From assembly GCA_016793885.1 (NCBI GenBank), contig JAEUHE010000065.1, positions 1-64,000 on the forward strand: a DNA stretch of 64,000 bases, given 5' to 3'. The translations under genes and the position numbers were made by a program. Positions within the stretch are counted from its first letter, which is position 1. Each line of letters starts with the position of its first letter. Below, one piece after another: positions 1 to 64,000 of the stretch. This DNA is from Verrucomicrobiales bacterium. Lineage in GTDB: Bacteria > Verrucomicrobiota > Verrucomicrobiia > Limisphaerales > UBA11320. The notes below the pieces were generated by a model. It did not search any database. It was not told where the DNA came from and saw only the letters and a program-made list of their open reading frames with translations.

Positions 1-29
1 GATGGGGTTGTGGATTCTATGGCGTTTTC

Positions 30-85
30 CCCAGGGTAGCTCGTTCCTCCCAACCCTGGGCTTTGAGGCGCAATCCCGTTGGGAT
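30..85. repeat. pair of short hairpins, probably a dispersed intergenic repeat
   Basis: An 8-bp stem (CCCAGGGT at 30-37, ACCCTGGG at 53-60) is followed by a second hairpin (ATCCC at 73-77, GGGAT at 81-85, loop GTT). No coding potential is evident. Stacked palindromes in a non-coding leader look like a REP/BIME-type element. No second copy was found in this window, so the claim that it is dispersed is inference. Confidence 0.4.
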
Positions 86-123
86 AGGGAGGAAGCCCTC
101 CGAACTTGTGGGTAATGCTCAGA

Positions 124-393
124 GAGGGCTGCCGCACTCCATATAGTCCAACTGCCTCGCGAAGCGTTTGGAGTGCTGTAGCCCTCTACAGCTTTTCGGG
201 CACCCCCGGAGGGGGATCCCAGCTCCGCTGGGGGGGGGCAAAGCGGCAGAGGGCTGCCGCACTCCATATAGTCCGACTGCCTCGCGAAGCGTTTGGAGTG
301 CTGTAGCCCTCCACAGCTTTTCGGGCACCCCCGGAGGGGGATCCCCGCTCCGCTGGGGGGACCAAAGCGGCAGAGGGCTGCCGCACTCCATAT
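124..393. repeat. tandem palindromic repeat, 2.2 copies of about 125 bp
   Basis: Two full units (124-248 and 249-372) and a partial third (373-393) all start with GAGGGCTGCCGCACTCCATA. The two full units differ at only a few bases. Each unit is made of nested inverted repeats: GCGGCAG-AGGG-CTGCCGC spans each junction, CCCCGGAGGGGGATCCCC forms a central GC hairpin, and ACTCCA near the start faces TGGAGT in the middle. Apparent reading frames through it are by-products of the repeat. There are no spacers, so it is not CRISPR. It ends about 60 bp before the sensor kinase gene. Confidence 0.75.
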
Positions 394-454
394 GTAACGC
401 CCGCGTCGCGGTGTTTACACCAGCGTTGGCTGGCCCTACTCTCAGTTCATACCA

Positions 455-3400
455 ATGGCTCCGGGTCCCGTTCTCACCCTACTCGCGATGGCACTGGCAG
501 GTGTTGTCCTGCCAGCGGCTGCCGCGTTGCGTGAGCCGGTTCATCCACGGCGGAACGTGGAGGACTTTGCACCGGTGGATGCCAAATATGTTCGATTCAC
601 CGTTCGTGCTACCAATCGAGGGGAACCCTGCTTGGACGAATTGGAAGTCTATGCATCCGGAGGTGGTGATCGCAATCTGGCGCTCGCGGCCAATGGTGCT
701 CGTGCGAGTGCTTCCGGCTCGCTTTCGGGCTATGCGATTCATCAATTGGATGGCTTGAACGACGGTCGGTTTGGCAACGGGCGGAGCTGGATCGCGGATC
801 GAACCGCGGGGGCTTGGGCTCAAATCGAACTTCCGGAGATCACCCGCATCGGTCGGGTGGTGTGGGGGAGAGATCGTGAAGGGAACTTCATGGATCGACT
901 GGCGACCGAGTATGAGGTCCAGGTGGCGACCGACACGAACCGCTGGCGCACGGTGGCCTCGTCCGCCGACCGCGAACCCCTCACCATCGGTGCCAGGCTT
1001 TCCGGTGGCGGGTCGATCACTCGGTCGTTGGTGAACCGATTCGTTCCGATGGGCACCTCGTTGTCAGCTGAACCGGGTACGACATCGACCGGGTATCGAA
1101 TCGACGTGTGGCAAACTTCGGATGGTTTGCCCGGCAACACCGTGACAGCACTGCAGCAGACCCAGGATGGCTATCTCTGGATCGGTACCCTCAACGGCCT
1201 CGTGCGGTTCGATGGAATTCGGTTCAAGGTGTTCGGAGAGGCGTCCGCCTTGCCCAACATTCGGGTGTTGGCACTGTTGGCAGCGCGTGACGGCGCGCTC
1301 TGGATTGGAACCGAGGGCGGTGGGTTGGTTCAATGGCAGGCAGGGGTTTTTCGCACCTTCGGTCGCAAGGAGGGGCTGCCTAGCGATACGGTGACGACCC
1401 TCGCCGAGGATGGCCAGGGGCACATTTGGGTGGGTACATTGGCGGGACTCATTCGCTGGCGGGATGGGCGGTTGGAGGCTCCGTCGAGTGCCGTGAGTGA
1501 GGTGGGATTGCCCATCTCGGCAGTTGCGGTGGATCGCGAGAACGGCCTGTGGGTGGTATCTTCCAGCCGGTTGCTCCTGAGCCGCAATCAGGAACCGCTG
1601 CTACGACCGGCGGCTTCCGAACCTAGCGCATTCAGCAGTGTGTTGGCCGCAGAGTCGGGGCGGTCGGGGCAGCTGTGGTTTGGGGGCGCGAATGGTTATA
1701 TCGGGGCGGTGAGCAACGGGACTGTACACGTGTTTCGAGAACAGCCCGGTCAGCTGTTGGAGGCCACGTGGGCGCTTTGCGAGACCCGCAATGGAGATCT
1801 CTGGGTGGGGACTGCCAATGGAGGACTCCGTCGCTTGCGCGATGGAAAATTTTCGTCGCTTACTACTCAGGAAGGGCTTTCGGACAATTCCGTACGCTGT
1901 CTCTTCGAAGATCGGGAAGGCACTTTGTGGGTCGGCACTGTCGGCGGCGGGTTGAATCGGGTCAAGTCGCGGAAGGTAACTCCCTTCACGACCCGGGATG
2001 GCTTGGCTCACAATGTGGTGATGTCGCTGGCGGAGGATGGGGAAGGAACGCTGTGGGTGGGCTCTAACTGCGGTGGCCTCAGCGCACGTCGCAACGGGGT
2101 CTTCGGACCCTTCTATGCGAACTACCTGCTCGATAATGAGTGCATTTGGTCGTTGCTGCCGGGAGCGGATGGGTCGTTGTGGGTGGGCACCTGGGGCGGA
2201 GGGCTTTTCGAGATCCGAGGCAAGGAGGTGCGGAATTATTCGGTGGTGCGCCCCGGAAACGATGAGCCGGTGGTGGCTTTGGCTGAGGATGGCTCGGGCG
2301 GACTGTGGATGGGCACCATGCAGGGTGGGCTGAAGTTGTTTCGCGACGGCACGGTCTCGGCCGGACCTGGCGGGGCAGCTCTCGGGGCTTATCCGGTGAC
2401 CAGCCTCATTCAGGAGCCGCAAGGACCGTTGTGGGTGGGGACCAGCGGCGGAGGGCTGCATCGGTTGGGGGATGCTCAAGACCGAACGTTTACGCGTCGC
2501 GATGGCCTGCCGAGTGACTTCGTGCGCACCCTTTATCTGGATACGGGAGGAGCGCTCTGGATCGGGACCGGGGGAGGGATCGCCCGGTTGGCTGCTGGGA
2601 AGCTGGCGGCGTTTACTCGAGCGCACGGACTTCCCGACGAGGTGATCTCCCAAATTCTGGAGGATGATCAGGGGTTCCTGTGGTTTGGATGCAATCAGGG
2701 GATTTTTCGCGTATCCCGAGAGGAGTTGGAGTCGGTCGCCCAGGGAACCGCTGCGCGGCTGAATCCCATCGCCTATGGTCGGGCCGAGGGCATGGAAGGG
2801 CTCGAATGCACCGGCGGGTTTCATCCGGCCGGGCTCAAGACCCGCGACGGCAGGCTGTGGTTTTCCACCGTGAAGGGTTTGGTGATGGTGGATCCGGCGC
2901 ACATCTCGCTCAACGAGACGCCCCCTCCCGTGGTCGTGGAGGAGATCTCTGCCGATGGCGTTTTGGTATCAGGAAATCCCGCCGCGGGCGGCGGAGGTGT
3001 CAGCGGATCGACAGGGGGAGCTGAACCCGAGATTCGAGTGGGGCCGGGAGTGCAGCGGATGGAGTTTCGCTTTACCGCCTTGAGTCTGGTGGCTCCGGAA
3101 CGCAATCGGTTTCGTTACCGGCTGGAAGGGTTGGAGGCAGATTGGCTCGATGCAGGTCCGCAACGCTTGGTCGCTTATCCCCGGCTTCCACCCGGTCGTT
3201 ACGCGTTTCACGTCTCGGCTTGCAACAATGATGGAGTTTGGAGCCGGGCCGGCGCGTCGGTGGGATTTCAGGTGCAGCCCCACTTTTGGCAGACTTGGTG
3301 GTTTCGTGTCCTGGCCCTGACGTTGGTACTTGGCGGTGGCGGCTGGTTGGTTCGATCCGTGGCGGTCCATCGGCTTCGCCGCAAGGTTCGTCTGCTGCAG

Positions 3401-4048
3401 CAGGAGCATGCGGTGGAGCGGGAGCGGACCCGTATCGCTCAGGATATTCATGACGAGCTGGGCGCCACCCTGACTCGGATTGCGCTCCTGACCGAGGTGG
3501 GGCTCAAGCATCAGGACAAGCCGGCGGAGGTAACGGCGGCGCTCGGAAAGATATTCTCGACCGCCCGGGAGGCGGTCCGCGCCATGGATGCCATTGTGTG
3601 GGCGGTCAACCCGCGCAACGACTCGTTGGATCATTTTGCCAACTACGTCTCTCAATATGCTGAAGAGTTTTTCCGGCCCACTTCCATTCGCTGTCGGCTC
3701 GACATCCCGGCCGATCTTCCAGAGCATCCGCTCTCTACCGACGGGCGGCATCAACTGTTCCTCGCGGTGAAGGAAGCGTTGAACAATGTGGTTCGACACT
3801 CGGGAGCGACGGAAGTCTGGTTGCGATTGGGTATGCAAGACGGTGAGTTGAGCATCACGGTGGCGGACAACGGACACGGCATCTCTGCCGCCCCTGATGT
3901 TGCGGGGCGTCATAATGGTCTGGGCAACATTCGAAAGCGGATCGAAGGGTTGGGCGGACGTTTGGAGATCCAGTCCCGGTCCGAGATCGGGACGGAGCTG
4001 AACATTTGTCTGCCGCTCTCCGGACGAGGGAAGGCCAATCTACCATGA
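455..4048 (+). CDS. sensor histidine kinase with discoidin-like module, Reg_prop beta-propellers and Y_Y_Y domain
   Basis: Membrane sensor kinase of 1197 aa. After a signal peptide (residues 1-25) comes a discoidin/F5-8C-like module (about 35-205) with NDGRFGN, SWI and VVWGRD motifs, the same module found in the next two genes. Residues about 210-850 hold some 14 Reg_prop motifs of the (L/I)W(V/I)GT..GGL type, enough for two seven-bladed propellers. A Y_Y_Y domain follows (about 859-938), then one membrane helix (about 949-970), a HisKA_3 domain with phospho-acceptor H999 in DIHDELG, and a HATPase_c domain with EALNNVVRH and ADNGHGI. There is no receiver or AraC domain, so it is not a one-protein hybrid of the Bacteroidetes kind. 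The stop overlaps the response-regulator start (ATGA). The ligand is unknown; polysaccharide-derived signals are usual for Reg_prop sensors. Confidence 0.92.
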   Translation: MAPGPVLTLLAMALAGVVLPAAAALREPVHPRRNVEDFAPVDAKYVRFTVRATNRGEPCLDELEVYASGGGDRNLALAANGARASASGSLSGYAIHQLDGLNDGRFGNGRSWIADRTAGAWAQIELPEITRIGRVVWGRDREGNFMDRLATEYEVQVATDTNRWRTVASSADREPLTIGARLSGGGSITRSLVNRFVPMGTSLSAEPGTTSTGYRIDVWQTSDGLPGNTVTALQQTQDGYLWIGTLNGLVRFDGIRFKVFGEASALPNIRVLALLAARDGALWIGTEGGGLVQWQAGVFRTFGRKEGLPSDTVTTLAEDGQGHIWVGTLAGLIRWRDGRLEAPSSAVSEVGLPISAVAVDRENGLWVVSSSRLLLSRNQEPLLRPAASEPSAFSSVLAAESGRSGQLWFGGANGYIGAVSNGTVHVFREQPGQLLEATWALCETRNGDLWVGTANGGLRRLRDGKFSSLTTQEGLSDNSVRCLFEDREGTLWVGTVGGGLNRVKSRKVTPFTTRDGLAHNVVMSLAEDGEGTLWVGSNCGGLSARRNGVFGPFYANYLLDNECIWSLLPGADGSLWVGTWGGGLFEIRGKEVRNYSVVRPGNDEPVVALAEDGSGGLWMGTMQGGLKLFRDGTVSAGPGGAALGAYPVTSLIQEPQGPLWVGTSGGGLHRLGDAQDRTFTRRDGLPSDFVRTLYLDTGGALWIGTGGGIARLAAGKLAAFTRAHGLPDEVISQILEDDQGFLWFGCNQGIFRVSREELESVAQGTAARLNPIAYGRAEGMEGLECTGGFHPAGLKTRDGRLWFSTVKGLVMVDPAHISLNETPPPVVVEEISADGVLVSGNPAAGGGGVSGSTGGAEPEIRVGPGVQRMEFRFTALSLVAPERNRFRYRLEGLEADWLDAGPQRLVAYPRLPPGRYAFHVSACNNDGVWSRAGASVGFQVQPHFWQTWWFRVLALTLVLGGGGWLVRSVAVHRLRRKVRLLQQEHAVERERTRIAQDIHDELGATLTRIALLTEVGLKHQDKPAEVTAALGKIFSTAREAVRAMDAIVWAVNPRNDSLDHFANYVSQYAEEFFRPTSIRCRLDIPADLPEHPLSTDGRHQLFLAVKEALNNVVRHSGATEVWLRLGMQDGELSITVADNGHGISAAPDVAGRHNGLGNIRKRIEGLGGRLEIQSRSEIGTELNICLPLSGRGKANLP

Positions 4049-4668
4049 GCATCCGGGTGGCCATTGTGGAGGACGACGAGCAGGTTCGGGAACATCTGTC
4101 GCGACTGGTGGGGGAGGCCAAGGGATTTGAGTGCGTGGCCACCTTTTGCTCGGGCGAGCAGGCGCTTGAGTCGCTGCCCCGCCGCGCTCCGGATGTCGTG
4201 CTGATGGATATCAACCTGCCCGGCATCTCTGGAGTGGAATGTGTGCGTCAGCTCAAGCTCCTCCTGCCTGACGTGCACGTAGTCATGGTCACGGTTTACG
4301 ACGACAGCGACCGGATTTTTCAAGCCTTGCAGATGGGCGCGTCCGGCTACCTGCTGAAGCTGTCGACGGCCGCTGACATCCTGCATGCGATCGAGGAGGT
4401 GCATCGGGGCGGTGCGCCGATGTCGAGTTACATTGCGCGGAAGGTGGTGCAGTCGTTTCGGCGTCAGGGCGCCTCGAGCAAACCTGCTGAGAACCTTTCG
4501 AAACGGGAGACGGACGTACTGGACTATGTCTCCCGGGGGTATACCAACAAGGAGATCGCAGAAGCTTTAGGACTCAGTGCGGAGACGGTTCGCGGCTATC
4601 TCAAGACCATCTACAGCAAGCTGCATGTCCGTTCGCGTACTGAGGCCGCGATGAAGTTTCGCAGGTGA
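4045..4668 (+). CDS. NarL/FixJ-family response regulator
   Basis: Cytoplasmic DNA-binding partner of the upstream kinase, 207 aa. The receiver domain has the acidic pair D10/D11, phospho-acceptor D55 (LMDINLPG), T83 and K105 (GYLLK). The C-terminal LuxR helix-turn-helix (about 150-207) contains LSKRETDVL, GYTNKEIAEALGLS and TVRGYLKTIYSKL. The ATG at 4045 is chosen because it overlaps the kinase stop as ATGA and gives a normal receiver N-terminus. Its targets are unknown. The two large secreted-protein genes downstream are natural candidates because they share a module with the kinase. Confidence 0.93.
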   Translation: MSIRVAIVEDDEQVREHLSRLVGEAKGFECVATFCSGEQALESLPRRAPDVVLMDINLPGISGVECVRQLKLLLPDVHVVMVTVYDDSDRIFQALQMGASGYLLKLSTAADILHAIEEVHRGGAPMSSYIARKVVQSFRRQGASSKPAENLSKRETDVLDYVSRGYTNKEIAEALGLSAETVRGYLKTIYSKLHVRSRTEAAMKFRR

Positions 4669-5152
4669 TGAGAGGGGGGAGTACGAGCGGCGAGTTAGGA
4701 TCCTGACCCCCGACACTTGGCACCTGAGGAGAGCGGATGGGCTTGTCCTAGCGTGAAGGAACAGCGGTGTCGGGCCACCGCGGTCCACAGGGGGAAGCGC
4801 TGCGCATGTTTTGACCCTTGGTAACCACGACCAAACTGGTGAACGTACGTTCAGCGAATTGGTCATCGGGAATCCCACCGGGGGAAGCCTCCTCACAACA
4901 CCTGACCCCTGACATGCCCCCCCCATTCGGGGGGATGGCCATTTCAATGGAACCCATTAGTCTCACTTGCAATGTTCCCCGCAATTCTAGGTTACCTAGC
5001 GCTCCTATTCGCGCTCAGTGCTGCACCTTGCGCAGCCGGTGGGGAGATTTGCGTGGAAAACTGCAGTTCCTTTTAAGGTTTTGAAGCCTGTTTTGTTTTG
5101 TGTCTCTGTTCCTAGGGTGATATACGGATAGTTGTTCACCCGCACCCGAATT
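4669..5152. other. gene-free interval between the two-component system and the CotH gene
   Basis: No convincing reading frame is present. It holds the ACGTACGT-centred palindrome at 4829-4864, preceded by CCTTGGTAACCA (4817-4828), and a C-run/G-run pair near 4917-4933 that could form a hairpin. Two related phrases, CCTGACCCCCGACA near 4702 and CCTGACCCCTGACA near 4901, form a short imperfect direct repeat. The promoter of the CotH gene probably lies near the right end, but no clear -35/-10 pair was recognised. Confidence 0.5.
4829..4864. repeat. palindrome centred on ACGTACGT (copy 1 of 3)
   Basis: A 36-bp interrupted palindrome: GACCAA (4829-4834) pairs with TTGGTC (4859-4864), and the core TGAACGTACGTTCA (4840-4853) is a perfect 14-bp palindrome. 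The plan, GACC ends, a spacer and an ACGTACGT core, is shared with elements at 58033-58070 and 58324-58361, although the arms differ. It could be a regulator binding site, a hairpin or a small mobile remnant; the sequence alone does not decide. Confidence 0.6.
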
Positions 5153-8100
5153 ATGAAGCTTTGTACCCTTGGTGTCCTAGTCTGTGCTGTGGTTCTGGTT
5201 CCCGCCTCGAGCTTCGCCAACGGTTTGGTCGTTTTCAATGAGGTGATGTATCATCCGGTCGATGAGGAACCAAAGCGGGAGTGGGTCGAGCTCCACAATC
5301 AGAACGTGGTGGACGTTGATTTATCGGGTTGGCGGCTGACGGAGGGTATCGGCTACACTTTTCCGACCGGGACTCTGATTCGGGGCGGCGGGTATCTCGT
5401 TGTGGCGATTGATCCGGGGACGATGGCGGCCGAGGTTGACGGGGCGAACGTCGTCGGGCCGTTCACCGGACGGCTTTCCAATTCGGGCGAACGTTTGGAG
5501 TTGCGGGATCTGAGCGGTCGGCTGATGGATTCACTCAGTTATGGTGTGGATGGCAACTGGCCGGTAGGGCCCGACGGGGGAGGGGTATCCCTGGCGAAAC
5601 GAAATCCGCGAGTGGCTAGCGACTCATCGAGTGATTGGGGAGTTAGCGCCGAGTTAGGAGGAACCCCCGGACGTGCCAACTTTGCTGGCGCAATCCTCAC
5701 TGGGCCAGCCATCCAGGAACTCCGGTGGGATGCCGCTTGGCGATATCAGGATGAGGGGGTGGACCTAGGAGATTCTTGGCGTGCCCCTAACTTTGATGCT
5801 TCGGCCTGGAAGACGGGTTCTGGACTCTTCGTTTCTGGAGAGACTCCAGTGCCCGGGCCTCGAGGCACTGTTCTGGCGGCAGGTCCCAACACGTATTACT
5901 TCCGAACCTCGCTTACGATTCAGGGTGACCCGGCGTCGCGTGTTTGGACGCTGCGTCCCTTGGTGGATGATGGAGCGGTGATTTATCTGAACGGGGTTGA
6001 GTCCGCGCGCATCAACATGAGAACTGGCGTGGTGGCCTATGCCACTCAGGCCGCGAGCTCGGTGGGCAATCCTGCGGTAGGTCCAACGTTGACGATACCG
6101 GCCAGCCAGTGGGTCGAGGGGGAGAACCAGATCGCCGTTGAGGTTCACCAAAATTCCGGCCTAACGAACTCGGGGTTGCGGGTGATCCCAGTCTCGGGTG
6201 TGACCGTGACTTGGGACGGCAAGGATGGTGACTACTTCTCCGCCGCCTCCCCCGCCTCGGCTCCGGCCAACGATGCGTCGACCACGACCGGGACTTTGGC
6301 GGTGGGGAGCAGCAACACCAACCTGGTTCGAAACCTGAACGACGGCAGATATGGAGCGAGGTCGAGCTGGACCCCGCTGGGCAGTGACACCTCACCTTTC
6401 GTGTATCTCAATTTTAAGCGCCAGATCGGTGTGCTCAGCGTCGCCTGGAGCCGGGACAATGGCGACACGACCGAGTCGGAGTGCGGAGGGACCTGTACGG
6501 ATGGATCGCTCGGCAACTACACCCTTCAGTACACCCTGGCGGCGGATCCCGCCACCTTGACCGCCACGGGGTCGAATCCCACCAATAGCTGGACCACTCT
6601 GGCCACGGTTCAACACCTGAGCGTTCAACCCGGTTTTACCCCGTCGCTGCGGCATCGCTTTGCGCTCGCCACGACCTCAGGGCTGCCCATTCAAGCCACG
6701 GCCATCCGACTTCGAGTTCCTGCGGGCGCCAGTGTCGACGAGCTGGAGGTCAACACCCCCTCGCTGAGCAATTCTGACGCTGTGTTTGGAATCGAAGTGG
6801 CCTCCGCGCCTCTTCTTCCTCCGCCTCCCGCCCTTCGGTTCAATGAGGTGAGCGACGCGCGGCGTTCGGGCTTCTGGCTGGAACTGATCAATGTGGGAGA
6901 AGCCGCCGTGAGCTTGGACGGGGTAGAAATTGTTCGGAGCGGCGGGACCCCAGGTCGGTTTGTCGGGTCAGCGGGCAGCATTAACCCCGGGGAGATGCGC
7001 GTGCTGACTCAGGCCGAGCTGGGTTTTTCCGCGGAGGACAATCAGAAGCTGTTCCTTTACGGCGCCGCTGGCAGCGCGCTCCTGGACGCGGTGACCGTGC
7101 GCACGCGGGTGCGGGGACGGTCAGCGGATGGTCTTGGCGATTGGCAGTTTCCGGTTGGAGCAAGTCCTGGCGCGTCCAATCGCTTCGCGTTGCAGCGCGA
7201 TGTCGTGATCAACGAGATCATGTACCGCCACCGACCCATCGATGCTTCGCCTGCCATCGTTTCCAATCTGGTGATGCTTCCGCTCGGTGCGGCTTGGAAG
7301 TATCACGATGGTGGGTTGGATTTGGGCAGCGGGTGGCGGAGTTCGAGCTACGACGACTCCCTATGGCCAGCGGGCGATGGTCTTTTCCAGTTTGCGGCGG
7401 CGAGCCTTCCCGCGGCTGCTGCTACTACGTTGGCTCCCGGTCGGCAGACCTACTATTTTCGAACCCGATTTCAGCTGAGCCAGGTTGATTCCGATCAGTC
7501 TGTTTTCCTCCGTCCGGTGATCGATGACGGAGCGGTCTTCTACCTGAATGGAGAGGAGCTGGGTCGTGTGAACCTCCCGGCCGGCACCATCATTTACAGC
7601 ACTTCCGCTTCAGAGAACGTCCTCGACGCAGACTTTGGCCAGCCGGTGGTCATCCCGGCGAGCCGTCTTCGAGTGGGAGAGAATGTGCTGGCAGTCGAGG
7701 TGCACCAGCGTGTCGGCGCCACGACCTCAACCGGAATCACGATCAACGGTGGCGGGCTCAGGCTCGTCGAGGAGGGCCCGGTGGGCAACACGGCTCCGAA
7801 CAATCTGGCTCGGGAGGCCGGGGCGTCGCCCTTTGCGATCAATTCCCTGGCCGGCTTCCCGATCCACAATGTGGTTGGCCTGACCGACGGAGTGTATGGC
7901 AATGGGAACAGCTGGATCGGCAACAGCGGAACTCCGGGCTACGCGGCCGTACGATTGGCCGGAGTTCGGACGGTGAGTAGTATCGCCTTTGGACGCGACA
8001 ATCAGGGTACGCTCGGAGACCGGACACTCGGGACCTACACGGTGCAGTATACCGAGGTGGCTTCACCTGACACCACCACCACCGCTACGGGAGACTCCAA

Positions 8101-11100
8101 AACCGGATGGAAGACCATCGGCACCCTCAACTATCAGTCGGCTGGAAGCGGGCTTTTCTCGAACCCATCGCGACGGCATCGATTTACGTTCAACCCGGTG
8201 GAGGCGACGGCGATCCGATTGCTCGTGCCTGCGACTGGGATTGGCGGGGGCACGTGCATCGACGAGCTGGAGATCAACCCGCCGGAGACCGCAGGCGATG
8301 TCGTCTTCGGTGCTGAGTTGGTAATGAGCACGACCCTGGCGCCGGCGGTTCCTTTCTCGACCTCCCCGGAAGAGTGGATCGAGCTGCACAATCGGGGCGC
8401 CAATCCGGTGGATCTTTCGGGATGGCGCCTGGATGGCGGGATTGACTATGTCTTTCCTGCGGGCGTTACGATTCCAGCCCAGGGTTACATCGTCGTGGCC
8501 AGGGAGGCAGCCGCGCTCCGAACGTTGTGGCCTGAAGTGGCCACGCGGATTTGGGGGGATTTTGAGGGGAGACTTTCATCCGGGGAACGAGTGAGCATCA
8601 AGGACGCCTTTGGCAATCTCGCCAACGAGGTGCGGGTGTTCGGGGGCGTTTGGAGTGATGGTGGAGGCTCGAGTCTCGAGTTGATCGATCCGCACGCGGA
8701 CAATGATCACCGGTCTGCCTGGGCGGATAGCGACGAGACGCAACGCAGTGACTGGCAGACCGTGACCTATCGCATGATCTCGGGCCAGCGTTTCGGATCT
8801 TCAGATTGGAACGAGTTTCGCATCGGGATGTTGGACGCAGGGGAGTGTTTGATGGACGACATCAGCGTGGTACGGGATCCCAGAGGGGTCCGTCAGCAGC
8901 TCATTCAGAACGGAGACTTCGAAGTGACGACGGGGGCAACTCGTTGGCGGTTGTTGGGAAACCACGACGGCAGCCAGATTATCTCCGAGCCAGGAAATCC
9001 GGCGAATCATGTGCTCAAGGTGTCGGCCACCGGTCCGGCGCGCACGAGTCACAATCACATTGAGTCTTCCTTCGTCGGGAACACCCGCCTGGTTGATCGT
9101 CAGGAATATGAGGTGAGCTATCGTGCTAAGTGGCTGGCTGGCTCCCCGCAGTTGCACACCAGTGCCTATTTTCAGCGCCTCGCTCGCGCAACCCTGCTCA
9201 CGATGCCTCGGCGCCATGGAACGCCGGGGGCAGTCAACTCGCGTCGAGTGCCGAACGCAGGCCCAGTCCTCTCGCAGCTCCATCATAGCCCACTCACCCC
9301 GCGGACCAACGAACCCGTGATCATTACGGTGCAAGCTTCGGATCCCGACGAGGTCGCTTCGGCCATCCTGAGCTACCGGGTCAATCCCGCGGCCACCTAC
9401 ACCAATGTTCCGATGGATCGAGGTCTGGATGGATTGTGGCGCGGGGCCATTCCCGGTTTTGCGGCGGGCAAGGTCGTCCAGTTTTATGTGCGGGCGGAGG
9501 ATGCCTTGGGTGTCGCCTCGTTCGCGCCGGCCGACGGACCACGATCGCGCGCGCTTTATCAGGTGACAGACAATCAATCGTCGCGAGTTGCCGCTCGGGA
9601 GTTTCGGCTGATTCAATTCGACGCCGATCGTGACGCGCTCTTGCGCTCCACGAATGTGATGAGCCAGCAGCGGCAACGAGGCACAGTGATCTACAATCGG
9701 AACGAAGTGTTTTACGACATCGGTGTGCGGCTCCATGGCAGCGCAGCCGGTCGGGCTCGAGATGGGGATGACTACATGAGCTATGATGTGGAGTTCTCTC
9801 CCGACCAGCTGTTCCGGGGTATCCATAGTCATGTGGGCATTGATCGTTCCGGGCGGGCGCCCAACGTTCGGCAGCAGGACGAGATCTATGTCCTGCACAT
9901 GTTTCACCGGGCGGGGCTCCCGTGTCATCGGGTGGACTTGTGCTACTTCATCGCTCCGCGAACCGGGCATACCGGGCCGGCGATCCTGCAGTTGGGCGCG
10001 TATGACGGCCTGTTTGTGGAGGAGCAGTTTGGAGAGGACGGAGCCGTCTATAATCTGGACCTTACCTATGAGCCGAGCACGACGGTGAACGGCAACTATG
10101 AATCCCTGAAGCTGCCGGTGCCGCTGCAGGCGCATATTGGGACAGATTTCGCGGACCTCGGCGACGACAAGGAGCAGTATCGGTATCCTTTCAACACCCG
10201 ACTCAACGAGCGGGCCGATGATTTCTCGGGGATCATGAGGCTGTGCAAGACAATGGGGGCGCCGCAGGTTCAGTTCAATGCGCAGATCGGAACCGCCTTG
10301 GATGTCGACCGCGCGGCGCGTCACACCGCCCTGACCATCCTGTGTGGCATTGGTGACAACTACTTCAGTTCTACGCCGAGCCTGCCGCACAACGCCCGCA
10401 TTTTCACTCCTTCCGATGGCGGGATGGCATCGTTTCTACCCTGGGACATGGACTTCGTGTTCACTCAGCCGACGGATTCCTCCATTTTTCCAACCACCTC
10501 TGCCAACATCTCGAAGCTGATTAATTTTCCGGCGACGCGACGTCTCTATCTCTGGCATGTCAACGATCTCTGCCAGGGAGCATTCAATTCCGGATATCTC
10601 GGTCCTTGGCTCGCCCACTATGGGACAGTGGTCGGCCAGAACTATTCAGCGGCCTCGACCTATATTCAGAGTCGCCGCGCTGCAGCTCTGCGGCAGCTGC
10701 CAGTGGCCGTTCCCTTTGCGATCACTAACAACGGGGGCAACTCCTTTGAGGTGGCGACCAATCAGGTCACGCTTTCGGGCACCGCTTGGATTGACATTCG
10801 GGCGTTGCGGTTGGCGGGGAATAGCAACTCGCTGGCGGTGAACTGGGTGGATGTGACTCGCTGGCAGGTAACACTGCCACTCGCGCGGGGGGCGAACAGC
10901 CTGGTTCTGGAGGCTATGGGGGCGGGCACGAACATTGTGGCGGTGGATCAGATTGTGATCACTAGCACCGCATCGGGAGCGGATGCCGACCTGGATGGCG
11001 ACGGGATGCCCGATGAATGGGAGCTCGCGAACGGGCTTAATCCAGCGGTGGCTGACGCGACGGGTGATCTGGATGCGGACGGGTTGAGCAACCTGCAGGA

Positions 11101-11365
11101 ATACATCGCCGGAACCAATCCGCGCGACCTCGGAAGCTCCTTGCGGTTGACGGTTCTGTCGGAGTCGGGAGCGCTCCAGCTCCGTTTTTCGGCCTTGGCT
11201 GGCCGCACCTACACCGTGTTTCGACGGAGCCAGATCGCGGATGGAGAATGGGTCGCGTTCGCGCAGATCCCCTCCGAACCGAATGACCGCGCCATTTCCA
11301 CTGAAGTTCCTGCCGGGTTGCCGGGGGTGAGTCAGTATTTCCGTCTGGTCGTTTCGAAGCCCTAG
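5153..11365 (+). CDS. giant secreted CotH-kinase-family protein with lamin-tail domains
   Basis: Exported protein of about 2070 aa. ATG 5153 gives a good signal peptide (MKLCTLGVLVCAVVLVPASSFA); a TTG at 5132 is a weaker start. Domains in order, approximate residues: lamin-tail domain (25-175), jelly-roll like that of beta-galactosidases (190-345, LRPLVDDGAVIYLNG), discoidin-like module (351-540), second lamin-tail (561-676), second jelly-roll (682-870, LRPVIDDGAVFYLNG), second module (883-1045), third lamin-tail (1063-1196), carbohydrate-binding-like region (1203-1343), CotH kinase-like domain (1483-1850), a DxDxDG calcium-type repeat (from 1943) and a C-terminal tail. The CotH part holds PWDMD at 1763-1767, matching the acidic metal-binding motif of the family. 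CotH proteins phosphorylate secreted proteins in spore formers; the role here is unknown. Confidence 0.9.
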   Translation: MKLCTLGVLVCAVVLVPASSFANGLVVFNEVMYHPVDEEPKREWVELHNQNVVDVDLSGWRLTEGIGYTFPTGTLIRGGGYLVVAIDPGTMAAEVDGANVVGPFTGRLSNSGERLELRDLSGRLMDSLSYGVDGNWPVGPDGGGVSLAKRNPRVASDSSSDWGVSAELGGTPGRANFAGAILTGPAIQELRWDAAWRYQDEGVDLGDSWRAPNFDASAWKTGSGLFVSGETPVPGPRGTVLAAGPNTYYFRTSLTIQGDPASRVWTLRPLVDDGAVIYLNGVESARINMRTGVVAYATQAASSVGNPAVGPTLTIPASQWVEGENQIAVEVHQNSGLTNSGLRVIPVSGVTVTWDGKDGDYFSAASPASAPANDASTTTGTLAVGSSNTNLVRNLNDGRYGARSSWTPLGSDTSPFVYLNFKRQIGVLSVAWSRDNGDTTESECGGTCTDGSLGNYTLQYTLAADPATLTATGSNPTNSWTTLATVQHLSVQPGFTPSLRHRFALATTSGLPIQATAIRLRVPAGASVDELEVNTPSLSNSDAVFGIEVASAPLLPPPPALRFNEVSDARRSGFWLELINVGEAAVSLDGVEIVRSGGTPGRFVGSAGSINPGEMRVLTQAELGFSAEDNQKLFLYGAAGSALLDAVTVRTRVRGRSADGLGDWQFPVGASPGASNRFALQRDVVINEIMYRHRPIDASPAIVSNLVMLPLGAAWKYHDGGLDLGSGWRSSSYDDSLWPAGDGLFQFAAASLPAAAATTLAPGRQTYYFRTRFQLSQVDSDQSVFLRPVIDDGAVFYLNGEELGRVNLPAGTIIYSTSASENVLDADFGQPVVIPASRLRVGENVLAVEVHQRVGATTSTGITINGGGLRLVEEGPVGNTAPNNLAREAGASPFAINSLAGFPIHNVVGLTDGVYGNGNSWIGNSGTPGYAAVRLAGVRTVSSIAFGRDNQGTLGDRTLGTYTVQYTEVASPDTTTTATGDSKTGWKTIGTLNYQSAGSGLFSNPSRRHRFTFNPVEATAIRLLVPATGIGGGTCIDELEINPPETAGDVVFGAELVMSTTLAPAVPFSTSPEEWIELHNRGANPVDLSGWRLDGGIDYVFPAGVTIPAQGYIVVAREAAALRTLWPEVATRIWGDFEGRLSSGERVSIKDAFGNLANEVRVFGGVWSDGGGSSLELIDPHADNDHRSAWADSDETQRSDWQTVTYRMISGQRFGSSDWNEFRIGMLDAGECLMDDISVVRDPRGVRQQLIQNGDFEVTTGATRWRLLGNHDGSQIISEPGNPANHVLKVSATGPARTSHNHIESSFVGNTRLVDRQEYEVSYRAKWLAGSPQLHTSAYFQRLARATLLTMPRRHGTPGAVNSRRVPNAGPVLSQLHHSPLTPRTNEPVIITVQASDPDEVASAILSYRVNPAATYTNVPMDRGLDGLWRGAIPGFAAGKVVQFYVRAEDALGVASFAPADGPRSRALYQVTDNQSSRVAAREFRLIQFDADRDALLRSTNVMSQQRQRGTVIYNRNEVFYDIGVRLHGSAAGRARDGDDYMSYDVEFSPDQLFRGIHSHVGIDRSGRAPNVRQQDEIYVLHMFHRAGLPCHRVDLCYFIAPRTGHTGPAILQLGAYDGLFVEEQFGEDGAVYNLDLTYEPSTTVNGNYESLKLPVPLQAHIGTDFADLGDDKEQYRYPFNTRLNERADDFSGIMRLCKTMGAPQVQFNAQIGTALDVDRAARHTALTILCGIGDNYFSSTPSLPHNARIFTPSDGGMASFLPWDMDFVFTQPTDSSIFPTTSANISKLINFPATRRLYLWHVNDLCQGAFNSGYLGPWLAHYGTVVGQNYSAASTYIQSRRAAALRQLPVAVPFAITNNGGNSFEVATNQVTLSGTAWIDIRALRLAGNSNSLAVNWVDVTRWQVTLPLARGANSLVLEAMGAGTNIVAVDQIVITSTASGADADLDGDGMPDEWELANGLNPAVADATGDLDADGLSNLQEYIAGTNPRDLGSSLRLTVLSESGALQLRFSALAGRTYTVFRRSQIADGEWVAFAQIPSEPNDRAISTEVPAGLPGVSQYFRLVVSKP

Positions 11366-11366
11366 C

Positions 11367-11419
11367 GGCGGATGCCGCCGCCAGAAGGCACTGCGTGCCT
11401 AGAGATAACAGCCTTCTGG
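11367..11419. repeat. nested palindromes just after the CotH gene
   Basis: GGCGG-ATG-CCGCC (11367-11379) is followed by a larger hairpin with arms CCAGAAGG (11381-11388) and CCTTCTGG (11412-11419), which contains an inner hairpin GGCAC-TGC-GTGCC (11387-11399). It starts two bases after the stop codon. There is no T-run, so a Rho-independent terminator is not clear. It may be a transcript-stabilising hairpin or a dispersed palindrome. Confidence 0.5.
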
Positions 11420-11533
11420 TATCCAAGGGCTTTGGCCACGAGTTTCGGGACAGGCCGTTGGTCGTGCATGTAATTTCGAGTTCATTTTTTGGAATCGTTC
11501 AGTCAACAACCCAAAACAAGAAAGGTCAGAGAG

Positions 11534-14500
11534 ATGAATCTGCATACTCACACGTTCAGCTCAGTATCCTGCCGTCTCCGCGGTTGGAGCGCAGGGCTGG
11601 CAGTTGCCGGCCTGATGCCGGCCCTGGTCGGTCAACTCGAAGCGGCCCACCCCCGAGTGATCCTTACTCCGTCCCCCGGCTTTTCCATTAGCTGGGATGG
11701 AAACAACGGTGGGTACAGCAGTCCGGACGCCGGAGCCTCTGCTCCCGACAATGAGGCCAGTGTCGGCCGGGGTTCGATACCTCTCGGCAGCTCCGAGCTC
11801 GGGTTGGGATCTCACCTGATCCAGCACATTAACGACGGTTTATATGGCAACTCGCACAGCTGGATTTCGGATCGCGGCACCGGTGGCGGAACCGATCCAG
11901 ACCCGTTTTTCGGGGTTGTTTTTCCAGCGCCGGTGGCGTTGCAAAGCATCGCGTGGGGCCGGGACAATGGAGATGCCGTTGAAGGAGCATGCGGGGGAAC
12001 GTGCCGCGATCGGAACGTGGGCATCTACACACTCCAGTTCACCCAGGTCTCCGGGCCGGCCATCGACACCGCTGAAACCGGTGACCCAGCGACCGGTTGG
12101 GCAAACATTGGGACTGTGGAATACGCGGCTGGAACGGACTCGCGGGAGTTTTCCGGGTATCTGCGTCACCGGTTCGAGGTTTCGCAAGGCGGAGCGGCGT
12201 TCAATGCCTCCGCCATTCGAATCAAGGTCTCCGATGGCCTGACGTGTGTGGATGAGCTGGAGGTGAATCCGCCGGAGGATCCGATCCCGCCTCTGAGCAA
12301 CTTTCTGGTCATTGCCAGTCAGCCCGGGTTCAGCATCGACTGGGATGGCAACAACGGAAAACTGAACGATCCTTCGACCCCCGCCTTGGCACCCCAGAAT
12401 CGCGCTAGCGTATCGACGGGAACCAAGGCCTTTGGAAGCAGCGAGCTTGGGCTGAATACGCACTTCATCACGAACGTGAACGATGGTCTCTATGGAAATG
12501 CGCACAGTTGGATCTCGGCGAACGGCATTGGAGGCGCCACCGATCCTGATCCTTACGTCGGTCTCAACTTCGGCGGGCTCATCGAGCTGAAGCGCCTGGC
12601 CTGGAGCCGCGACAATGGCGACGTGGCGGGCGACTGCTGCGGAGGGACTCTGACCGACCGAGCGGTCGGTGTGTACACCCTCCAGGTCACTCGGGTTAAC
12701 AATCCTGGCACCGCCACTGCTGACACGGGCGATGCGGCCACGGGATGGGCGACTGTTGGTACTTTCGAGTATAAGGCAGATGGCGAGCCTTTCACCACGG
12801 CGCTCCGCCACCGCTATGGGCTGGCACTCTCTGCCGGCGGTGGCATTCCAGCGACCGGGCTGCGCCTGAAGGTTTCCAAGGGCGACATGGCCATCGATGA
12901 AATCGAAGTCAACCCGTTCATCGCCGTTGAGGAGGATCTGGGCGACGCTGTGGTCATGACTCCTGAGGGGACCTACAGCATTGCCTGGGATGGAAACGAC
13001 GGTGAGTACAACAGTCCTCTCGCCGGCGCACGCGCTCCGGCACACGATGGCCTGGCCTCGCGCGGAGCTGCGGCGATTGGCAGCAGTGAGTTGGACTTCG
13101 GCATTCATTTCATCCGAAACATCAATGACGGGTTTTATGGAAACAGCAGCAGCTGGATCTCGGATCGCGGGGTAGGGGGGGGGAACGACCAGGACCCGTG
13201 GGTCGGTCTCGCTTTGGGACGTGAGGTTCTCATCAGCACCCTGGCATGGGGACGCGATAACGGCGATGCCACTGAGGGCGGATGCGGCGGCACCTGCACG
13301 GATCGATCCCTGGGCATTTACACCATTCAGGTGACCCGAATTCCGGCACCCGACAAGGAGACCCTGGAGACCGGCGACGCGTCCACGGGATGGGAAACGG
13401 TCGGTACGGTGGACTATCGCCGCGCTGTCGCTCCTGCGTTCAATCCCTCGCTGCGCCATAGTTTCCTAGTCGCCAAAGACGGTCAGCCGATTGCGGCGAC
13501 CGGCGTTCGCGTCAAGGTTTCGGACGGCAACCGCGCGATCGATGAGCTGGAGGTGAACCCGAGTTCGGCCACCACGGCTCCTCCGGTCACGGATCTGCTG
13601 GTCATCAGCCCGGCCTCGGGATTCGGAATCAGCTGGGATCGAAACGACGGCGATTTCGCGAACCCGGTCGCAGGGGCTTCTGCTCCTCGCAATCAAGCTT
13701 TGGCCACTCGTGGTGCTGTGGCCTTCGCCAGCAGTGAGCTGGACTTCGGTGTGCACTTTGTCCGGAACTTGAATGACGGCTTGTATGGGAACAGCCACAG
13801 CTGGATTCCCGACTTCGCGGCGAAGCCCGATGCCAATCCGTTCTGCGGTATCAAGTTCGCTGGGCAGAGGCTCGTCCGCAGCATCGCCTGGGGACGCGAC
13901 AACGGCGACGCCACTGAATCCGCCTGTGGAGGCACTTGCAACGATCGGGCTCTCGGTCTTTACACACTCCAGTTTACCCGAGTGGAAAACCCGGGACTAG
14001 ACCTGGCGGAGACAGGCGATGCCGCCACGGGTTGGGAGACGATCGGAACGGTGAATTACAAGGCCGCCTTTGCCAGTGTGTTCAACCCGCACCTGCGTCA
14101 TCGCTTCGATGTCAGCCAGGGCGGATCGCCGCTGGTGCTTTCGGCTTTGCGAATCAAGGTGCCCAACAACCAGATCGCCATCGACGAAATCGAAGTCAAT
14201 CCCTTCCCCAGCGCTGATGAGAATGTTCTCCTGATGCAGCCAGAGGAGGGTTTTTTTATCGAATGGGATGGCAATAACGGCGATTTCAACTCGCCCTCTA
14301 CCCCCGCCCTGGCGCCTGACAACGATGCGTTGGCGAGCAACGGAGCGACCGCGTTCGGAAGCAGCCAGCTCGACTTTGGCGTTCACTTCATTCCCAACAT
14401 CAATGACGGGATGTATGGCAATGCACACAGCTGGATCGCCGACTTTGCAGCCACGGCGGATGCAGCTCCGGCCATTGGCGTGAGCTTCGGCCGTACGGTG

Positions 14501-15025
14501 GCGGTTGGCAGCATCGCGTGGGGACGAGACAATGGCGATGTCGCTGGTGATTGCTGCGGCGGGACACTCATCGATCGAGCGGCGGGTGCCTACACGCTCC
14601 AGTTCACTCAGGTTGAAAGCCCGAACAATGACACCCCGGAAACCGGAGATCCCAGCACAGGATGGGCCAACATCGGTCGGGTGACCTATCGAGGGGCAGG
14701 TTCGGCGGCCTTCCGTCATCACCTGCGTCATGAGTTCACGGTGAAGCAGAACGATGCACCGATTCCTGCGACGGGCATCCGCTTGCGGGTCTCCAGCAAT
14801 CAGATCGCCATCGACGAGCTGGAAATCAACACCCGGGTTCCAGTGCCGCGTCCGGTCATGTCGATCGTCCGGGATGGGAACGTCGCCGTCCTGAGCTGGC
14901 GCGGGGGCGGGGCTTTGGAAGTCGCCCCGGAGCCGACCGGCCCTTGGACATTCGTGGGCAACGTGACGAATCCGACGCGAGTCCCGCTCGACAATCCGAA
15001 CCGCCAGTTCTTCCGCGTTCGGTAA
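11534..15025 (+). CDS. secreted protein with five tandem discoidin-like modules
   Basis: Exported protein of 1163 aa built almost wholly from five modules of about 200 aa, starting near residues 45, 257, 473, 689 and 897. Each runs in the order F-I-WDGN(N/D)G, INDGxYGNxxSWI, IAWGRDNGD, a two-cysteine motif, DRxxGxYTLQ(F/V)T, TGWxxIGTVxY, LRHRF and IDELEVNP. The C-terminal 60 residues form a short beta-rich tail ending QFFRVR. ATG 11534 is chosen over a TTG at 11489 because it gives a signal peptide ending near LEAA and follows purine-rich AAAGGTCAGAGAG. No catalytic motif is seen. A ligand-binding or adhesive role is inferred from resemblance to F5/8C (discoidin) domains. A strong terminator follows. 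Confidence 0.9.
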   Translation: MNLHTHTFSSVSCRLRGWSAGLAVAGLMPALVGQLEAAHPRVILTPSPGFSISWDGNNGGYSSPDAGASAPDNEASVGRGSIPLGSSELGLGSHLIQHINDGLYGNSHSWISDRGTGGGTDPDPFFGVVFPAPVALQSIAWGRDNGDAVEGACGGTCRDRNVGIYTLQFTQVSGPAIDTAETGDPATGWANIGTVEYAAGTDSREFSGYLRHRFEVSQGGAAFNASAIRIKVSDGLTCVDELEVNPPEDPIPPLSNFLVIASQPGFSIDWDGNNGKLNDPSTPALAPQNRASVSTGTKAFGSSELGLNTHFITNVNDGLYGNAHSWISANGIGGATDPDPYVGLNFGGLIELKRLAWSRDNGDVAGDCCGGTLTDRAVGVYTLQVTRVNNPGTATADTGDAATGWATVGTFEYKADGEPFTTALRHRYGLALSAGGGIPATGLRLKVSKGDMAIDEIEVNPFIAVEEDLGDAVVMTPEGTYSIAWDGNDGEYNSPLAGARAPAHDGLASRGAAAIGSSELDFGIHFIRNINDGFYGNSSSWISDRGVGGGNDQDPWVGLALGREVLISTLAWGRDNGDATEGGCGGTCTDRSLGIYTIQVTRIPAPDKETLETGDASTGWETVGTVDYRRAVAPAFNPSLRHSFLVAKDGQPIAATGVRVKVSDGNRAIDELEVNPSSATTAPPVTDLLVISPASGFGISWDRNDGDFANPVAGASAPRNQALATRGAVAFASSELDFGVHFVRNLNDGLYGNSHSWIPDFAAKPDANPFCGIKFAGQRLVRSIAWGRDNGDATESACGGTCNDRALGLYTLQFTRVENPGLDLAETGDAATGWETIGTVNYKAAFASVFNPHLRHRFDVSQGGSPLVLSALRIKVPNNQIAIDEIEVNPFPSADENVLLMQPEEGFFIEWDGNNGDFNSPSTPALAPDNDALASNGATAFGSSQLDFGVHFIPNINDGMYGNAHSWIADFAATADAAPAIGVSFGRTVAVGSIAWGRDNGDVAGDCCGGTLIDRAAGAYTLQFTQVESPNNDTPETGDPSTGWANIGRVTYRGAGSAAFRHHLRHEFTVKQNDAPIPATGIRLRVSSNQIAIDELEINTRVPVPRPVMSIVRDGNVAVLSWRGGGALEVAPEPTGPWTFVGNVTNPTRVPLDNPNRQFFRVR
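11665..14835 (+). repeat. five diverged in-frame repeats of about 640 bp
   Basis: DNA-level view of the five modules, beginning near 11665, 12304, 12952, 13600 and 14223. They are clearly diverged (different cysteine motifs, different loop lengths), so they are old intragenic duplications and not an assembly artefact. The same module occurs once in the sensor kinase and twice in the CotH protein. Confidence 0.85.
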
Positions 15026-15048
15026 GGACTACTTGAACTCATCTCCAG

Positions 15049-15085
15049 CCCGGCATTGATTCGAAAGAATCGGTGCCGGGTTTTT
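15049..15085 (+). terminator. Rho-independent terminator of the tandem-module gene
   Basis: CCCGGCA...TGCCGGG encloses a second stem GATTC/GAATC with a GAAA tetraloop (15049-15080) and is followed by five T residues (15081-15085). It lies 24 bp after the stop codon at 15025. Confidence 0.92.
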
Positions 15086-15145
15086 CCATTCGAGAGGCGG
15101 GTTGAGTGAGGGGTTACCAAGCCTGGCGGCCTGGGTACGGCGAGA

Positions 15146-15231
15146 TGGTGGTAGGAACTGGATTCGAACCAGTGAAGGCGTAAGCCAGCAGATTTACAGT
15201 CTGCCCCCGTTGGCCACTTGGGTATCCTACC
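15146..15231 (-). tRNA. tRNA-Tyr (GTA anticodon)
   Basis: Reading the minus strand, the acceptor arm GGTAGGA (from 15231) pairs with TCCTACC near the 3' end, and CCA is encoded (15146-15148). The anticodon arm GCAGACTGTAAATCTGC carries GTA, followed by a long class II variable arm and a TTCGAATCC T-loop, all typical of bacterial tRNA-Tyr. The length of 86 nt includes CCA. Confidence 0.95.
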
Positions 15232-15327
15232 CGCCGTCTCTTGTCCATCGGACGAAGAGCGGCCAGATTAAGCCAAAGCCAGGGGTATCTTGTCAATGGA
15301 AGGAACTAGCTGTTTTTAGGTCGCGAT

Positions 15328-16701
15328 TTAGCTCGCCGACCCGGCTTCGGTGATGGCGGCCTCCAGGATGGTTAGAGCGCGGTCCATTTCTTGCCTCGAG
15401 ATGGTCAAGGCGGGGGTCAGTGTGAGGATGTTTCCCATGGTGATTTTGAAGCTGAGTCCCTTGGAAAAGCAGGAATACATGACTCGTTCAGCAAGTTCTG
15501 CCGCGCGGGAATCGGAGCCGTGGCTTGAACCCAGCACGACGCCCATCAAGAGGCCCAGCCCTCGCACTTCGGCGATTACTGGGTGCCGAGCCTTCATGGC
15601 TTGCAGCCGTCCCAGCGTGTAGGCCCCCAGCTCGGTCGTTCGGGCGAGGAGGTTTTCCTTGTGAATAATGTCGAGGGTGGCCAACCCCGCCGCGCAGGCC
15701 ACGGGATTCTTCTCGTGGGTGTAGTGGCCGAGCGCGCGGTCTTGCATCGCGCTATTCAGTGAGTCCCTGGCCAGGAGCGCTGCGAGCGGGAACACGCCTC
15801 CTCCGAGTCCCTTGCCCAGCACCAGCATGTCGGGAACCACATCGAAATGCTCGACGGCGAACAGGCGTCCCGTTCGTCCCAGGCAGGTCGGGATCTCGTC
15901 CAAAATCAACAAGGCGCCATGACGGTCGCAAGCGGCTCGGATCCGCTTCCAGTAGTCGAGCGGCGGGATGAAGGGAGTGCACCGCACGGTTTCCGCGATC
16001 ACGGATGCGACATCCCCCTCTTTCTCCATGACATACTCCACATAGTCGGCGCAGCTGAGGTTGCACGAGCCGGCGCAACGAAATGGGCACTCGCTGGGGT
16101 TGGGGGGCGGGACATGCTCGCATCCGGGTAGCAGTGGGCCGCACCCCTTGCGAAACATAGCCTCGCCACCAACCGAGATGGCATCGAGCGAGGCTCCATG
16201 GAACGAATCCCACATCGAGATGGTTTTGTAGCGTCCGGTGGCAACTCGAGCGAGCTTGATGGCCATGCCGATGGCCAGGCTGCCGGCCGGGGCAAAGAGG
16301 ACGCGTTTCAGATCGCCGGGAGCGAGCTCGGTTAAGCGTTTGGCCAGCTCGATCGCCGGAACGTTGGTGTAGCGTCGTGGGCAGAAGGACAGTTCTTGGA
16401 GCTGGTGAGTGATGGCCTCGATCACTTCGGGATGAGCGAAACCTACCTGGTGCACATTGTTGCCATGAAAGTCGAGCAGCGTGCGCCCCCGAGTATCGGT
16501 GAATTCCGGGCCTTTGCAGCCGGTCAACACATTCAGGCAGGGCGTCGAGAGAGACTGATGAAGAAAGTAGCGCGCATCCTCCGCCAGCAAGGCTCGGGTC
16601 TCGGCATCGATGTGCTGCGAGGACCAGGCCTTCCGTTGCGGGGATTGGTTGAGATCCCCCTCGGACCTTAGCCCTTCCAGCGGATCTAGGGAATCAGACA
16701 T
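15328..16701 (-). CDS. pbfA: class III PLP enzyme, probable (R)-1-hydroxy-2-aminoethylphosphonate ammonia-lyase
   Basis: Fold-type I PLP enzyme of 457 aa from the class III aminotransferase family. The PLP lysine is K297 (LGKGLGGG) and D268/E269 lie in LILDEIPTCLGRTGR. A cysteine-rich stretch near 194-217 (CEHV...CPFRC...CNLSC) is unusual for ordinary ornithine-type aminotransferases. It is the last gene of a phnW-phnA-phnY cluster, 67 bp after phnY. Known biology: PbfA, a class III family member found in aminoethylphosphonate clusters, converts (R)-1-hydroxy-2-aminoethylphosphonate to phosphonoacetaldehyde and ammonia, feeding PhnY. The specific call rests on context. An ordinary aminotransferase is the alternative. 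Confidence 0.72.
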   Translation of the reverse strand: MSDSLDPLEGLRSEGDLNQSPQRKAWSSQHIDAETRALLAEDARYFLHQSLSTPCLNVLTGCKGPEFTDTRGRTLLDFHGNNVHQVGFAHPEVIEAITHQLQELSFCPRRYTNVPAIELAKRLTELAPGDLKRVLFAPAGSLAIGMAIKLARVATGRYKTISMWDSFHGASLDAISVGGEAMFRKGCGPLLPGCEHVPPPNPSECPFRCAGSCNLSCADYVEYVMEKEGDVASVIAETVRCTPFIPPLDYWKRIRAACDRHGALLILDEIPTCLGRTGRLFAVEHFDVVPDMLVLGKGLGGGVFPLAALLARDSLNSAMQDRALGHYTHEKNPVACAAGLATLDIIHKENLLARTTELGAYTLGRLQAMKARHPVIAEVRGLGLLMGVVLGSSHGSDSRAAELAERVMYSCFSKGLSFKITMGNILTLTPALTISRQEMDRALTILEAAITEAGSAS

Positions 16702-16768
16702 AGGTCCTCTCCGCGTGAGGGTGGGCGTTTACTTCATTCATGACAGCTAAATCTTGCGGCGGGGCGGA

Positions 16769-18184
16769 TCACCAGGGAAGGCTGAACGTTTTGACGAAAC
16801 TAAAACACTTAATGGCTTCGATGACTCCCTCCTTAATGCCGAGCCCGCTGTCCTTGATTCCGCCAAACGGGCTGCTCTCGATGCGGAAGCCCGGCACTTC
16901 GTTGATGTTCACCGTGCCACATTTGAGGCGCTTGACCGCCTGGAGTGCGGAGTCGAGAGAGCGGGTGACCACTCCCGAACTGAGCCCGAAGGCGGTGCTG
17001 TTGGCGAGTTCGATGGCATCGTCGAGGCTCTTGATGGCCAAGATGGGCGCCAGTGGGCCGAAGCTTTCGCAATCGACCATGCGGCAACCGCGTGGGACCT
17101 GGCTGATGACCGTGGGAGGATAGAGGGCGCCCCGGCGTTCTCCCCCAATCAGCACTCGAGCCCCGGCGGCGACTGCTTCCTTGACCACTGTGTCGAGATA
17201 GATGGCGGAGTTTTCGTCGATTACCGTCCCGACGCGAGTCGCCTCGTCCAAGGGATCGCCACAGACGTATTCCCGGGTTTTGGCCACCAGGCGATCGGTG
17301 AACTCCGCCAGGATTTTCTGGTGGATGAGCAGCCTCTTGACGGCGGTGCAGCGCTGTCCGGAATTGCGATAGCTACCCTCGGCGGCCAGATGCACAGCCA
17401 GATCCAGATCGGCATCCTCCAGGACAATCAGCGGATCGTTGCCGCCGAGCTCCAGCACCAGCTTTTTATAGCCGGCATTGGCCGCGATCCGTTTGCCGAC
17501 CTCGACACTTCCAGTGAAGGACACCAGTTCCACGCCGGGATCGACAACCAGCGGCTCTGTGACTTCCGAACGCGACCCCAGCAGCACGCTCAACATGGGT
17601 CCTGGCAACCCAGCCTCGTAGAGCAGTTCGGCGAACTTCAGGGCAGTCAATGGCGTCTTTTCCGACGGTTTGAGGATGATCGGGGTGCCCGCGGCGATGG
17701 CGGGCGCGAGCTTATGCGCCACCTGGTTCAGCGGGTGGTTGAAGGGCGTGATGCAGACGGCGCAGCCCAGGGGTTCCCTGAGGGTGAAGATTTTGCGCTC
17801 CTTCCCCTGCGGTGAGACGTCGCAGGAAAAAATCTGGCCGTCATCACGCAACGCTTCGATCGAAGCAAAGCGCAATACGTCCAACGCACGGCCGGTTTCA
17901 TAGCGACCTTCCCGAATGCAGAGCCCCGCCTCGCTGGCGATGAGGTGTGCGAATTCATCGCGTCGGGCCTCGAGCAGCAGCCGGGCCTTGTCGAGGATCA
18001 TCGAGCGTTGGTAGCGTGACGGGGTTTCCTTGAAGGCACGGGCGGCCGCGATCGCTTCTTCTGTCTGGGCATGAAGGGCCAAGGTCACCGTGCCCACGAC
18101 AGCCCCGTTGTAGGGGCTTTTCACCGTCAATTCAGGGCCGGCCGTGGCGGGCTTTCCGGCAACATAGCAAGGGAGCTTCAGCAT
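16769..18184 (-). CDS. phnY: phosphonoacetaldehyde dehydrogenase
   Basis: Aldehyde dehydrogenase of about 471 aa that would oxidise phosphonoacetaldehyde to phosphonoacetate with NAD. The family catalytic residues are in place: C279 (NSGQRCT), general base E245 (LELGGND) and N149 (TPFNHP), with SFTGS in the cofactor site. ATG 18184 lies 15 bp after the phnA stop and gives MLKLPCYVAGK; an in-frame TTG at 18199 is less likely. The substrate is assigned from its place between phnA and pbfA; by family alone it is a generic aldehyde dehydrogenase. Confidence 0.85.
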   Translation of the reverse strand: MLKLPCYVAGKPATAGPELTVKSPYNGAVVGTVTLALHAQTEEAIAAARAFKETPSRYQRSMILDKARLLLEARRDEFAHLIASEAGLCIREGRYETGRALDVLRFASIEALRDDGQIFSCDVSPQGKERKIFTLREPLGCAVCITPFNHPLNQVAHKLAPAIAAGTPIILKPSEKTPLTALKFAELLYEAGLPGPMLSVLLGSRSEVTEPLVVDPGVELVSFTGSVEVGKRIAANAGYKKLVLELGGNDPLIVLEDADLDLAVHLAAEGSYRNSGQRCTAVKRLLIHQKILAEFTDRLVAKTREYVCGDPLDEATRVGTVIDENSAIYLDTVVKEAVAAGARVLIGGERRGALYPPTVISQVPRGCRMVDCESFGPLAPILAIKSLDDAIELANSTAFGLSSGVVTRSLDSALQAVKRLKCGTVNINEVPGFRIESSPFGGIKDSGLGIKEGVIEAIKCFSFVKTFSLPW

Positions 18185-18199
18185 AGATCGGGTTCTCAA

Positions 18200-19465
18200 T
18201 TAGTCGCACTGGATACCATTTAGGGTGAAATCGAAGATCTGGTAGTTACGGGGATCGCCCAATGCCCGGGTGGCGTAGGCGGGGCGCAGCGGGGCGCTGA
18301 AGAGGAAGGGCACCATCTCCTCGTATCGCCCGCCATGGGAGCGCAAGCCGCCTTCGATGGCTTTGAGATCGTGATACTCGGGAGTGCGGCCCAGCACCGC
18401 ATCCCGACCAGAGCATACCACCAGATCCCCCATGCGGTCCGATGGAAGCTCCATCAATCGGGCGGCTGTGCTGCGGTCCAAAACCTCGGAGACCCCGCGT
18501 TGCTTCAGCAGCCAGGCGCTCACTTCGGCGAGGGCGGGGGCGGAGGTCAAAGCCGTCGGCACATGGACCTGAGCGAACGAGCCGAGTGCTCCATGGTGAA
18601 CGACGTAGGGATCGGTGATGGGCAAGATCACCCGGAATCCTGGGCCAAATTTTTGAACCAGCTCGCTCTCCAGGTAGAACACGTTGGGTGAACCGTCCGC
18701 ATTCTGCTTGGCATTCATCCCATGGTCGGCGGTGATGCCGAGCACTGCGCCCAGCTTCAGCATGCGGCCGATCTCGGCGTCGATGCCGGCGTAGAAATCC
18801 ACTGCTTCCGCTGCAGCCGGCGCATATTTGTGCTGCATGAAGTCGGTGGTGGAGAGGTAAAGGAAATCGGCGATCCCCTTTTCGATCAGGGCTGTGCCTG
18901 CCTTCAGCACGTAGAGGCTCGCATCGCCACTGTAGATCTGCGGGGTCGGCCCGACCAGTGATTCGACCTTCTCGATGCCGTGAGTGGGCATCGCCGCCTG
19001 GCCCGCCTTCTCGGAGGAGAAGGCGATTCCCCCCTTCTGCAGGAGGCCGGATGCAAAGATGTCGCGCAGCTTCTCCTTGGCGGTCACCACGGCGACCTTC
19101 CTTCCGGATTGCGCGGCGGCCGGGAACAACGTTTCACAGCGGAGGAACTTGGAGGAGTTCATCATGACCTCCTGGCCGATGGAGGTGTCGAAAAAGAAAT
19201 TTCCTCCGATCCCGTGCACGCTGGGGGGCACTCCGGTGACGATCGAGCTGTTGTTCACGTTGGTGAACGATGGCATTGCCCCGCGAGCGACCCCGCGGTA
19301 GCCGCTGAGGATCATGCCTTTCAGGTTTGGCATTCGATCGCGAATGAGCGCGGCGTTGAGATACTCATCGGAGGATCCGTCCAAGCAGATCACTGCCACC
19401 GGGCGAGCTGGTGGGGTGTATTGGATGCCATTGGCGGAAAACGGCTGACGCGTGGGATGGGGCAT
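18200..19465 (-). CDS. phnA: phosphonoacetate hydrolase
   Basis: Alkaline-phosphatase-superfamily zinc enzyme of 421 aa that cleaves the C-P bond of phosphonoacetate to acetate and phosphate. The expected residues are visible: D29 (ICLDG), nucleophile T68 in PSFTNVNN, D208 and H212 (TTDFMQH), D247/H248 (TADHGMN) and a late RSHGGRYEE histidine. T68 and D29 fall at the numbers I recall for the characterised Sinorhizobium enzyme, while the others are offset by three. This is not the unrelated zinc-ribbon protein also called PhnA. It is the second gene of the cluster. Confidence 0.92.
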   Translation of the reverse strand: MPHPTRQPFSANGIQYTPPARPVAVICLDGSSDEYLNAALIRDRMPNLKGMILSGYRGVARGAMPSFTNVNNSSIVTGVPPSVHGIGGNFFFDTSIGQEVMMNSSKFLRCETLFPAAAQSGRKVAVVTAKEKLRDIFASGLLQKGGIAFSSEKAGQAAMPTHGIEKVESLVGPTPQIYSGDASLYVLKAGTALIEKGIADFLYLSTTDFMQHKYAPAAAEAVDFYAGIDAEIGRMLKLGAVLGITADHGMNAKQNADGSPNVFYLESELVQKFGPGFRVILPITDPYVVHHGALGSFAQVHVPTALTSAPALAEVSAWLLKQRGVSEVLDRSTAARLMELPSDRMGDLVVCSGRDAVLGRTPEYHDLKAIEGGLRSHGGRYEEMVPFLFSAPLRPAYATRALGDPRNYQIFDFTLNGIQCD

Positions 19466-19569
19466 GGGCAGTGTTTAGGGTAATGGGTCTGGTTGAAAGT
19501 CAGGGCAGGTGGTTTCCGGTCGTGGTGGTGGTCGTGAATGCCATGGCGATGCGCGTGGGGCTTAACGAC

Positions 19570-20706
19570 TCAGGGCACCTTCAGTTCCAGTTCTCGAACC
19601 GTCTCGGCGACCGCGCCCAACAGGCCGCGCATGTCCGCTTCGAAAAGTCGCCCGATGTTCCCGATGCGGAAGAGATCAGCCTGGCTGATCTTCCCCGGGT
19701 AGATGATGTACCCCTTGTCGCTGAGGCTGCGGTAGAAGCGATCAAACGTGAAGCGGGGATCGGAGGGAAAATAGAAGCTGGTGATGATATAGCTTTGGAC
19801 CTCGGCGGGCAGATAGGAGCGGAAGCCAAGACGTTTCATGCCTTCGACGAGCACGGCATGATTTCGCTGATATCGGAGCGCGCGGCCGGCGATGCCTCCC
19901 TCCTGGTGCAGTTCGACCAGCGCCTGCTCGAAGGCCAGCAGGCTGTGGGTGGGGGGAGTGTAACGGAACTGGCCGTTTTTCTCGAATCCTTTGAGCTGCG
20001 CCACCAGATCCAAGCTCAGGCTGCGCGCCCACCCTTCACATCCGAGCAGCAGCTGACGACGGCAAATGACGAAGCTGAAGCCCGGCACACCTTCGATGCA
20101 CTTGTTGGCGGATGAGATCAGGTAATCAATCCCGCAAGCCTCGAAGTCGATGGGGATCGCGCCAAAACTGCTCATGGCATCCACGATATAGACGCGCCGG
20201 TGCTTTCGGGCCACTTCCCCGATGGGCTGGATCCGGTTCAGGACGCCTGATGTCGTCTCGCAGTGGACGGCCATGACGTGGGTGATGGCTGGATCTTGTG
20301 CGAGAAGCTGATCGAGCGCGGCGGGATCGGGCGGGGTGTCTTCGCCGGTCCGTAGCACGACGTGATCGATCTTGGCGTGCTTCAGCATGGTGGCGGCCCT
20401 TTCGCCATAGGCTCCGTTGGCGAGCACCACGACCTTACCTTGGGGAGGCACGCAGGTCAGAAACACGGCTTCCACGCCAAAAGTTCCGCTGCCCTGCATC
20501 AGCACCGCTTCCCATCCACTCTCACGGGACACTCCCGCCAGCGCGAGCAGCGCTTCGCGGATGGCGCTCACTCGCGCATTGAATTCGAAATGCCACGATC
20601 CGGCATCGTGGAGCATGGCCGACTTCACCGAAAGTGAGGTCGTCAACGGCCCGGGGGTAAACAAAGTCTTGTCTCGATCGGTCACTAGCACATCGGCTCG
20701 CTTCAT
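19570..20706 (-). CDS. phnW: 2-aminoethylphosphonate--pyruvate transaminase
   Basis: Class V PLP aminotransferase of 378 aa. It makes phosphonoacetaldehyde and alanine from 2-aminoethylphosphonate and pyruvate. Visible features are LFTPGPLTTS near the N-terminus, QGSGTFGVEA, the PLP-binding aspartate D176 (YIVDAMSSFG) and the Schiff-base lysine K202 in SSANKCIEGVPGF, a strong PhnW signature. It is the first gene of the minus-strand cluster, 104 bp before phnA. No phnX (phosphonatase), transporter or regulator lies next to it, so uptake must be encoded elsewhere. Confidence 0.95.
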   Translation of the reverse strand: MKRADVLVTDRDKTLFTPGPLTTSLSVKSAMLHDAGSWHFEFNARVSAIREALLALAGVSRESGWEAVLMQGSGTFGVEAVFLTCVPPQGKVVVLANGAYGERAATMLKHAKIDHVVLRTGEDTPPDPAALDQLLAQDPAITHVMAVHCETTSGVLNRIQPIGEVARKHRRVYIVDAMSSFGAIPIDFEACGIDYLISSANKCIEGVPGFSFVICRRQLLLGCEGWARSLSLDLVAQLKGFEKNGQFRYTPPTHSLLAFEQALVELHQEGGIAGRALRYQRNHAVLVEGMKRLGFRSYLPAEVQSYIITSFYFPSDPRFTFDRFYRSLSDKGYIIYPGKISQADLFRIGNIGRLFEADMRGLLGAVAETVRELELKVP

Positions 20707-20851
20707 AACGTGGCCCTGTTGTAGCGGGGCGGCTCGAGTTTGGGAATACTCAACTGGAGATTGTGTGTTGGATGGAACGAGGCTAGGCTGGTTTAGACCG
20801 CCTGGTCCGGCTGTTTTGTGTCAGGTGGATCCGCTGGCAGGTTCATTGATC
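20707..20851. promoter_or_regulatory. divergent intergenic region between phnW and a secreted-protein gene
   Basis: The 145-bp gap between divergent starts must carry the phnW-cluster promoter. GAGTTTGGGAATACTC (near 20734-20749) has short inverted ends and could be an operator. No Pho-box-like direct repeats or clear -35/-10 pair were recognised. Confidence 0.3.
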
Positions 20852-22348
20852 ATGCGAACGATGGTTCGATTCGGGCTCTGGATGAATGTTTCGAGTGTGA
20901 GCGCCTCTCAGCAGGCCTCCGCTCGTGAATTTTCTTCATGCTTTCCATGGGCCTCCCCGCATGGAGTTCCGCCTTCAGGCGGTCTCCGGACGGCTCTCCG
21001 TGCAGGGTTCGCAGCTCGCGTGTGCTCGGCGCTTCTCGTTTTGCTCTGCGGGTTTCCTTCTTTGCGCGCCGCCGAGCCGGTGACACGAATCAGCCTTTCC
21101 CAACAATTTGTGGTTCGCGGCGTGCCGATCGACACACCACTCGCGATTCGGCCCAGTCTAGGTAGCGATCAGATGAACCTGGAGCCGGCCACCGCCGTGG
21201 TTTCCTGCGAGCGCATCAAGGAACAGGTGTTGCGGGAGTTGGGTGCCGCCGATCAATGGAAAGGAAAGATCTATTTGCGGCTGCACCCTCGATTGAGCGA
21301 TGAGGAGCGTGTGATGGTGGATGCTCAATCGCGAGCCGAAGGATGGGTGTATTTCGTGGACATGCCCGCCTTGATCAGCCGAAGGCGATTCCTCAACTCG
21401 ATGGTGCAGATCATTCTGTTTGAGTGGGCCAATCGCGGGGCTCAAACGGTCCCGTCCGAACTGCCGCCGTGGTTGGGTGAAGGTCTGGCGGGACTGCTCG
21501 AGGCTCGAGGTATAATGAGTCTCTTTGCTGAACCCTTCAGCCGACGGATCGAGATCCAGCGCTGGGAGGTCGCTGCGTTGGAACTACGCAAGCGGTTTCA
21601 AGCCACCCCGCCGCTGTCTTTCGATCAGCTGAGCTGGCCGCTGAAGAACCCCGATGCTGCTCAGGCAGACCATTACCGGGCTTCGGCCCATTTGCTCGTG
21701 GCCGAGTTGCTCCGTATGGAAAACGGTCCGCGGAACCTGGTCGGCTTGTTGCAGGGACTGCACCAGAACCTCAACTGGCAGACGACGTTTCTACGGGCTT
21801 TCGGAGCCCGCTTTAGTCGTCTGGTCGATGTCGAGAAATGGTGGACTGTGGCGGTCATGCACTTCTTGGGTTTGGATGAGAGCCGTCGGATGGCTCCGGA
21901 GGATGTGCTGGGACAGCTTCATGAGATTCTCATCGTACCGCTTGATGTTCAGGTGAATACGAATCGCATTCTCAACGCCGCCCGGGCTACTCTTCAACAG
22001 ATCATCCCGGAATGGGAAGTGCACCGGCTGGACCCCGTGCTTTACCGCAAGATTGCTCAACTGGAAGGCCTGCAGTGGCGTAGCCCACAGCCCGTTTCCG
22101 GGCTGGTCGCGAACTATCGGGCGGTGCTGTTAGACTTCATCGCCCGACGCAATGCCGCCAGCGGCACGACCCGGAGTCGGAATGAGGTTTTGCCCAATGC
22201 CAAGATCGTGCAAAACAAAGTGATTCAATCACTTACATTGCTGGATCAGGAGCGTGTCCGGCTGGCCGCGAGTTTGCAGCCCGCCACTACCTCCGATAAG
22301 CCGGTCGGGGGTACGAATGGCGTGGCCGGACCGCCGAGGTCGCCTTGA
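20852..22348 (+). CDS. secreted protein with a gluzincin-like region lacking HExxH
   Basis: Protein of 498 aa from ATG 20852. A hydrophobic export segment (about 57-73, ALLVLLCGFPSLRAAE) lies unusually far from the start, because residues 38-44 (GVPPSGG) are encoded by a dispersed palindrome at 20963-20982. A GTG within CGCGTGTGC, about 20 codons before the mature part, would give a normal signal peptide. The middle holds PPWLGEGLAGLLEARG, like the WLxEGxA helix of peptidase-MA/M1-type gluzincins, but the preceding helix reads IILFEWANR where HExxH is expected. It may be a pseudopeptidase or scaffold. The function is not known. Confidence 0.7.
   Translation: MRTMVRFGLWMNVSSVSASQQASAREFSSCFPWASPHGVPPSGGLRTALRAGFAARVCSALLVLLCGFPSLRAAEPVTRISLSQQFVVRGVPIDTPLAIRPSLGSDQMNLEPATAVVSCERIKEQVLRELGAADQWKGKIYLRLHPRLSDEERVMVDAQSRAEGWVYFVDMPALISRRRFLNSMVQIILFEWANRGAQTVPSELPPWLGEGLAGLLEARGIMSLFAEPFSRRIEIQRWEVAALELRKRFQATPPLSFDQLSWPLKNPDAAQADHYRASAHLLVAELLRMENGPRNLVGLLQGLHQNLNWQTTFLRAFGARFSRLVDVEKWWTVAVMHFLGLDESRRMAPEDVLGQLHEILIVPLDVQVNTNRILNAARATLQQIIPEWEVHRLDPVLYRKIAQLEGLQWRSPQPVSGLVANYRAVLLDFIARRNAASGTTRSRNEVLPNAKIVQNKVIQSLTLLDQERVRLAASLQPATTSDKPVGGTNGVAGPPRSP
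20963..20982. repeat. dispersed palindrome GGAGTTCCGCCTTCAGGCGG, inside a coding region
   Basis: The perfect hairpin CCGCCT-TC-AGGCGG is preceded by GGAGTT. Identical copies occur at 25597-25616 and 62512-62531, and a near-identical inverted copy lies at about 62599-62615. Here it is read in frame as residues 38-44 of the secreted protein. Confidence 0.85.
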
Positions 22349-22382
22349 CACACCATTGACTCGTCCTATAGTCCGCCCCGCA

Positions 22383-23621
22383 ATGCACATATCTTCGTCA
22401 GTCCGCCCCGCTGCGGACGCTGTCGAAAACGCGAGGTTCGAGGCGCTTAAAGCCTTCCGGTCCGCCGGTCGTGGATTCTGGTCTCATGTTCCTGATGCTG
22501 AATGGAATAGCTGGCAATGGCAGCTCAAGAATCGGATCACCAACCTCACGAGTTTGCAGAGGCTCATGCCGACGCTGACCCCGGAAGAACTTGCCGGTGT
22601 TCAATTGGCCAATACCAAGCTGGCCATGGCGATTACGCCCTACTTTTTTAGTTTAATCGATGCAGCGGACGAAAATTGTCCGATTCGGTCGCAAGTCATT
22701 CCTCGTCTCGAGGAAACGTCCACCGCGCCGTGGGAAATGAGCGACCCTTGCGGCGAGGACAGTCACTCGCCGGTGCCCGGATTGGTGCATCGTTATCCGG
22801 ACCGGGTGTTGTTCCTGGTTACGGACCGTTGCGCCGCCTATTGCCGCTACTGCACGCGTTCCCGATTGGTGAGCAACGCGACGGGCTATGATTTCCATCC
22901 GGAATTCGACCGGCAGATTGAGTACATTGCCAAAACCCCCTCGGTTCGGGATGTCCTGTTGAGCGGGGGAGATCCTTTGTTGTTCAGCGATGAGAAGCTC
23001 GAGTTTCTGCTGAGCCGTCTGCGTGCCATTCCGCATGTGGAATTTCTTCGGATAGGCACACGCATTCCCTTGTTTCTTCCCCAGCGGATCACCCCGGAGC
23101 TGTGCTCCATGCTCAAGCAGTATCATCCGCTGTTCATGAGCATTCACTCCAACCACCCGCGCGAATTGACCACGGAGGTGCGCGATGCCTTGGGTCGTTT
23201 GGCCGATGCCGGCATTCCTTTAGGGAACCAATCCGTGCTCCTGCGGGGAGTGAATGATGATCCGTTGGTGATGAAGGCCCATCTGCAGAAGTTGCTGATG
23301 TGCCGGGTTCGCCCCTATTACATCTACCAGTGTGATTTGATCGCTGGATCTTCCCATCTCCGGGCCAGCGTGCGCAAAGGATTGGAGATCATGCAGAGCT
23401 TGCGGGGCCACACGACGGGCTATGCGGTGCCCCAGTTTGTGATCGATGCTCCCGGAGGAGGAGGCAAGGTTCCGATCAATCCGGAGTATGTGCTCCAGCA
23501 CAATGCGGATCGCGTGGTGTTTCGAAATTTTGAGGGCAAGGTGTTTGAGTATCCTGAGGCTGCCGACGGCACCCCTTTGGTGGGGGCTCCGAAGTCCAGC
23601 GAGCAGCCCGAGTGGGCCTAA
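22383..23621 (+). CDS. KamA-family radical SAM aminomutase (lysine 2,3-aminomutase type)
   Basis: Radical SAM enzyme of 412 aa that also uses PLP. The 4Fe-4S cluster cysteines are C150, C154 and C157 (TDRCAAYCRYCTR). The PLP lysine is K362 in DAPGGGGKVPINP. Both acidic residues known to bind the lysine side-chain amine in lysine 2,3-aminomutase appear conserved: the D of YQCDLIAGSSH and the D just before APGGGGK. That supports L-lysine to beta-lysine conversion over glutamate as substrate. ATG 22383 lies 34 bp after the previous stop; an upstream in-frame start would overlap the neighbour. No beta-lysine acetyltransferase or EF-P gene is nearby, so the pathway is open. Confidence 0.9.
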   Translation: MHISSSVRPAADAVENARFEALKAFRSAGRGFWSHVPDAEWNSWQWQLKNRITNLTSLQRLMPTLTPEELAGVQLANTKLAMAITPYFFSLIDAADENCPIRSQVIPRLEETSTAPWEMSDPCGEDSHSPVPGLVHRYPDRVLFLVTDRCAAYCRYCTRSRLVSNATGYDFHPEFDRQIEYIAKTPSVRDVLLSGGDPLLFSDEKLEFLLSRLRAIPHVEFLRIGTRIPLFLPQRITPELCSMLKQYHPLFMSIHSNHPRELTTEVRDALGRLADAGIPLGNQSVLLRGVNDDPLVMKAHLQKLLMCRVRPYYIYQCDLIAGSSHLRASVRKGLEIMQSLRGHTTGYAVPQFVIDAPGGGGKVPINPEYVLQHNADRVVFRNFEGKVFEYPEAADGTPLVGAPKSSEQPEWA

Positions 23622-23639
23622 GCCGAGCCTGGAATCTTC

Positions 23640-24308
23640 ATGCCGCGCGAAGCGAGTCGAGACCGGGCAGATCGCCTGAACCGGATTCTTGCGATCCTAG
23701 CCCGGACCTACCCGAACGCTTACTGCGAGCTCAACTATCGAAATCCCCTCGAGCTGTTGGTAGCCACGATTCTCTCCGCGCAGTGCAATGACAAGCAGGT
23801 GAACATTGTGACCGAGTCCCTGTTTGCCAAGTATCGAACCGCCACGGACTACGCTCAGGCTTCGCTGGAAGCTCTGGAGAACGATATTCGCCGGATCGGG
23901 CTATACCGCAATAAGGCCAAGAACATTCAGTCGGCCTCTCGGCAGCTTTTGGAGCGGCATGGCGGCGACGTGCCGCAGACGATGGAGGCGCTGACGGCCT
24001 TGGCAGGGGTGGGACGCAAGACAGCGAATGTGGTGTTAGGGAACGCCTTTGGGATCAACGTGGGTGTGGTGGTGGATACGCATGTTCAGCGCCTGTCGCA
24101 GCGGCTTGGTTTTACGCGGGAGAAAACACCCGAGAAGATCGAGTTGAGTCTCATGAAGCAAGTGCCCTCGGATCAGTGGACGGTCTTCAGTCATCGGCTC
24201 ATCTGGCATGGGCGTCGCCGTTGCATGGCGCGGAACCCGGACTGTGCTGAGTGTGAACTCGCTGAGCTGTGCCCGAGTCGGAAAGCGTCCGATCCTCAGG
24301 AAGCGTAG
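23640..24308 (+). CDS. nth: endonuclease III (DNA glycosylase/AP lyase)
   Basis: Base-excision repair enzyme of 222 aa for oxidised pyrimidines. The helix-hairpin-helix ALAGVGRKTANVV carries catalytic K127, and D146 lies in VVVDTHVQRLSQRLG. The C-terminal iron-sulfur loop has four cysteines, C195, C202, C205 and C211, in the C-x6-C-x2-C-x5-C pattern. Length and motifs are typical. It starts 18 bp after the aminomutase stop, so co-transcription is likely. Confidence 0.96.
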   Translation: MPREASRDRADRLNRILAILARTYPNAYCELNYRNPLELLVATILSAQCNDKQVNIVTESLFAKYRTATDYAQASLEALENDIRRIGLYRNKAKNIQSASRQLLERHGGDVPQTMEALTALAGVGRKTANVVLGNAFGINVGVVVDTHVQRLSQRLGFTREKTPEKIELSLMKQVPSDQWTVFSHRLIWHGRRRCMARNPDCAECELAELCPSRKASDPQEA

Positions 24309-24323
24309 GGCCCCCTGCACTAG

Positions 24324-24419
24324 CCGCAAAAAACGAAAAGAGACGAAAGAAGCAAACGGAGACAATGTGGGTGATTTTCTGAGTTCGGATACTCTTTCGT
24401 CATTTTTCGTTTCTTTCGG
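24324..24419. repeat. imperfect inverted repeat between convergent genes
   Basis: The 29-bp left arm (24324-24352) and the reverse complement of the right arm (24391-24419) agree at 23 of 29 positions. Both arms are rich in CGAAA motifs, and 38 bp separate them. It sits between nth and the minus-strand membrane-protein gene. It could be a two-way terminator or a miniature element. Confidence 0.6.
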
Positions 24420-24483
24420 CCAAAGGAGTTGTCGGGGTCGGAGGATTGTATCACCTGACCGCTCAGAGCAACGAACGGCCCCC

Positions 24484-25542
24484 TTACGTCCGCATATTGA
24501 ACAGGGCACCGAATCCCAGGCAGAACAGCGCGTTGGACGTGGCCATCGTAAAATCGTCCGTGCCCCGCGGAGACACTAGCTCGACGATGGGATTCAGGAG
24601 CGCTATTAGGGCTCCGAGCACCCACCAGGAGGTGGATAGTCCATTTGCCGCCACGAGGCTCCAGTTCAAGATCAACGTGCACACGAACGCGGCCCCTACA
24701 CCCACCCACGATTTCCGGTTGAGATCCCCCAACCCCCAGACGCGGATGGAATGCTTGCCCCAAATCGAACCAAAGATCTCGGCGGCGAAGTCCGCGGTTG
24801 CGTAGGACAGCCAAATAAAGGCGTACAGCACGGCGTAGGTGCGAGGTGGATAGAGGGTAGTGAGTTGGGATCCGATCGGGATCATGACAAACTTAAACGC
24901 GTTCCACAGCGTCCCGATACACAGCACATTTGCACGGCCGAGGATGCCGTCCAAGACTCGCGCGTGAGCCCCGTAGCACATATGTCCCAGAGGGCCGTTG
25001 CTGTGAAAGGTCAGGACCATCCACCAGCTCATGACGACGGCGTCGAGCAGGCTGGACTGAAGGCCGATAAGCAAAGAATCGGGAGAGGGGTTGTCGCGGA
25101 TTCGCGCGTAGACAAAACCAAAGCTGGCGACCACCAGGACGAGCATGCGTCCGCGTCGGCCGATCATGTCGATGATGCGGAGGGTTCGTTCCGAATGGCG
25201 GGAAAGCAGTGCTTCCAGCTCGAAATCCCGGAGGCGGTTCCCGAACACGCTTTTCAAGTCCGATTGACTGAGTCCTGCCCGCTTCAGCAGCCAATACTTC
25301 AACCCATAGAACGCGTACGAGTAGATTCCGAAAAACAGGAGAATGCCGAAAGCGAGTTGTCCGAGTTTACCCCAGCTGACCTGGGTATCGCCGAACCAGC
25401 GTCCGCCGTCCTTTCCACTGAGGAGGAGTGTGAACCAGATGGCCGTCGAAACGAGGGTATAGCCGAGGCAGACTCGAAAGACCACCCGAGCCTGCGCGCG
25501 GCGTGCGTCTTGAGGAGTGGGTGAGGGAGCATCGGGATCCAC
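24484..25542 (-). CDS. membrane protein resembling CTP-dependent lipid kinases / phosphatidate cytidylyltransferases
   Basis: Integral membrane protein of about 352 aa with some seven to eight hydrophobic segments. The C-terminal third (ATADFAAEIFGSIWGKHSI, then NRKSWVGVGAAF, then PIVELVSPRGTDDFT) follows the order of the SEC59/DGK1/VTE5 and CDP-DAG synthase group: a small-residue D-x3-E-x2-G-x3-G segment, a KSWEG-like segment, and E-x3-(S)PxGxDD/N. This suggests a CTP-using lipid enzyme but is not proof. There is no ATG start. GTG 25542, with GGGGAAG upstream, looks better than TTG 25578, which abuts a palindrome and lacks a ribosome binding site. Confidence 0.55.
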   Translation of the reverse strand: MDPDAPSPTPQDARRAQARVVFRVCLGYTLVSTAIWFTLLLSGKDGGRWFGDTQVSWGKLGQLAFGILLFFGIYSYAFYGLKYWLLKRAGLSQSDLKSVFGNRLRDFELEALLSRHSERTLRIIDMIGRRGRMLVLVVASFGFVYARIRDNPSPDSLLIGLQSSLLDAVVMSWWMVLTFHSNGPLGHMCYGAHARVLDGILGRANVLCIGTLWNAFKFVMIPIGSQLTTLYPPRTYAVLYAFIWLSYATADFAAEIFGSIWGKHSIRVWGLGDLNRKSWVGVGAAFVCTLILNWSLVAANGLSTSWWVLGALIALLNPIVELVSPRGTDDFTMATSNALFCLGFGALFNMRT

Positions 25543-25596
25543 GCGGTGAGCTTCCCCAAATGGGGGGTGCGCGGACAAGCGCGGAATTTGGGGTAC

Positions 25597-25667
25597 GGAG
25601 TTCCGCCTTCAGGCGGATGTGGCACCGGAGTGGGAAGGGACGCCGAACCTGCTAAAGCAGGAACTCC
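25597..25667. repeat. two facing GGAGTTCC-type palindromes
   Basis: GGAGTTCCGCCTTCAGGCGG (25597-25616) faces CCTGCTAAAGCAGGAACTCC (25648-25667). Reversed, the second reads GGAGTTCCTGCTTTAGCAGG, so it has the same GGAGTTCC head but a different hairpin. Together they form a BIME-like pair between two minus-strand genes. Confidence 0.8.
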
Positions 25668-25687
25668 TTACAGGGGACCGGCCCGTC

Positions 25688-26557
25688 TTACTTAGAGTAA
25701 GCGAGGTAGAGCCAGGCGAACGGGCTCGTGACCGGGAAGATGAGGCCGAGTGCGGTCAGTCCGCCCTTGCCGCGGGCCTTGGCGATCTGGATGCACCAAT
25801 AGATGCTGATGAAGATGTTCACCACTGGAAGCAGGAAGAGCACGAACATCCAGCCTTGCATGCGTGCGGCCTTGAGCAGCGGGACGAGGGAAAGCACGGG
25901 CAGCCAGATCAGGAACCCCGGCTCAGAACCCGCCTTCTGGCAAACCAGTCGAGCGGTATAACAAAAGAAGAAGTAGAGGATGGGGAAGGCCACCAGGAAC
26001 ACGGAGAAGATCACCATGGCGGACTGAGGCAGCTGCTCGCGAAGCGCCTGCAGGGACTCGAGGGTAAGACCTGACGCATTCGGGTCCCCGCCTTCGGCCG
26101 TGATCTGGGCCTTCATTTTATTCGCAAATCCCATCAGCGCCTCGTTTCCTTGCGCTGCGCTGAGAGTGCGCGAAACCACTTCGTTCAGTTTGCCAGGGCT
26201 GGCAGCAGCGGTTTTCTGCTCCGCCTCCGCCGCATCGAGATAACCCAGGCTGACCAGCAGCTCGGTGGAAAGTTCGTCGACCTTGAAGTTGGAGATTCCC
26301 TGCGGATGTCGAACGAACACATCCGAGCTGGTCCGCGAAATGACCGTGACGTTCGAGTAGGTTTTGGACCCTACTTTGAAAGTGTCGAATTTCAACACCG
26401 CTTTGGCGGCGGCATTGGTGCCCTTGGTCGCCGCGCCCCCGGTTGGCGACGTCGCTGCCGCCTGGGTCCAGCCGTTCAAAGCACCTGAAAGCAGGAGCGT
26501 CCCGCACACCATGATCCGAATGAGGCTCGTTTTCACCACTTCGTTCCATCGGATCAT
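25688..26557 (-). CDS. exported membrane protein with C-terminal DUF5684-like domain
   Basis: Protein of 289 aa. The N-terminal hydrophobic segment (LIRIMVCGTLLLSGALNGWTQA) acts as a signal peptide or anchor. An extracytoplasmic part (about 55-110) contains KVGSKTYSNVTVISRTSSDVFVRH, a short beta-rich pattern often seen in verrucomicrobial periplasmic proteins. After a linker come three hydrophobic helices (about 178-285), with WLPVLSLVPLLKAARMQGWMF and a polar loop AKARGKGG, resembling the small three-helix domain DUF5684. The function is unknown. Confidence 0.6.
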   Translation of the reverse strand: MIRWNEVVKTSLIRIMVCGTLLLSGALNGWTQAAATSPTGGAATKGTNAAAKAVLKFDTFKVGSKTYSNVTVISRTSSDVFVRHPQGISNFKVDELSTELLVSLGYLDAAEAEQKTAAASPGKLNEVVSRTLSAAQGNEALMGFANKMKAQITAEGGDPNASGLTLESLQALREQLPQSAMVIFSVFLVAFPILYFFFCYTARLVCQKAGSEPGFLIWLPVLSLVPLLKAARMQGWMFVLFLLPVVNIFISIYWCIQIAKARGKGGLTALGLIFPVTSPFAWLYLAYSK

Positions 26558-26615
26558 CGGGGCGCAAACTTGAGCCCGGGAACTTGTTGCCAGTCCGTCG
26601 GTTCCGCGCTTCCTT

Positions 26616-27653
26616 TCAATCCCTCGACTTGAGGGTTTCCAGCTGCCACTGGATCATCGACCGAATCATCGCTTGTTCTGCTGTCCCAATTCCAGACTGC
26701 TGGAAGTCGACGGCGAAGGCGGTCAGCCACTGCTCCTCGCGCGGCACATAGTTGAACTGACGGGAGAGACGGGCCTCGAAATCCTTCATGTGTGCGGCCC
26801 CATAAAAGATGGCGATCGTTGCACGGGACCGCTTCCGCTGCAGCAAGCGGGCGACATCCTCCATCACCTTAGCATTTCGGGCCTCCACCAGGACTTTGAG
26901 CAAACCCTCCATCCCTGGGTTGGCCTTGGCCAGCGCCTCCAGGTCCCCGCCCATCCCACCGAGCATTTCAATCATGGCCAGTCGAGCGATGCCTCGCATC
27001 TGGGGGCTCGACTCGATGAATCCCAGCAGAAGCTTGGCGATGGAATTGAGCCAGGAGCCTTCATCCAGCGCTTGCATCAATAGGGCGAACTGTTGCTCGG
27101 CTTCGTCCGCAGAGTCCTCCCCGCCAGAACCCTGAGCCGGTGGATCATCGGATCCTGAGCCTGCGATCAGTTGCTCCAGATCTCGTCGGGAGAGGTCGGA
27201 GTTCTGAAAGTGAGGACGGTTGTAGTCGATGGCGGTCAGCTGAAAGACCAACCCGAGCGATCGGGCTAGGGTGCCCTGTAGGGATTGTTCCAGGGTTTCG
27301 CGACGCAGGGGATCGTGGGCGTTTGCCAGCGACGCTGATGAGTCGCGGGCCGACTTCATTCCGACCCCCTCGTAGAGCACCACTCGATTCGTGTCCAATA
27401 GCTCCTGCAGATTTCGGTAATAGGCGGGATCACCAATGTGAGAAACGCCGACGAGCCAGATCGTCGGGCCTGGTCCTTGGCGCGGGGAGAAGCGCCGTAT
27501 CGCGATCTGAAGCTCCCGACCTTGGGAATGGGGGCTTCCTACCCTCAGATAGGAAGACGCGGTCGGCAGGACTTGGCTTTCCGACGTGCCACGCCGCGAG
27601 GCGCACCCCGATACCAGGAGCAAAAGGATGATGATCGGGGAGGTGTAGCGCAC
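26616..27653 (-). CDS. TraB/GumN-like lipoprotein
   Basis: Protein of 345 aa with a GTG start. A lipobox (LLLLVSGC) at residues 10-17 predicts lipidation. The mature part opens with TIWLVGVSHIGDPAYYRNLQ and VVLYEG, the GxxH and E motifs of the TraB/GumN/Tiki superfamily of putative metal-dependent proteases, and a later segment IAIFYGAAHMKDFE supplies the second conserved histidine. The 150-300 region is a helical insert. Known biology: relatives cleave or bind peptides at the cell surface. The substrate here is unknown. Confidence 0.75.
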   Translation of the reverse strand: MRYTSPIIILLLLVSGCASRRGTSESQVLPTASSYLRVGSPHSQGRELQIAIRRFSPRQGPGPTIWLVGVSHIGDPAYYRNLQELLDTNRVVLYEGVGMKSARDSSASLANAHDPLRRETLEQSLQGTLARSLGLVFQLTAIDYNRPHFQNSDLSRRDLEQLIAGSGSDDPPAQGSGGEDSADEAEQQFALLMQALDEGSWLNSIAKLLLGFIESSPQMRGIARLAMIEMLGGMGGDLEALAKANPGMEGLLKVLVEARNAKVMEDVARLLQRKRSRATIAIFYGAAHMKDFEARLSRQFNYVPREEQWLTAFAVDFQQSGIGTAEQAMIRSMIQWQLETLKSRD

Positions 27654-27674
27654 GTTGCCTTCAGTGGGCCGGGG

Positions 27675-28556
27675 TTAGCCTCGGTATTCGTAGGGAGCAA
27701 ATCCGCTGACGCCGGGTCTGGCGCGAAACAGCGAACCCGCCAGAGGCTGCTTGGCCAAGGCAGCGGCGTCGAGTCGCGTGCTGGCGCTGGTCATGTAGAG
27801 CTCGTCGAGGCGCTCCCCGCCAAAGCAGCAAGCGGTCACTCGCGCCACCGGCAGCTCGATTTTTCCAATCTGTTTCCCCGTTTTGGGGTCCCATCGCAGA
27901 ACCGCCCAGCCATCCCACATGCCAATCCATAGCATTCCCTCGCGGTCGATGGTCATGCCATCGGGGTACCCCACCCCTTCCGGAACGCGGATGACGGTGC
28001 GGCGATTGGTGATCGACGAGGTTGCGGGATCGAAGTCGAAAGCATCCACCCGCATCGTCGGGGTGTCGATGTAGTACATGGTGCGTTGATCGTCGGTCCA
28101 GGTGAGGCCGTTGGAGATCGAGATGTCCTTCAGCACCTGGCGGGCTTTTCGGTGTTCATCCAAGACATACAGGCCACCGGCGGGCGATTTCTCATCATAG
28201 GGCAGGCTGCCTGCCCAGAATCTTCCGGCCGGATCGGCCTTGCCGTCATTGAACCGGTTTCCGGGAAGATGGGCTTCCGGATGGGTGATCCAGGTCACTT
28301 GTCCATGGGTGAGGTTCAGCTCTCCGTAACCCTTGGCGGTGGCGACAAAGACGTTGCCGTTGGCTCCGGGAACGGCGCACCCGACGTGACATCCGACCTC
28401 AAAGGTCCGGTTTTTGCCGGACGCCGGATCAAAAAGATGCACCCGCGACTTTTCAATATCGACCCACAGCAGTTGCTTGAGCTTGGGAAGCCACGAAGGT
28501 CCTTCGCCGAGTTGGGCTTGGGTCTCAAAAACGCATTCAACGGAATTGGTATTCAT
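27675..28556 (-). CDS. SMP-30/gluconolactonase-family lactonase
   Basis: Cytoplasmic six-bladed propeller hydrolase of 293 aa. ATG 28556 is chosen because the family N-terminus (VFETQAQLGEGPSW) starts right after it, although the frame stays open far upstream. The metal-site residues typical of the family are visible: E in LGEGPSW, N in NRFNDGKADPAGRFWAGS, the ISNGLTW asparagine and D in YPDGMTIDREG. It likely opens sugar lactones made in sugar oxidation. There are 287 bp of non-coding DNA upstream, so it probably has its own promoter. Confidence 0.88.
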   Translation of the reverse strand: MNTNSVECVFETQAQLGEGPSWLPKLKQLLWVDIEKSRVHLFDPASGKNRTFEVGCHVGCAVPGANGNVFVATAKGYGELNLTHGQVTWITHPEAHLPGNRFNDGKADPAGRFWAGSLPYDEKSPAGGLYVLDEHRKARQVLKDISISNGLTWTDDQRTMYYIDTPTMRVDAFDFDPATSSITNRRTVIRVPEGVGYPDGMTIDREGMLWIGMWDGWAVLRWDPKTGKQIGKIELPVARVTACCFGGERLDELYMTSASTRLDAAALAKQPLAGSLFRARPGVSGFAPYEYRG

Positions 28557-28843
28557 GAAAGTGCAGCGGTTTAAAGCTGGGTGGATTGAACACGCGGAGG
28601 GGAGGTTTTGCCAGGAAGAAAGGCGGTGCAATAGATGCCGCCAATAATCGTAGTAATAGGTGACAGCATATGAACAACCAGTGGACCAGTTCACGGATCG
28701 GACGGTGCCTCCTGCACCTGGCCTGCATGCTTCGGCGTCCCGAGCAGGCGCCTTGGCATTGGCAGGGCATCGTGCGGGAGTTTCGAGGTTGATTCCCCCT
28801 TTCTCTTTAGCCAAGTCCGATCGGCACGTTACCTCGCTTGAGG

Positions 28844-29563
28844 CTATCGTTTGCCGATGTTGATGCTCATGATTCCACCCAGCAGATTGACGACCCTTAT
28901 TTGCTTAAAACCCATCTGGTGCATCTTGGCTTCCACGCCGCGTTGGGCGGGATAGTTCAAGAGCGATTCATAGATATAGCCATGGGTGTCTGAATCCCCG
29001 AAGAACAGGCGGCCAAAGCGGGGCACGATCCAGCGCAGATAGCAGAAGTAGGCCTGCCGCCAGGGCTGAAAGTCCGGCTTTCCAAAATCCAGGATCAAAA
29101 TCTGTCCGCCAGGTTTCGTCACGCGCCGCATTTCTTCCAGTCCCGACTCCCAGTTGGCTAGGTTTCGCAGTCCATAGCTCATGGTCACGAGATCGAACGC
29201 GGCATCAGGAAGTCCGGTGGCCATGGCATCCCCTTGGATGAACTCCGGCGGGGAGCTGCTAGGCGAGGCGTGGGCGGCCCGTTTTCGAGCGACGTTCAGC
29301 ATGGCGTTGCTGAAGTCGAGTCCGGTGACCTTCACACCCTGCGCTGCGAGTGCGAAGGCAACATCTCCGGTTCCGCAGCAGAGATCGAGTCCTCGATCCC
29401 CGGCGCGTGGATGGGCCAGCCGGATAAGTCGGCGCTTCCACCAGCGATGCATCCAGAAGCTCTGCAAGTCGTTGATGAGGTCATAGCGGGGCGCGATGCG
29501 AGCGAATAGGTCATTGACCTTTTCGGCACGCTCCTCGCCCGGACGGTAATAACGGTTGGCCAT
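28844..29563 (-). CDS. ubiE: UbiE/MenG-type quinone methyltransferase
   Basis: SAM-dependent C-methyltransferase of 239 aa that acts on demethylmenaquinone or a related quinone. The UbiE signatures are clear: FARIAPRYDLINDLQSFWMHRWWKRRLI, the SAM loop LDLCCGTGDVAFAL, and YGLRNLANWESGLEEMRRVTKPGGQILILDFG. It lies 14 bp after a UbiA-family prenyltransferase gene on the same strand, consistent with a joint role in prenylated aromatic metabolism. Menaquinone is the likeliest quinone for this phylum, but the rest of the pathway is not in the window. Confidence 0.9.
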   Translation of the reverse strand: MANRYYRPGEERAEKVNDLFARIAPRYDLINDLQSFWMHRWWKRRLIRLAHPRAGDRGLDLCCGTGDVAFALAAQGVKVTGLDFSNAMLNVARKRAAHASPSSSPPEFIQGDAMATGLPDAAFDLVTMSYGLRNLANWESGLEEMRRVTKPGGQILILDFGKPDFQPWRQAYFCYLRWIVPRFGRLFFGDSDTHGYIYESLLNYPAQRGVEAKMHQMGFKQIRVVNLLGGIMSINIGKR

Positions 29564-29577
29564 GCAACGCTAGAGGC

Positions 29578-30453
29578 TCAGGTCGCGGGTATGTAGCGCT
29601 GGAACAGGAGCGAGAGTCCGAAGAAGCCCAGGAAGAGCAGCCCGATCTCCCTGGGGACGTCGGCGACCGCCAGCAGGTCTACGAGGCAGATCCCGGCCAG
29701 CAGATGCGAGACCACCTGGCCGATGTTGCGATGAGCGGCGCGCCAGAGTGGCTTGAGAGACTTGAGCACCCACAGAATCAAGACTAGCGACAGCAGGCGG
29801 GCGTTGTCCCGGTGCGGACCGGCGTTCACGATGTAGGCGAGCACGAGCGGTGCGGCCATGGGCAGCAGGGGCCAGAAACCGATCACCCCCTGGGTGCTCT
29901 CCCGTCGGGCGATGTAGCTGAGTCCGACAATATAGCCGGCCAGCACCAATCCGCTCCAGATCACCAGTCCGTCGATTTCGAATTGTCCAAAAGAAGCTGC
30001 GAGTAGGAACAGCAGGAACCGGCATAGCGCCATAAGGACCGGTGAGAATGCCACCAATTTATGGACCGCGTCGTACAGTAGAATGGCCCCGACGAGCAAG
30101 AGTGTCAGAATTGCCGACTTGCCGCTGTGGGTGGCCAAAAGTCCGATGCCCAGCAGCAGCCACATGGTTCCTAAAATCCATACCTGTGCGAGGCTGATCA
30201 CTCCGCGGGGGATGGGGCGCTCCTGGCGATGCTGGCGGTCGAAATCGGCATCGCAGGCGTCGTTGAGATACATCCCGCCGATATACAGCGCCGAGGCTCC
30301 GACCATGAGTTGGAACAAGGTGAGGTATTCTCCGCCGCGGCCCAGCCACCAACCGGCCAGGCAATTGGACCAGACCGTGGGCAGGTTGGAAACCCGGCCC
30401 AGGACTAACAGCGCTCTCAGGTAGCTCGGCTTTGGTTCGGAAACTCCAGTCAT
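29578..30453 (-). CDS. UbiA-family prenyltransferase
   Basis: Integral membrane prenyltransferase of 291 aa with about eight helices. The first aspartate motif reads NDACDADFDRQHRQERPIP, the second is around YDAVHK. The phrase RPIPRGVIS and the CR-x2-LFLLAAS segment after the second motif resemble the EboC-like branch more than classical MenA or UbiA, but I cannot settle the branch by eye. It forms a pair with ubiE. Substrates are unknown. Confidence 0.82.
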   Translation of the reverse strand: MTGVSEPKPSYLRALLVLGRVSNLPTVWSNCLAGWWLGRGGEYLTLFQLMVGASALYIGGMYLNDACDADFDRQHRQERPIPRGVISLAQVWILGTMWLLLGIGLLATHSGKSAILTLLLVGAILLYDAVHKLVAFSPVLMALCRFLLFLLAASFGQFEIDGLVIWSGLVLAGYIVGLSYIARRESTQGVIGFWPLLPMAAPLVLAYIVNAGPHRDNARLLSLVLILWVLKSLKPLWRAAHRNIGQVVSHLLAGICLVDLLAVADVPREIGLLFLGFFGLSLLFQRYIPAT

Positions 30454-30510
30454 CGATCCCCTGAGCTAATCAAAGGTGACGGGTTCAGGGGAAGATCTGA
30501 TTTTAGTTGG

Positions 30511-32619
30511 CTATTTCGCGATTCCCCATTGCTGAAGCAGGAAGGCTTGGTCGAAGGCGCTTTCCTTCAGGTTGTCGTAGCGACCCGAAGCGCCACCATG
30601 GCCGGCCGCCATGTTGATGCGCAGGAGCAGCGGTCCCGCCCCAGTGTTGAGGGTGCGCAGCTTCGCGGTGTACTTGGCGGGCTCCCAATACATCACCTGG
30701 CTGTCATTGAGACTGGTGTTGATGAGCATGGCCGGGAACGGGGCGGCCTTCAGGTTTGTGTAGGGGCAGTAGGTTTTGAGGTAGGCGTAATCGGACGCGA
30801 TCTTCGGATTGCCCCACTCTTCGAACTCACCCACGGTGAGGGGGAGGGATTCGTCGAGCATGGTGTTGATCACATCGACGAAGGGCACATCCAGGATCGC
30901 AGTGCGGAACAGTTCGGGTCGGAGGTTGAGCACGGCGCCGATGAGCAGTCCGCCGGCGCTCCCCCCCTGGATGGCCAAATGCTCGCTGGAAGTGTATTGG
31001 CGTTGAACCAAATGTTCCGCGCAGGCGATGAAGTCGGTGAAGGTGTTTTTCTTATTCTGCATCCGGCCACCATCGTGCCACGCCTTGCCCAGATCACCGC
31101 CGCCGCGAATGTGGGCCAGGGCCACGACCACGCCTCGGTCGAGCAAGCTGAGCCGTACCGGGCTGAACTGGGGCAGGTTGGGAAAGCCGTAGGCCCCGTA
31201 CGCCGTGAGCAGCAGCGGCGATCGGCCGTTCTTCTGAAAACCCTTCCGATACACCAAGGAGATTGGGATATGGGTGCCGTCGGGAGCGGTTGCGGTAAGC
31301 CGTTCCGTCTGGTAGTTGGCGGACTCGAATCCTCCGGGGACTTCAGTCTGCTTGAGCAGCACCGACTTCCGCTGAGCGACGTCGTAGTCGTAGACTGCAG
31401 CGGGCGTGGTAAAGGAGTCGTAGTGATAGCGCAGGGTCTTGGTCCGGAACTCGGGATTGGAAAGCAGTCCAGCGGAATAAGCCTGCTCGGCGAAAGGAAC
31501 CCGATGGCTCTCGCCGCTCCGGATTTCAGTGATGCGCAAATGCGGCTGCGCATCCTCGAGTTCCGAGAGTACGTAATAGTCCTCAAAAAAATCGACCTCC
31601 TCCAGCATGACCTGGGCGCGATGCCTGACAACCACTTTCCAGTGCGCTCGATCAGGCTGGCGCACGGGGGTGCGGAAAAGGGCGAAGTTGCGGCCCGTTT
31701 GATTGGATCGGATATAAAAGTAATCTCCGTGATGATCGACGTCGTATTCGTGATCTTGCTCGCGGGGTGCCACCAGGCTCCAGGCGCCCTCGGGGGTGGC
31801 GGCGGACAGGAAGCGGACTTCGCTGGTGGTGTGGCTGGCAATGGTAAGGAAGAGCCAGGCGCGGCTGCGAGAACGTTGGATTCCGAGGTCGAAGCGCTCG
31901 TCCTTCTCCTCATAAATTAGAACGTCGGGACCTTTCTGTCCGAGCTGATGCCGATACAGCCGATAGGAGCGCTTGGCATCGTCCTCGGTCGTGTAGAACA
32001 AGGTTCGGTTGTCGGCCGTCCACTCCACATCGCTGACCCGCTCACGGCGAAAAGGCAGCATTTTGCCGGTCCGGAGGTCCTTAATCTCCAGCGTGTACTC
32101 GCGGAAACCGGTGACATCCGTGCTGTAGGCGAGCAGGTTTCCGTCATCGCTGGTGTTGATGGCTCCCAGCGACATGAATTTCTTGCCTCGAGCCAGGCGG
32201 TTTAAGTCGAGGATGACTTTCTCGGGGGCGTCGGGGCTGCCGTGGCGTCGGCAGTAGGTGGAGTACTGTTTTCCCTTCTCGGTGCGCGTGTAATAATAGT
32301 AACCATCGTGAAGCTGGGGCACCGAAAGATCCGTTTCCTTGATGTGGCTGCGCATCTCGCGGAACAGCTTGCGCTGGAGGGGGGCGGTTGGCTTCATCCA
32401 GGCCTCGGTGTAGCGGTTCTCCGCCTTGAGATAGCGGATCACGGCGGGATTCGTTTTCTCGCGTAGCCAAAAGTACGGGTCCAGTCGTTTTTCTCCATGC
32501 AAGGTGGAGACATGCCGGTGCTGGGGTGCTACCGGCGGCTCGGGTACTCGTGATTTCGGGGTTTGCGCCACGGCCAGAGTCTGGCACAGGATCATCGTGG
32601 TATAAAGCGGCAGTCTCAT
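30511..32619 (-). CDS. prolyl oligopeptidase family serine peptidase (oligopeptidase B-like, S9A)
   Basis: Protein of 702 aa with an N-terminal signal peptide (MRLPLYTTMILCQTLAVAQ), so probably periplasmic. The N-terminal half is the seven-bladed propeller (DPYFWLREKTNPAVI is the usual start). The C-terminal alpha/beta-hydrolase domain holds the triad: Ser in IQGGSAGGLLIGA, Asp in LNDSQVMYWEPAKY and His in AAGHGGASGRYD. YPPEY-like segments and the RGGGDLGKAWHDGG loop fit the oligopeptidase B branch, which cuts short peptides after basic residues. The upstream serine hydrolase gene ends one base before this start, so they form an operon. Confidence 0.9.
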   Translation of the reverse strand: MRLPLYTTMILCQTLAVAQTPKSRVPEPPVAPQHRHVSTLHGEKRLDPYFWLREKTNPAVIRYLKAENRYTEAWMKPTAPLQRKLFREMRSHIKETDLSVPQLHDGYYYYTRTEKGKQYSTYCRRHGSPDAPEKVILDLNRLARGKKFMSLGAINTSDDGNLLAYSTDVTGFREYTLEIKDLRTGKMLPFRRERVSDVEWTADNRTLFYTTEDDAKRSYRLYRHQLGQKGPDVLIYEEKDERFDLGIQRSRSRAWLFLTIASHTTSEVRFLSAATPEGAWSLVAPREQDHEYDVDHHGDYFYIRSNQTGRNFALFRTPVRQPDRAHWKVVVRHRAQVMLEEVDFFEDYYVLSELEDAQPHLRITEIRSGESHRVPFAEQAYSAGLLSNPEFRTKTLRYHYDSFTTPAAVYDYDVAQRKSVLLKQTEVPGGFESANYQTERLTATAPDGTHIPISLVYRKGFQKNGRSPLLLTAYGAYGFPNLPQFSPVRLSLLDRGVVVALAHIRGGGDLGKAWHDGGRMQNKKNTFTDFIACAEHLVQRQYTSSEHLAIQGGSAGGLLIGAVLNLRPELFRTAILDVPFVDVINTMLDESLPLTVGEFEEWGNPKIASDYAYLKTYCPYTNLKAAPFPAMLINTSLNDSQVMYWEPAKYTAKLRTLNTGAGPLLLRINMAAGHGGASGRYDNLKESAFDQAFLLQQWGIAK

Positions 32620-32620
32620 C

Positions 32621-34246
32621 TCATTTTTTAGGCTCGGTCGAGGAGCCCTGGAGCACCAGGCCCTCCTCCCGGCTGCTGGGGTTCAGCAGGGACGAGCCCC
32701 GTTTGAGCTCACAGCGCAGGCTGTCGCCATCAAAATGGCAGATCACCCGCTGGTAGTGGGCGGTCTCCACGAAACGCCAATCCATCACCAGAGTATGAGG
32801 GTCTCTCCAGGCGGCGCTGGCGGCGATCGGTGATTTCCCGAAGCTGGCGGTGGTAGCGAGGTGAAGGCGGGCGGGGGAGAGTCGGGTTTGACCCGTGATC
32901 CAACTGCCCAAGCCGGAGCGCACAGAGTGTTCCCCCTGCGCATCCTGGAGGGTGACAACGCAGTCGCGGGCCGAGAAGTGGACTGCCACGGTTCGAATCC
33001 CCAACGGATTCTCCGCCATGTGATACACACGGTCCCCCACGCGGGTGGCTTCCGGCGACTCAAACTGCCCCGTTGGCAGGGGCAGCATCAACAGCTTCAA
33101 TCGCTGCTCCAAGCGGGCACGAATCCGGGGGTCGGAAGCGAGCGGACGCGGTCCAAATCCCGGAAGCAGATGCTCCCAAATCGTGTTCAGGACCGCCTGC
33201 ATGTCTCCGGTTTCGGCCGTGATGGCGATCACCACATTCTGGTCTGGCAATACGATGCAATACTGTCCGGCGGCGCCGTCACCGCGGAAGGCATTGTGGC
33301 GACAGCGCCAGAACTGATAGCCATAGCCCTGAGCCCAATCACTCGTCTGAGCTTTTTTCGGATCATCCGACGGGGCGTTTTGAATGCGCAGCCCCGTAGC
33401 TTCCTGCACCCACGATGCCGGCAGAATTCTGCGTCCGTTCCAAGTGCCTTTCCGAAGGTAGAGCTGTCCGAGTTTGGCAATATCCTCGGTCCGAACCCGC
33501 AGTCCGAAGCCTCCGCTGTTGATCCCCTGCGGGCTCTGCTCCCAATCGGCACCTTCGATGCCCAACGGCTTGAACAGACGGGGGGTCAGGTAGTCGAGAA
33601 CGGTTTGTCCGGTTGCTTTTTGGACGATAGCGGAGAGGAGGTAGGAGGCTCCGTTATTGTAGGCGAAGTGAGTTCCCGGGAGGTGGTCGACAGGACGGGA
33701 CAGCACCGACCTAGCCCAATCCAGGGTTCGGTTCGTGAGGGAGAACCCGGGGCCGAAAAGCGAGTCCCCGCTGTGTCCACTGCCCATCATGAGCAGGTCC
33801 TTTACCTTCATGGCCGCCAGGTTTGGGCTGACCTGAGCGGGGAGTTGGTCGGGAAAAAAGGTAACCACCCGATCGTCCAAGCGCAGCTTGGCTTCGGAGG
33901 CCGCCAATCCCACCGCGGTTGAGGTGAAGCTCTTGCTCAGGCTGTAAAGGGTGTGCCGCCACTCGGGAGCATACGGTGCCCACCATCCTTCCACGACCAC
34001 CCGGCCATGGCGCACCACCATCAGGCTGTGCAGGTTCAGCTTGCCGGCTTCGACTGCTTCGAGGAAGGCGAGCACATTCGACGAGGCCACGCCCTGAGAC
34101 TCGGGACGCGCCCGAGGAAGCGGATGCGATCCTGAGGAGATTTCTCCGAGCGAGTGGGGGATCAAGCCCAGTGCTATTCCGAGGGAGGCGATCGCCAAGC
34201 CGAGCTGAGTTAGGAAGGTTCCGCGCTGACGCTGGGGTTTGATCAT
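32621..34246 (-). CDS. secreted serine hydrolase of the beta-lactamase / PBP4* family
   Basis: Protein of 541 aa from ATG 34246, which gives the signal peptide FLTQLGLAIASLGIALGLIPHSLG; the frame extends upstream to 34357 without need. The nucleophile motif is S102-x-x-K105 (YSLSKSF) and the second motif is Y196-N-N198 (FAYNNGASYLL), as in class C beta-lactamase-related esterases and peptidases. The C-terminal 150 residues are beta-rich. Family members hydrolyse esters, D-amino-acid peptides or lactams; the substrate is unknown. It is co-transcribed with the oligopeptidase. Confidence 0.88.
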   Translation of the reverse strand: MIKPQRQRGTFLTQLGLAIASLGIALGLIPHSLGEISSGSHPLPRARPESQGVASSNVLAFLEAVEAGKLNLHSLMVVRHGRVVVEGWWAPYAPEWRHTLYSLSKSFTSTAVGLAASEAKLRLDDRVVTFFPDQLPAQVSPNLAAMKVKDLLMMGSGHSGDSLFGPGFSLTNRTLDWARSVLSRPVDHLPGTHFAYNNGASYLLSAIVQKATGQTVLDYLTPRLFKPLGIEGADWEQSPQGINSGGFGLRVRTEDIAKLGQLYLRKGTWNGRRILPASWVQEATGLRIQNAPSDDPKKAQTSDWAQGYGYQFWRCRHNAFRGDGAAGQYCIVLPDQNVVIAITAETGDMQAVLNTIWEHLLPGFGPRPLASDPRIRARLEQRLKLLMLPLPTGQFESPEATRVGDRVYHMAENPLGIRTVAVHFSARDCVVTLQDAQGEHSVRSGLGSWITGQTRLSPARLHLATTASFGKSPIAASAAWRDPHTLVMDWRFVETAHYQRVICHFDGDSLRCELKRGSSLLNPSSREEGLVLQGSSTEPKK

Positions 34247-34477
34247 GTTGGTCACCGTGGTTATCACTTCGGCCGCTCGGTTGACAACAAGAATGGGGCG
34301 GCTGAGGTGGATGGGCTTGAAAGGGAAATGTCGCTGAGAGCAGGGGTCTGAAGACAAGTCGCCCTGGGTGTATAAGTTTTGTTACTCAACCTTTTTCACC
34401 CACCTGCTGACAAGAAGCGACTAGCTTACGGCAAAAGGGAGGAAGCTTGGTTCTAGGGAACCGTCGATTCTATCCCC

Positions 34478-37045
34478 GTGATTGAAACGTCGGCCAAGGC
34501 CGGGGCAAAGCTCCCGGCGCGTTCCTCTGAAGCCACCGGCTCGAAAGAGTTGGGGGTTCCAGGAGGGCCTCTGCTTGATGCCGATCGGTGCTTTCACTGT
34601 GGTACGAAGGTTCCTGATGATCGATATCGCCGAGACGACAAGTTCTTTTGTTGCGCGGGCTGTCTTACGGTGTTCGAGCTGTTCACGGAGAATGGGTTGG
34701 AGCAGTTCTATCAATTGGTACCCCAAGCTGGGGCTCGTTTGGAGGGGCAGCCGGGGGGAGATCAGTTTGCATATTTGGACGCTCCGGAGGTCCGTCAACG
34801 ATTAGTGGACTTTTCGGACGAGGCCCTGACTCGGGTGACCTTTCAGGCCCCGGCGATCCATTGCGTCGCCTGCGTTTGGCTGTTGGAGAACTTGTTTCGG
34901 CTTCAGCCGGGGGTGGGAAAGTCCCAAGTCGATTTCCAGCGCAAAACGGTCTCCATCCAGTTCGATCCTCGACAGGTTCAGCTCAGCCGCGTGGCGCAGC
35001 TGCTGAGTTCGATTGGGTATCCGCCGGAGTTTAAGCTGGCCGACCTGGATCGGCCGCAGACGACTCCGGCGATGAAGCGCCTGCACTTGCAGATCGGGTT
35101 AGCTGGATTTGCCTTCGGCAATATCATGCTGTTCAGCATTTCGAACTACTTTGGCCTGGATAGCATGAGCGGGCCCGCGTTCCGACGGTTGGTTGGGTGG
35201 CTGAGTTTCGCGCTCTCGGTGCCGGTGGTGATTTTCAGTGCGGCGGACTATTGGCGGACCGCTTGGTTGAGCCTGCGGGAGCGGGTGATGACGATCGACG
35301 TGCCTATCGCTGCCGGGCTGCTCGCCCTCTTCGGACAAAGCACCTACGAGGTGGCGTCGGGCCGAGGCGAGGGCTACTTCGACTCGCTCTGCGGGCTGCT
35401 CTTCTTTCTCCTGTGTGGCCGTCTCTTTCAGCAAAAGACTTATCATCGGCTGGCATTTGACCGCGATTATCGATCCTTCTTTCCGTTGTCAGTTATCCGA
35501 GCCACACCGGGCGGCGAGGAGCGCATCGCGCTTTCCGATCTCCGGGTGGGCGATGAGGCGCTGCTGCGTCATGGAGACCTGATTCCAGCCGACGCTCGAC
35601 TGGTGAGCGGGGACGCTCTGGTCGACTACAGTTTCGTCACCGGCGAGGCGGATCCGGTGGCCAAGCAGGTCGGCGAGTATTTGTATGCCGGTGGCCGCCA
35701 GGCGGGGGGGGTGATTCGCATCGAGATCGCGAAGCCGGTTTCGCAAAGTTATCTTACCTCTTTGTGGGACCAGGCGGCGTTCCGAAAGGACACCGACACG
35801 GGATTGGACAACCTGACCAATCGCTACAGCAAGCGGTTTACGTGGATCGTGATGGCGATCGCTGTCGGGGCGGCGGCTTACTGGTCGCTGCACGATCCCG
35901 CCCGCGCCGTGAAATCGTTCACTTCGGTGCTCATCGTCGCCTGTCCTTGCGCTCTGGCGCTGGCTGCTCCCTTCACCCTCGGCACCGTGCAGCGTTGGCT
36001 TTCCAGCGGCGGCTGCTTCGTGAAGAACGCGACGGTGATCGAGCGTCTGGCGGGAGTGGATACCATTGTTTTCGACAAGACCGGCACCCTGACCACGGCC
36101 GGTCAGTCGATCCTCCGTTTCCACGGCGTTCCTCTGTCCCGACAGGAGGAGATGTGCGTGAGTCTGGTAGCGGCCCAGTCGAGCCATCCGCTGGCGGCGT
36201 CCTTGGCCAAACTGGCCTCGGGTGATGTGGGTGCCACGGTGGGCGGATTCTCCGAGGTGCCGGGCTGTGGCATTGAGGGAGAGACCGGGGGCCAGAAGGT
36301 ATGGCTGGGGTCGGCCGAATGGTTGCAATCGCGGGGTGTCGCCATTCCTTCCGATGCGAAGGCCTTCTCCTCTGTGGTGCATGTCGCCTTGGGCGGAGCG
36401 TATCGGGGCTCGTTTCTGCTGCAATCGACTCTTCGGCCGCTGGCGGATCGACTGCTCGGCCGGCTGGCACTCGGGTACCGGCTCGCCTTGCTGAGCGGGG
36501 ATCAACCTCGGGAGCGGGAGCGCTTTGCGGCCCTGTTCAACACTGAAGCTCCGCTGCTGTTCAATCAGAGTCCGATGAACAAGCTCGGGTTTGTCGAGGA
36601 GCTGCAGCAGTCCGGTTGCCGCGTGATGATGGTGGGGGATGGACTTAACGACGCCGGAGCGCTGAAGCAGAGCGATGTGGGGGTCGCGGTGATCGAGGAT
36701 CGGGGCACCTTTTCACCGGCGAGCGATGTGATCCTGGACAGCCGTCGGGTCGTCGACCTGGAGCACCTGCTTGGGTATTGCCGTGCGGCGGTGCGGGTGG
36801 TGCGGTGGAGTTTCGCTCTTTCCAGCGCCTACAATGTGGTTGGCATCGCCATCGCGGCCAGCGGACGGCTGGAGCCCATCGTGTGTGCGATATTGATGCC
36901 GCTCAGCTCGATCTCCGTGGTCGCGTTTGCCTCCGGGCTGGCGAGTTGGGAGGCACGGCGCACCGGCTGGCTTCGGGCTGCATCGCCCGCCAAAACCGAG
37001 CTTCCGCAGCTGGGGTTGGCTTCCCAATGGGAGGTGGCGTCGTGA
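34478..37045 (+). CDS. ccoI: copper-transporting P1B-ATPase for cbb3 oxidase assembly
   Basis: Membrane ATPase of 855 aa with a GTG start. An N-terminal cysteine cluster (C38, C41, C58, C59, C62: CFHCG then FCCAGC) is followed by a heavy-metal domain with HCVAC. The metal-transport motif C489-P-C491 and the phosphorylation site D533 in DKTGTLT are intact, and VMMVGDGLNDAGALKQSDVG forms the hinge. The N-terminal zinc-finger-like cluster is usual for CcoI/FixI, the ATPase that supplies copper to cbb3 oxidase. Its stop overlaps the ccoS start (GTGA). In many bacteria ccoI follows ccoNOQP; here it leads the cluster. Confidence 0.93.
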   Translation: MIETSAKAGAKLPARSSEATGSKELGVPGGPLLDADRCFHCGTKVPDDRYRRDDKFFCCAGCLTVFELFTENGLEQFYQLVPQAGARLEGQPGGDQFAYLDAPEVRQRLVDFSDEALTRVTFQAPAIHCVACVWLLENLFRLQPGVGKSQVDFQRKTVSIQFDPRQVQLSRVAQLLSSIGYPPEFKLADLDRPQTTPAMKRLHLQIGLAGFAFGNIMLFSISNYFGLDSMSGPAFRRLVGWLSFALSVPVVIFSAADYWRTAWLSLRERVMTIDVPIAAGLLALFGQSTYEVASGRGEGYFDSLCGLLFFLLCGRLFQQKTYHRLAFDRDYRSFFPLSVIRATPGGEERIALSDLRVGDEALLRHGDLIPADARLVSGDALVDYSFVTGEADPVAKQVGEYLYAGGRQAGGVIRIEIAKPVSQSYLTSLWDQAAFRKDTDTGLDNLTNRYSKRFTWIVMAIAVGAAAYWSLHDPARAVKSFTSVLIVACPCALALAAPFTLGTVQRWLSSGGCFVKNATVIERLAGVDTIVFDKTGTLTTAGQSILRFHGVPLSRQEEMCVSLVAAQSSHPLAASLAKLASGDVGATVGGFSEVPGCGIEGETGGQKVWLGSAEWLQSRGVAIPSDAKAFSSVVHVALGGAYRGSFLLQSTLRPLADRLLGRLALGYRLALLSGDQPRERERFAALFNTEAPLLFNQSPMNKLGFVEELQQSGCRVMMVGDGLNDAGALKQSDVGVAVIEDRGTFSPASDVILDSRRVVDLEHLLGYCRAAVRVVRWSFALSSAYNVVGIAIAASGRLEPIVCAILMPLSSISVVAFASGLASWEARRTGWLRAASPAKTELPQLGLASQWEVAS

Positions 37046-37230
37046 GTGTTATTCTGCTCCTGATTCCGTTGAGCCTCGTGGTGGCTCTGGTTTTTCTTGG
37101 CTTTTTCTTTTGGGCGGTCCGATCCGGTCAGTATGAAGACACCTGCACGCCTTCGATGCGGGTGCTGACGGACGATGCGGGCGCACCAGCTTCTCCTTCC
37201 ATGAAACCTGAATCCAAAACATTACGATGA
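37042..37230 (+). CDS. ccoS: cbb3 oxidase maturation protein CcoS
   Basis: Small membrane protein of 62 aa. The N-terminal helix (VILLLIPLSLVVALVFLGFFFWAV) and the sequence WAVRSGQYED are the CcoS signature, linked to cofactor insertion in cbb3 oxidase. It starts at GTG 37042, overlapping the ccoI stop, and its own stop overlaps the ccoNO ATG at 37227, so it is translationally coupled on both sides. Confidence 0.92.
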   Translation: MSVILLLIPLSLVVALVFLGFFFWAVRSGQYEDTCTPSMRVLTDDAGAPASPSMKPESKTLR

Positions 37231-39398
37231 ACGTAGAAACATTCCGTTACGACAATCGAATCGTTCGCGCCTTCGCCATAGCCACTGTCATCTGGGGCAT
37301 CGTGGGCATGGCGGCCGGCCTCCTCATCGCCGTGCAGCTGTTCTTTCCGGAGGCGAACCTCAACTTTGCCATGACGACCTTTGGGCGCCTCAGGCCGCTG
37401 CACACCAATGCGGTGATCTTTGCCTTCGTCGGCAATGGCATGTTTATGGGCATCTACTACTCGCTTCAGCGGCTGTGCAAGGCTCGCATGTTTAGCGACA
37501 CTCTCAGCTGGCTGAATTTCTGGGGATGGAATGCCATTATCATCGCGGCCGCTGTTACCCTTCCTTTGGGATTCACCACCAGCAAGGAATACGCAGAGCT
37601 CGAGTGGCCCATCGATATCGCCATCACCCTGGTCTGGGTGTTCTTTACGGTCAACCTGATCGGCACGATCCTGAAACGCCGAGAGCGCCATCTGTATGTG
37701 GCGATCTGGTTCTATATTGCGACCGCCCTGACGGTGGCCGTGCTGCACATCACGAACTCGCTGGAGGTGCCGGTGAGCTGGTTCAAGAGCTACTCCATCT
37801 ACGCGGGTGTTCAGGATGCGCTGGTTCAGTGGTGGTACGCCCACAACGCCGTGGCCTTCTTCCTCACCACCCCTTACTTGGGGCTGATGTATTATTTCCT
37901 GCCTAAGGCCGCCAACCGCCCGGTATTCTCCTATCGGCTGTCGATCATCCACTTCTGGGCGCTGATCTTTCTCTACATCTGGGCCGGCCCTCACCATCTC
38001 CTCTACACGGCACTGCCGGATTGGGCGCAGTCGCTCGGTATGGTCTTCTCGGTGATGCTCGTGGCTCCTTCCTGGGGTGGCATGTTGAACGGGTTGCTCA
38101 CCCTGCGCGGAGCATGGGATCGGGTGAAGCAGGATCCGATGTTGAAGTTCATGGTCGTCGCGGTCACCGCCTACGGCATGTCGACCCTTGAGGGGCCGAT
38201 GCTTTCCATCAAGAGCGTGAACTCGCTCTCCCATTATACCGACTGGACGGTGGCCCATGTGCACACCGGCGCTCTCGGATGGAACGGGTTTTTGACCTTC
38301 AGCATGCTCTACTGGCTGTTCCCCCGGCTCTACAATACCAAGCTCTACTCGGTGAAGCTGGCGAACTATCACTTTTGGATCGGGCTGTTGGGCATGATGT
38401 TTTACGCGATCCCGATGTATTGGGCCGGCATCACCCAGGGCCTGATGTGGAAGCAGTTCACGGCCGACGGGTTCATGCAGTATCCCAACTTCCTCGAGAC
38501 CGTCATTCAAATCATGCCGATGTATCGGCTCCGCGCCATTGGTGGAACCTTGTTCCTTCTGGGGGCGGTGCTGATGGCCTACAATCTGTGGAAGACCGCC
38601 AAGAGCGGCAGTTTCGTGCCGGAGCAGGAAGCACAGGCGGCTCCGCTGACTTCTGCCAGCGCTCATGCCGAGCGCGGTCACCGTTGGCTTGAATCGAAGC
38701 CCGTGCTGTTCACTGTGCTCTCGTTAATCGCCGTTCTGATCGGCGGCCTGGTCGAACTGGTGCCGATGTTCCTGATCAAGGAAAACGTTCCGACGATCTC
38801 CAGCGTGAAGCCCTACACCCCCTTGGAAGTGATGGGACGGGATCTTTACATTCGGGAAGGCTGCGTTGGCTGCCATTCCCAGATGATTCGGCCCTTCCGG
38901 TCGGAGACCGAGCGATACGGGGAATACTCGAAGGCGGGCGAGTTTGTTTATGATCACCCCTTCCTCTGGGGCAGCAAGCGTACCGGACCGGATCTGCATC
39001 GTGTGGGTGGCAAATATCCGGATGCCTGGCATTACAATCACATGGACGATCCGAGGTCGACCTCTCCCGGGTCCATCATGCCGCGGTATTCGTGGCTGCT
39101 GACTCAGAAGCTGGACACCTCATCGATTCAATCTCGGATCAGCGCGCTTCGCAAAGTCGGCGTCCCTTATCCGGCAGGCTATGAGCAGAAGGCGTTGGAG
39201 GATCTGGAGGCTCAGGCCAAGAAAGTGGCTGAGAATCTGAAAACCGGCATGGTGCAGGCCCAACCCGACCGGGAGATCATTGCCATGATCGCCTATCTCC
39301 AGCGGTTGGGAACCGACATCAAGACTGCGACGCCGGCGCCCAAACAGACCGCCGATGCCGGCCCGGCGGCCGCGGCATCCATCCCCGCCAAGAACTAA
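37227..39398 (+). CDS. ccoNO: fused cbb3 oxidase subunits I and II (CcoN-CcoO)
   Basis: Fusion protein of 723 aa. Residues 1 to about 460 are CcoN, the 12-helix catalytic subunit with heme-copper ligand histidines (e.g. HTNAVIFAFVG, WWYAHNAVAFFLTTPYLG, DWTVAHVHTGALGWNGF). After a charged linker (AEQEAQAAPLTSASAHAERGHR region) a hydrophobic segment leads into CcoO, with one c-type heme site C546-VG-C549-H550 and distal methionine candidates in GSIMPRYSWLL. The reading frame runs across the junction with no stop or frameshift. It is the terminal oxidase for low-oxygen respiration. CcoNO fusions are known in Bacteroidetes and some Verrucomicrobia. Confidence 0.95.
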   Translation: MNVETFRYDNRIVRAFAIATVIWGIVGMAAGLLIAVQLFFPEANLNFAMTTFGRLRPLHTNAVIFAFVGNGMFMGIYYSLQRLCKARMFSDTLSWLNFWGWNAIIIAAAVTLPLGFTTSKEYAELEWPIDIAITLVWVFFTVNLIGTILKRRERHLYVAIWFYIATALTVAVLHITNSLEVPVSWFKSYSIYAGVQDALVQWWYAHNAVAFFLTTPYLGLMYYFLPKAANRPVFSYRLSIIHFWALIFLYIWAGPHHLLYTALPDWAQSLGMVFSVMLVAPSWGGMLNGLLTLRGAWDRVKQDPMLKFMVVAVTAYGMSTLEGPMLSIKSVNSLSHYTDWTVAHVHTGALGWNGFLTFSMLYWLFPRLYNTKLYSVKLANYHFWIGLLGMMFYAIPMYWAGITQGLMWKQFTADGFMQYPNFLETVIQIMPMYRLRAIGGTLFLLGAVLMAYNLWKTAKSGSFVPEQEAQAAPLTSASAHAERGHRWLESKPVLFTVLSLIAVLIGGLVELVPMFLIKENVPTISSVKPYTPLEVMGRDLYIREGCVGCHSQMIRPFRSETERYGEYSKAGEFVYDHPFLWGSKRTGPDLHRVGGKYPDAWHYNHMDDPRSTSPGSIMPRYSWLLTQKLDTSSIQSRISALRKVGVPYPAGYEQKALEDLEAQAKKVAENLKTGMVQAQPDREIIAMIAYLQRLGTDIKTATPAPKQTADAGPAAAASIPAKN

Positions 39399-39407
39399 GG
39401 AACGCAT

Positions 39408-39614
39408 ATGATCCAAAATGTATTGCGAGATATCGGAGGGATCGCCGGCTACGGCGTGATCTCGATTTGCCTCTTCTTCCTGGTCTTCTCGAGCGCCTTG
39501 ATTTGGGCGTTCTCGTTGAAGAAGTCACTGCTCAAGAGCATGGAAATCCTGCCGCTTGAGGGCAATGCCGCTGAATCTGACAACGTCCGGAAAGGAGACT
39601 CTTCCCATGAATGA
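39408..39614 (+). CDS. ccoQ: cbb3 oxidase small subunit CcoQ
   Basis: Protein of 68 aa with one helix (VISICLFFLVFSSALIWAF) followed by a short charged tail, the usual CcoQ plan. It lies 9 bp after ccoNO, and its end overlaps the ccoP start by 8 bp. It stabilises the complex in better-studied bacteria. The call depends on context because CcoQ sequences are poorly conserved. Confidence 0.85.
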   Translation: MIQNVLRDIGGIAGYGVISICLFFLVFSSALIWAFSLKKSLLKSMEILPLEGNAAESDNVRKGDSSHE

Positions 39615-40188
39615 TCCCAAAGACCCCCTGTTGCTCGACCATGAGGCCGACGGCATTAAAGAACTGGACAACAACCTGCCTCGCTGGTGGGTGTGGCTGT
39701 TTTACCTCTGCATCATCTTCGCCTTTGGTTACATGGGTTACTACCATGTGATGAAGGCCGGCGACCTTCAGATCGCCGAGTATGAGAAGGAATGGAAGCG
39801 CGGCGAGGAAATCAAGTCCGCTGCCTTGGCGAAGTTTGAAAGTTCCATGGGCAGTTTGACTCCCTCGAAGGATGCCGTGCTGCTCGCCACGGGGCAGCAG
39901 ACCTACACCACTCTCTGCGCGCCCTGCCATGGTCCGCAGGGTCAGGGGTTGGTCGGTCCCAACCTGTGCGACGACTACTGGATCCACGGATCCAACTTCG
40001 TCGATAACGTGAAGACGATCGTGAACGGGATTCCCGAGAAGGGCATGGTGACCTGGAAGGGTGTGCTGAAGCCGACCGAGATTCATGCGGTGGCCAGCTA
40101 CATCTATACCTTCCGCGGCACCAAGCCCCCCAATCCGAAACCGCCCGAGAACCAGGCCCCGACCGGGCCCAAAGTGGAGTTCGAGTAG
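39607..40188 (+). CDS. ccoP: cbb3 oxidase subunit III, short one-heme CcoP
   Basis: Protein of 193 aa. It starts LDHEADGIKELDNNLPRWWVWLFYLCIIFA, the classical CcoP N-terminus and membrane helix, but carries only one heme motif (CAPCHG, with GPNLCDDYWIHG and the methionine of EKGMVTWKG downstream). Classical CcoP is near 300 aa with two hemes. The ATG at 39607 is inside the end of ccoQ. The C-terminal RGTKPPNPKPPENQAPTGP tail is proline-rich. Confidence 0.93.
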   Translation: MNDPKDPLLLDHEADGIKELDNNLPRWWVWLFYLCIIFAFGYMGYYHVMKAGDLQIAEYEKEWKRGEEIKSAALAKFESSMGSLTPSKDAVLLATGQQTYTTLCAPCHGPQGQGLVGPNLCDDYWIHGSNFVDNVKTIVNGIPEKGMVTWKGVLKPTEIHAVASYIYTFRGTKPPNPKPPENQAPTGPKVEFE

Positions 40189-40231
40189 CCTAGCCTAGGA
40201 CTCGGCCGAGTGAGAATCGCGAAAGACCATC

Positions 40232-41707
40232 ATGCCAAATGTGAGTACGCCCAGTCCGACACCGGATGCCCCCGACGTCAGGGGGGCAGCCAAAGAAATC
40301 AACTGGGGGGACTTTCGCGATCACTTATCGACGGCGGATAAGGATGGCAACCGCAAGTGGCTTCATCCCAAGAAGCCCAACGGGCGTTTCTACCAGGCTC
40401 GGACGTATGTCAGCTATCTCCTGCTGGCGATCATGTTCATCGGGCCGTTTATTCGCATTAATGGCAACCCGTTGCTGCTGATCAATATCCTGGATCGGAA
40501 GTTTGTGATCCTGGGGCAGATTTTCTGGCCCCAGGATTTCATTATTTTCGCGACTGCGATGCTGCTGTTTTTCACGGGGATCCTGGTCTTCACCTCCGCG
40601 TTCGGGCGGCTGTGGTGCGGATGGACCTGCCCTCAGACACTGCTCATGGAAATGGTTTTCCGGAAGATCGAGTATGCGATCGACGGCGATGCCCACGAGC
40701 AGCGCGCGTTGGCCAATGCGCCGTGGACCGGACGCAAACTCTTCAAGCGAGCGTTCAAGCATGCCATCTTTTTCGGACTCTCGTTTGTGATCGGCAACAC
40801 CCTCCTCAGTTATATCCTGGGCAGCGAGCAGCTCTTCCTCATCACGACCGACAATCCGATGAATCACCTGCGGGGGTTGACCTTCATGGTTTTGTTTACG
40901 CTCGTGTTTTATGGGATCTTCGCCCGCTTCCGAGAGCAGGCCTGCACGTTCATATGTCCCTATGGACGGTTCCAGTCGGTGCTCTTGGATGAGAACACCA
41001 TGGTGGTGGCATATGATTACAAGCGCGGGGAGAAACGCGCGCACTGGCAGCGCGACGAGTCCCCGGATCAACGGAAAGCTGCTGGGGCGGGGGATTGCAT
41101 CGATTGCCGGCAGTGCGTGACGGTCTGTCCGACGGGCATCGATATTCGCAATGGCACACAGATGGAGTGCGTGAACTGTACCGCGTGCATCGACGCCTGT
41201 GATGCGGTGATGGACAAGATCGACTTGCCCAAGGGTTTGGTGCGCTACGCGTCACTGAACGGAATTGAAAAGGGTCAGCGGCTGCGGTTTACCCCCAGGA
41301 TGAAGGTCTATCTGGGCATTTTGTTTGGACTGGGCATCGCTTTGAGCCTGTTGATTTTTAATCGCACCGACGTGGAAACCACTTTGTTGAGAGCCCCTGG
41401 CGCTCTCTTTCAACAAACCCCCGAGGGACGAATCAGCAACCTTTACACCATGAAGATGTTTAACAAGACCTCTCATGATGTTCAGGTGGAATTACGGCTG
41501 GAAGGGTTCGATGGAACGATCCGGGTGCTGGGGCAGGGCACGGCGGTTCCGGCTCAGAAGCTGACGGAGGGGTCCGTCCTCATCGAGACGGAGCTAAAGA
41601 ATCTGAAAGGGCCTACCACGCCGATGGTGGTGGGCGTTTATGCTAACGGGAAGTTACTCAACCGGGTTAAGACAGTGTTTGTAGGCCCCAGGTCCAACAC
41701 TCCCTAA
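40232..41707 (+). CDS. ccoG: cbb3 oxidase accessory iron-sulfur protein CcoG (RdxA/FixG)
   Basis: Membrane ferredoxin-like protein of 491 aa. It has about five helices, the cysteine motifs GRLWCGWTCPQTLLME and CTFICPYGRFQSV, and a two-cluster ferredoxin domain (CIDCRQCVTVCPTGIDIRNG, then ECVNCTACIDACDAVMDKI). A C-terminal beta-rich Ig-like domain lies outside. CcoG is reported to reduce Cu(II) for oxidase assembly. It follows ccoP by 43 bp. Confidence 0.95.
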   Translation: MPNVSTPSPTPDAPDVRGAAKEINWGDFRDHLSTADKDGNRKWLHPKKPNGRFYQARTYVSYLLLAIMFIGPFIRINGNPLLLINILDRKFVILGQIFWPQDFIIFATAMLLFFTGILVFTSAFGRLWCGWTCPQTLLMEMVFRKIEYAIDGDAHEQRALANAPWTGRKLFKRAFKHAIFFGLSFVIGNTLLSYILGSEQLFLITTDNPMNHLRGLTFMVLFTLVFYGIFARFREQACTFICPYGRFQSVLLDENTMVVAYDYKRGEKRAHWQRDESPDQRKAAGAGDCIDCRQCVTVCPTGIDIRNGTQMECVNCTACIDACDAVMDKIDLPKGLVRYASLNGIEKGQRLRFTPRMKVYLGILFGLGIALSLLIFNRTDVETTLLRAPGALFQQTPEGRISNLYTMKMFNKTSHDVQVELRLEGFDGTIRVLGQGTAVPAQKLTEGSVLIETELKNLKGPTTPMVVGVYANGKLLNRVKTVFVGPRSNTP

Positions 41708-41768
41708 TCGTCTTTCCGGATGGGTAAACAGTGCTGTAGTGGATAAGTGGGTCAACGAATTTTGATTT

Positions 41769-42254
41769 ATGAGCGCGAATGATTCGGTTTCGAAGTCGTG
41801 GAATCCTTGGCCCTGGGCCATCATTGGTTTCTTTGTGATCTTCATCGGGTGCGTCGTCGCCTTCGTGATGTTTGCCACACGCCAGCCGATGGACCTGGTC
41901 CGGCACGATTATTACGAGGAGGAGTTGAGGTATCAGAAGCGAATCGACTCCGCCCAGCGGGCCCAGGCGCTGCCCGGGACCTTTTCTGTGCAGTATACGC
42001 CGCGGCCAGAGCAGCTCATTATCAGCCTGCCTCCGGCCACCCGCACGGCCTCCAAGGGCACGGTTCACCTTTATAGGCCGTCCGACGCCCAGCTGGATCG
42101 CACGCTGGAGCTCTCCTTCGATGCCTCGGCTAGGCAGGTGTTGGATGTGCCCGGACTCAAACCGGGTTTGTGGAAACTCCGGCTCGCTTGGGAGTTGCTC
42201 GGCGAGACATACTCCCATGAAGAGTCGGTGGTGATTCCTCCCAAGACCTCCTGA
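41769..42254 (+). CDS. ccoH: FixH/CcoH family protein
   Basis: Protein of 161 aa with one N-terminal helix (PWAIIGFFVIFIGCVVAFVMFA) and the FixH signature MDLVRHDYYEEELRYQKRID, then a beta-rich periplasmic domain. It assists cbb3 assembly. Its TGA overlaps the ATG of the next gene (TGATG), so the two are coupled. Confidence 0.92.
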   Translation: MSANDSVSKSWNPWPWAIIGFFVIFIGCVVAFVMFATRQPMDLVRHDYYEEELRYQKRIDSAQRAQALPGTFSVQYTPRPEQLIISLPPATRTASKGTVHLYRPSDAQLDRTLELSFDASARQVLDVPGLKPGLWKLRLAWELLGETYSHEESVVIPPKTS

Positions 42255-42943
42255 TGGAACTCTGGACCGCATTCCTGCTTGGTTTGTTGGGTAGCCTGCA
42301 TTGCGCCGGCATGTGCGGCCCCATCGCTCTGGCGTTGCCAGCCTCCTCGGTGTCCCGACGGGCGTTTCTGCTGGGTCGAATTCTAAATCAGCTGGGACGG
42401 ATCGCCACGTATCTCTGCCTGGGCTTGCTGGGGGGGGTGCTGGGGAAGACCTTGGCGCTGGCCGGAGTCCAGCAGGGACTGTCCATCGGTTTGGGATCTC
42501 TCATGCTTATCGCGGTGTTCACTACCCAGTTAGCCCCGTGGAGCATCGGTGTTGGACGTTGGATAGGGTGGGTCAAGTCGTCGCTCGCGCGTTCTTTGAA
42601 GCAGGGCACGCCCCTGTCCCTCGCTGCAATGGGGGCCTTGAACGGACTTCTTCCCTGCGGGTTGGTCTATGTGGCTTGCGGGGGAGCGGTTTCGACCGGG
42701 AGTGTGGTGGAGGGGATGGCCTATATGGCGCTCTTCGGCCTTGGGACAGTTCCCATGATGCTTTCGATCAGTTTGGCCGGCCGCTCCCTGCCCATCGGGC
42801 TTCGATTGCGGCTTCAGAGCGTGGTTCCGGCTTGTTTGGTGTTGATGGGAACGCTGTTGATTCTTCGGGGATTGGGTCTGGGGATTCCGTATCTGAGTCC
42901 CGACCTCAGCCATGCGCTGACGGGTTGCCACAGTTGCCATTAG
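42254..42943 (+). CDS. SafE/DsbD-like membrane protein of the cbb3 cluster, with C-terminal CHSCH
   Basis: Membrane protein of 229 aa with about six helices. The N-terminal GLLGSLHCAGMCGPIALAL and the central GALNGLLPCGLVYVA are typical of the sulfite exporter/DsbD-like (UreH-type) family often found after ccoGHIS, which is thought to handle copper or electrons for cbb3 assembly. The protein ends TGCHSCH, which fits a CxxCH pattern at its extreme C-terminus. That could bind metal, or heme if exported. It is the last gene of the cluster. Confidence 0.82.
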   Translation: MELWTAFLLGLLGSLHCAGMCGPIALALPASSVSRRAFLLGRILNQLGRIATYLCLGLLGGVLGKTLALAGVQQGLSIGLGSLMLIAVFTTQLAPWSIGVGRWIGWVKSSLARSLKQGTPLSLAAMGALNGLLPCGLVYVACGGAVSTGSVVEGMAYMALFGLGTVPMMLSISLAGRSLPIGLRLRLQSVVPACLVLMGTLLILRGLGLGIPYLSPDLSHALTGCHSCH

Positions 42944-43037
42944 CAGCCTGCCGGACTTATCCACATCCGGCATCCCGGACCGGACGCTTGTTGATTCCGC
43001 GAAACCTCCGCGATTAGTTCCGTTAGAAGGGGGGTGT

Positions 43038-46000
43038 ATGAAGCCATCCTCAGTCTCGGTGAGCGGATTTCTCGGCCCAAGTCGCGTCCTCTGGGCCATC
43101 GTTTCAGTCTGGCTCCTGCTCGGATTGTGCCCGCGGGAAGCTCTGGCTCAAGGTCTTTGGGCCTGCGGAGGCGAAGGGGAACCCCCCTGCAGCTGTTTGA
43201 CCGACTTCTTCTGGGAGAACGGGAACCTGTTCGCTGATCGGGGTTTGCAGGCGACGGGGTTTCGGCGGCTGCCACCGGTCCGCTTCAATGCCACCGAGTG
43301 GGCGAACTTGAACCGGGTTGATATGACCCTAGCGGCCAAGTTGATCAACGTCGATTGGCCAGCTTTTCAGCAGCGGTTCAACAACCTGACTGCGGCTGAT
43401 TTTCTGTCCTCGGTGTGCGTGGGGACTGTTGTCGAAGGAGTTTGCTATGCGATTCCACCCTCGAAATTGCCGGGGTGGTTCATCGCCGGTCAGGGATGTG
43501 TGGTGCCTGCCGTCATCCCGATCGTTCCCTCCAATTGCGAGATCAATGTTCCCGGCATCCCTTCCACCACCTTCAACTGGCTGCCGGACTTTGGCCGGCC
43601 TGGCTGGTCGGCACCTCGTGATTTGAATGCCTTTCTAGCGCAGGTGGATCGCGTCCTTGTTCAGTTTCCGCCGGCGATCCGCGGCATCCCGGGGCTGAGA
43701 CCCGGCTTTCAGTTCCCCAATTTTCAATCAGGAGTGTCGGTGAACCTGGACGACTTCCAAGCCTCACTCGCCAGCTTAAAGCGGTTTTTCGTGGTGAACG
43801 CCGCCTTCTTTACCAGTTTGGCGGACGTGATTCACGACTTCACCGACCCTCCGGCGGGCGCTGTGTGTGTCAATGACACGCGGCATCAAGTCGAACCGGC
43901 CGCCTTTCTTCGGACTTGGACCCACTGGGCGGTTCAGAACCAGGAGCACCTGGCAAGGTTCGAACCGTTCAATTGGTATTCGCGCCTCGGCACTCACAAT
44001 GCCTTCAACAACACCGCGGATGGTTACGTCGCTCCGAACCAGAAGTGGTCCCTGACTGACCAGCTGAATCTCGGGTCGCGCTATGTGAGTCTGGATGTGC
44101 ATTGGTTTGCGGGGCGGCTCCGACTCTCCCATGCGGAATCCAATCACAACGGCGCCGGGCTCGCCGATCGGTTTCTCTCCAACGCGATCAAGGAGATCGC
44201 ACGGTGGCTGCGCTCGCACACGAATGAAGTGATCCTCATATCTCTGGAGGATCGTTCGGACAATGACCACCACGCTGAGTTCATTGCTCCCTTCGAGGCG
44301 TATCTGGGCGATCTTGTTTACCGAGCGCGACCCGGCAACCCCCCTTGGGGACTGACGAGCATCGATCCCAACAGTCAATGGCCCAGCACTCAGACGTTGC
44401 GGGAACTGGGCAAGCGGGTGCTGGTGAAGGGGAGCTATGATCATGGGTCGGATATCATCTGGACGGGCGTTCCCTCTCCCAGCCTGGGGTCGTTTCGGGC
44501 GTTGAACTTTGCGCCCGACCGAACCAACTGGGTGGCCATCGCGGCCGGGGAGCGTATCGGTCCGGTGCTTTCCGTCGACATCCCTGGCCAGTATGAAACC
44601 AGGTCCGCCTTTGACCCGTTTGAACCCTCGGGTTACTTGACCGCGGCGGGACTGGCGGATCGAATTCGGTTCAACATTCCTGAGCTCAGCCTGGACATGC
44701 TCCACGCGCAGGAGGACACGGCTCAGTGCCCTGGGGCTGGCCCTGAAGTCTGCAATCCCCCGGACCGGAGGATTGAGGCCTTGGTTTGGAGTTGGGCGCC
44801 CGGGCAACCGGAAAACGCCCTAGGCGGCTCGGCCCATGGCAGGAATGCGGCGATCATGAATGGGAATACCGGCCGTTGGGAAGCGCGTCAGTCCGAGGAG
44901 GTTCACTACTTCGCCTGTGCCCTGAGGCGGAGCAATCATCCGACGGAGGTGATCGATCCCCTGGGCACCAACTGGGTGATCACGACCCGCGCGGGCTCGT
45001 GGGCCGAGGGCCCACTCGTGTGTGCGGAGCTGAACGCGAGCATCCGAGCGAATGCCTGCCGGCCGGGAACGAACGATCCTTTGACTGGGGTGTATGCGTT
45101 CGCGGCTCCTGTGAACGCACTGCAGAACGTCCATCTTCAGAAGGCGCTGCTGCGGTTCCGAGCTGAACATGGCTTGCCCAGTGCCCAAGTCTGGATCGCC
45201 TGCCATGATCCTCAAGGAGACGGCCAATGGGATCTGGCGCGCTCGGCTTACGAGGAAGAGGGGCATGAACAGGTGTTGCGTTTCGACGGTCAGGACGACG
45301 CGGTTCGGGTCCCCGAATTCGGCAGCGTGACGCCGGTGGATGAAGTGACCATCGAGTTCTGGCAGAAGGTTGGATCCGCGAGCGAGCAGGTGGCTTTGGC
45401 GGTTAATGGTGAGTCCTCCATCAATCGGATCACCATCCATTCGCCATGGGTCGATGGTAATGTCTATTGGGACTTTGGAAACATCCTGACGGAAGGCCGC
45501 CTCGCCTATCGGCCGCCGGTCGAGCTAGCGGGCTCATGGCAGCATTTCGCCATGGTCGCCAGTCGCAGCGGCAACTTTATGAAGATCTTCCGAAACGGGG
45601 TTCAGGAGGCGTTTAAGACGGGCATGACCCCGTTCACGCCGGGACGTTTTGATCTGGTGCTGGGGGCTGCGTTGCAAGGAGAGCAACTGGTTGGACTGTA
45701 CCGGGGGGACCTGGATGAAGTCCGAATCTGGAGTCGCGCTCGGACTGAAACGGAGATTCGGAGCGATTTGCATCGTCGACTCGACGGCGCCACACCAGGC
45801 CTGCTCGCTTGCTGGCATCTGGATGCGGCGTCCGGGATCGGGGTGGTCGAGTCGGTGGCTGGCCGGCATGGGCGCCGAATCAATGGTCCCGACTGGGTGG
45901 TTCTAGATGCGGTCAGGCCGCTGTCCTCCGAAGTCCTGGCGGACAGCCCGATGGTTTACTATCGGTTCGACGATGCGGAAGACTGTTCCCGGGCTCTGGA

Positions 46001-48431
46001 CATTTCCGGGAACTCGCGGCACGGGAGCTATCATCAAATGGGATTCCAAGCCGTGGGTGCGTTTGCCGGGCACGGCAGGACCCTGCTGCTCACCAACCGA
46101 ACCAGTCGTGTGGAGGTGAACCGTTTCGTGCCGCCCTCGGCATTTACCCTGAGCGCTTGGGTCAAAACGGATACCTTGGGGCAGGGCACGGTCCTGTTGG
46201 GAGCGGACGCTGCCCTCGGCACCCTCTTTCGAATCACCATGGATGCGCAGGGGCAGATCACCATCCAGAACCACACGCTGGCCAATGCGGTTCTTCGCTT
46301 CGACACGCATCTCCAGGTGCCTCCATCCGGATGGCACCACATCGCCATCGTTCACAGTCCCCAATTGGGAGAGGTTCAGGTGCGGGCCTACCTCGATGGC
46401 CGAATCGCGGGCGCGGGCTACCTGCCTTCGCTGGTGCCCGACGGCCCACTGAGCTGCTATCTGGGAGCTTCGAAGTTCGTTCCCGCCACGACCCCCGCTC
46501 TCCTGGACGAATGGATCGTCCATCCGGCAGCCCTGTCCGCCGACCGAATCAGGGCACAGTACCTGACCGCCGCCGGCGGATTTGTCGAAGGTCGGGTCAC
46601 GGATGGACTGGTTGGTCAGCCGGACGCTGAAGTGCAATGGGGGTGGGCGGGGGGAGCGCGATCGTTGGATGAAGTGAATTTCAGCAACGCTCCTTGGTTG
46701 ACAACCTTTGGAACTCAGATTCGCTTGCCGGCCCCCGACGTTTCCTTTCCGCCTGGAAGTCCGACCCGTGACTTTGCGGTGGAGTTTGACACGCTGATAC
46801 AGGTGCCGTTCGGCTCGATATTCAATCCCCTCGTCGACGTGGATTTTCGCGTCACCAGCCGCGATGGGGCCCGGGTGTTCGTGGACAACCGACTCGTCCT
46901 GGACAATGACGGAATCCATGATTCCCGGAGTGTGAACCGCCGGGTTGGTTTGTCGGGGGGTATTCATCGGTTGAGGATCCAATCCTTCTCCACCACCTCG
47001 GAGCCTTTGTTGGAGTTCGGTCTGACCGGGGCTTCGCTCACCGGCTTGGTATCCGCGAAGTGGGTAGACGCCGGGTGGGTGGCAGGAGGCTCGACCTTGA
47101 CGCGAAACGACGGTGGTTACGCTTTGGGGCTCGTTGCGCCGGGAGCGCTGGTGCGTGCGTTATTCGAGAATTGGTCATTCACCCCCATGCAGGTGAGGGT
47201 CACTCCACCACAGCAAGGGATCGACTTTACGAGCCGCCGATCGCCGCCGACCCTTTCCCAGATTTCCGATCCCCCCGCCGTGGCCGTGGATTCTCCCGTG
47301 TTTGTCGAGTTTGAGATAGGCGACAGTCAGAGTTCGCTGGATCAGTTGGTGGTGTCGGTCGAGCCCAGTGTGCCCTCGCTGTTTCCGGTTGGGCGGATTC
47401 AGCTGTCTGGTGCGGGAGTGAAGCGGAGCGCGGTGCTGAATCCGGAGCCCGGTCAGGTGGGGATCAGTGAGGTTCGAATCGTGGTGACGGATCCTGATGG
47501 CCTCTCGACGACTGCGTCGTTCCGCGCGGAGGTTCGGGCGGGATCGGTGGGTGGAGTGGTGAGCGGCGGGTTGGTGGGCGTGCCCGGGATTCGCGTGGAG
47601 AGTGGATGGACCGGGGATCTGCGTTCCGTAGAAGAGATTCCTTTGGATCAGCCTTTGATCCACCTGATGATCGCATCCCAGATCGACTTCGATCCAGGCC
47701 TGGGAGCCTTCTACCCCGGCGGCCCCGTGGACTCGTTTGCCCTGGAAGTCTCTGGCACCATTGAAGTGGCTTTGGTTCCGCCCTTTTTTGGGACTCGCAA
47801 CATTCCGTTGCGTTTGGAATCGGATGGCGGGGCCCGTCTCGAGGTTGATGGGGAGGAAGTGCTATCCCATCAAGACCCAGGTGTGCGGCAATCGACGGGC
47901 AGAGCGGTGCAGTTGTCACCGGGGCTTCACCCATTTCGGCTTTTGTATTTTGAGAATGACGGTCCGGCCCTGCTGCGGTTGTTTTCCGAGGACCGCGATA
48001 CTTTGATTCGGGGAAGCTTTATGGGTTTTTGGGATACTCAATGGCGCCCCTTGGATCAGGCGGTCACCGATTCGCGAGGTCGCTACACGCTTCACCGAGC
48101 GCCGGTGGGTGCCACGGTGCGGGCGGTGTATCCTGGATGGACCTTCGCTCCGGCCGCGCGGGTGATCACCGGTCAGGCAGGGAACATGAACTTTGCGGTG
48201 GAGGATCTTCCCCGACTCACGATCCACCGCAGTGGGAACCAAGTGGTGTTGGAATGGCCGAAGACCGGGGGCACCTATTCCGTTCAGGCGGCCGGTGGCA
48301 TCTCCCCTGCCGCCCAGGAGATCGCGTGGCTTCCCGTGGAAGTCGAGATCCTCGAGAGCGCGACTCTTCAACGGGTCGTCATTCCGGTCGTGGATCAGCA
48401 CCGATGGTTTCGGCTGATCCGTTTGCGTTGA
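43038..48431 (+). CDS. giant secreted protein with PI-PLC X domain, two LamG domains and PA14-like domains
   Basis: Protein of 1797 aa with a signal peptide (VLWAIVSVWLLLGLCPREALA) and a purine-rich RBS (AGAAGGGGGG). Residues about 310-540 are a PI-specific phospholipase C-type TIM barrel: H320 in SRLGTHNAFNN and H365 in RLSHAE match the two catalytic histidines, with EVILISLED following. Two LamG/concanavalin-like domains lie near 745-956 and 971-1175, and two PA14-like beta domains near 1235-1335 and 1555-1657, each preceded by a (V)xGVVSGGLVG- or EGRVTDGLVG-type segment. The C-terminal tail ends HRWFRLIRLR and resembles those of the two large proteins at 5-15 kb. Lipid or glycolipid substrates are likely; the exact one is unknown. 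Confidence 0.88.
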   Translation: MKPSSVSVSGFLGPSRVLWAIVSVWLLLGLCPREALAQGLWACGGEGEPPCSCLTDFFWENGNLFADRGLQATGFRRLPPVRFNATEWANLNRVDMTLAAKLINVDWPAFQQRFNNLTAADFLSSVCVGTVVEGVCYAIPPSKLPGWFIAGQGCVVPAVIPIVPSNCEINVPGIPSTTFNWLPDFGRPGWSAPRDLNAFLAQVDRVLVQFPPAIRGIPGLRPGFQFPNFQSGVSVNLDDFQASLASLKRFFVVNAAFFTSLADVIHDFTDPPAGAVCVNDTRHQVEPAAFLRTWTHWAVQNQEHLARFEPFNWYSRLGTHNAFNNTADGYVAPNQKWSLTDQLNLGSRYVSLDVHWFAGRLRLSHAESNHNGAGLADRFLSNAIKEIARWLRSHTNEVILISLEDRSDNDHHAEFIAPFEAYLGDLVYRARPGNPPWGLTSIDPNSQWPSTQTLRELGKRVLVKGSYDHGSDIIWTGVPSPSLGSFRALNFAPDRTNWVAIAAGERIGPVLSVDIPGQYETRSAFDPFEPSGYLTAAGLADRIRFNIPELSLDMLHAQEDTAQCPGAGPEVCNPPDRRIEALVWSWAPGQPENALGGSAHGRNAAIMNGNTGRWEARQSEEVHYFACALRRSNHPTEVIDPLGTNWVITTRAGSWAEGPLVCAELNASIRANACRPGTNDPLTGVYAFAAPVNALQNVHLQKALLRFRAEHGLPSAQVWIACHDPQGDGQWDLARSAYEEEGHEQVLRFDGQDDAVRVPEFGSVTPVDEVTIEFWQKVGSASEQVALAVNGESSINRITIHSPWVDGNVYWDFGNILTEGRLAYRPPVELAGSWQHFAMVASRSGNFMKIFRNGVQEAFKTGMTPFTPGRFDLVLGAALQGEQLVGLYRGDLDEVRIWSRARTETEIRSDLHRRLDGATPGLLACWHLDAASGIGVVESVAGRHGRRINGPDWVVLDAVRPLSSEVLADSPMVYYRFDDAEDCSRALDISGNSRHGSYHQMGFQAVGAFAGHGRTLLLTNRTSRVEVNRFVPPSAFTLSAWVKTDTLGQGTVLLGADAALGTLFRITMDAQGQITIQNHTLANAVLRFDTHLQVPPSGWHHIAIVHSPQLGEVQVRAYLDGRIAGAGYLPSLVPDGPLSCYLGASKFVPATTPALLDEWIVHPAALSADRIRAQYLTAAGGFVEGRVTDGLVGQPDAEVQWGWAGGARSLDEVNFSNAPWLTTFGTQIRLPAPDVSFPPGSPTRDFAVEFDTLIQVPFGSIFNPLVDVDFRVTSRDGARVFVDNRLVLDNDGIHDSRSVNRRVGLSGGIHRLRIQSFSTTSEPLLEFGLTGASLTGLVSAKWVDAGWVAGGSTLTRNDGGYALGLVAPGALVRALFENWSFTPMQVRVTPPQQGIDFTSRRSPPTLSQISDPPAVAVDSPVFVEFEIGDSQSSLDQLVVSVEPSVPSLFPVGRIQLSGAGVKRSAVLNPEPGQVGISEVRIVVTDPDGLSTTASFRAEVRAGSVGGVVSGGLVGVPGIRVESGWTGDLRSVEEIPLDQPLIHLMIASQIDFDPGLGAFYPGGPVDSFALEVSGTIEVALVPPFFGTRNIPLRLESDGGARLEVDGEEVLSHQDPGVRQSTGRAVQLSPGLHPFRLLYFENDGPALLRLFSEDRDTLIRGSFMGFWDTQWRPLDQAVTDSRGRYTLHRAPVGATVRAVYPGWTFAPAARVITGQAGNMNFAVEDLPRLTIHRSGNQVVLEWPKTGGTYSVQAAGGISPAAQEIAWLPVEVEILESATLQRVVIPVVDQHRWFRLIRLR

Positions 48432-48467
48432 GCCTATATCAGGGCGCTTCGCGAGATCCTATGGAAG

Positions 48468-48492
48468 GGTAGGGGGAGACTCTCGCCCTACC
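48468..48492. repeat. hairpin after the PI-PLC gene
   Basis: GGTAGGG (48468-48474) pairs with CCCTACC (48486-48492), with a further short GAG/CTC pairing in the loop. There is no T-run, so a Rho-independent terminator is doubtful. It lies 37 bp after the stop. Confidence 0.4.
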
Positions 48493-48600
48493 TCGTCGCG
48501 CGGAGCGCCCGCCCCTCAGTCGCCCGCTTCCACTCACCCCCTGACATTCCTGCGAAATTCTCGCTTCTCCCCGAAGCGGGAGGCGCGTTAGTCTCTCGCC

Positions 48601-48906
48601 ATGCTCGTCGTTCACGTTCACGTTCGGGTGAAGCCTGAATGCTTGGATGCATTCATCCAGGCGACAGTCGCGAATGCGCAGGCCAGCCTTCAGGAGTCTG
48701 GGATTGCTCGGTTTGATGTGGTTCGCCAACTCGACGACCCGACTCGTTTTGTTCTGGTCGAGGCGTATCGTAACGAGGATGCTCCGGCAGCCCATAAGCT
48801 GACCCCTCATTACCTTGCCTGGCGTGACACGGTGGCTTCGATGATGGCTGAGCCGCGGACTTCGGTAAAATATGGCAACCTCTACCCCAACGACGCTGGT
48901 TGGTGA
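48601..48906 (+). CDS. ABM-fold (antibiotic biosynthesis monooxygenase / LsrG-like) protein
   Basis: Small protein of 101 aa of the dimeric ferredoxin-like ABM family: [40 protein letters not shown], then [30 protein letters not shown]. The pattern, with the LVEAYRN and APAAHK.T.HY segments, matches the group that includes the AI-2 phosphate isomerase LsrG and quinol monooxygenases. The last 35 bases overlap the following dehydrogenase gene in another frame, so they are translationally coupled and probably act on related small carbonyl compounds. Confidence 0.85.
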
Positions 48907-50068
48907 CAAGCCGCTCCGGTTTGAATTCGGCACTTCTTCGCGAATTCTCTTCGGGAGCGGTGTGTTCGCCGAGTTGCCCGCGCTGGTTCGCGAGTATGGT
49001 AACCGAGCGTTTGTTATCACGGGCAAGAACGGTCTGCGTGGTGATCGTCTGCTTCAGCAGTTGAGCGCTGCTCAGCTGGAATGTGATCGTTTTCCCCTGG
49101 CGGGAGAACCGACCGTCGCTGAGGTTTTGCTCGCTCGGGAGCGGGCGGCCAGGTTTGGTGCCTCCGTGGTGATCGGTTTTGGTGGCGGCAGCGCGATTGA
49201 CGCCGCCAAAGCGGTTTCGGTGTTGCTCACCAATCCGGGGGATCCCATGGACTATCTGGAAGTCGTGGGCCGGGCCCAGCCCTTGACGGTTCCGGCGGCA
49301 CCCTGCATCGCGATTCCCACCACTGCGGGCACCGGGGCGGAGGTGACACGCAATGCCGTGCTGACGGCCACGGAGCACCAGCTGAAGGTGAGTCTGCGTG
49401 GGCGGTTTCTGCTGCCCCAGGTGGCTTTGGTGGATCCTGAGCTGAGCTATGACCTTCCCCCCACGCTCACTGCGATGACCGGGCTTGATGCGCTTACCCA
49501 GCTCATCGAACCGTACGTGTCCTGTCGTGCGAATCCACTGACGGATGGGTTTTGCCTGGATGGGATTCGCCGGGTGGCGCGTTCCCTCGAGAAGGCGTGT
49601 GCCCATCCCAACGACGCCGCGGCCCGGGAGGACATGGCCCTCGCGAGCCTGCAGAGCGGCTTGGCGCTGGCCAATGCCGGTCTGGGCGCGGTTCATGGGC
49701 TGGCAAGTCCGATCGGCGGCCTGTGCGGCGCTCCACATGGGGCAGTTTGTTCCGCCCTCCTGGCATCGGTCATGGAAACGAACATTCAAGCCTTGCGGTT
49801 AAGAGCCCCCAATAGCACGAGCCTTTCGCGCTTTCGTTACATCGCCCGCTTGCTGGTGGGTAAGGAAGATGTGACCGCTGATGCGTGTGTGACTTGGGTG
49901 CGACACTTAACCTCTGCGCTGCACTTGCCTCGATTGCGCGACCTCGGAGTTCGTCACGAACACTTCGTTACCCTGATCGATAAGTCCTTGGTAGCTAGTA
50001 GTATGAAAGCGAATCCTATCCCCCTGACCTCGGTTGAGTTGAAAGCGGTCCTGGATCGTTCTTGGTAA
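48872..50068 (+). CDS. iron-containing alcohol dehydrogenase family enzyme
   Basis: Protein of 398 aa, type III (Fe) alcohol dehydrogenase. The NAD site [12 protein letters not shown] and [14 protein letters not shown] are clear. The usual metal ligands are D206, H275 ([12 protein letters not shown]) and H289 (GAPHG), but the expected first histidine of DAxxH is Q210 ([13 protein letters not shown]). Either metal binding differs or a related subgroup tolerates Gln. It overlaps the ABM gene by 35 bp. The substrate is unknown; short aldehydes or lactaldehyde-like compounds are typical. Confidence 0.88.
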
Positions 50069-50295
50069 GGTTTTGCTGGCCAACCTGGAGGTTTCGAGCG
50101 GAGCAAAAGGATCCAAGGATTGAACGCGGCTTGGAACCTGGTTTCGGGCTTTCTGATTCAATCGTTCAGGGAACTCGGGGATGGTATCCCTTCCCTTTCT
50201 GCTTGGCGGGCAAGGAAATCGCCAGTTTTTCACGCCAATAAACTTGACCGCTAGAGGAGGGGACCCCTAATTTGCGGATGTGCTAGGCACAATTC

Positions 50296-51327
50296 ATGTT
50301 CGCACAAGTTAAAAGCCTGTTTTCCAACGACATTGGCATCGACCTCGGCACGGCGAACTCTCTTGTTTACGTACGCGATCAAGGCATCGTTCTGAGAGAG
50401 CCTTCCGTCGTGGCCATTCAAGCTGGCACTACCAACGTTCTGGCGGTTGGTGAGGAAGCCAAGCGGATGTTGGGCCGAACCCCGGGAAATATCGTGGCCA
50501 TTCGGCCCATGAAGGATGGTGTCATCGCAGATTTCGAGATTACCGAAGCGATGCTCCGTCATTTCATTCAACGCGTTCATCATCGAAAGTTGATCGCGCC
50601 CCGCGTGGTGGTCGCTGTCCCGTCTGGAATCACCGAGGTGGAAAAGCGGGCGGTAAAAGACTCGGCGACACATGCTGGAGCGCGCGAGGTTTACTTAATT
50701 GAACAGCCTATGGCTTCGGCCATTGGCTGTGGTCTGCCGGTGCATGAACCGGCGGGCAACATGATCGTCGATATCGGCGGGGGCACCTGTGAAATTGCCA
50801 TCATCTCCCTTGCCGGCATTGTGTTCAGCCGCAGCCTGAGGGTGGGCGGGGATGAGTTTGACGAGACGATCGTGGCGCACATGAAGAGAGCCTACAATTT
50901 GATGATTGGCGAACGAACAGCGGAAGAGATCAAGATCCGTGTAGGATCCGCTTTTCCGATGGAACAAGAGCTGACGCTAGATGTTAAGGGTCGCGATTTG
51001 AGTTCCGGGCTACCAAAGACGTTAACTATACGCTCGGAGGAGATTCGCGAGGCCTTGCAAGAGCCGCTTTCAAGTATTCTGGAGTCCATTCGCATTACCT
51101 TGGAACGCTGTCCACCGGAATTATCTGCCGATTTGGTTGATCGGGGGATTGTGGTGGCCGGCGGGGGTGCCTTACTGCGTGGGATCGACCGTCTGATCTC
51201 GGAAGAGACCGGGTTGCCCGTGCATATTGCGGATGATCCACTTAGCGCCGTTGCCGAAGGGACCGGCCGGGTGCTCCAGGAGCTTCAATTCCTCAAGCGC
51301 GTCACTTCCTCTTCCAGCAAGCTGTAG
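50296..51327 (+). CDS. mreB: rod-shape-determining actin homologue MreB
   Basis: Cytoplasmic actin-like filament protein of 343 aa. It has the N-terminal [14 protein letters not shown] nucleotide-binding loop, [33 protein letters not shown] and [15 protein letters not shown]. It guides the cell-wall elongation complex and heads the mreBCD-mrdA-rodA operon. A weak promoter candidate lies upstream: TTGACC near 50244 and TAATTT near 50268, flanking the small palindrome AGGGG-A-CCCCT (50258-50268). Confidence 0.97.
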
Positions 51328-51379
51328 CGTTCGCCCTGCCTGAGAGGCCTTGGAGCCTGCTCGGGCATCGGGTGCAACG

Positions 51380-52186
51380 ATGCTTAAGCGGTCACATTAC
51401 GTGGTGTTTGTGCTGATCCTTCTCGCCGGCCTGGCGCTTGTCGGGCAGTCGGAACGGGCCAGGACCAGGCTCAAACGCGCCCTCGGCGGACTGTTTCTCC
51501 CCCTCTTCGGAATCGCCAGCTCCGCGCAAAGCCTCGCGGATCGAAGCACGGCTGCCCTGACTCCGCGGCCTGAACTCCAACGTCAGATCGAACAGCTCCA
51601 GGAGGAGCTGCAGCAGCATCGGCTGAAGGCCATGCAGTGGGAAGAAGTGGCCCGCGAGAATGCCCGCCTGCGCGATGCCCAGGGTCTCTCCCGGCAGTAT
51701 CCATGGAAATTCAAGCTGGCGAAGGTCGTGGGCCGGGATCCGGCCAATTGGTGGCGGACGATCCGGATAAACTTGGGCACGCGCGATGGCTTGACCAACC
51801 ACCTGCCGGTGGTGTGTTCGGACGGCTTAGTGGGTCGGCTATCCGAAGTGGGCTATTCGCATTCGACCGTGGTCCTGCTCGGAGATCCTGATTGCCGGGT
51901 GCCCGTCATCGTCAAGGAGACTCGCGATTGCGGGGTCATCGCCCCGGCGGACACCGGGCCGATCGATAACACCATCGTGGATCTCAAGTATCTTTCGAGC
52001 AATAGCGCCCTCAAGTCGGGGCACCAGGTCTTGACGAGCGGGCTCGCGAATTTGTTTCCCCAAGGCATTTTAGTGGGGCAGATCGCCGATGTCCGCACCG
52101 TGCAATTCGGCTTGCATCTTGAGGCGCGTGTTCGTCTGGCGGCGCGGCTGAATACCTTGGAGGAGGTTTTCGTTCTTTTTCCATGA
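51380..52186 (+). CDS. mreC: rod-shape-determining protein MreC
   Basis: Bitopic periplasmic scaffold of 268 aa. A membrane helix near residues 8-22 (VVFVLILLAGLALVG) is followed by a coiled coil (about 60-100, QRQIEQLQEELQQHRLKAM) and two beta-barrels (VVGRDPANWWRTIRINLG and KSGHQVLTSGLANLFPQGILVG are hallmark segments). ATG 51380 is preferred over TTG 51350 because it places the helix at the N-terminus. The stop overlaps mreD. Confidence 0.94.
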   Translation: MLKRSHYVVFVLILLAGLALVGQSERARTRLKRALGGLFLPLFGIASSAQSLADRSTAALTPRPELQRQIEQLQEELQQHRLKAMQWEEVARENARLRDAQGLSRQYPWKFKLAKVVGRDPANWWRTIRINLGTRDGLTNHLPVVCSDGLVGRLSEVGYSHSTVVLLGDPDCRVPVIVKETRDCGVIAPADTGPIDNTIVDLKYLSSNSALKSGHQVLTSGLANLFPQGILVGQIADVRTVQFGLHLEARVRLAARLNTLEEVFVLFP

Positions 52187-52734
52187 ACACCCTCAACAGC
52201 ATCCTGGTTCTCTGCGCCACCTTCCTGGCGGTGTTCTGCCAATCGACTCTGGTGGGTTTTCGCAACTTGATCGGCGCCCAGCCTGATCTGCTGCCGAGCC
52301 TCGTGGTCTATGCGGCTCTGACAACGGGGTTGGGCTTGGGCAGCGCCGTTGCCGTGCTGGGTGGCTTGTGCTTTGATGCCCTGTCCTCGAATCCGCTGGG
52401 GATCTCCATCTTTCCGCTTTTCGTCATTGCGCTGATTATCGAGCGCTACCGGGGTTTGATTCTACGCGATCAAACGTATGCGCAATTCATGATCGGACTG
52501 GCGGCCAGCGCGGGTGCGCCGCTGGTGGTCCTGCTGCTATTGCTCAATACGGCGCGTGTGCCCATGATCGGTTGGGGGGCCTTGTGGCAGTGGATTGTCG
52601 TAGCCCTGGTGGGTGCCGCTGTGACGCCCCTGTGGTTTGCTTTCTTTGGCTGGTGGATTCGCAAGCTCAGCTACGACACCTTGCCCGAGTCCATCGCCCG
52701 GCCGAACCGGGAGATCAAGCGAGGTCGCTCCTAA
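52183..52734 (+). CDS. mreD: rod-shape-determining membrane protein MreD
   Basis: Polytopic membrane protein of 183 aa with about five helices, starting four bases inside mreC (ATGA). GLCFDALSSNPLGISIFPLFVIALI matches the conserved D-(x)3-(S/N)-PLG core of MreD. It links MreC to PBP2 and RodA in the elongation complex. Confidence 0.88.
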   Translation: MNTLNSILVLCATFLAVFCQSTLVGFRNLIGAQPDLLPSLVVYAALTTGLGLGSAVAVLGGLCFDALSSNPLGISIFPLFVIALIIERYRGLILRDQTYAQFMIGLAASAGAPLVVLLLLLNTARVPMIGWGALWQWIVVALVGAAVTPLWFAFFGWWIRKLSYDTLPESIARPNREIKRGRS

Positions 52735-52737
52735 GCC

Positions 52738-54669
52738 ATGCTCGTCTTTGACCAACTCAAAAAGGATGACCCGCAGCTTCGGCTGCTTACCGGGGTGGTG
52801 CTGGTGGGCATGATCGTGCTGATGGCCGGCCTCTGGTACGTCCAGGTCATCACCTCCCAAAAGTTTGTCGAGAATCAGCGGGCACAGGCCTACCGTACGG
52901 TTCGAATTCCCGCGGCCCGCGGCAAGATACTTGACCGCCAGGGAAGGGCGTTGGCGGATAACTATCCCAACTACCGGGTGAGTCTGTATTTGGAGGAGTT
53001 GCCGAAGCTGTTTAAAGCGGAGTATCAGCGCAGCCGTGCGGAACGGCCCAAGACACGCGAGGAGCGCGTGGTCTTCGAGTCGATGATCCGGTATCGGGTG
53101 GTAAGCAATTTGGTTTACAACCTCAGCCAGGTGCTCAATCAGCCGATGGCCGTCACTTACGACGAATTTGTTCGGCATTACAACGGACAACTGGCGCTGC
53201 CCTTGACCCTAGCCAATCAGCTCAATCCCGTACAAATCGCCCGCTTCCAGGAGCAGCCGGTCATTCCCCCGGGCTTGGATCTGGATGTACAGCCGATGCG
53301 ATTTTATCTCTATGCGACCACGGCCGCGCATTTGCTGGGCTACTTGCGTCGGGATAACCAATCCCGCGAGGGCGAGGATGCCGAGTATGATTTTCGCCTG
53401 CCGGATTTCCGGGGCAGGGTCGGGGTGGAGCGCGCCTTTGATTCCACGCTGTGTGGTCGGGCTGGGGTTAAATCCGTATTGGTGAACAATCTGGGCTATC
53501 GGCAGTCGGAGAGCACCTGGGTGGAATCTGAGCCGGGGACGAACGTGGTTCTCACCATTGATTTGGATGTTCAGCGCGCTGCTGAGCGCGGCTTGCAAGC
53601 CTCGATGAACTACACGCGCGGGGCGGTGGTGGTCATGGATTGTCGCGATGGCGACATCCTGGCCTTGGCGTCAGCCCCCTCGTTTGATCCCAATCGGTTC
53701 ATTCCCGGGATTAGCCAGGCCGACTGGGAAATGCTCAGCGATCCGAAGCTGCGTCCCCAGATCAACCGGTGCATTCAGGAGAATTACGCGCCGGGATCCA
53801 TCTTCAAGATCATCACTGCGATGGCTTGCCTGGAGGCGGGACTCGACCCGCATCAGACCTTGCAGAGCGCGGGACATATCTTCGTAGGACGGCGTCGGAT
53901 CAAGGATACCGCACCCGCAGGCGAGTACGACTTCAAGAAGGCGTTCATCCACTCCAGCAACACCTATTTTATCAGCAATGGCATCCACGCCGGGGTGGAC
54001 CGCATTCTGGAAATTAGCCGTCGACTGCACTTGGGGGAAACCACCGGGATCCCGCTGCCGGGTCAAGAGACATCCGGGATCCTGCCTCGCCCGGGCGAGG
54101 ATCCTATCGTCTGGCATGACGGCGAGACGGCGAACCTGTGCATCGGGCAAGGGCAGGTAGCGGTGACCCCTCTGCAAATGGCGGTGATGACCGCCGCCAT
54201 TGCCAACGGCGGAAAGGTTTTGTGGCCGCGCTTGGTGGATAAGCTGGTTCCCCAGGATCCGCTGCTCTCCGGCGAGGCTTGGACTTACAAGCGCGGGCGT
54301 GTGCGGGACGAGTTGAATGTTTCCAAGCGAACCCTCGAGTTGATCCGGGATGCGATGCGCGCGGATGTCGAGGAAGACGGTACCGGGAAGGGCGCGCGCA
54401 TACCGGGCTTCCGAGTTTGTGGGAAGACCGGCACTGCGGAAGTTACCAACCCGCAGGGTCGGGTGGTGGACCACACCACCTGGTTTGCGGCGTTTGGCCC
54501 TTACGAGGATCCGCGTTATGTGGTCATCGTGATGGTGGAGAGCGGCGTTTCGGGCGGCCACACGTGTGCGCCGATCGCCAAGGAGGTGTTTCTAGCGTTG
54601 CGCAAGCGCGACCTGACAGCCTCGCCGACCGCCAGTTCGAGTAGACCTTCAACTGTTCCTGAAGGATGA
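52738..54669 (+). CDS. mrdA: penicillin-binding protein 2 (elongation transpeptidase)
   Basis: Class B PBP of 643 aa. The N-terminal membrane helix (LTGVVLVGMIVLMAGLWYVQV) is followed by a pedestal domain (AARGKILDRQGRALADN) and the transpeptidase domain with S354-IF-K, S406-S-N408 and K563-TGT. It cross-links peptidoglycan during side-wall growth. It follows mreD by three bases and overlaps rodA. Confidence 0.96.
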   Translation: MLVFDQLKKDDPQLRLLTGVVLVGMIVLMAGLWYVQVITSQKFVENQRAQAYRTVRIPAARGKILDRQGRALADNYPNYRVSLYLEELPKLFKAEYQRSRAERPKTREERVVFESMIRYRVVSNLVYNLSQVLNQPMAVTYDEFVRHYNGQLALPLTLANQLNPVQIARFQEQPVIPPGLDLDVQPMRFYLYATTAAHLLGYLRRDNQSREGEDAEYDFRLPDFRGRVGVERAFDSTLCGRAGVKSVLVNNLGYRQSESTWVESEPGTNVVLTIDLDVQRAAERGLQASMNYTRGAVVVMDCRDGDILALASAPSFDPNRFIPGISQADWEMLSDPKLRPQINRCIQENYAPGSIFKIITAMACLEAGLDPHQTLQSAGHIFVGRRRIKDTAPAGEYDFKKAFIHSSNTYFISNGIHAGVDRILEISRRLHLGETTGIPLPGQETSGILPRPGEDPIVWHDGETANLCIGQGQVAVTPLQMAVMTAAIANGGKVLWPRLVDKLVPQDPLLSGEAWTYKRGRVRDELNVSKRTLELIRDAMRADVEEDGTGKGARIPGFRVCGKTGTAEVTNPQGRVVDHTTWFAAFGPYEDPRYVVIVMVESGVSGGHTCAPIAKEVFLALRKRDLTASPTASSSRPSTVPEG

Positions 54670-55865
54670 TCGGAAACTTTGATCAAGAATCGCGCCCGAG
54701 GGTCGACTGGCTTCAGCTCTTCGCTGTGCTGGCGCTCATTGCCGTTGGATCGGCCTTCATCTACAGTGCGACCGCATCGAACGAGATCTTCAGCTCCCGA
54801 CCCTGGTTTCGTCAGCCAGGGATCTGGCACATGATTTACGGGCTGGTGGGGCTGACGGCTGGGGCTGTGATTTGCTGCTTTGACTACCGTCTGCTGAGCC
54901 GCTGGGCGATTGTCGCCTACTGGGGCAGCATCCTGCTCTTGGTGGCGGTATTTCTGGTGGGCAAGGAGGTCTACGGGGCTCGGCGTTGGATCGATTTTGG
55001 TCCGGTGCAGATCCAGCCTTCGGAGTTCGCCAAGATCGCGTTCATCTTCATGATGGCCAGCTATCTCAGTCGGCCGATTGACGAGCTCAAGCAGCCGGTG
55101 GTTTTCTGGCGGGCGATCGGGCTGATGCTGCTGCCGTTTCTATTGATCCTGAAGGAGCCGGACCTTGGCTCCGCTTTGTTGTTCTTACCCGTCGGCTTCG
55201 GAATGCTTTGGGCGGCGGGGACCCCGGCCAAGTGGCTGGCTCGGTTGGTGGGCGTCGGGGTGACGCTCATCGTGTTGCTGTTGATCGACATTCTGTTCGC
55301 CCCACCCCAATGGCAGTTCAAGTTGGAGGAATATCAGCGGCGGCGGCTGCTGGTGTACTTTGGAATCGATTTTGCCGCCAATGCCCCTGCTGCCGAGAGA
55401 GCGCGCCTGCGTCGGGAGCAACGGGCCCATTCGTACAATGCAGAGCAGGCGCTCATTTCGGTGGGTTCAGGCGGTTGGTTCGGAAAAGGTTGGGGCCAAG
55501 GGCAACAAATCACCCTGGGTTACCTTCCCCGAGCCGTCGCGCACAACGACTTCATCTTCTCTGTGATTGCCGAGGAGAAGGGATTTTTGGGGAGCATCCT
55601 CGTGATCTCCCTCTATTCGATTGTGCTCTTTACCGGAATTCGTACCGCAGCCCAGGCGCGCGATCGCCTGGGGCGGCTCCTGGCGGTCGGGGTTGTGACC
55701 CTGATGTTTAGCCAGGTTTTTATTAATATCGGCATGAACATTCGCATTATGCCCGTGACGGGAGTCCCACTGCCGCTGCTCAGTTCAGGCGGATCCTCAG
55801 TGCTCTGCTCGTTGATCGCGGCGGGTGTATTGCAAAATATTCATCTCTACCGAAGAAACTACTGA
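54666..55865 (+). CDS. rodA: peptidoglycan glycosyltransferase RodA
   Basis: SEDS-family polytopic membrane protein of 399 aa with about ten helices. Conserved segments are GARRWIDFGPVQIQPSEFAKI, LILKEPDLGSALLFLPV, FGKGWGQGQQ.TLGYLPRAVAHNDFIFSVIAEEKGF and GVPLPLLSSGGSS. It polymerises glycan strands with PBP2. Its start overlaps the mrdA stop as ATGA. Confidence 0.97.
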   Translation: MIGNFDQESRPRVDWLQLFAVLALIAVGSAFIYSATASNEIFSSRPWFRQPGIWHMIYGLVGLTAGAVICCFDYRLLSRWAIVAYWGSILLLVAVFLVGKEVYGARRWIDFGPVQIQPSEFAKIAFIFMMASYLSRPIDELKQPVVFWRAIGLMLLPFLLILKEPDLGSALLFLPVGFGMLWAAGTPAKWLARLVGVGVTLIVLLLIDILFAPPQWQFKLEEYQRRRLLVYFGIDFAANAPAAERARLRREQRAHSYNAEQALISVGSGGWFGKGWGQGQQITLGYLPRAVAHNDFIFSVIAEEKGFLGSILVISLYSIVLFTGIRTAAQARDRLGRLLAVGVVTLMFSQVFINIGMNIRIMPVTGVPLPLLSSGGSSVLCSLIAAGVLQNIHLYRRNY

Positions 55866-55868
55866 CAC

Positions 55869-57836
55869 ATGAGTGACAAGAACTTCTCAAAAAGGCGACG
55901 GGGCGGAATGCATTTCCGACCTGGCCAGAAGAAGCATCCGAACAAGGGGCAGGATCGGCCCAATCCCGAAGCCAAACTCGCGGCCAGCACCTCGGGCGAG
56001 GCTGAGCACGTCTACGATCCGAATCGATATGCCAAGGAGATCGAGCGCAGCGAGAATCTCGCCGCGGGCTTGCCGGCTGAGGGTGGACCTGCCCAGGAAA
56101 AGGAAGAGTCCGCGCATCCTCATCGCGGGCCGCGAGCCAATCGCAAAGCCACCCCTCCGCCTCCGGCCCCGCCGGAAGAGGCCTACGTGCCAGTTCCAGT
56201 ACCCGATCCCAAACCGGATGGCATCATTTCGGCCATCAAGGCGGCGGCCTCCAAGGTCTTCAATGCGGTGACCCGCCTGATCAAGCCTAAGGAGCGGTCT
56301 CACAAGGAAATCATCATCAACGCGGAATCGCTGGAGATTCGCGTCGCGGTGCTCATTGAAGGAAAACTGGACGAGTTTACGATCGAGCGCACCACCACCG
56401 AGCGTCTGGTCGGGAGCATTTACAAAGGCAAGGTCCGCAACCTTGAGGATGGACTCAAGGCCGCCTTCGTCGATATCGGGTTCGAAAAGAACGCCTTCCT
56501 TCACTACTGGGATATCGTTCCGAACAACTTCGACAGCGGTGTGGAAGTGGTGGAGCGCGACAACCGCAAGCGGGACAAGCCTCGGATCACTCACAAGGAC
56601 ATCCCCCGTCTCTATCCTCCCGGAAGCGACATCATTGTCCAGGTGACCAAGGGACCCATTGGCACCAAGGGACCTCGGATCACGGGCAATCTCGTGCTGC
56701 CGGGTCGCTACCTGGTATTGCTCCCCAATTCGGATCAGTCAGGCATTTCGCGCAAGATCGAGGACAACGAGGAGCGCCAACGGCTGAAGAAAATCCTGCG
56801 CAGCCTCTCGATCCCCGATGGCATGGGCGTGATTATTCGGACTGCCGGTGAGGGCCAGCAGGCGCGGTACTTTGTTCGGGACCTGGCCCTTTTGCTCGAG
56901 GAATGGAATGGGATCCAGGAGCGCATCAAGAGCCAGAACTCCGCCACCTGCGTGTTCCAGGAGCCTGACCTGATCGAGCGAACGGTCCGCGACTTCCTCA
57001 CAGAAGACGTGGAGCGTATCGTGGTGGACAGCCAGATCCAGTTCGGCCGGATCAATGGGATGATCAACAAAATCAGCCGTCGGTCGGCCGATAAGGTCAA
57101 GCCTTACACCGAGCCGCAGCCGATTTTCGATCGGTTCGGCATCACCAAACAGCTCGAGAACACCTTCTCACGTCAGGTCCACCTGAAGAGCGGTGGCTAT
57201 CTGGTGGTGGATGAAACCGAAGCGTTGGTGGCTATCGACGTCAATACGGGACGCCATAAGGGTGGCAAGGATCAGGAGTCCACCATCCTTAAGGTTAATC
57301 TGGAGGCGGCGGAGGAGATCTGCCGTCAGCTCCGCCTTCGGAACATCGGTGGTTTGATCGTCTTGGACTTCATCGACATGAAGCATCCGCGCGACCGCCG
57401 TCAGGTGTATCAGAAGGTCAAGGAAGGTCTCCGACGCGACCGTGCCAAGACCCATATCCTTCCGATCTCCGATCTGGGGCTGATGGAGATGACCCGGCAG
57501 CGGCACACCGAGAGTGTGCATGCGTCGGTTTATGAGGACTGTCCGTATTGCAAAGGTCGGGGCAAGGTGAAGAGCGCGCTCACCATGAGCGTGGAGATTC
57601 AGCGCAAGCTGGGTGAGATTTTGAAGAAGCGGCATCGCGACGAGTCGGACTTTCAGCTCAAGATCAACGTGCATCCCAACGTCCTCGAGCGGTTGCGCAA
57701 TGAGGACGAGAAGCTGTTCATTGAGATGGAGAAGAAGTATTTCGGAAAACTGTCGTTCCGTCCTGAGCCCTCACTGCATGCCGAGGAGTTCAAGATCTAC
57801 AACGCCGTGACGAATCAAGAGATTCACTCCAGCTGA
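55869..57836 (+). CDS. ribonuclease E/G family endoribonuclease
   Basis: RNA-processing enzyme of 655 aa. After an N-terminal extension of about 140 residues, basic at first and then proline/glutamate-rich (PHRGPRANRKATPPPPAPPEEA), the conserved core starts near IIINAESLEIRVAVL. It has the S1 domain (YKGKVRNLEDGLKAAFVDIGFEKNAFLH), the catalytic metal aspartates D457 (VAIDVNTG) and D500 (IVLDFIDMKH), and the Zn-link CPYC (C558, C561). There is no C-terminal scaffold as in E. coli RNase E, so any partner-binding tail would be N-terminal. It lies 3 bp after rodA, a frequent neighbour of the rod operon, and ends before a terminator. Confidence 0.95.
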   Translation: MSDKNFSKRRRGGMHFRPGQKKHPNKGQDRPNPEAKLAASTSGEAEHVYDPNRYAKEIERSENLAAGLPAEGGPAQEKEESAHPHRGPRANRKATPPPPAPPEEAYVPVPVPDPKPDGIISAIKAAASKVFNAVTRLIKPKERSHKEIIINAESLEIRVAVLIEGKLDEFTIERTTTERLVGSIYKGKVRNLEDGLKAAFVDIGFEKNAFLHYWDIVPNNFDSGVEVVERDNRKRDKPRITHKDIPRLYPPGSDIIVQVTKGPIGTKGPRITGNLVLPGRYLVLLPNSDQSGISRKIEDNEERQRLKKILRSLSIPDGMGVIIRTAGEGQQARYFVRDLALLLEEWNGIQERIKSQNSATCVFQEPDLIERTVRDFLTEDVERIVVDSQIQFGRINGMINKISRRSADKVKPYTEPQPIFDRFGITKQLENTFSRQVHLKSGGYLVVDETEALVAIDVNTGRHKGGKDQESTILKVNLEAAEEICRQLRLRNIGGLIVLDFIDMKHPRDRRQVYQKVKEGLRRDRAKTHILPISDLGLMEMTRQRHTESVHASVYEDCPYCKGRGKVKSALTMSVEIQRKLGEILKKRHRDESDFQLKINVHPNVLERLRNEDEKLFIEMEKKYFGKLSFRPEPSLHAEEFKIYNAVTNQEIHSS

Positions 57837-57860
57837 GGGATTTCTCGACCCAAATCTTCG

Positions 57861-57898
57861 AAAAGCTGCTGTTGGCGCAGGCCGGCAGCAGCTTTTTT
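57861..57898 (+). terminator. Rho-independent terminator of the rod-shape/RNase operon
   Basis: AAAAGCTGCTG (57861-57871) pairs with CAGCAGCTTTT (57886-57896), an 11-bp stem with a 14-nt loop, and a run of six T ends at 57898. It lies 24 bp after the RNase stop. Confidence 0.93.
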
Positions 57899-58032
57899 GT
57901 GTTCGGGATGGAGAAGGGTGGGTCCTCGGATGTTCTCAGTCAGGAAGCCATCTTAACTTGGAGATATGGGAAAACCGTATCTTCCGCTACCCCCAATCCT
58001 GATACGGGCCTGAAACTGTAGCTACCCCGGAC

Positions 58033-58070
58033 GACCGATTATTCCATACGTACGTGCTAAATAATCGGTC
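58033..58070. repeat. palindrome centred on ACGTACGT (copy 2 of 3)
   Basis: The 38-bp element has 11-bp perfect arms, GACCGATTATT (58033-58043) and AATAATCGGTC (58060-58070), around a 16-nt centre CCATACGTACGTGCTA. The arms are the same as in copy 3. Confidence 0.75.
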
Positions 58071-58323
58071 AGATCTCGCCCTGCCCCCTATGGTCACCAA
58101 GGGGGGTAGGGAGGGACTTGATCGAGGATGGATCCGCTTGAGGTGATAGTTCTGATCTCGTCGAGCCCACTCCTGCCCCAGGCCTGGAATAACATGTGGG
58201 CCACTTCGCGAGGGCCGCGAAACGATCGTCACCCCCTCGTCTCTCCGCCACGCTGCCCCACCCCATTCGATCCCCCAGGGCCGATCACGGCTCGAGTGAA
58301 AATCAGAAATCTAAACCTCGTCG

Positions 58324-58361
58324 TACCGATTATTTCGTACGTACGTATGCAATAATCGGTC
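58324..58361. repeat. palindrome centred on ACGTACGT (copy 3 of 3)
   Basis: The 38-bp element has 10-bp perfect arms, ACCGATTATT (58325-58334) and AATAATCGGT (58351-58360), around a 16-nt centre TCGTACGTACGTATGC. Arms and spacing match copy 2, while the bases beside the core differ. Confidence 0.75.
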
Positions 58362-58466
58362 GTGCTCGATCCATGGTGCACTTTGGAGCGGGTGAGACTG
58401 ACTGGGAGACGCCTTACTTGGGGAAAGTGAAGTCTTTCAGCCACCCCGGGGCACGGATTCCGGTGT

Positions 58467-59405
58467 TTATGATCCTCCGATATCGATCCGTTCTCGCGCC
58501 TCAAGCCAAGCGGGCGGAATCCCATCTGCCGGATTCCCCGACGCGATGATCCCCCCAACGATCGCGCAATTGGTGTCGATATCCCCAAAGCCGCCAATGG
58601 TTGCCCAGATAGCTTGTGCATAGTTGTTAGGATGACGCGCCACGCACCACAGACAGAAGGGAACTGTATCCGAAGCGATGACGGCAGAGCCGTTTCCCAG
58701 CCGTTCGCCCGCAGCTTCGGGTCGGGTGGTGAAAGGGACTTCCAGCGCTACCTGCAGCTTTTCGAACGTTTCCGTCTTGGGAAGATGGGTGAGCACATGC
58801 TCGATCAGAGCGTATCCACTGCTGAGCTTGGGTTGGTTTGCGATCCATCCAGCTGCCAAGGCCACCGCGATGGCTCCCGCTTGTCCGTCCGGGTGGGCGT
58901 GGGTGACCTCAGCGGAAGCCCTGGCTTCGGCGATGATTCGATCAACGTCGTCGTGCAGATAGGCTCCCACCGGAGCGGCGCGCATGGCGCCTCCGTTTCC
59001 GCACGATCCCTTCCCCTCGAAGACGAGGCGTGCCGCCTGGTTCCAGGACATGCCATTGGAGATGGCGGTGAGAACGGTGTGAGCGCCTCGTCCGTAACCA
59101 CGCAAGGGGTCGATGCGATATTCGGCCGAGAAGCCCTCGGCGAGTGTTTGCTGATGAATAAACCCGTGGCGTTGAAGGCATCGAACAATCGAGAGAGCCA
59201 TGATTGTGTCGTCGGTGACTCGCCACGGTCCCGACGGGATTTGTGGCTCGACACCGCTCAAGCCAAATCTGGCCTCGCCGGTGAGAAAACGCTCTCCCAG
59301 GCTGTCCCCCACGGAGAGACCGTCGAGGGATCGCAGCGCCCTCGCTAGCCGCAGCCCGTGATCGGGGGGCAATGATCTTGATGCGGGGGTGGGTTTGGAG
59401 TTCAT
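58467..59405 (-). CDS. ADP-ribosylglycohydrolase family protein (DraG-like)
   Basis: Cytoplasmic hydrolase of 312 aa that removes ADP-ribose from modified targets. The two dinuclear metal motifs are present: TDDTIMAL near residue 63 and GDIDTNCAIVGGI near 275, plus GNGGAMRAAPVGAYLH and HAHPDGQAGAIAVA, all typical of the family. It starts 6 bp after the stop of the heme-binding dehydrogenase gene and is probably co-transcribed with it. No nitrogenase or DraT gene is near, so the target is unknown. Confidence 0.9.
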   Translation of the reverse strand: MNSKPTPASRSLPPDHGLRLARALRSLDGLSVGDSLGERFLTGEARFGLSGVEPQIPSGPWRVTDDTIMALSIVRCLQRHGFIHQQTLAEGFSAEYRIDPLRGYGRGAHTVLTAISNGMSWNQAARLVFEGKGSCGNGGAMRAAPVGAYLHDDVDRIIAEARASAEVTHAHPDGQAGAIAVALAAGWIANQPKLSSGYALIEHVLTHLPKTETFEKLQVALEVPFTTRPEAAGERLGNGSAVIASDTVPFCLWCVARHPNNYAQAIWATIGGFGDIDTNCAIVGGIIASGNPADGIPPAWLEARERIDIGGS

Positions 59406-59411
59406 CTCAGC

Positions 59412-62381
59412 TCATTTCATTTTGTCGGCCGGGGCTTCCAAAAAGCCCAGCAGATCCAGCACCTGATCTCGGCTGAATCCGTTGAGCAATCCTTCGGGCA
59501 TGGGCGATACTGAACTGAGCTTACGGCTCACGACCTGGTCCAGAGCCGCTTCGACTTCCCACTCACCCGAGGAGCCGGTTGCCAGGACGAGCTGGCGGGT
59601 GTCTTCTTGAACGATTACTCCGCTGACCTCGGACCCGTCCTTCAGTTGGAGTTGAGTCACCTGGTACTTTTCGTCGATCGCTCGGGAGGGAAACAGAACA
59701 CTCTCCAGAATTGCGCGTCGATCCATGCGGAGTCCCACGGATGTGAGATCAGGACCCTGGTCTCCACCTTCGGAGCCCGCACGGTGACAGTGCATGCATC
59801 CTGCCGCTTGGAACAGCTGTTCTCCTGAGGTTCGTGAGCGGCTGCCTTGAGTAAAGCTCAGATCAAAATCCTCCAGCTTCCAATCTCGGCCTTCGCCCCG
59901 GACTGGGCTCGAACTCAGCTTCGCCGCGGTGAGTGCCACGGGCCTTTGCGACGTTAGGTAGGGTTGAAGTGTGCGAGCATCCTCGACGCCTAGCCGGTCC
60001 GCGACCCGCTTGCGGGACCGATGGATGGAGGAATAATAGTCCCGTCCCCCCTGCGCTTGCTCCGCCCGCTGCAAGGCTTCGAAAAAAGCGATTCGATCCT
60101 TCTGAGTCCACTCGGTTTCCAGAGGGGCAAGTTGAGCGCAAAAATGCACGAGGTCATCCGTCAGTCGAGTCCGTGCGAGCAGCCCGCAAGTCTTGGAGAG
60201 GACTTCCGGATGCCGTAGGAAGGTGAGAATGCGAGCCATCTCGCGATTCACCCAACGAGAAGGAGTTGGGTATTCCGAATTGAGACGGTTTCCGATTTGC
60301 GACGCGAGCGCGGGTGCGGGGACTCCCTGACGAGCAAGCGCGGCACTGAGCACGCGGAGGGCATCCAGCCGATCGCGCTCCGTCAGGTCCGTCCAAGGAA
60401 GCTGGGCGATCTGCTGCAATGCCTCATCAATTGAGCCCTCATCACATCGCACCATGGCCAATAAGGCGGCCAGCCTCACTGGGATGGAGGGTTCGCCTAG
60501 CGCACGGCTTTTCCAGTCGCGGATCGGCCACTCCTCCAGTTTCCGCAACGCGGTGTAACGTACGGTACGGTTGCTGTGCTCGAGGCCGTTCCAAATGGTG
60601 TTCAACGATCGCGGTGAAGCCGGGGATGCCGGCAGTAACCGGCTGAGCAGGACCGCTGAGGGTTCCGGCGAGGCCTTGCGGTCGTGGGAGGCATGAGGGT
60701 CGCGGGAACCCGTTGAACTCACCCGATACAATCCTGATTGAGTTCCCCGGCCTCCAGTGACGACATACATAGCCCCGTCGTTGCCGAAGGTGAAATCGGT
60801 TACATTAAAGGGACGCGCGCTGAGAAAGACCTCCCAAGTTGCGGCGCTGGTTTCGGAATCGGATCTGGGATGGACTGCGATCATTCGTCCGTAGGCCCAG
60901 TCGGCAATGAAGAACGCCCGGCGATACTTTTCCGGGAATCCACTCCGCGTTCCAAACTGAACCCCGGTGGGCGAACCAACCCCAATATCCACGACCGATG
61001 GGATGGAATCCAGACTGTAGAGAGGCAGGTTGCCTTCCCCGCGTCGCCAGCCGAAGTCGCCACCTGGGACCAAGTTTAACACCCGCGTGGGATGGTACCA
61101 CGGGGCTCCGATGTCGCGTTCCATATCGGCATCGTAGGTGAAGAGCTGTCCGTGGGCGTCGAATGCCAGGTCCATCGGATTTCTTAGGCCTCCGGCAAAG
61201 AGCCGGAAGAACGAGCCGTCCTGATCCGTTTGAAGCACATGTCCTACCCGCGCATATCGAGCGGTGGGTCTGACCTTTGAGGGTGTTGAGGTGGGCAGGA
61301 GCACGTCATCGGGCATTCGTTGCAACGGCGAGGCTGGATCTAGCTCCTTAGGCAAGGCGACATCGTCGCCGTGGGCGATGTAGATGAGACCGTCGGGACC
61401 CAAGGTCATTTGGTTTCTTCCGTGTCCCACCCCGCCTTCCGTGGCTAACAAAAGCTTCTTCTCCTCAAATACTCCGTCGTCGTCGACATCTCTCAGTCGG
61501 TAGAGTCCTTTGTCGTTGTTGGCATTCACAAAGAGATAACCGTGGGCATGTAGCAATCCGCGGCATTCTTTCAGGGTGTTTTCGATCACTTGAACTCGCT
61601 CTACGCGTTGGGAGCCGAGCGTCAGGCGCAGCAACCCCTGCTTCTCCCGTGCGATGACCAATCGCCCTTGAGGATCGAAATCCAGGGCGATCCAAGAGTC
61701 CTCATCGGGTAGGGCGGAGCGGAGTAGTTCCACTTGGAAGCCCGGGAGGACCTGGAAAGTGTGGGGATCCGTCGCTGTTCCGGTCCCTTTCGCGAGCATC
61801 CAACTGTTGTAGGCATCGACCGAGCGGGTGGCGGCGAAGGGATCGCCCCAGCGTTTTAGCCCGGTTGCCCCATGGTTCATAGCGGGCTGCCAGTCGGGCG
61901 TATCGGCGTCCGGGAGTTGCTGCCAGTGCGAGGGGGCGGTCCGGCCGCCTGCCCAGGAGGAATCAGAGACCACCCATCGTTGACGGCCATCGTTGAGCGC
62001 CAACTCGAGCATCAGGCGAAGGGCGGGGGGACGGTTGGACGCTTGAACTTCGACCGCGAGCAGATTGGTGCCGGTTTTGAGTAAGCGAGTGACGTCCAAG
62101 CTCAGGGCGTTGCTGACTCCAGCGCAGCGTCCAGCCGGCGTGCCGTTAAGCCATAGTTCGGCTCGTTCGTCGGCTGCGATGAGCAAGATGGCTTTCGCCA
62201 CATTGGCTCCGGACACGAAGGAGCGTCGGAAGTGATGGGTTTGCGCAGTGGAGGAAGCCGCCGTTTGATCCTTGGGACTCGAGAGCGTGATCCACTCCGA
62301 TTGGTGGGGCAGTAAGTCTTCGCTCACCACGGCACGGCACAACAGTGGCAGGCAAAGGAATGCGATCAGGCCGAGTTTCAT
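59412..62381 (-). CDS. PVC-type membrane-bound dehydrogenase with jelly-roll, propeller, HEAT and c-type heme domains
   Basis: Exported protein of 989 aa. ATG 62381 gives the signal peptide MKLGLIAFLCLPLLCRAVV; the open frame upstream (to 62546) only reads through a palindrome. An N-terminal jelly-roll (about 20-160, LLIAADERAELWLNG) precedes a sorbosone/PQQ-type sugar dehydrogenase propeller (about 210-560, VELLRSALPDEDSWIALDFDPQGRLVIA...), a HEAT-like helical part (about 600-800) and a C-terminal heme domain with one CMHCH, GPDLTSVG and a conserved QLQLKDGSEVSGVIVQED segment. This layout is characteristic of Planctomycetes and Verrucomicrobia. The oxidised substrate, possibly a sugar, is unknown. 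Confidence 0.9.
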   Translation of the reverse strand: MKLGLIAFLCLPLLCRAVVSEDLLPHQSEWITLSSPKDQTAASSTAQTHHFRRSFVSGANVAKAILLIAADERAELWLNGTPAGRCAGVSNALSLDVTRLLKTGTNLLAVEVQASNRPPALRLMLELALNDGRQRWVVSDSSWAGGRTAPSHWQQLPDADTPDWQPAMNHGATGLKRWGDPFAATRSVDAYNSWMLAKGTGTATDPHTFQVLPGFQVELLRSALPDEDSWIALDFDPQGRLVIAREKQGLLRLTLGSQRVERVQVIENTLKECRGLLHAHGYLFVNANNDKGLYRLRDVDDDGVFEEKKLLLATEGGVGHGRNQMTLGPDGLIYIAHGDDVALPKELDPASPLQRMPDDVLLPTSTPSKVRPTARYARVGHVLQTDQDGSFFRLFAGGLRNPMDLAFDAHGQLFTYDADMERDIGAPWYHPTRVLNLVPGGDFGWRRGEGNLPLYSLDSIPSVVDIGVGSPTGVQFGTRSGFPEKYRRAFFIADWAYGRMIAVHPRSDSETSAATWEVFLSARPFNVTDFTFGNDGAMYVVTGGRGTQSGLYRVSSTGSRDPHASHDRKASPEPSAVLLSRLLPASPASPRSLNTIWNGLEHSNRTVRYTALRKLEEWPIRDWKSRALGEPSIPVRLAALLAMVRCDEGSIDEALQQIAQLPWTDLTERDRLDALRVLSAALARQGVPAPALASQIGNRLNSEYPTPSRWVNREMARILTFLRHPEVLSKTCGLLARTRLTDDLVHFCAQLAPLETEWTQKDRIAFFEALQRAEQAQGGRDYYSSIHRSRKRVADRLGVEDARTLQPYLTSQRPVALTAAKLSSSPVRGEGRDWKLEDFDLSFTQGSRSRTSGEQLFQAAGCMHCHRAGSEGGDQGPDLTSVGLRMDRRAILESVLFPSRAIDEKYQVTQLQLKDGSEVSGVIVQEDTRQLVLATGSSGEWEVEAALDQVVSRKLSSVSPMPEGLLNGFSRDQVLDLLGFLEAPADKMK

Positions 62382-62926
62382 GGCCGAGAGGTGTAGCCTT
62401 GAACTTCGGGTACGGCAACGCTCAATGGGCCTGACGGGGCGCAGGGGGTGATTATTTTCCGGGTGAGGCGGGGAACTATCGAACGGCGGACCTAGCAATC
62501 GTTGTTCGTATGGAGTTCCGCCTTCAGGCGGAAGAGGCGTAAACATGAGCCCACCAGTCTAGGATCCAGCGCCCCCATGCTCCTCATGCCCTAGGGGACC
62601 GCCTGAAGGCGGAACTACGTACAAAAGACGACGGCTCACCCTCAAATAATCACACCCTTGCTCTGCGGGGTGATTAACTCCACACGACGCTCTATCCTTT
62701 GCACCGCCAAAACGTTTCCATTCTACTTAGGAATCTATCAACCCAGCGAATGGCTCAGGGGGACTGCTTTGTCTGACAGACTCTAACGCTAGAAACAGCC
62801 GAAGGCCCCGCGTTAGTCGGGGATGGACATTTGTTGAAACCGGTCGCACAAGGCTGGCCTACGAATCCTCTCGATTTGGAGTCTGGATTTTCAGCCCTCT
62901 CGGCCCTACTATGTAGTGCGTTAGCC
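62382..62926. other. divergent intergenic region with palindromes
   Basis: 545 bp between the divergent heme-dehydrogenase and PSCyt genes, so promoters for both should lie here. Visible features are the two palindromes at 62512-62531 and about 62599-62615. Beyond 62620 I see no hairpin, RNA gene or clear promoter. Confidence 0.5.
62512..62616. repeat. facing copies of the GGAGTTCCGCCTTCAGGCGG palindrome
   Basis: A full copy at 62512-62531 is followed by an inverted copy CCGCCTGAAGGCGGAACT at 62599-62616. The pair encloses about 67 bp and has the same inverted arrangement as the pair at 25597-25667. Confidence 0.8.
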
Positions 62927-64000
62927 ATGTTCAAAGGAAAGCTTTCAGTCCTGTTGGCCCTGTTCCCGACTTTGGCACTCCAGTCGGCCGTGGTGGATTA
63001 CAGCCGTGATATCCAACCCGTGCTCGCCGAGCACTGTTTCCATTGTCACGGGATGGATGAAAAGACGCGCAAAGGGAATCTGCGTTTGGACGATCGGGAG
63101 GCGGCGCTCAAGGGGGGGAAGAACGATGGTCCCGCGATTGTTCCAGGGCAGCCGGACAAGAGCGCCTTGCTGGCGCGGATCCTCTCCCACGATCCCGATG
63201 AGGTGATGCCTCCTCCCAAGGAGAAAAAGCCGGTATTGGCCGCCGACGTTTCGAAGTTGCGGGAGTGGATTGCAGAGGGGGCTCCCTACTCGGGGCATTG
63301 GGCGTTTACCGCCCCCGTGAAGGTGGCTTTGCCGGAAGGATCTTCCCATCCAGTGGACGCCTTTGTCCTCGCGCGGCTGAAAAAGGAAGGGCTTTCGTTC
63401 TCTCCGGCCGCCTCCCCTGAAACCATCTGCCGTCGATTGCATCTCGATCTCATAGGCCTTCCGCCGGCTCCGGCGGCGCTGGATGCATTCCTGCAGGACG
63501 TGGGCAGGTCGGGGCTGGAACGGGCGACCCGCGATTGGACGGAAACCTTGCTCAAGGACCGCCGGTACGGGGAGAAATGGGCTCGGCACTGGCTGGATGT
63601 CGCTCGCTATTCCGACAGCAACGGCTTCGAAAAGGACCTGCCACGTGATCAATGGGCTTGGCGCGACTGGGTTATCGAGGCCATGAACTCAGATTTACCG
63701 TACGATCGTTTTTTGATGGAGCAGCTGGCCGGTGATCTCTTGCCCGACGCTTCGCAAGAACAGCGAATCGCCACCGGCTTTCTTCGCAACAGCATGCTCA
63801 ATGAGGAGGGGGCAATCATCCCCGAGGAGTGGCGGATGGAGGCCATGTTTGATCGGATGGACGCGGTGGGCTCGGGCATGCTGGGCTTGTCGCTTCGATG
63901 CGCACAGTGTCACACGCACAAGTTCGATCCCATCTCCCACACTGAATACTACGGGGTCTTTGCTTTCTTAAACAACGCCTATGAGGCCAAGTCCTGGGTC
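62927..64000 (+). CDS. PSCyt1/PSCyt2 (DUF1549) planctomycete-type cytochrome protein, 3' end outside window
   Basis: Partial coding region of 358 codons, open to the window end. The signal peptide (VLLALFPTLALQSAV) precedes the PSCyt1 heme domain with CFHCHG (C37, C40, H41) and GPAIVPGQPDKSALLARI. The PSCyt2 domain follows, with KWARHWLDVARYSDSNGFEKD and a second heme-type motif CAQCHTHKFDPI. Full proteins of this family continue into a DUF1553 domain and often sit next to a DUF1501 (sulfatase-like) gene. It is abundant in Planctomycetes and Verrucomicrobia. The function is not established; polysaccharide use has been suggested. Confidence 0.93.
   Translation, partial: MFKGKLSVLLALFPTLALQSAVVDYSRDIQPVLAEHCFHCHGMDEKTRKGNLRLDDREAALKGGKNDGPAIVPGQPDKSALLARILSHDPDEVMPPPKEKKPVLAADVSKLREWIAEGAPYSGHWAFTAPVKVALPEGSSHPVDAFVLARLKKEGLSFSPAASPETICRRLHLDLIGLPPAPAALDAFLQDVGRSGLERATRDWTETLLKDRRYGEKWARHWLDVARYSDSNGFEKDLPRDQWAWRDWVIEAMNSDLPYDRFLMEQLAGDLLPDASQEQRIATGFLRNSMLNEEGAIIPEEWRMEAMFDRMDAVGSGMLGLSLRCAQCHTHKFDPISHTEYYGVFAFLNNAYEAKSWV

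Follow-up and report, generated by a model that had tools for sequence, protein, structure and literature searches.

Does the locus at positions 15328-20706 of contig JAEUHE010000065.1 (Verrucomicrobiales bacterium, assembly GCA_016793885.1) encode a degradation route for phosphonates, and is the class III pyridoxal phosphate (PLP) enzyme encoded at its end part of this route? We analyzed a window comprising the first 64,000 nucleotides of this contig. Four ORFs fill the stretch in the transcription order phnW-phnA-phnY-pbfA, with intergenic gaps of 104, 0, and 67 bases in this order (Table 1). With a probability of about 0.88, we read them as a catabolic operon by which this member of the Verrucomicrobiota would convert 2-aminoethylphosphonate (AEP) and (R)-2-amino-1-hydroxyethylphosphonate (R-HAEP) to acetate and phosphate. 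The activities of the four proteins, as well as their co-transcription, are what we infer from the sequence. The closest long ORFs on either side (11489-15025 and 20417-22348) both lie on the plus strand. As the first-pass annotation had noted, the ORFs of the unit include neither a transporter gene nor a regulator gene. No sigma-70-type promoter-like site was found in the region 14900-21100, and the sequence upstream of phnW has nothing resembling a Pho box; the two Pho-box matches in the window (one in phnY and one at 45910, each with three mismatches) are below chance expectation.

Table 1. Features of the phosphonate locus (positions in the window)
Feature	Position	Strand	Basis
tRNA-Tyr	15146-15231	-	between ORF 11489-15025 and pbfA, directly downstream of the operon
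pbfA, putative R-HAEP ammonia-lyase, 457 aa	15328-16701	-	NF049939, PbfA clade, signature residues, class III fold
His329-Glu330-Lys331 codons of pbfA, PbfA signature	15709-15717	-	row counts
Lys297 codon of pbfA, aligned PLP lysine	15811-15813	-	lysine in every one of the 77 main-clade PbfAs and of the 21 other class III rows
Cys205-Cys209-Cys213-Cys217 codons of pbfA (C-x3-C-x3-C-x3-C)	16051-16089	-	each cysteine kept by 74-75 of the 77 main-clade rows
phnY, predicted phosphonoacetaldehyde dehydrogenase, 476 aa	16769-18199	-	TIGR03250, 4i3t alignment
phnA, predicted phosphonoacetate hydrolase, 421 aa	18200-19465	-	TIGR02335, 1ei6 alignment
phnW, predicted 2-aminoethylphosphonate:pyruvate aminotransferase, 378 aa	19570-20706	-	PRK13479, TIGR02326, 1m32 alignment

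All four operon proteins exceed the cut-offs of curated NCBIfam equivalog models. PhnW scores 491.6 bits with PRK13479 (cut-off 296) and 463.7 bits with TIGR02326 (cut-off 400.8), PhnA scores 467.9 bits with TIGR02335 (cut-off 407.55), and PhnY passes TIGR03250 narrowly (647.1 bits versus a cut-off of 635.65). Each of these three proteins could also be aligned over nearly its full length with a solved enzyme. PhnW retains SSANKC of 1m32, whose lysine we take to be PLP-binding. PSFTN, TTDxxQHK, TADHG, and RSHGG of 1ei6 are retained in PhnA, as are NSGQRC and LELGGND of 4i3t in PhnY; all of these are presumably stretches with catalytic residues. Cut-offs and alignments thus support the PhnW/PhnY/PhnA route proposed in the first-pass annotation. 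The genome combines phnW, phnY, and phnA with no PEP mutase above the cut-off, as defined for the PhnWYA hydrolytic pathway, and does not qualify for the PhnWX pathway, as it has no PhnX at E ≤ 1e-40. A role of PhnW in phosphonate synthesis was considered and rejected: since no PEP mutase passes the cut-off in this genome (best match 110 bits versus 319.55, from a protein that scores 220.8 bits as methylisocitrate lyase, cut-off 354.4), such a role is unlikely.

The fourth protein meets the equivalog cut-off of the PbfA model NF049939 (678.2 bits, cut-off 525). An older, unspecific model (PRK06082) gives 654 bits, and the others give at most 304 bits (among the 25 of 70 models listed). This pass alone is not decisive, because a divergent second copy (locus L053) also passes NF049939 with 655 bits. 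The predicted structure (pLDDT 84.3) has the fold of a class III, fold-type I enzyme. Among solved structures, the closest are racemases, decarboxylases, and aminotransferases of class III, with approximately 30% identity; a search for a PbfA structure found none. We then built a tree of 122 rows that draws on the best 80 named relatives among the matches listed and on six proteobacterial plasmid loci; the method was a quick one and gave warnings about long branches in the outgroups. NF049939 matches 13 places in the bacterium's own genome, some of which are pieces of one gene; six paralogues with sufficient coverage entered the tree, and L008 and places without a locus stayed out. The window protein falls within a 101-row PbfA clade (SH-aLRT 100) together with Vibrio and alphaproteobacterial PbfAs, and all six class III paralogues of its own genome fall outside. 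Within this clade, it belongs to neither the Vibrio nor the alphaproteobacterial subclade; it is approximately 49% identical to the Vibrio relatives and 50.6% identical to the PbfA of Ruegeria sp. THAF33. It is the sister (support 93) of the protein of L022, a locus from the same genus, inside a 28-row clade (support 97) that is verrucomicrobial except for one cytophagal metagenome-assembled genome (MAG) and one unlabelled MAG. A separate search of virus contigs gave six loci, one of them PbfA-like (L012, 52%) and five at 23-26%.

Residue comparison yielded a signature of ten positions in the window PbfA. All 77 main-clade rows have H79, N81, H84, R109, R110, R240, H329, E330, and K331, and 74 of them have P271. 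All ten occur together in 6/6 Vibrio-group and 4/4 alphaproteobacterial rows, and in none of the six own paralogues or the 15 other class III rows (with gaps at 109/110 in one and eight of them, respectively). Position 271 is Met, Ile, Tyr, or Gln in the own paralogues, which at positions 328-331 end in Gly in place of the THEK of the window PbfA. G80 and F106 were dropped as signature positions because both occur in outgroups (G80 in 2/6 own paralogues and 1/15 other class III rows, F106 in 1/6 and 7/15). Among 95 PbfAs of the same order, each signature residue holds in 94 or 95 (H329, E330, and K331 in 95, 94, and 95), and so do the other non-cysteine positions compared, apart from W164 (85) and Y220 (81). 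Ten second copies at desulfobacterial/deltaproteobacterial-type loci keep the signature except for R240S and P271I. This conservation suggests that the signature positions are important for catalysis; Lys297 is presumably the PLP lysine. The four-cysteine motif is complete in 81 of the 95 order PbfAs; of its cysteines, Vibrio PbfA has none, Ruegeria three, and Ensifer two. The loop carrying it is poorly modelled (block means of 54-67 for residues 161-210).

PbfA passed the cut-off in 4 of the 387 genomes drawn from the phylum (own genome included). Within the order, 97 of 293 genomes (own included) match pbfA, 96 of them above the cut-off, and the other two genes counted were found in 109 (phnA) and 15 (phnX). 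At the thresholds used, phnA is present in 69 of the 97 pbfA genomes, phnA or phnX in 81, and neither in 16 (odds ratio 18 for pbfA with phnA or phnX, Fisher p 1.7e-24, uncorrected for relatedness), and phnA and phnX never co-occur in the 293 genomes. We retrieved the region of each of the 96 remaining order matches; 95 of these give pbfA at the tblastn threshold used. Both phnA and phnY lie in the same stretch in 18 of these 95 loci, 16 of which also have phnW; five further loci have just one of phnA and phnY. For 41 loci, each flank spans 7.4 kb or more; 23 of them carry at least one of phnW, phnA, phnY, and phnX (eight carry phnA and phnY), and the other 18 carry none. The pbfA, phnA, and phnY genes occur together in 12 of the best 80 named loci among the matches listed. 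By their titles, ten are from Verrucomicrobiota (L022, L025, L047, L051, L056, L063, L068, L069, L092, and L097), one from Terriglobia (L052, Acidobacteriota), and one from Aromatoleum (L099, Pseudomonadota). The eleven non-proteobacterial loci are MAG contigs, so their phylum labels depend on binning, but the gene linkage lies within single contigs.

According to the available part of Ruffolo et al. 2025 (PMC12366243), the pbfA-phnY-phnA combination is limited to Proteobacteria, a statement contradicted by its presence on these non-proteobacterial contigs. The first-pass annotation remarked, fairly, that phosphonate use receives little emphasis for this phylum, although phosphonate genes in Verrucomicrobiota are already known (Murphy et al.; He et al. 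2017, PMC5615132, the available text of the latter describing phnA in freshwater Verrucomicrobia). The enzymes are of a known kind, and what is new is mainly the distribution of the full R-HAEP PhnY/PhnA gene set outside Proteobacteria. As judged from gene content, the PbfA-PhnY-PhnA set is common in one verrucomicrobial order. R-HAEP use has so far been tied to Proteobacteria and, via phnX, to other phyla. The distribution reported here also corrects a claim in print on which an argument about pathway evolution draws. The presence of pbfA in approximately one third of the sampled order genomes, mostly with phnA, suggests that R-HAEP is a common P or N source in their habitat.

In the proposed pathway, PhnW would convert AEP and pyruvate to phosphonoacetaldehyde and alanine, and PbfA would eliminate the hydroxyl group from R-HAEP, with subsequent loss of ammonia, to give phosphonoacetaldehyde as well. 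PhnY would then oxidise phosphonoacetaldehyde to phosphonoacetate, which PhnA would cleave to acetate and phosphate. The PbfA, PhnY, and PhnA steps are assigned to the window by homology. The available text of Zangelmi et al. 2021 (PMC8154272) describes conversion of R-HAEP to phosphonoacetaldehyde and ammonia by Vibrio splendidus PbfA, which is inactive on S-HAEP and AEP, and that of Ruffolo et al. 2025 describes PhnY and then PhnA leading to acetate and phosphate. In the available parts of the cited work, in vitro assay evidence concerns V. splendidus PbfA only, and the window protein lies outside the Vibrio subclade.

Two other readings of the fourth enzyme were weighed. It could be an ordinary aminotransferase of the acetylornithine, GABA, or omega type that is a neighbour of phnWAY by chance, and indeed Pfam detects Aminotran_3 alone and the solved structures noted above include aminotransferases at a similar identity to racemases and decarboxylases. 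However, acetylornithine-type models give at most 292 bits versus 678 for PbfA, TIGR00707 reaches 232.7 bits versus the cut-off of 410.05 that an ArgD-type enzyme should pass, Pro271 and THEK set the protein apart from its own paralogues, and pbfA co-occurs with phn genes across genomes. The grouping with ornithine/acetylornithine aminotransferases that the first-pass annotation had named as counting against its PbfA assignment was not observed; the protein sits in the PbfA clade. We therefore reject the aminotransferase reading, which is extremely improbable in view of model scores, tree, and signature residues, and the PbfA assignment is borne out by the same three lines. It is also conceivable that the window PbfA subclade uses a different aminophosphonate, such as S-HAEP or a larger hydroxy-aminophosphonate, with phosphonoacetaldehyde or something similar as product. 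The position of its clade apart from the Vibrio and alphaproteobacterial subclades, the conserved four-cysteine motif, and the 18 order loci, out of the 41 with full flanks, that have no phn genes near pbfA would fit this idea. It is nevertheless unlikely, as the window and V. parahaemolyticus PbfAs agree at 23 of 24 listed non-cysteine positions (the exception being T427), phnA or phnX is kept in most pbfA genomes (81/97), and the gene order is that of phnWAY-pbfA in Ruegeria.

The inheritance of the R-HAEP/AEP operon was considered in a similar way. A recent acquisition from Proteobacteria, with the tRNA-Tyr gene as the insertion point, would be in line with the position of this gene directly downstream of the operon, the patchy occurrence of pbfA in the genus (two of five genomes, own or same genus), and the gene order shared with Ruegeria. 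Yet the window and L022 pair in the PhnA, PhnY, and PbfA trees (support 98/96 in the 22-row PhnA tree and 97/96 in the 19-row PhnY tree), and PhnA and PhnY belong to Verrucomicrobiota-only clades (98/99 and 99/99), from which a few proteobacterial sequences and one acidobacterial sequence are set apart. Moreover, the tRNA gene lies in no direct repeat of at least 14 bases (12-base seed) within 10000-24000, and the GC content of the operon is 0.61, like that of the rest of the window. With no such repeat and with contrary trees, a proteobacterial transfer at the tRNA was rejected as very unlikely. It seems that the operon has been kept within the lineage while its surroundings change. None of the seven neighbour ORFs of the window was found in the 9.6-kb contig of L022; a match to the ORF starting at 20417 is antisense to phnW there and was not counted as flank conservation. 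In another genome of the genus (G427), which has no pbfA, phnA and phnY face each other, with neither pbfA nor phnW in the 18 kb taken.

Uptake of the aminophosphonates would probably depend on a protein encoded outside the operon. The genome has no ortholog of an AepX-type binding protein (best match 53.9 bits versus a cut-off of 392.75) or of an AepP-type permease, the best match by E-value to the GlpT-like MFS protein of L021, which we consider AepP-like by inference, being 27% identical. The best candidate is the one DUF5690 (PF18943) membrane protein of the genome, encoded on a contig other than that of the operon (C62:15998-17128). It adjoins a gene for an HpnZ-like dehydrogenase, whose TIGR03366 score of 308.1 bits falls short of the cut-off (328.1), with a phytase-like/GDPD protein beside the pair. 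Two relatives have the HpnZ-DUF5690 pair within their phn clusters: the order in L092 is pbfA-phnA-phnY-HpnZ-DUF5690-phnW, and in L063 the pair follows phnY at the cluster end; L220 and L188 are parts of L092 and L063, respectively, so this linkage comes from two relatives. The own DUF5690 protein shares 63% identity with that of L092 and 70% with that of L063, and DUF5690 was present in the fetched stretch of five of the 95 order pbfA loci. That DUF5690 is an aminophosphonate carrier is our guess from this neighbourhood; a literature search, with subscription papers and preprints mostly or wholly outside its scope, found no mention of it. Candidates for the missing parts are DUF5690 as a possible uptake protein, the HpnZ-like dehydrogenase, and a HemL-like PLP enzyme, and candidate phosphodiesterases may free aminophosphonates from larger molecules. 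A broader picture of the order, in which PbfA-PhnY-PhnA is long-standing and widely kept, DUF5690 is an unrecognised aminophosphonate transporter, and the four-cysteine loop marks a metal-binding PbfA variant, is tentative and rather doubtful as a whole.

Among the systems compared, L022 (the same as L179; Verrucomicrobiales bacterium UBA11320, genome G516) has the same gene order as the window, with identities of 77, 76, 79, and 72% for phnW, phnA, phnY, and pbfA, and differs in sharing none of the seven flanking ORFs compared and in having no tRNA on its contig. Ruegeria sp. THAF33 possesses the same enzymes in the same phnW-phnA-phnY-pbfA order, the fourth being annotated just as an aspartate aminotransferase family protein; unlike in the window, genes for an AEP ABC transporter and for a LysR-type regulator lie alongside the cluster. 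The phnWYA-pbfA cluster of Roseovarius nubinhibens, described in the available text of Zangelmi et al. 2021, also comprises the same enzymes. In V. parahaemolyticus, phnX takes the place of phnY and phnA, and its PbfA lacks the four-cysteine motif, whereas the PbfA signature is common to the window and the Vibrio phnWX-pbfA systems compared (V. parahaemolyticus and V. campbellii, not V. splendidus).

Across the 293 genomes of the order, including the one that carries the window, phnA was found in 109 and phnX in 15, and no genome contained both genes at the thresholds used. We also examined 95 pbfA-bearing regions from other genomes of this order. An alkaline-phosphatase-superfamily phosphodiesterase is encoded near pbfA in 17 of them and a weakly GDPD-like protein in 15, both often adjoining phnW. 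These two kinds of protein might release aminophosphonates from esters.

Moreover, a HemL-like class III PLP enzyme lies close to pbfA in 14 of the 95 regions, including L154, L188 (part of L063), L191 and L200. The only such enzyme scanned (L051, 5924-7225) scored below the HemL cut-offs. A further class III PLP enzyme, encoded on C235 of the window's own genome, shares 73% identity with the product of a gene that immediately follows pbfA in L175. Its identity to enzymes that L069 and L097 encode within their phn clusters is 68%. In addition, the HpnZ-like dehydrogenase and DUF5690 pair of this genome was also observed in the phn clusters of two relatives (L063 and L092).

Two PbfA-like genes, about 2 kb or less apart, were detected in ten desulfobacterial/deltaproteobacterial-type loci, where the second copies carry R240S and P271I; the only second copy scanned (L053) still scored 655 bits on the PbfA model. 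A PbfA-like protein with 52% identity to the window PbfA is encoded on an IMG/VR contig filed as viral (L012, 5001-6341), which may be a misfiled bacterial contig. For the long repeat-containing ORF of the window, a Pfam search at E 0.001 returned no match.

Coordinates of features in the window, its own genome (G000) and other loci
Feature	Location	Strand
ORF, 1178 aa, five internal repeats of ~640 bases each	window 11489-15025	+
C-x3-C-x3-C-x3-C, pbfA residues 205-217	window 16051-16089	
Consecutive phytase-like/GDPD protein, HpnZ-like dehydrogenase, DUF5690 membrane protein	G000:C62, L244 2974-9180	
Class III PLP enzyme, PRK06062-like but below cut-off	G000:C235, L107 6314-7762	
Alkaline-phosphatase-superfamily phosphodiesterase, with homologues in other loci	L021 6482-7393	
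Weakly GDPD-like protein, with homologues in other loci	L032 9128-9979	
Paired PbfA-like genes	L053, L064, L065, L072, L079, L080, L082, L087, L091, L093	

The four-cysteine motif of PbfA is a possible metal site, in a stretch where the predicted structure is of low confidence. The PbfA of V. parahaemolyticus has none of the four cysteines, and the complete set is present in 81 of the 95 PbfAs of the order.
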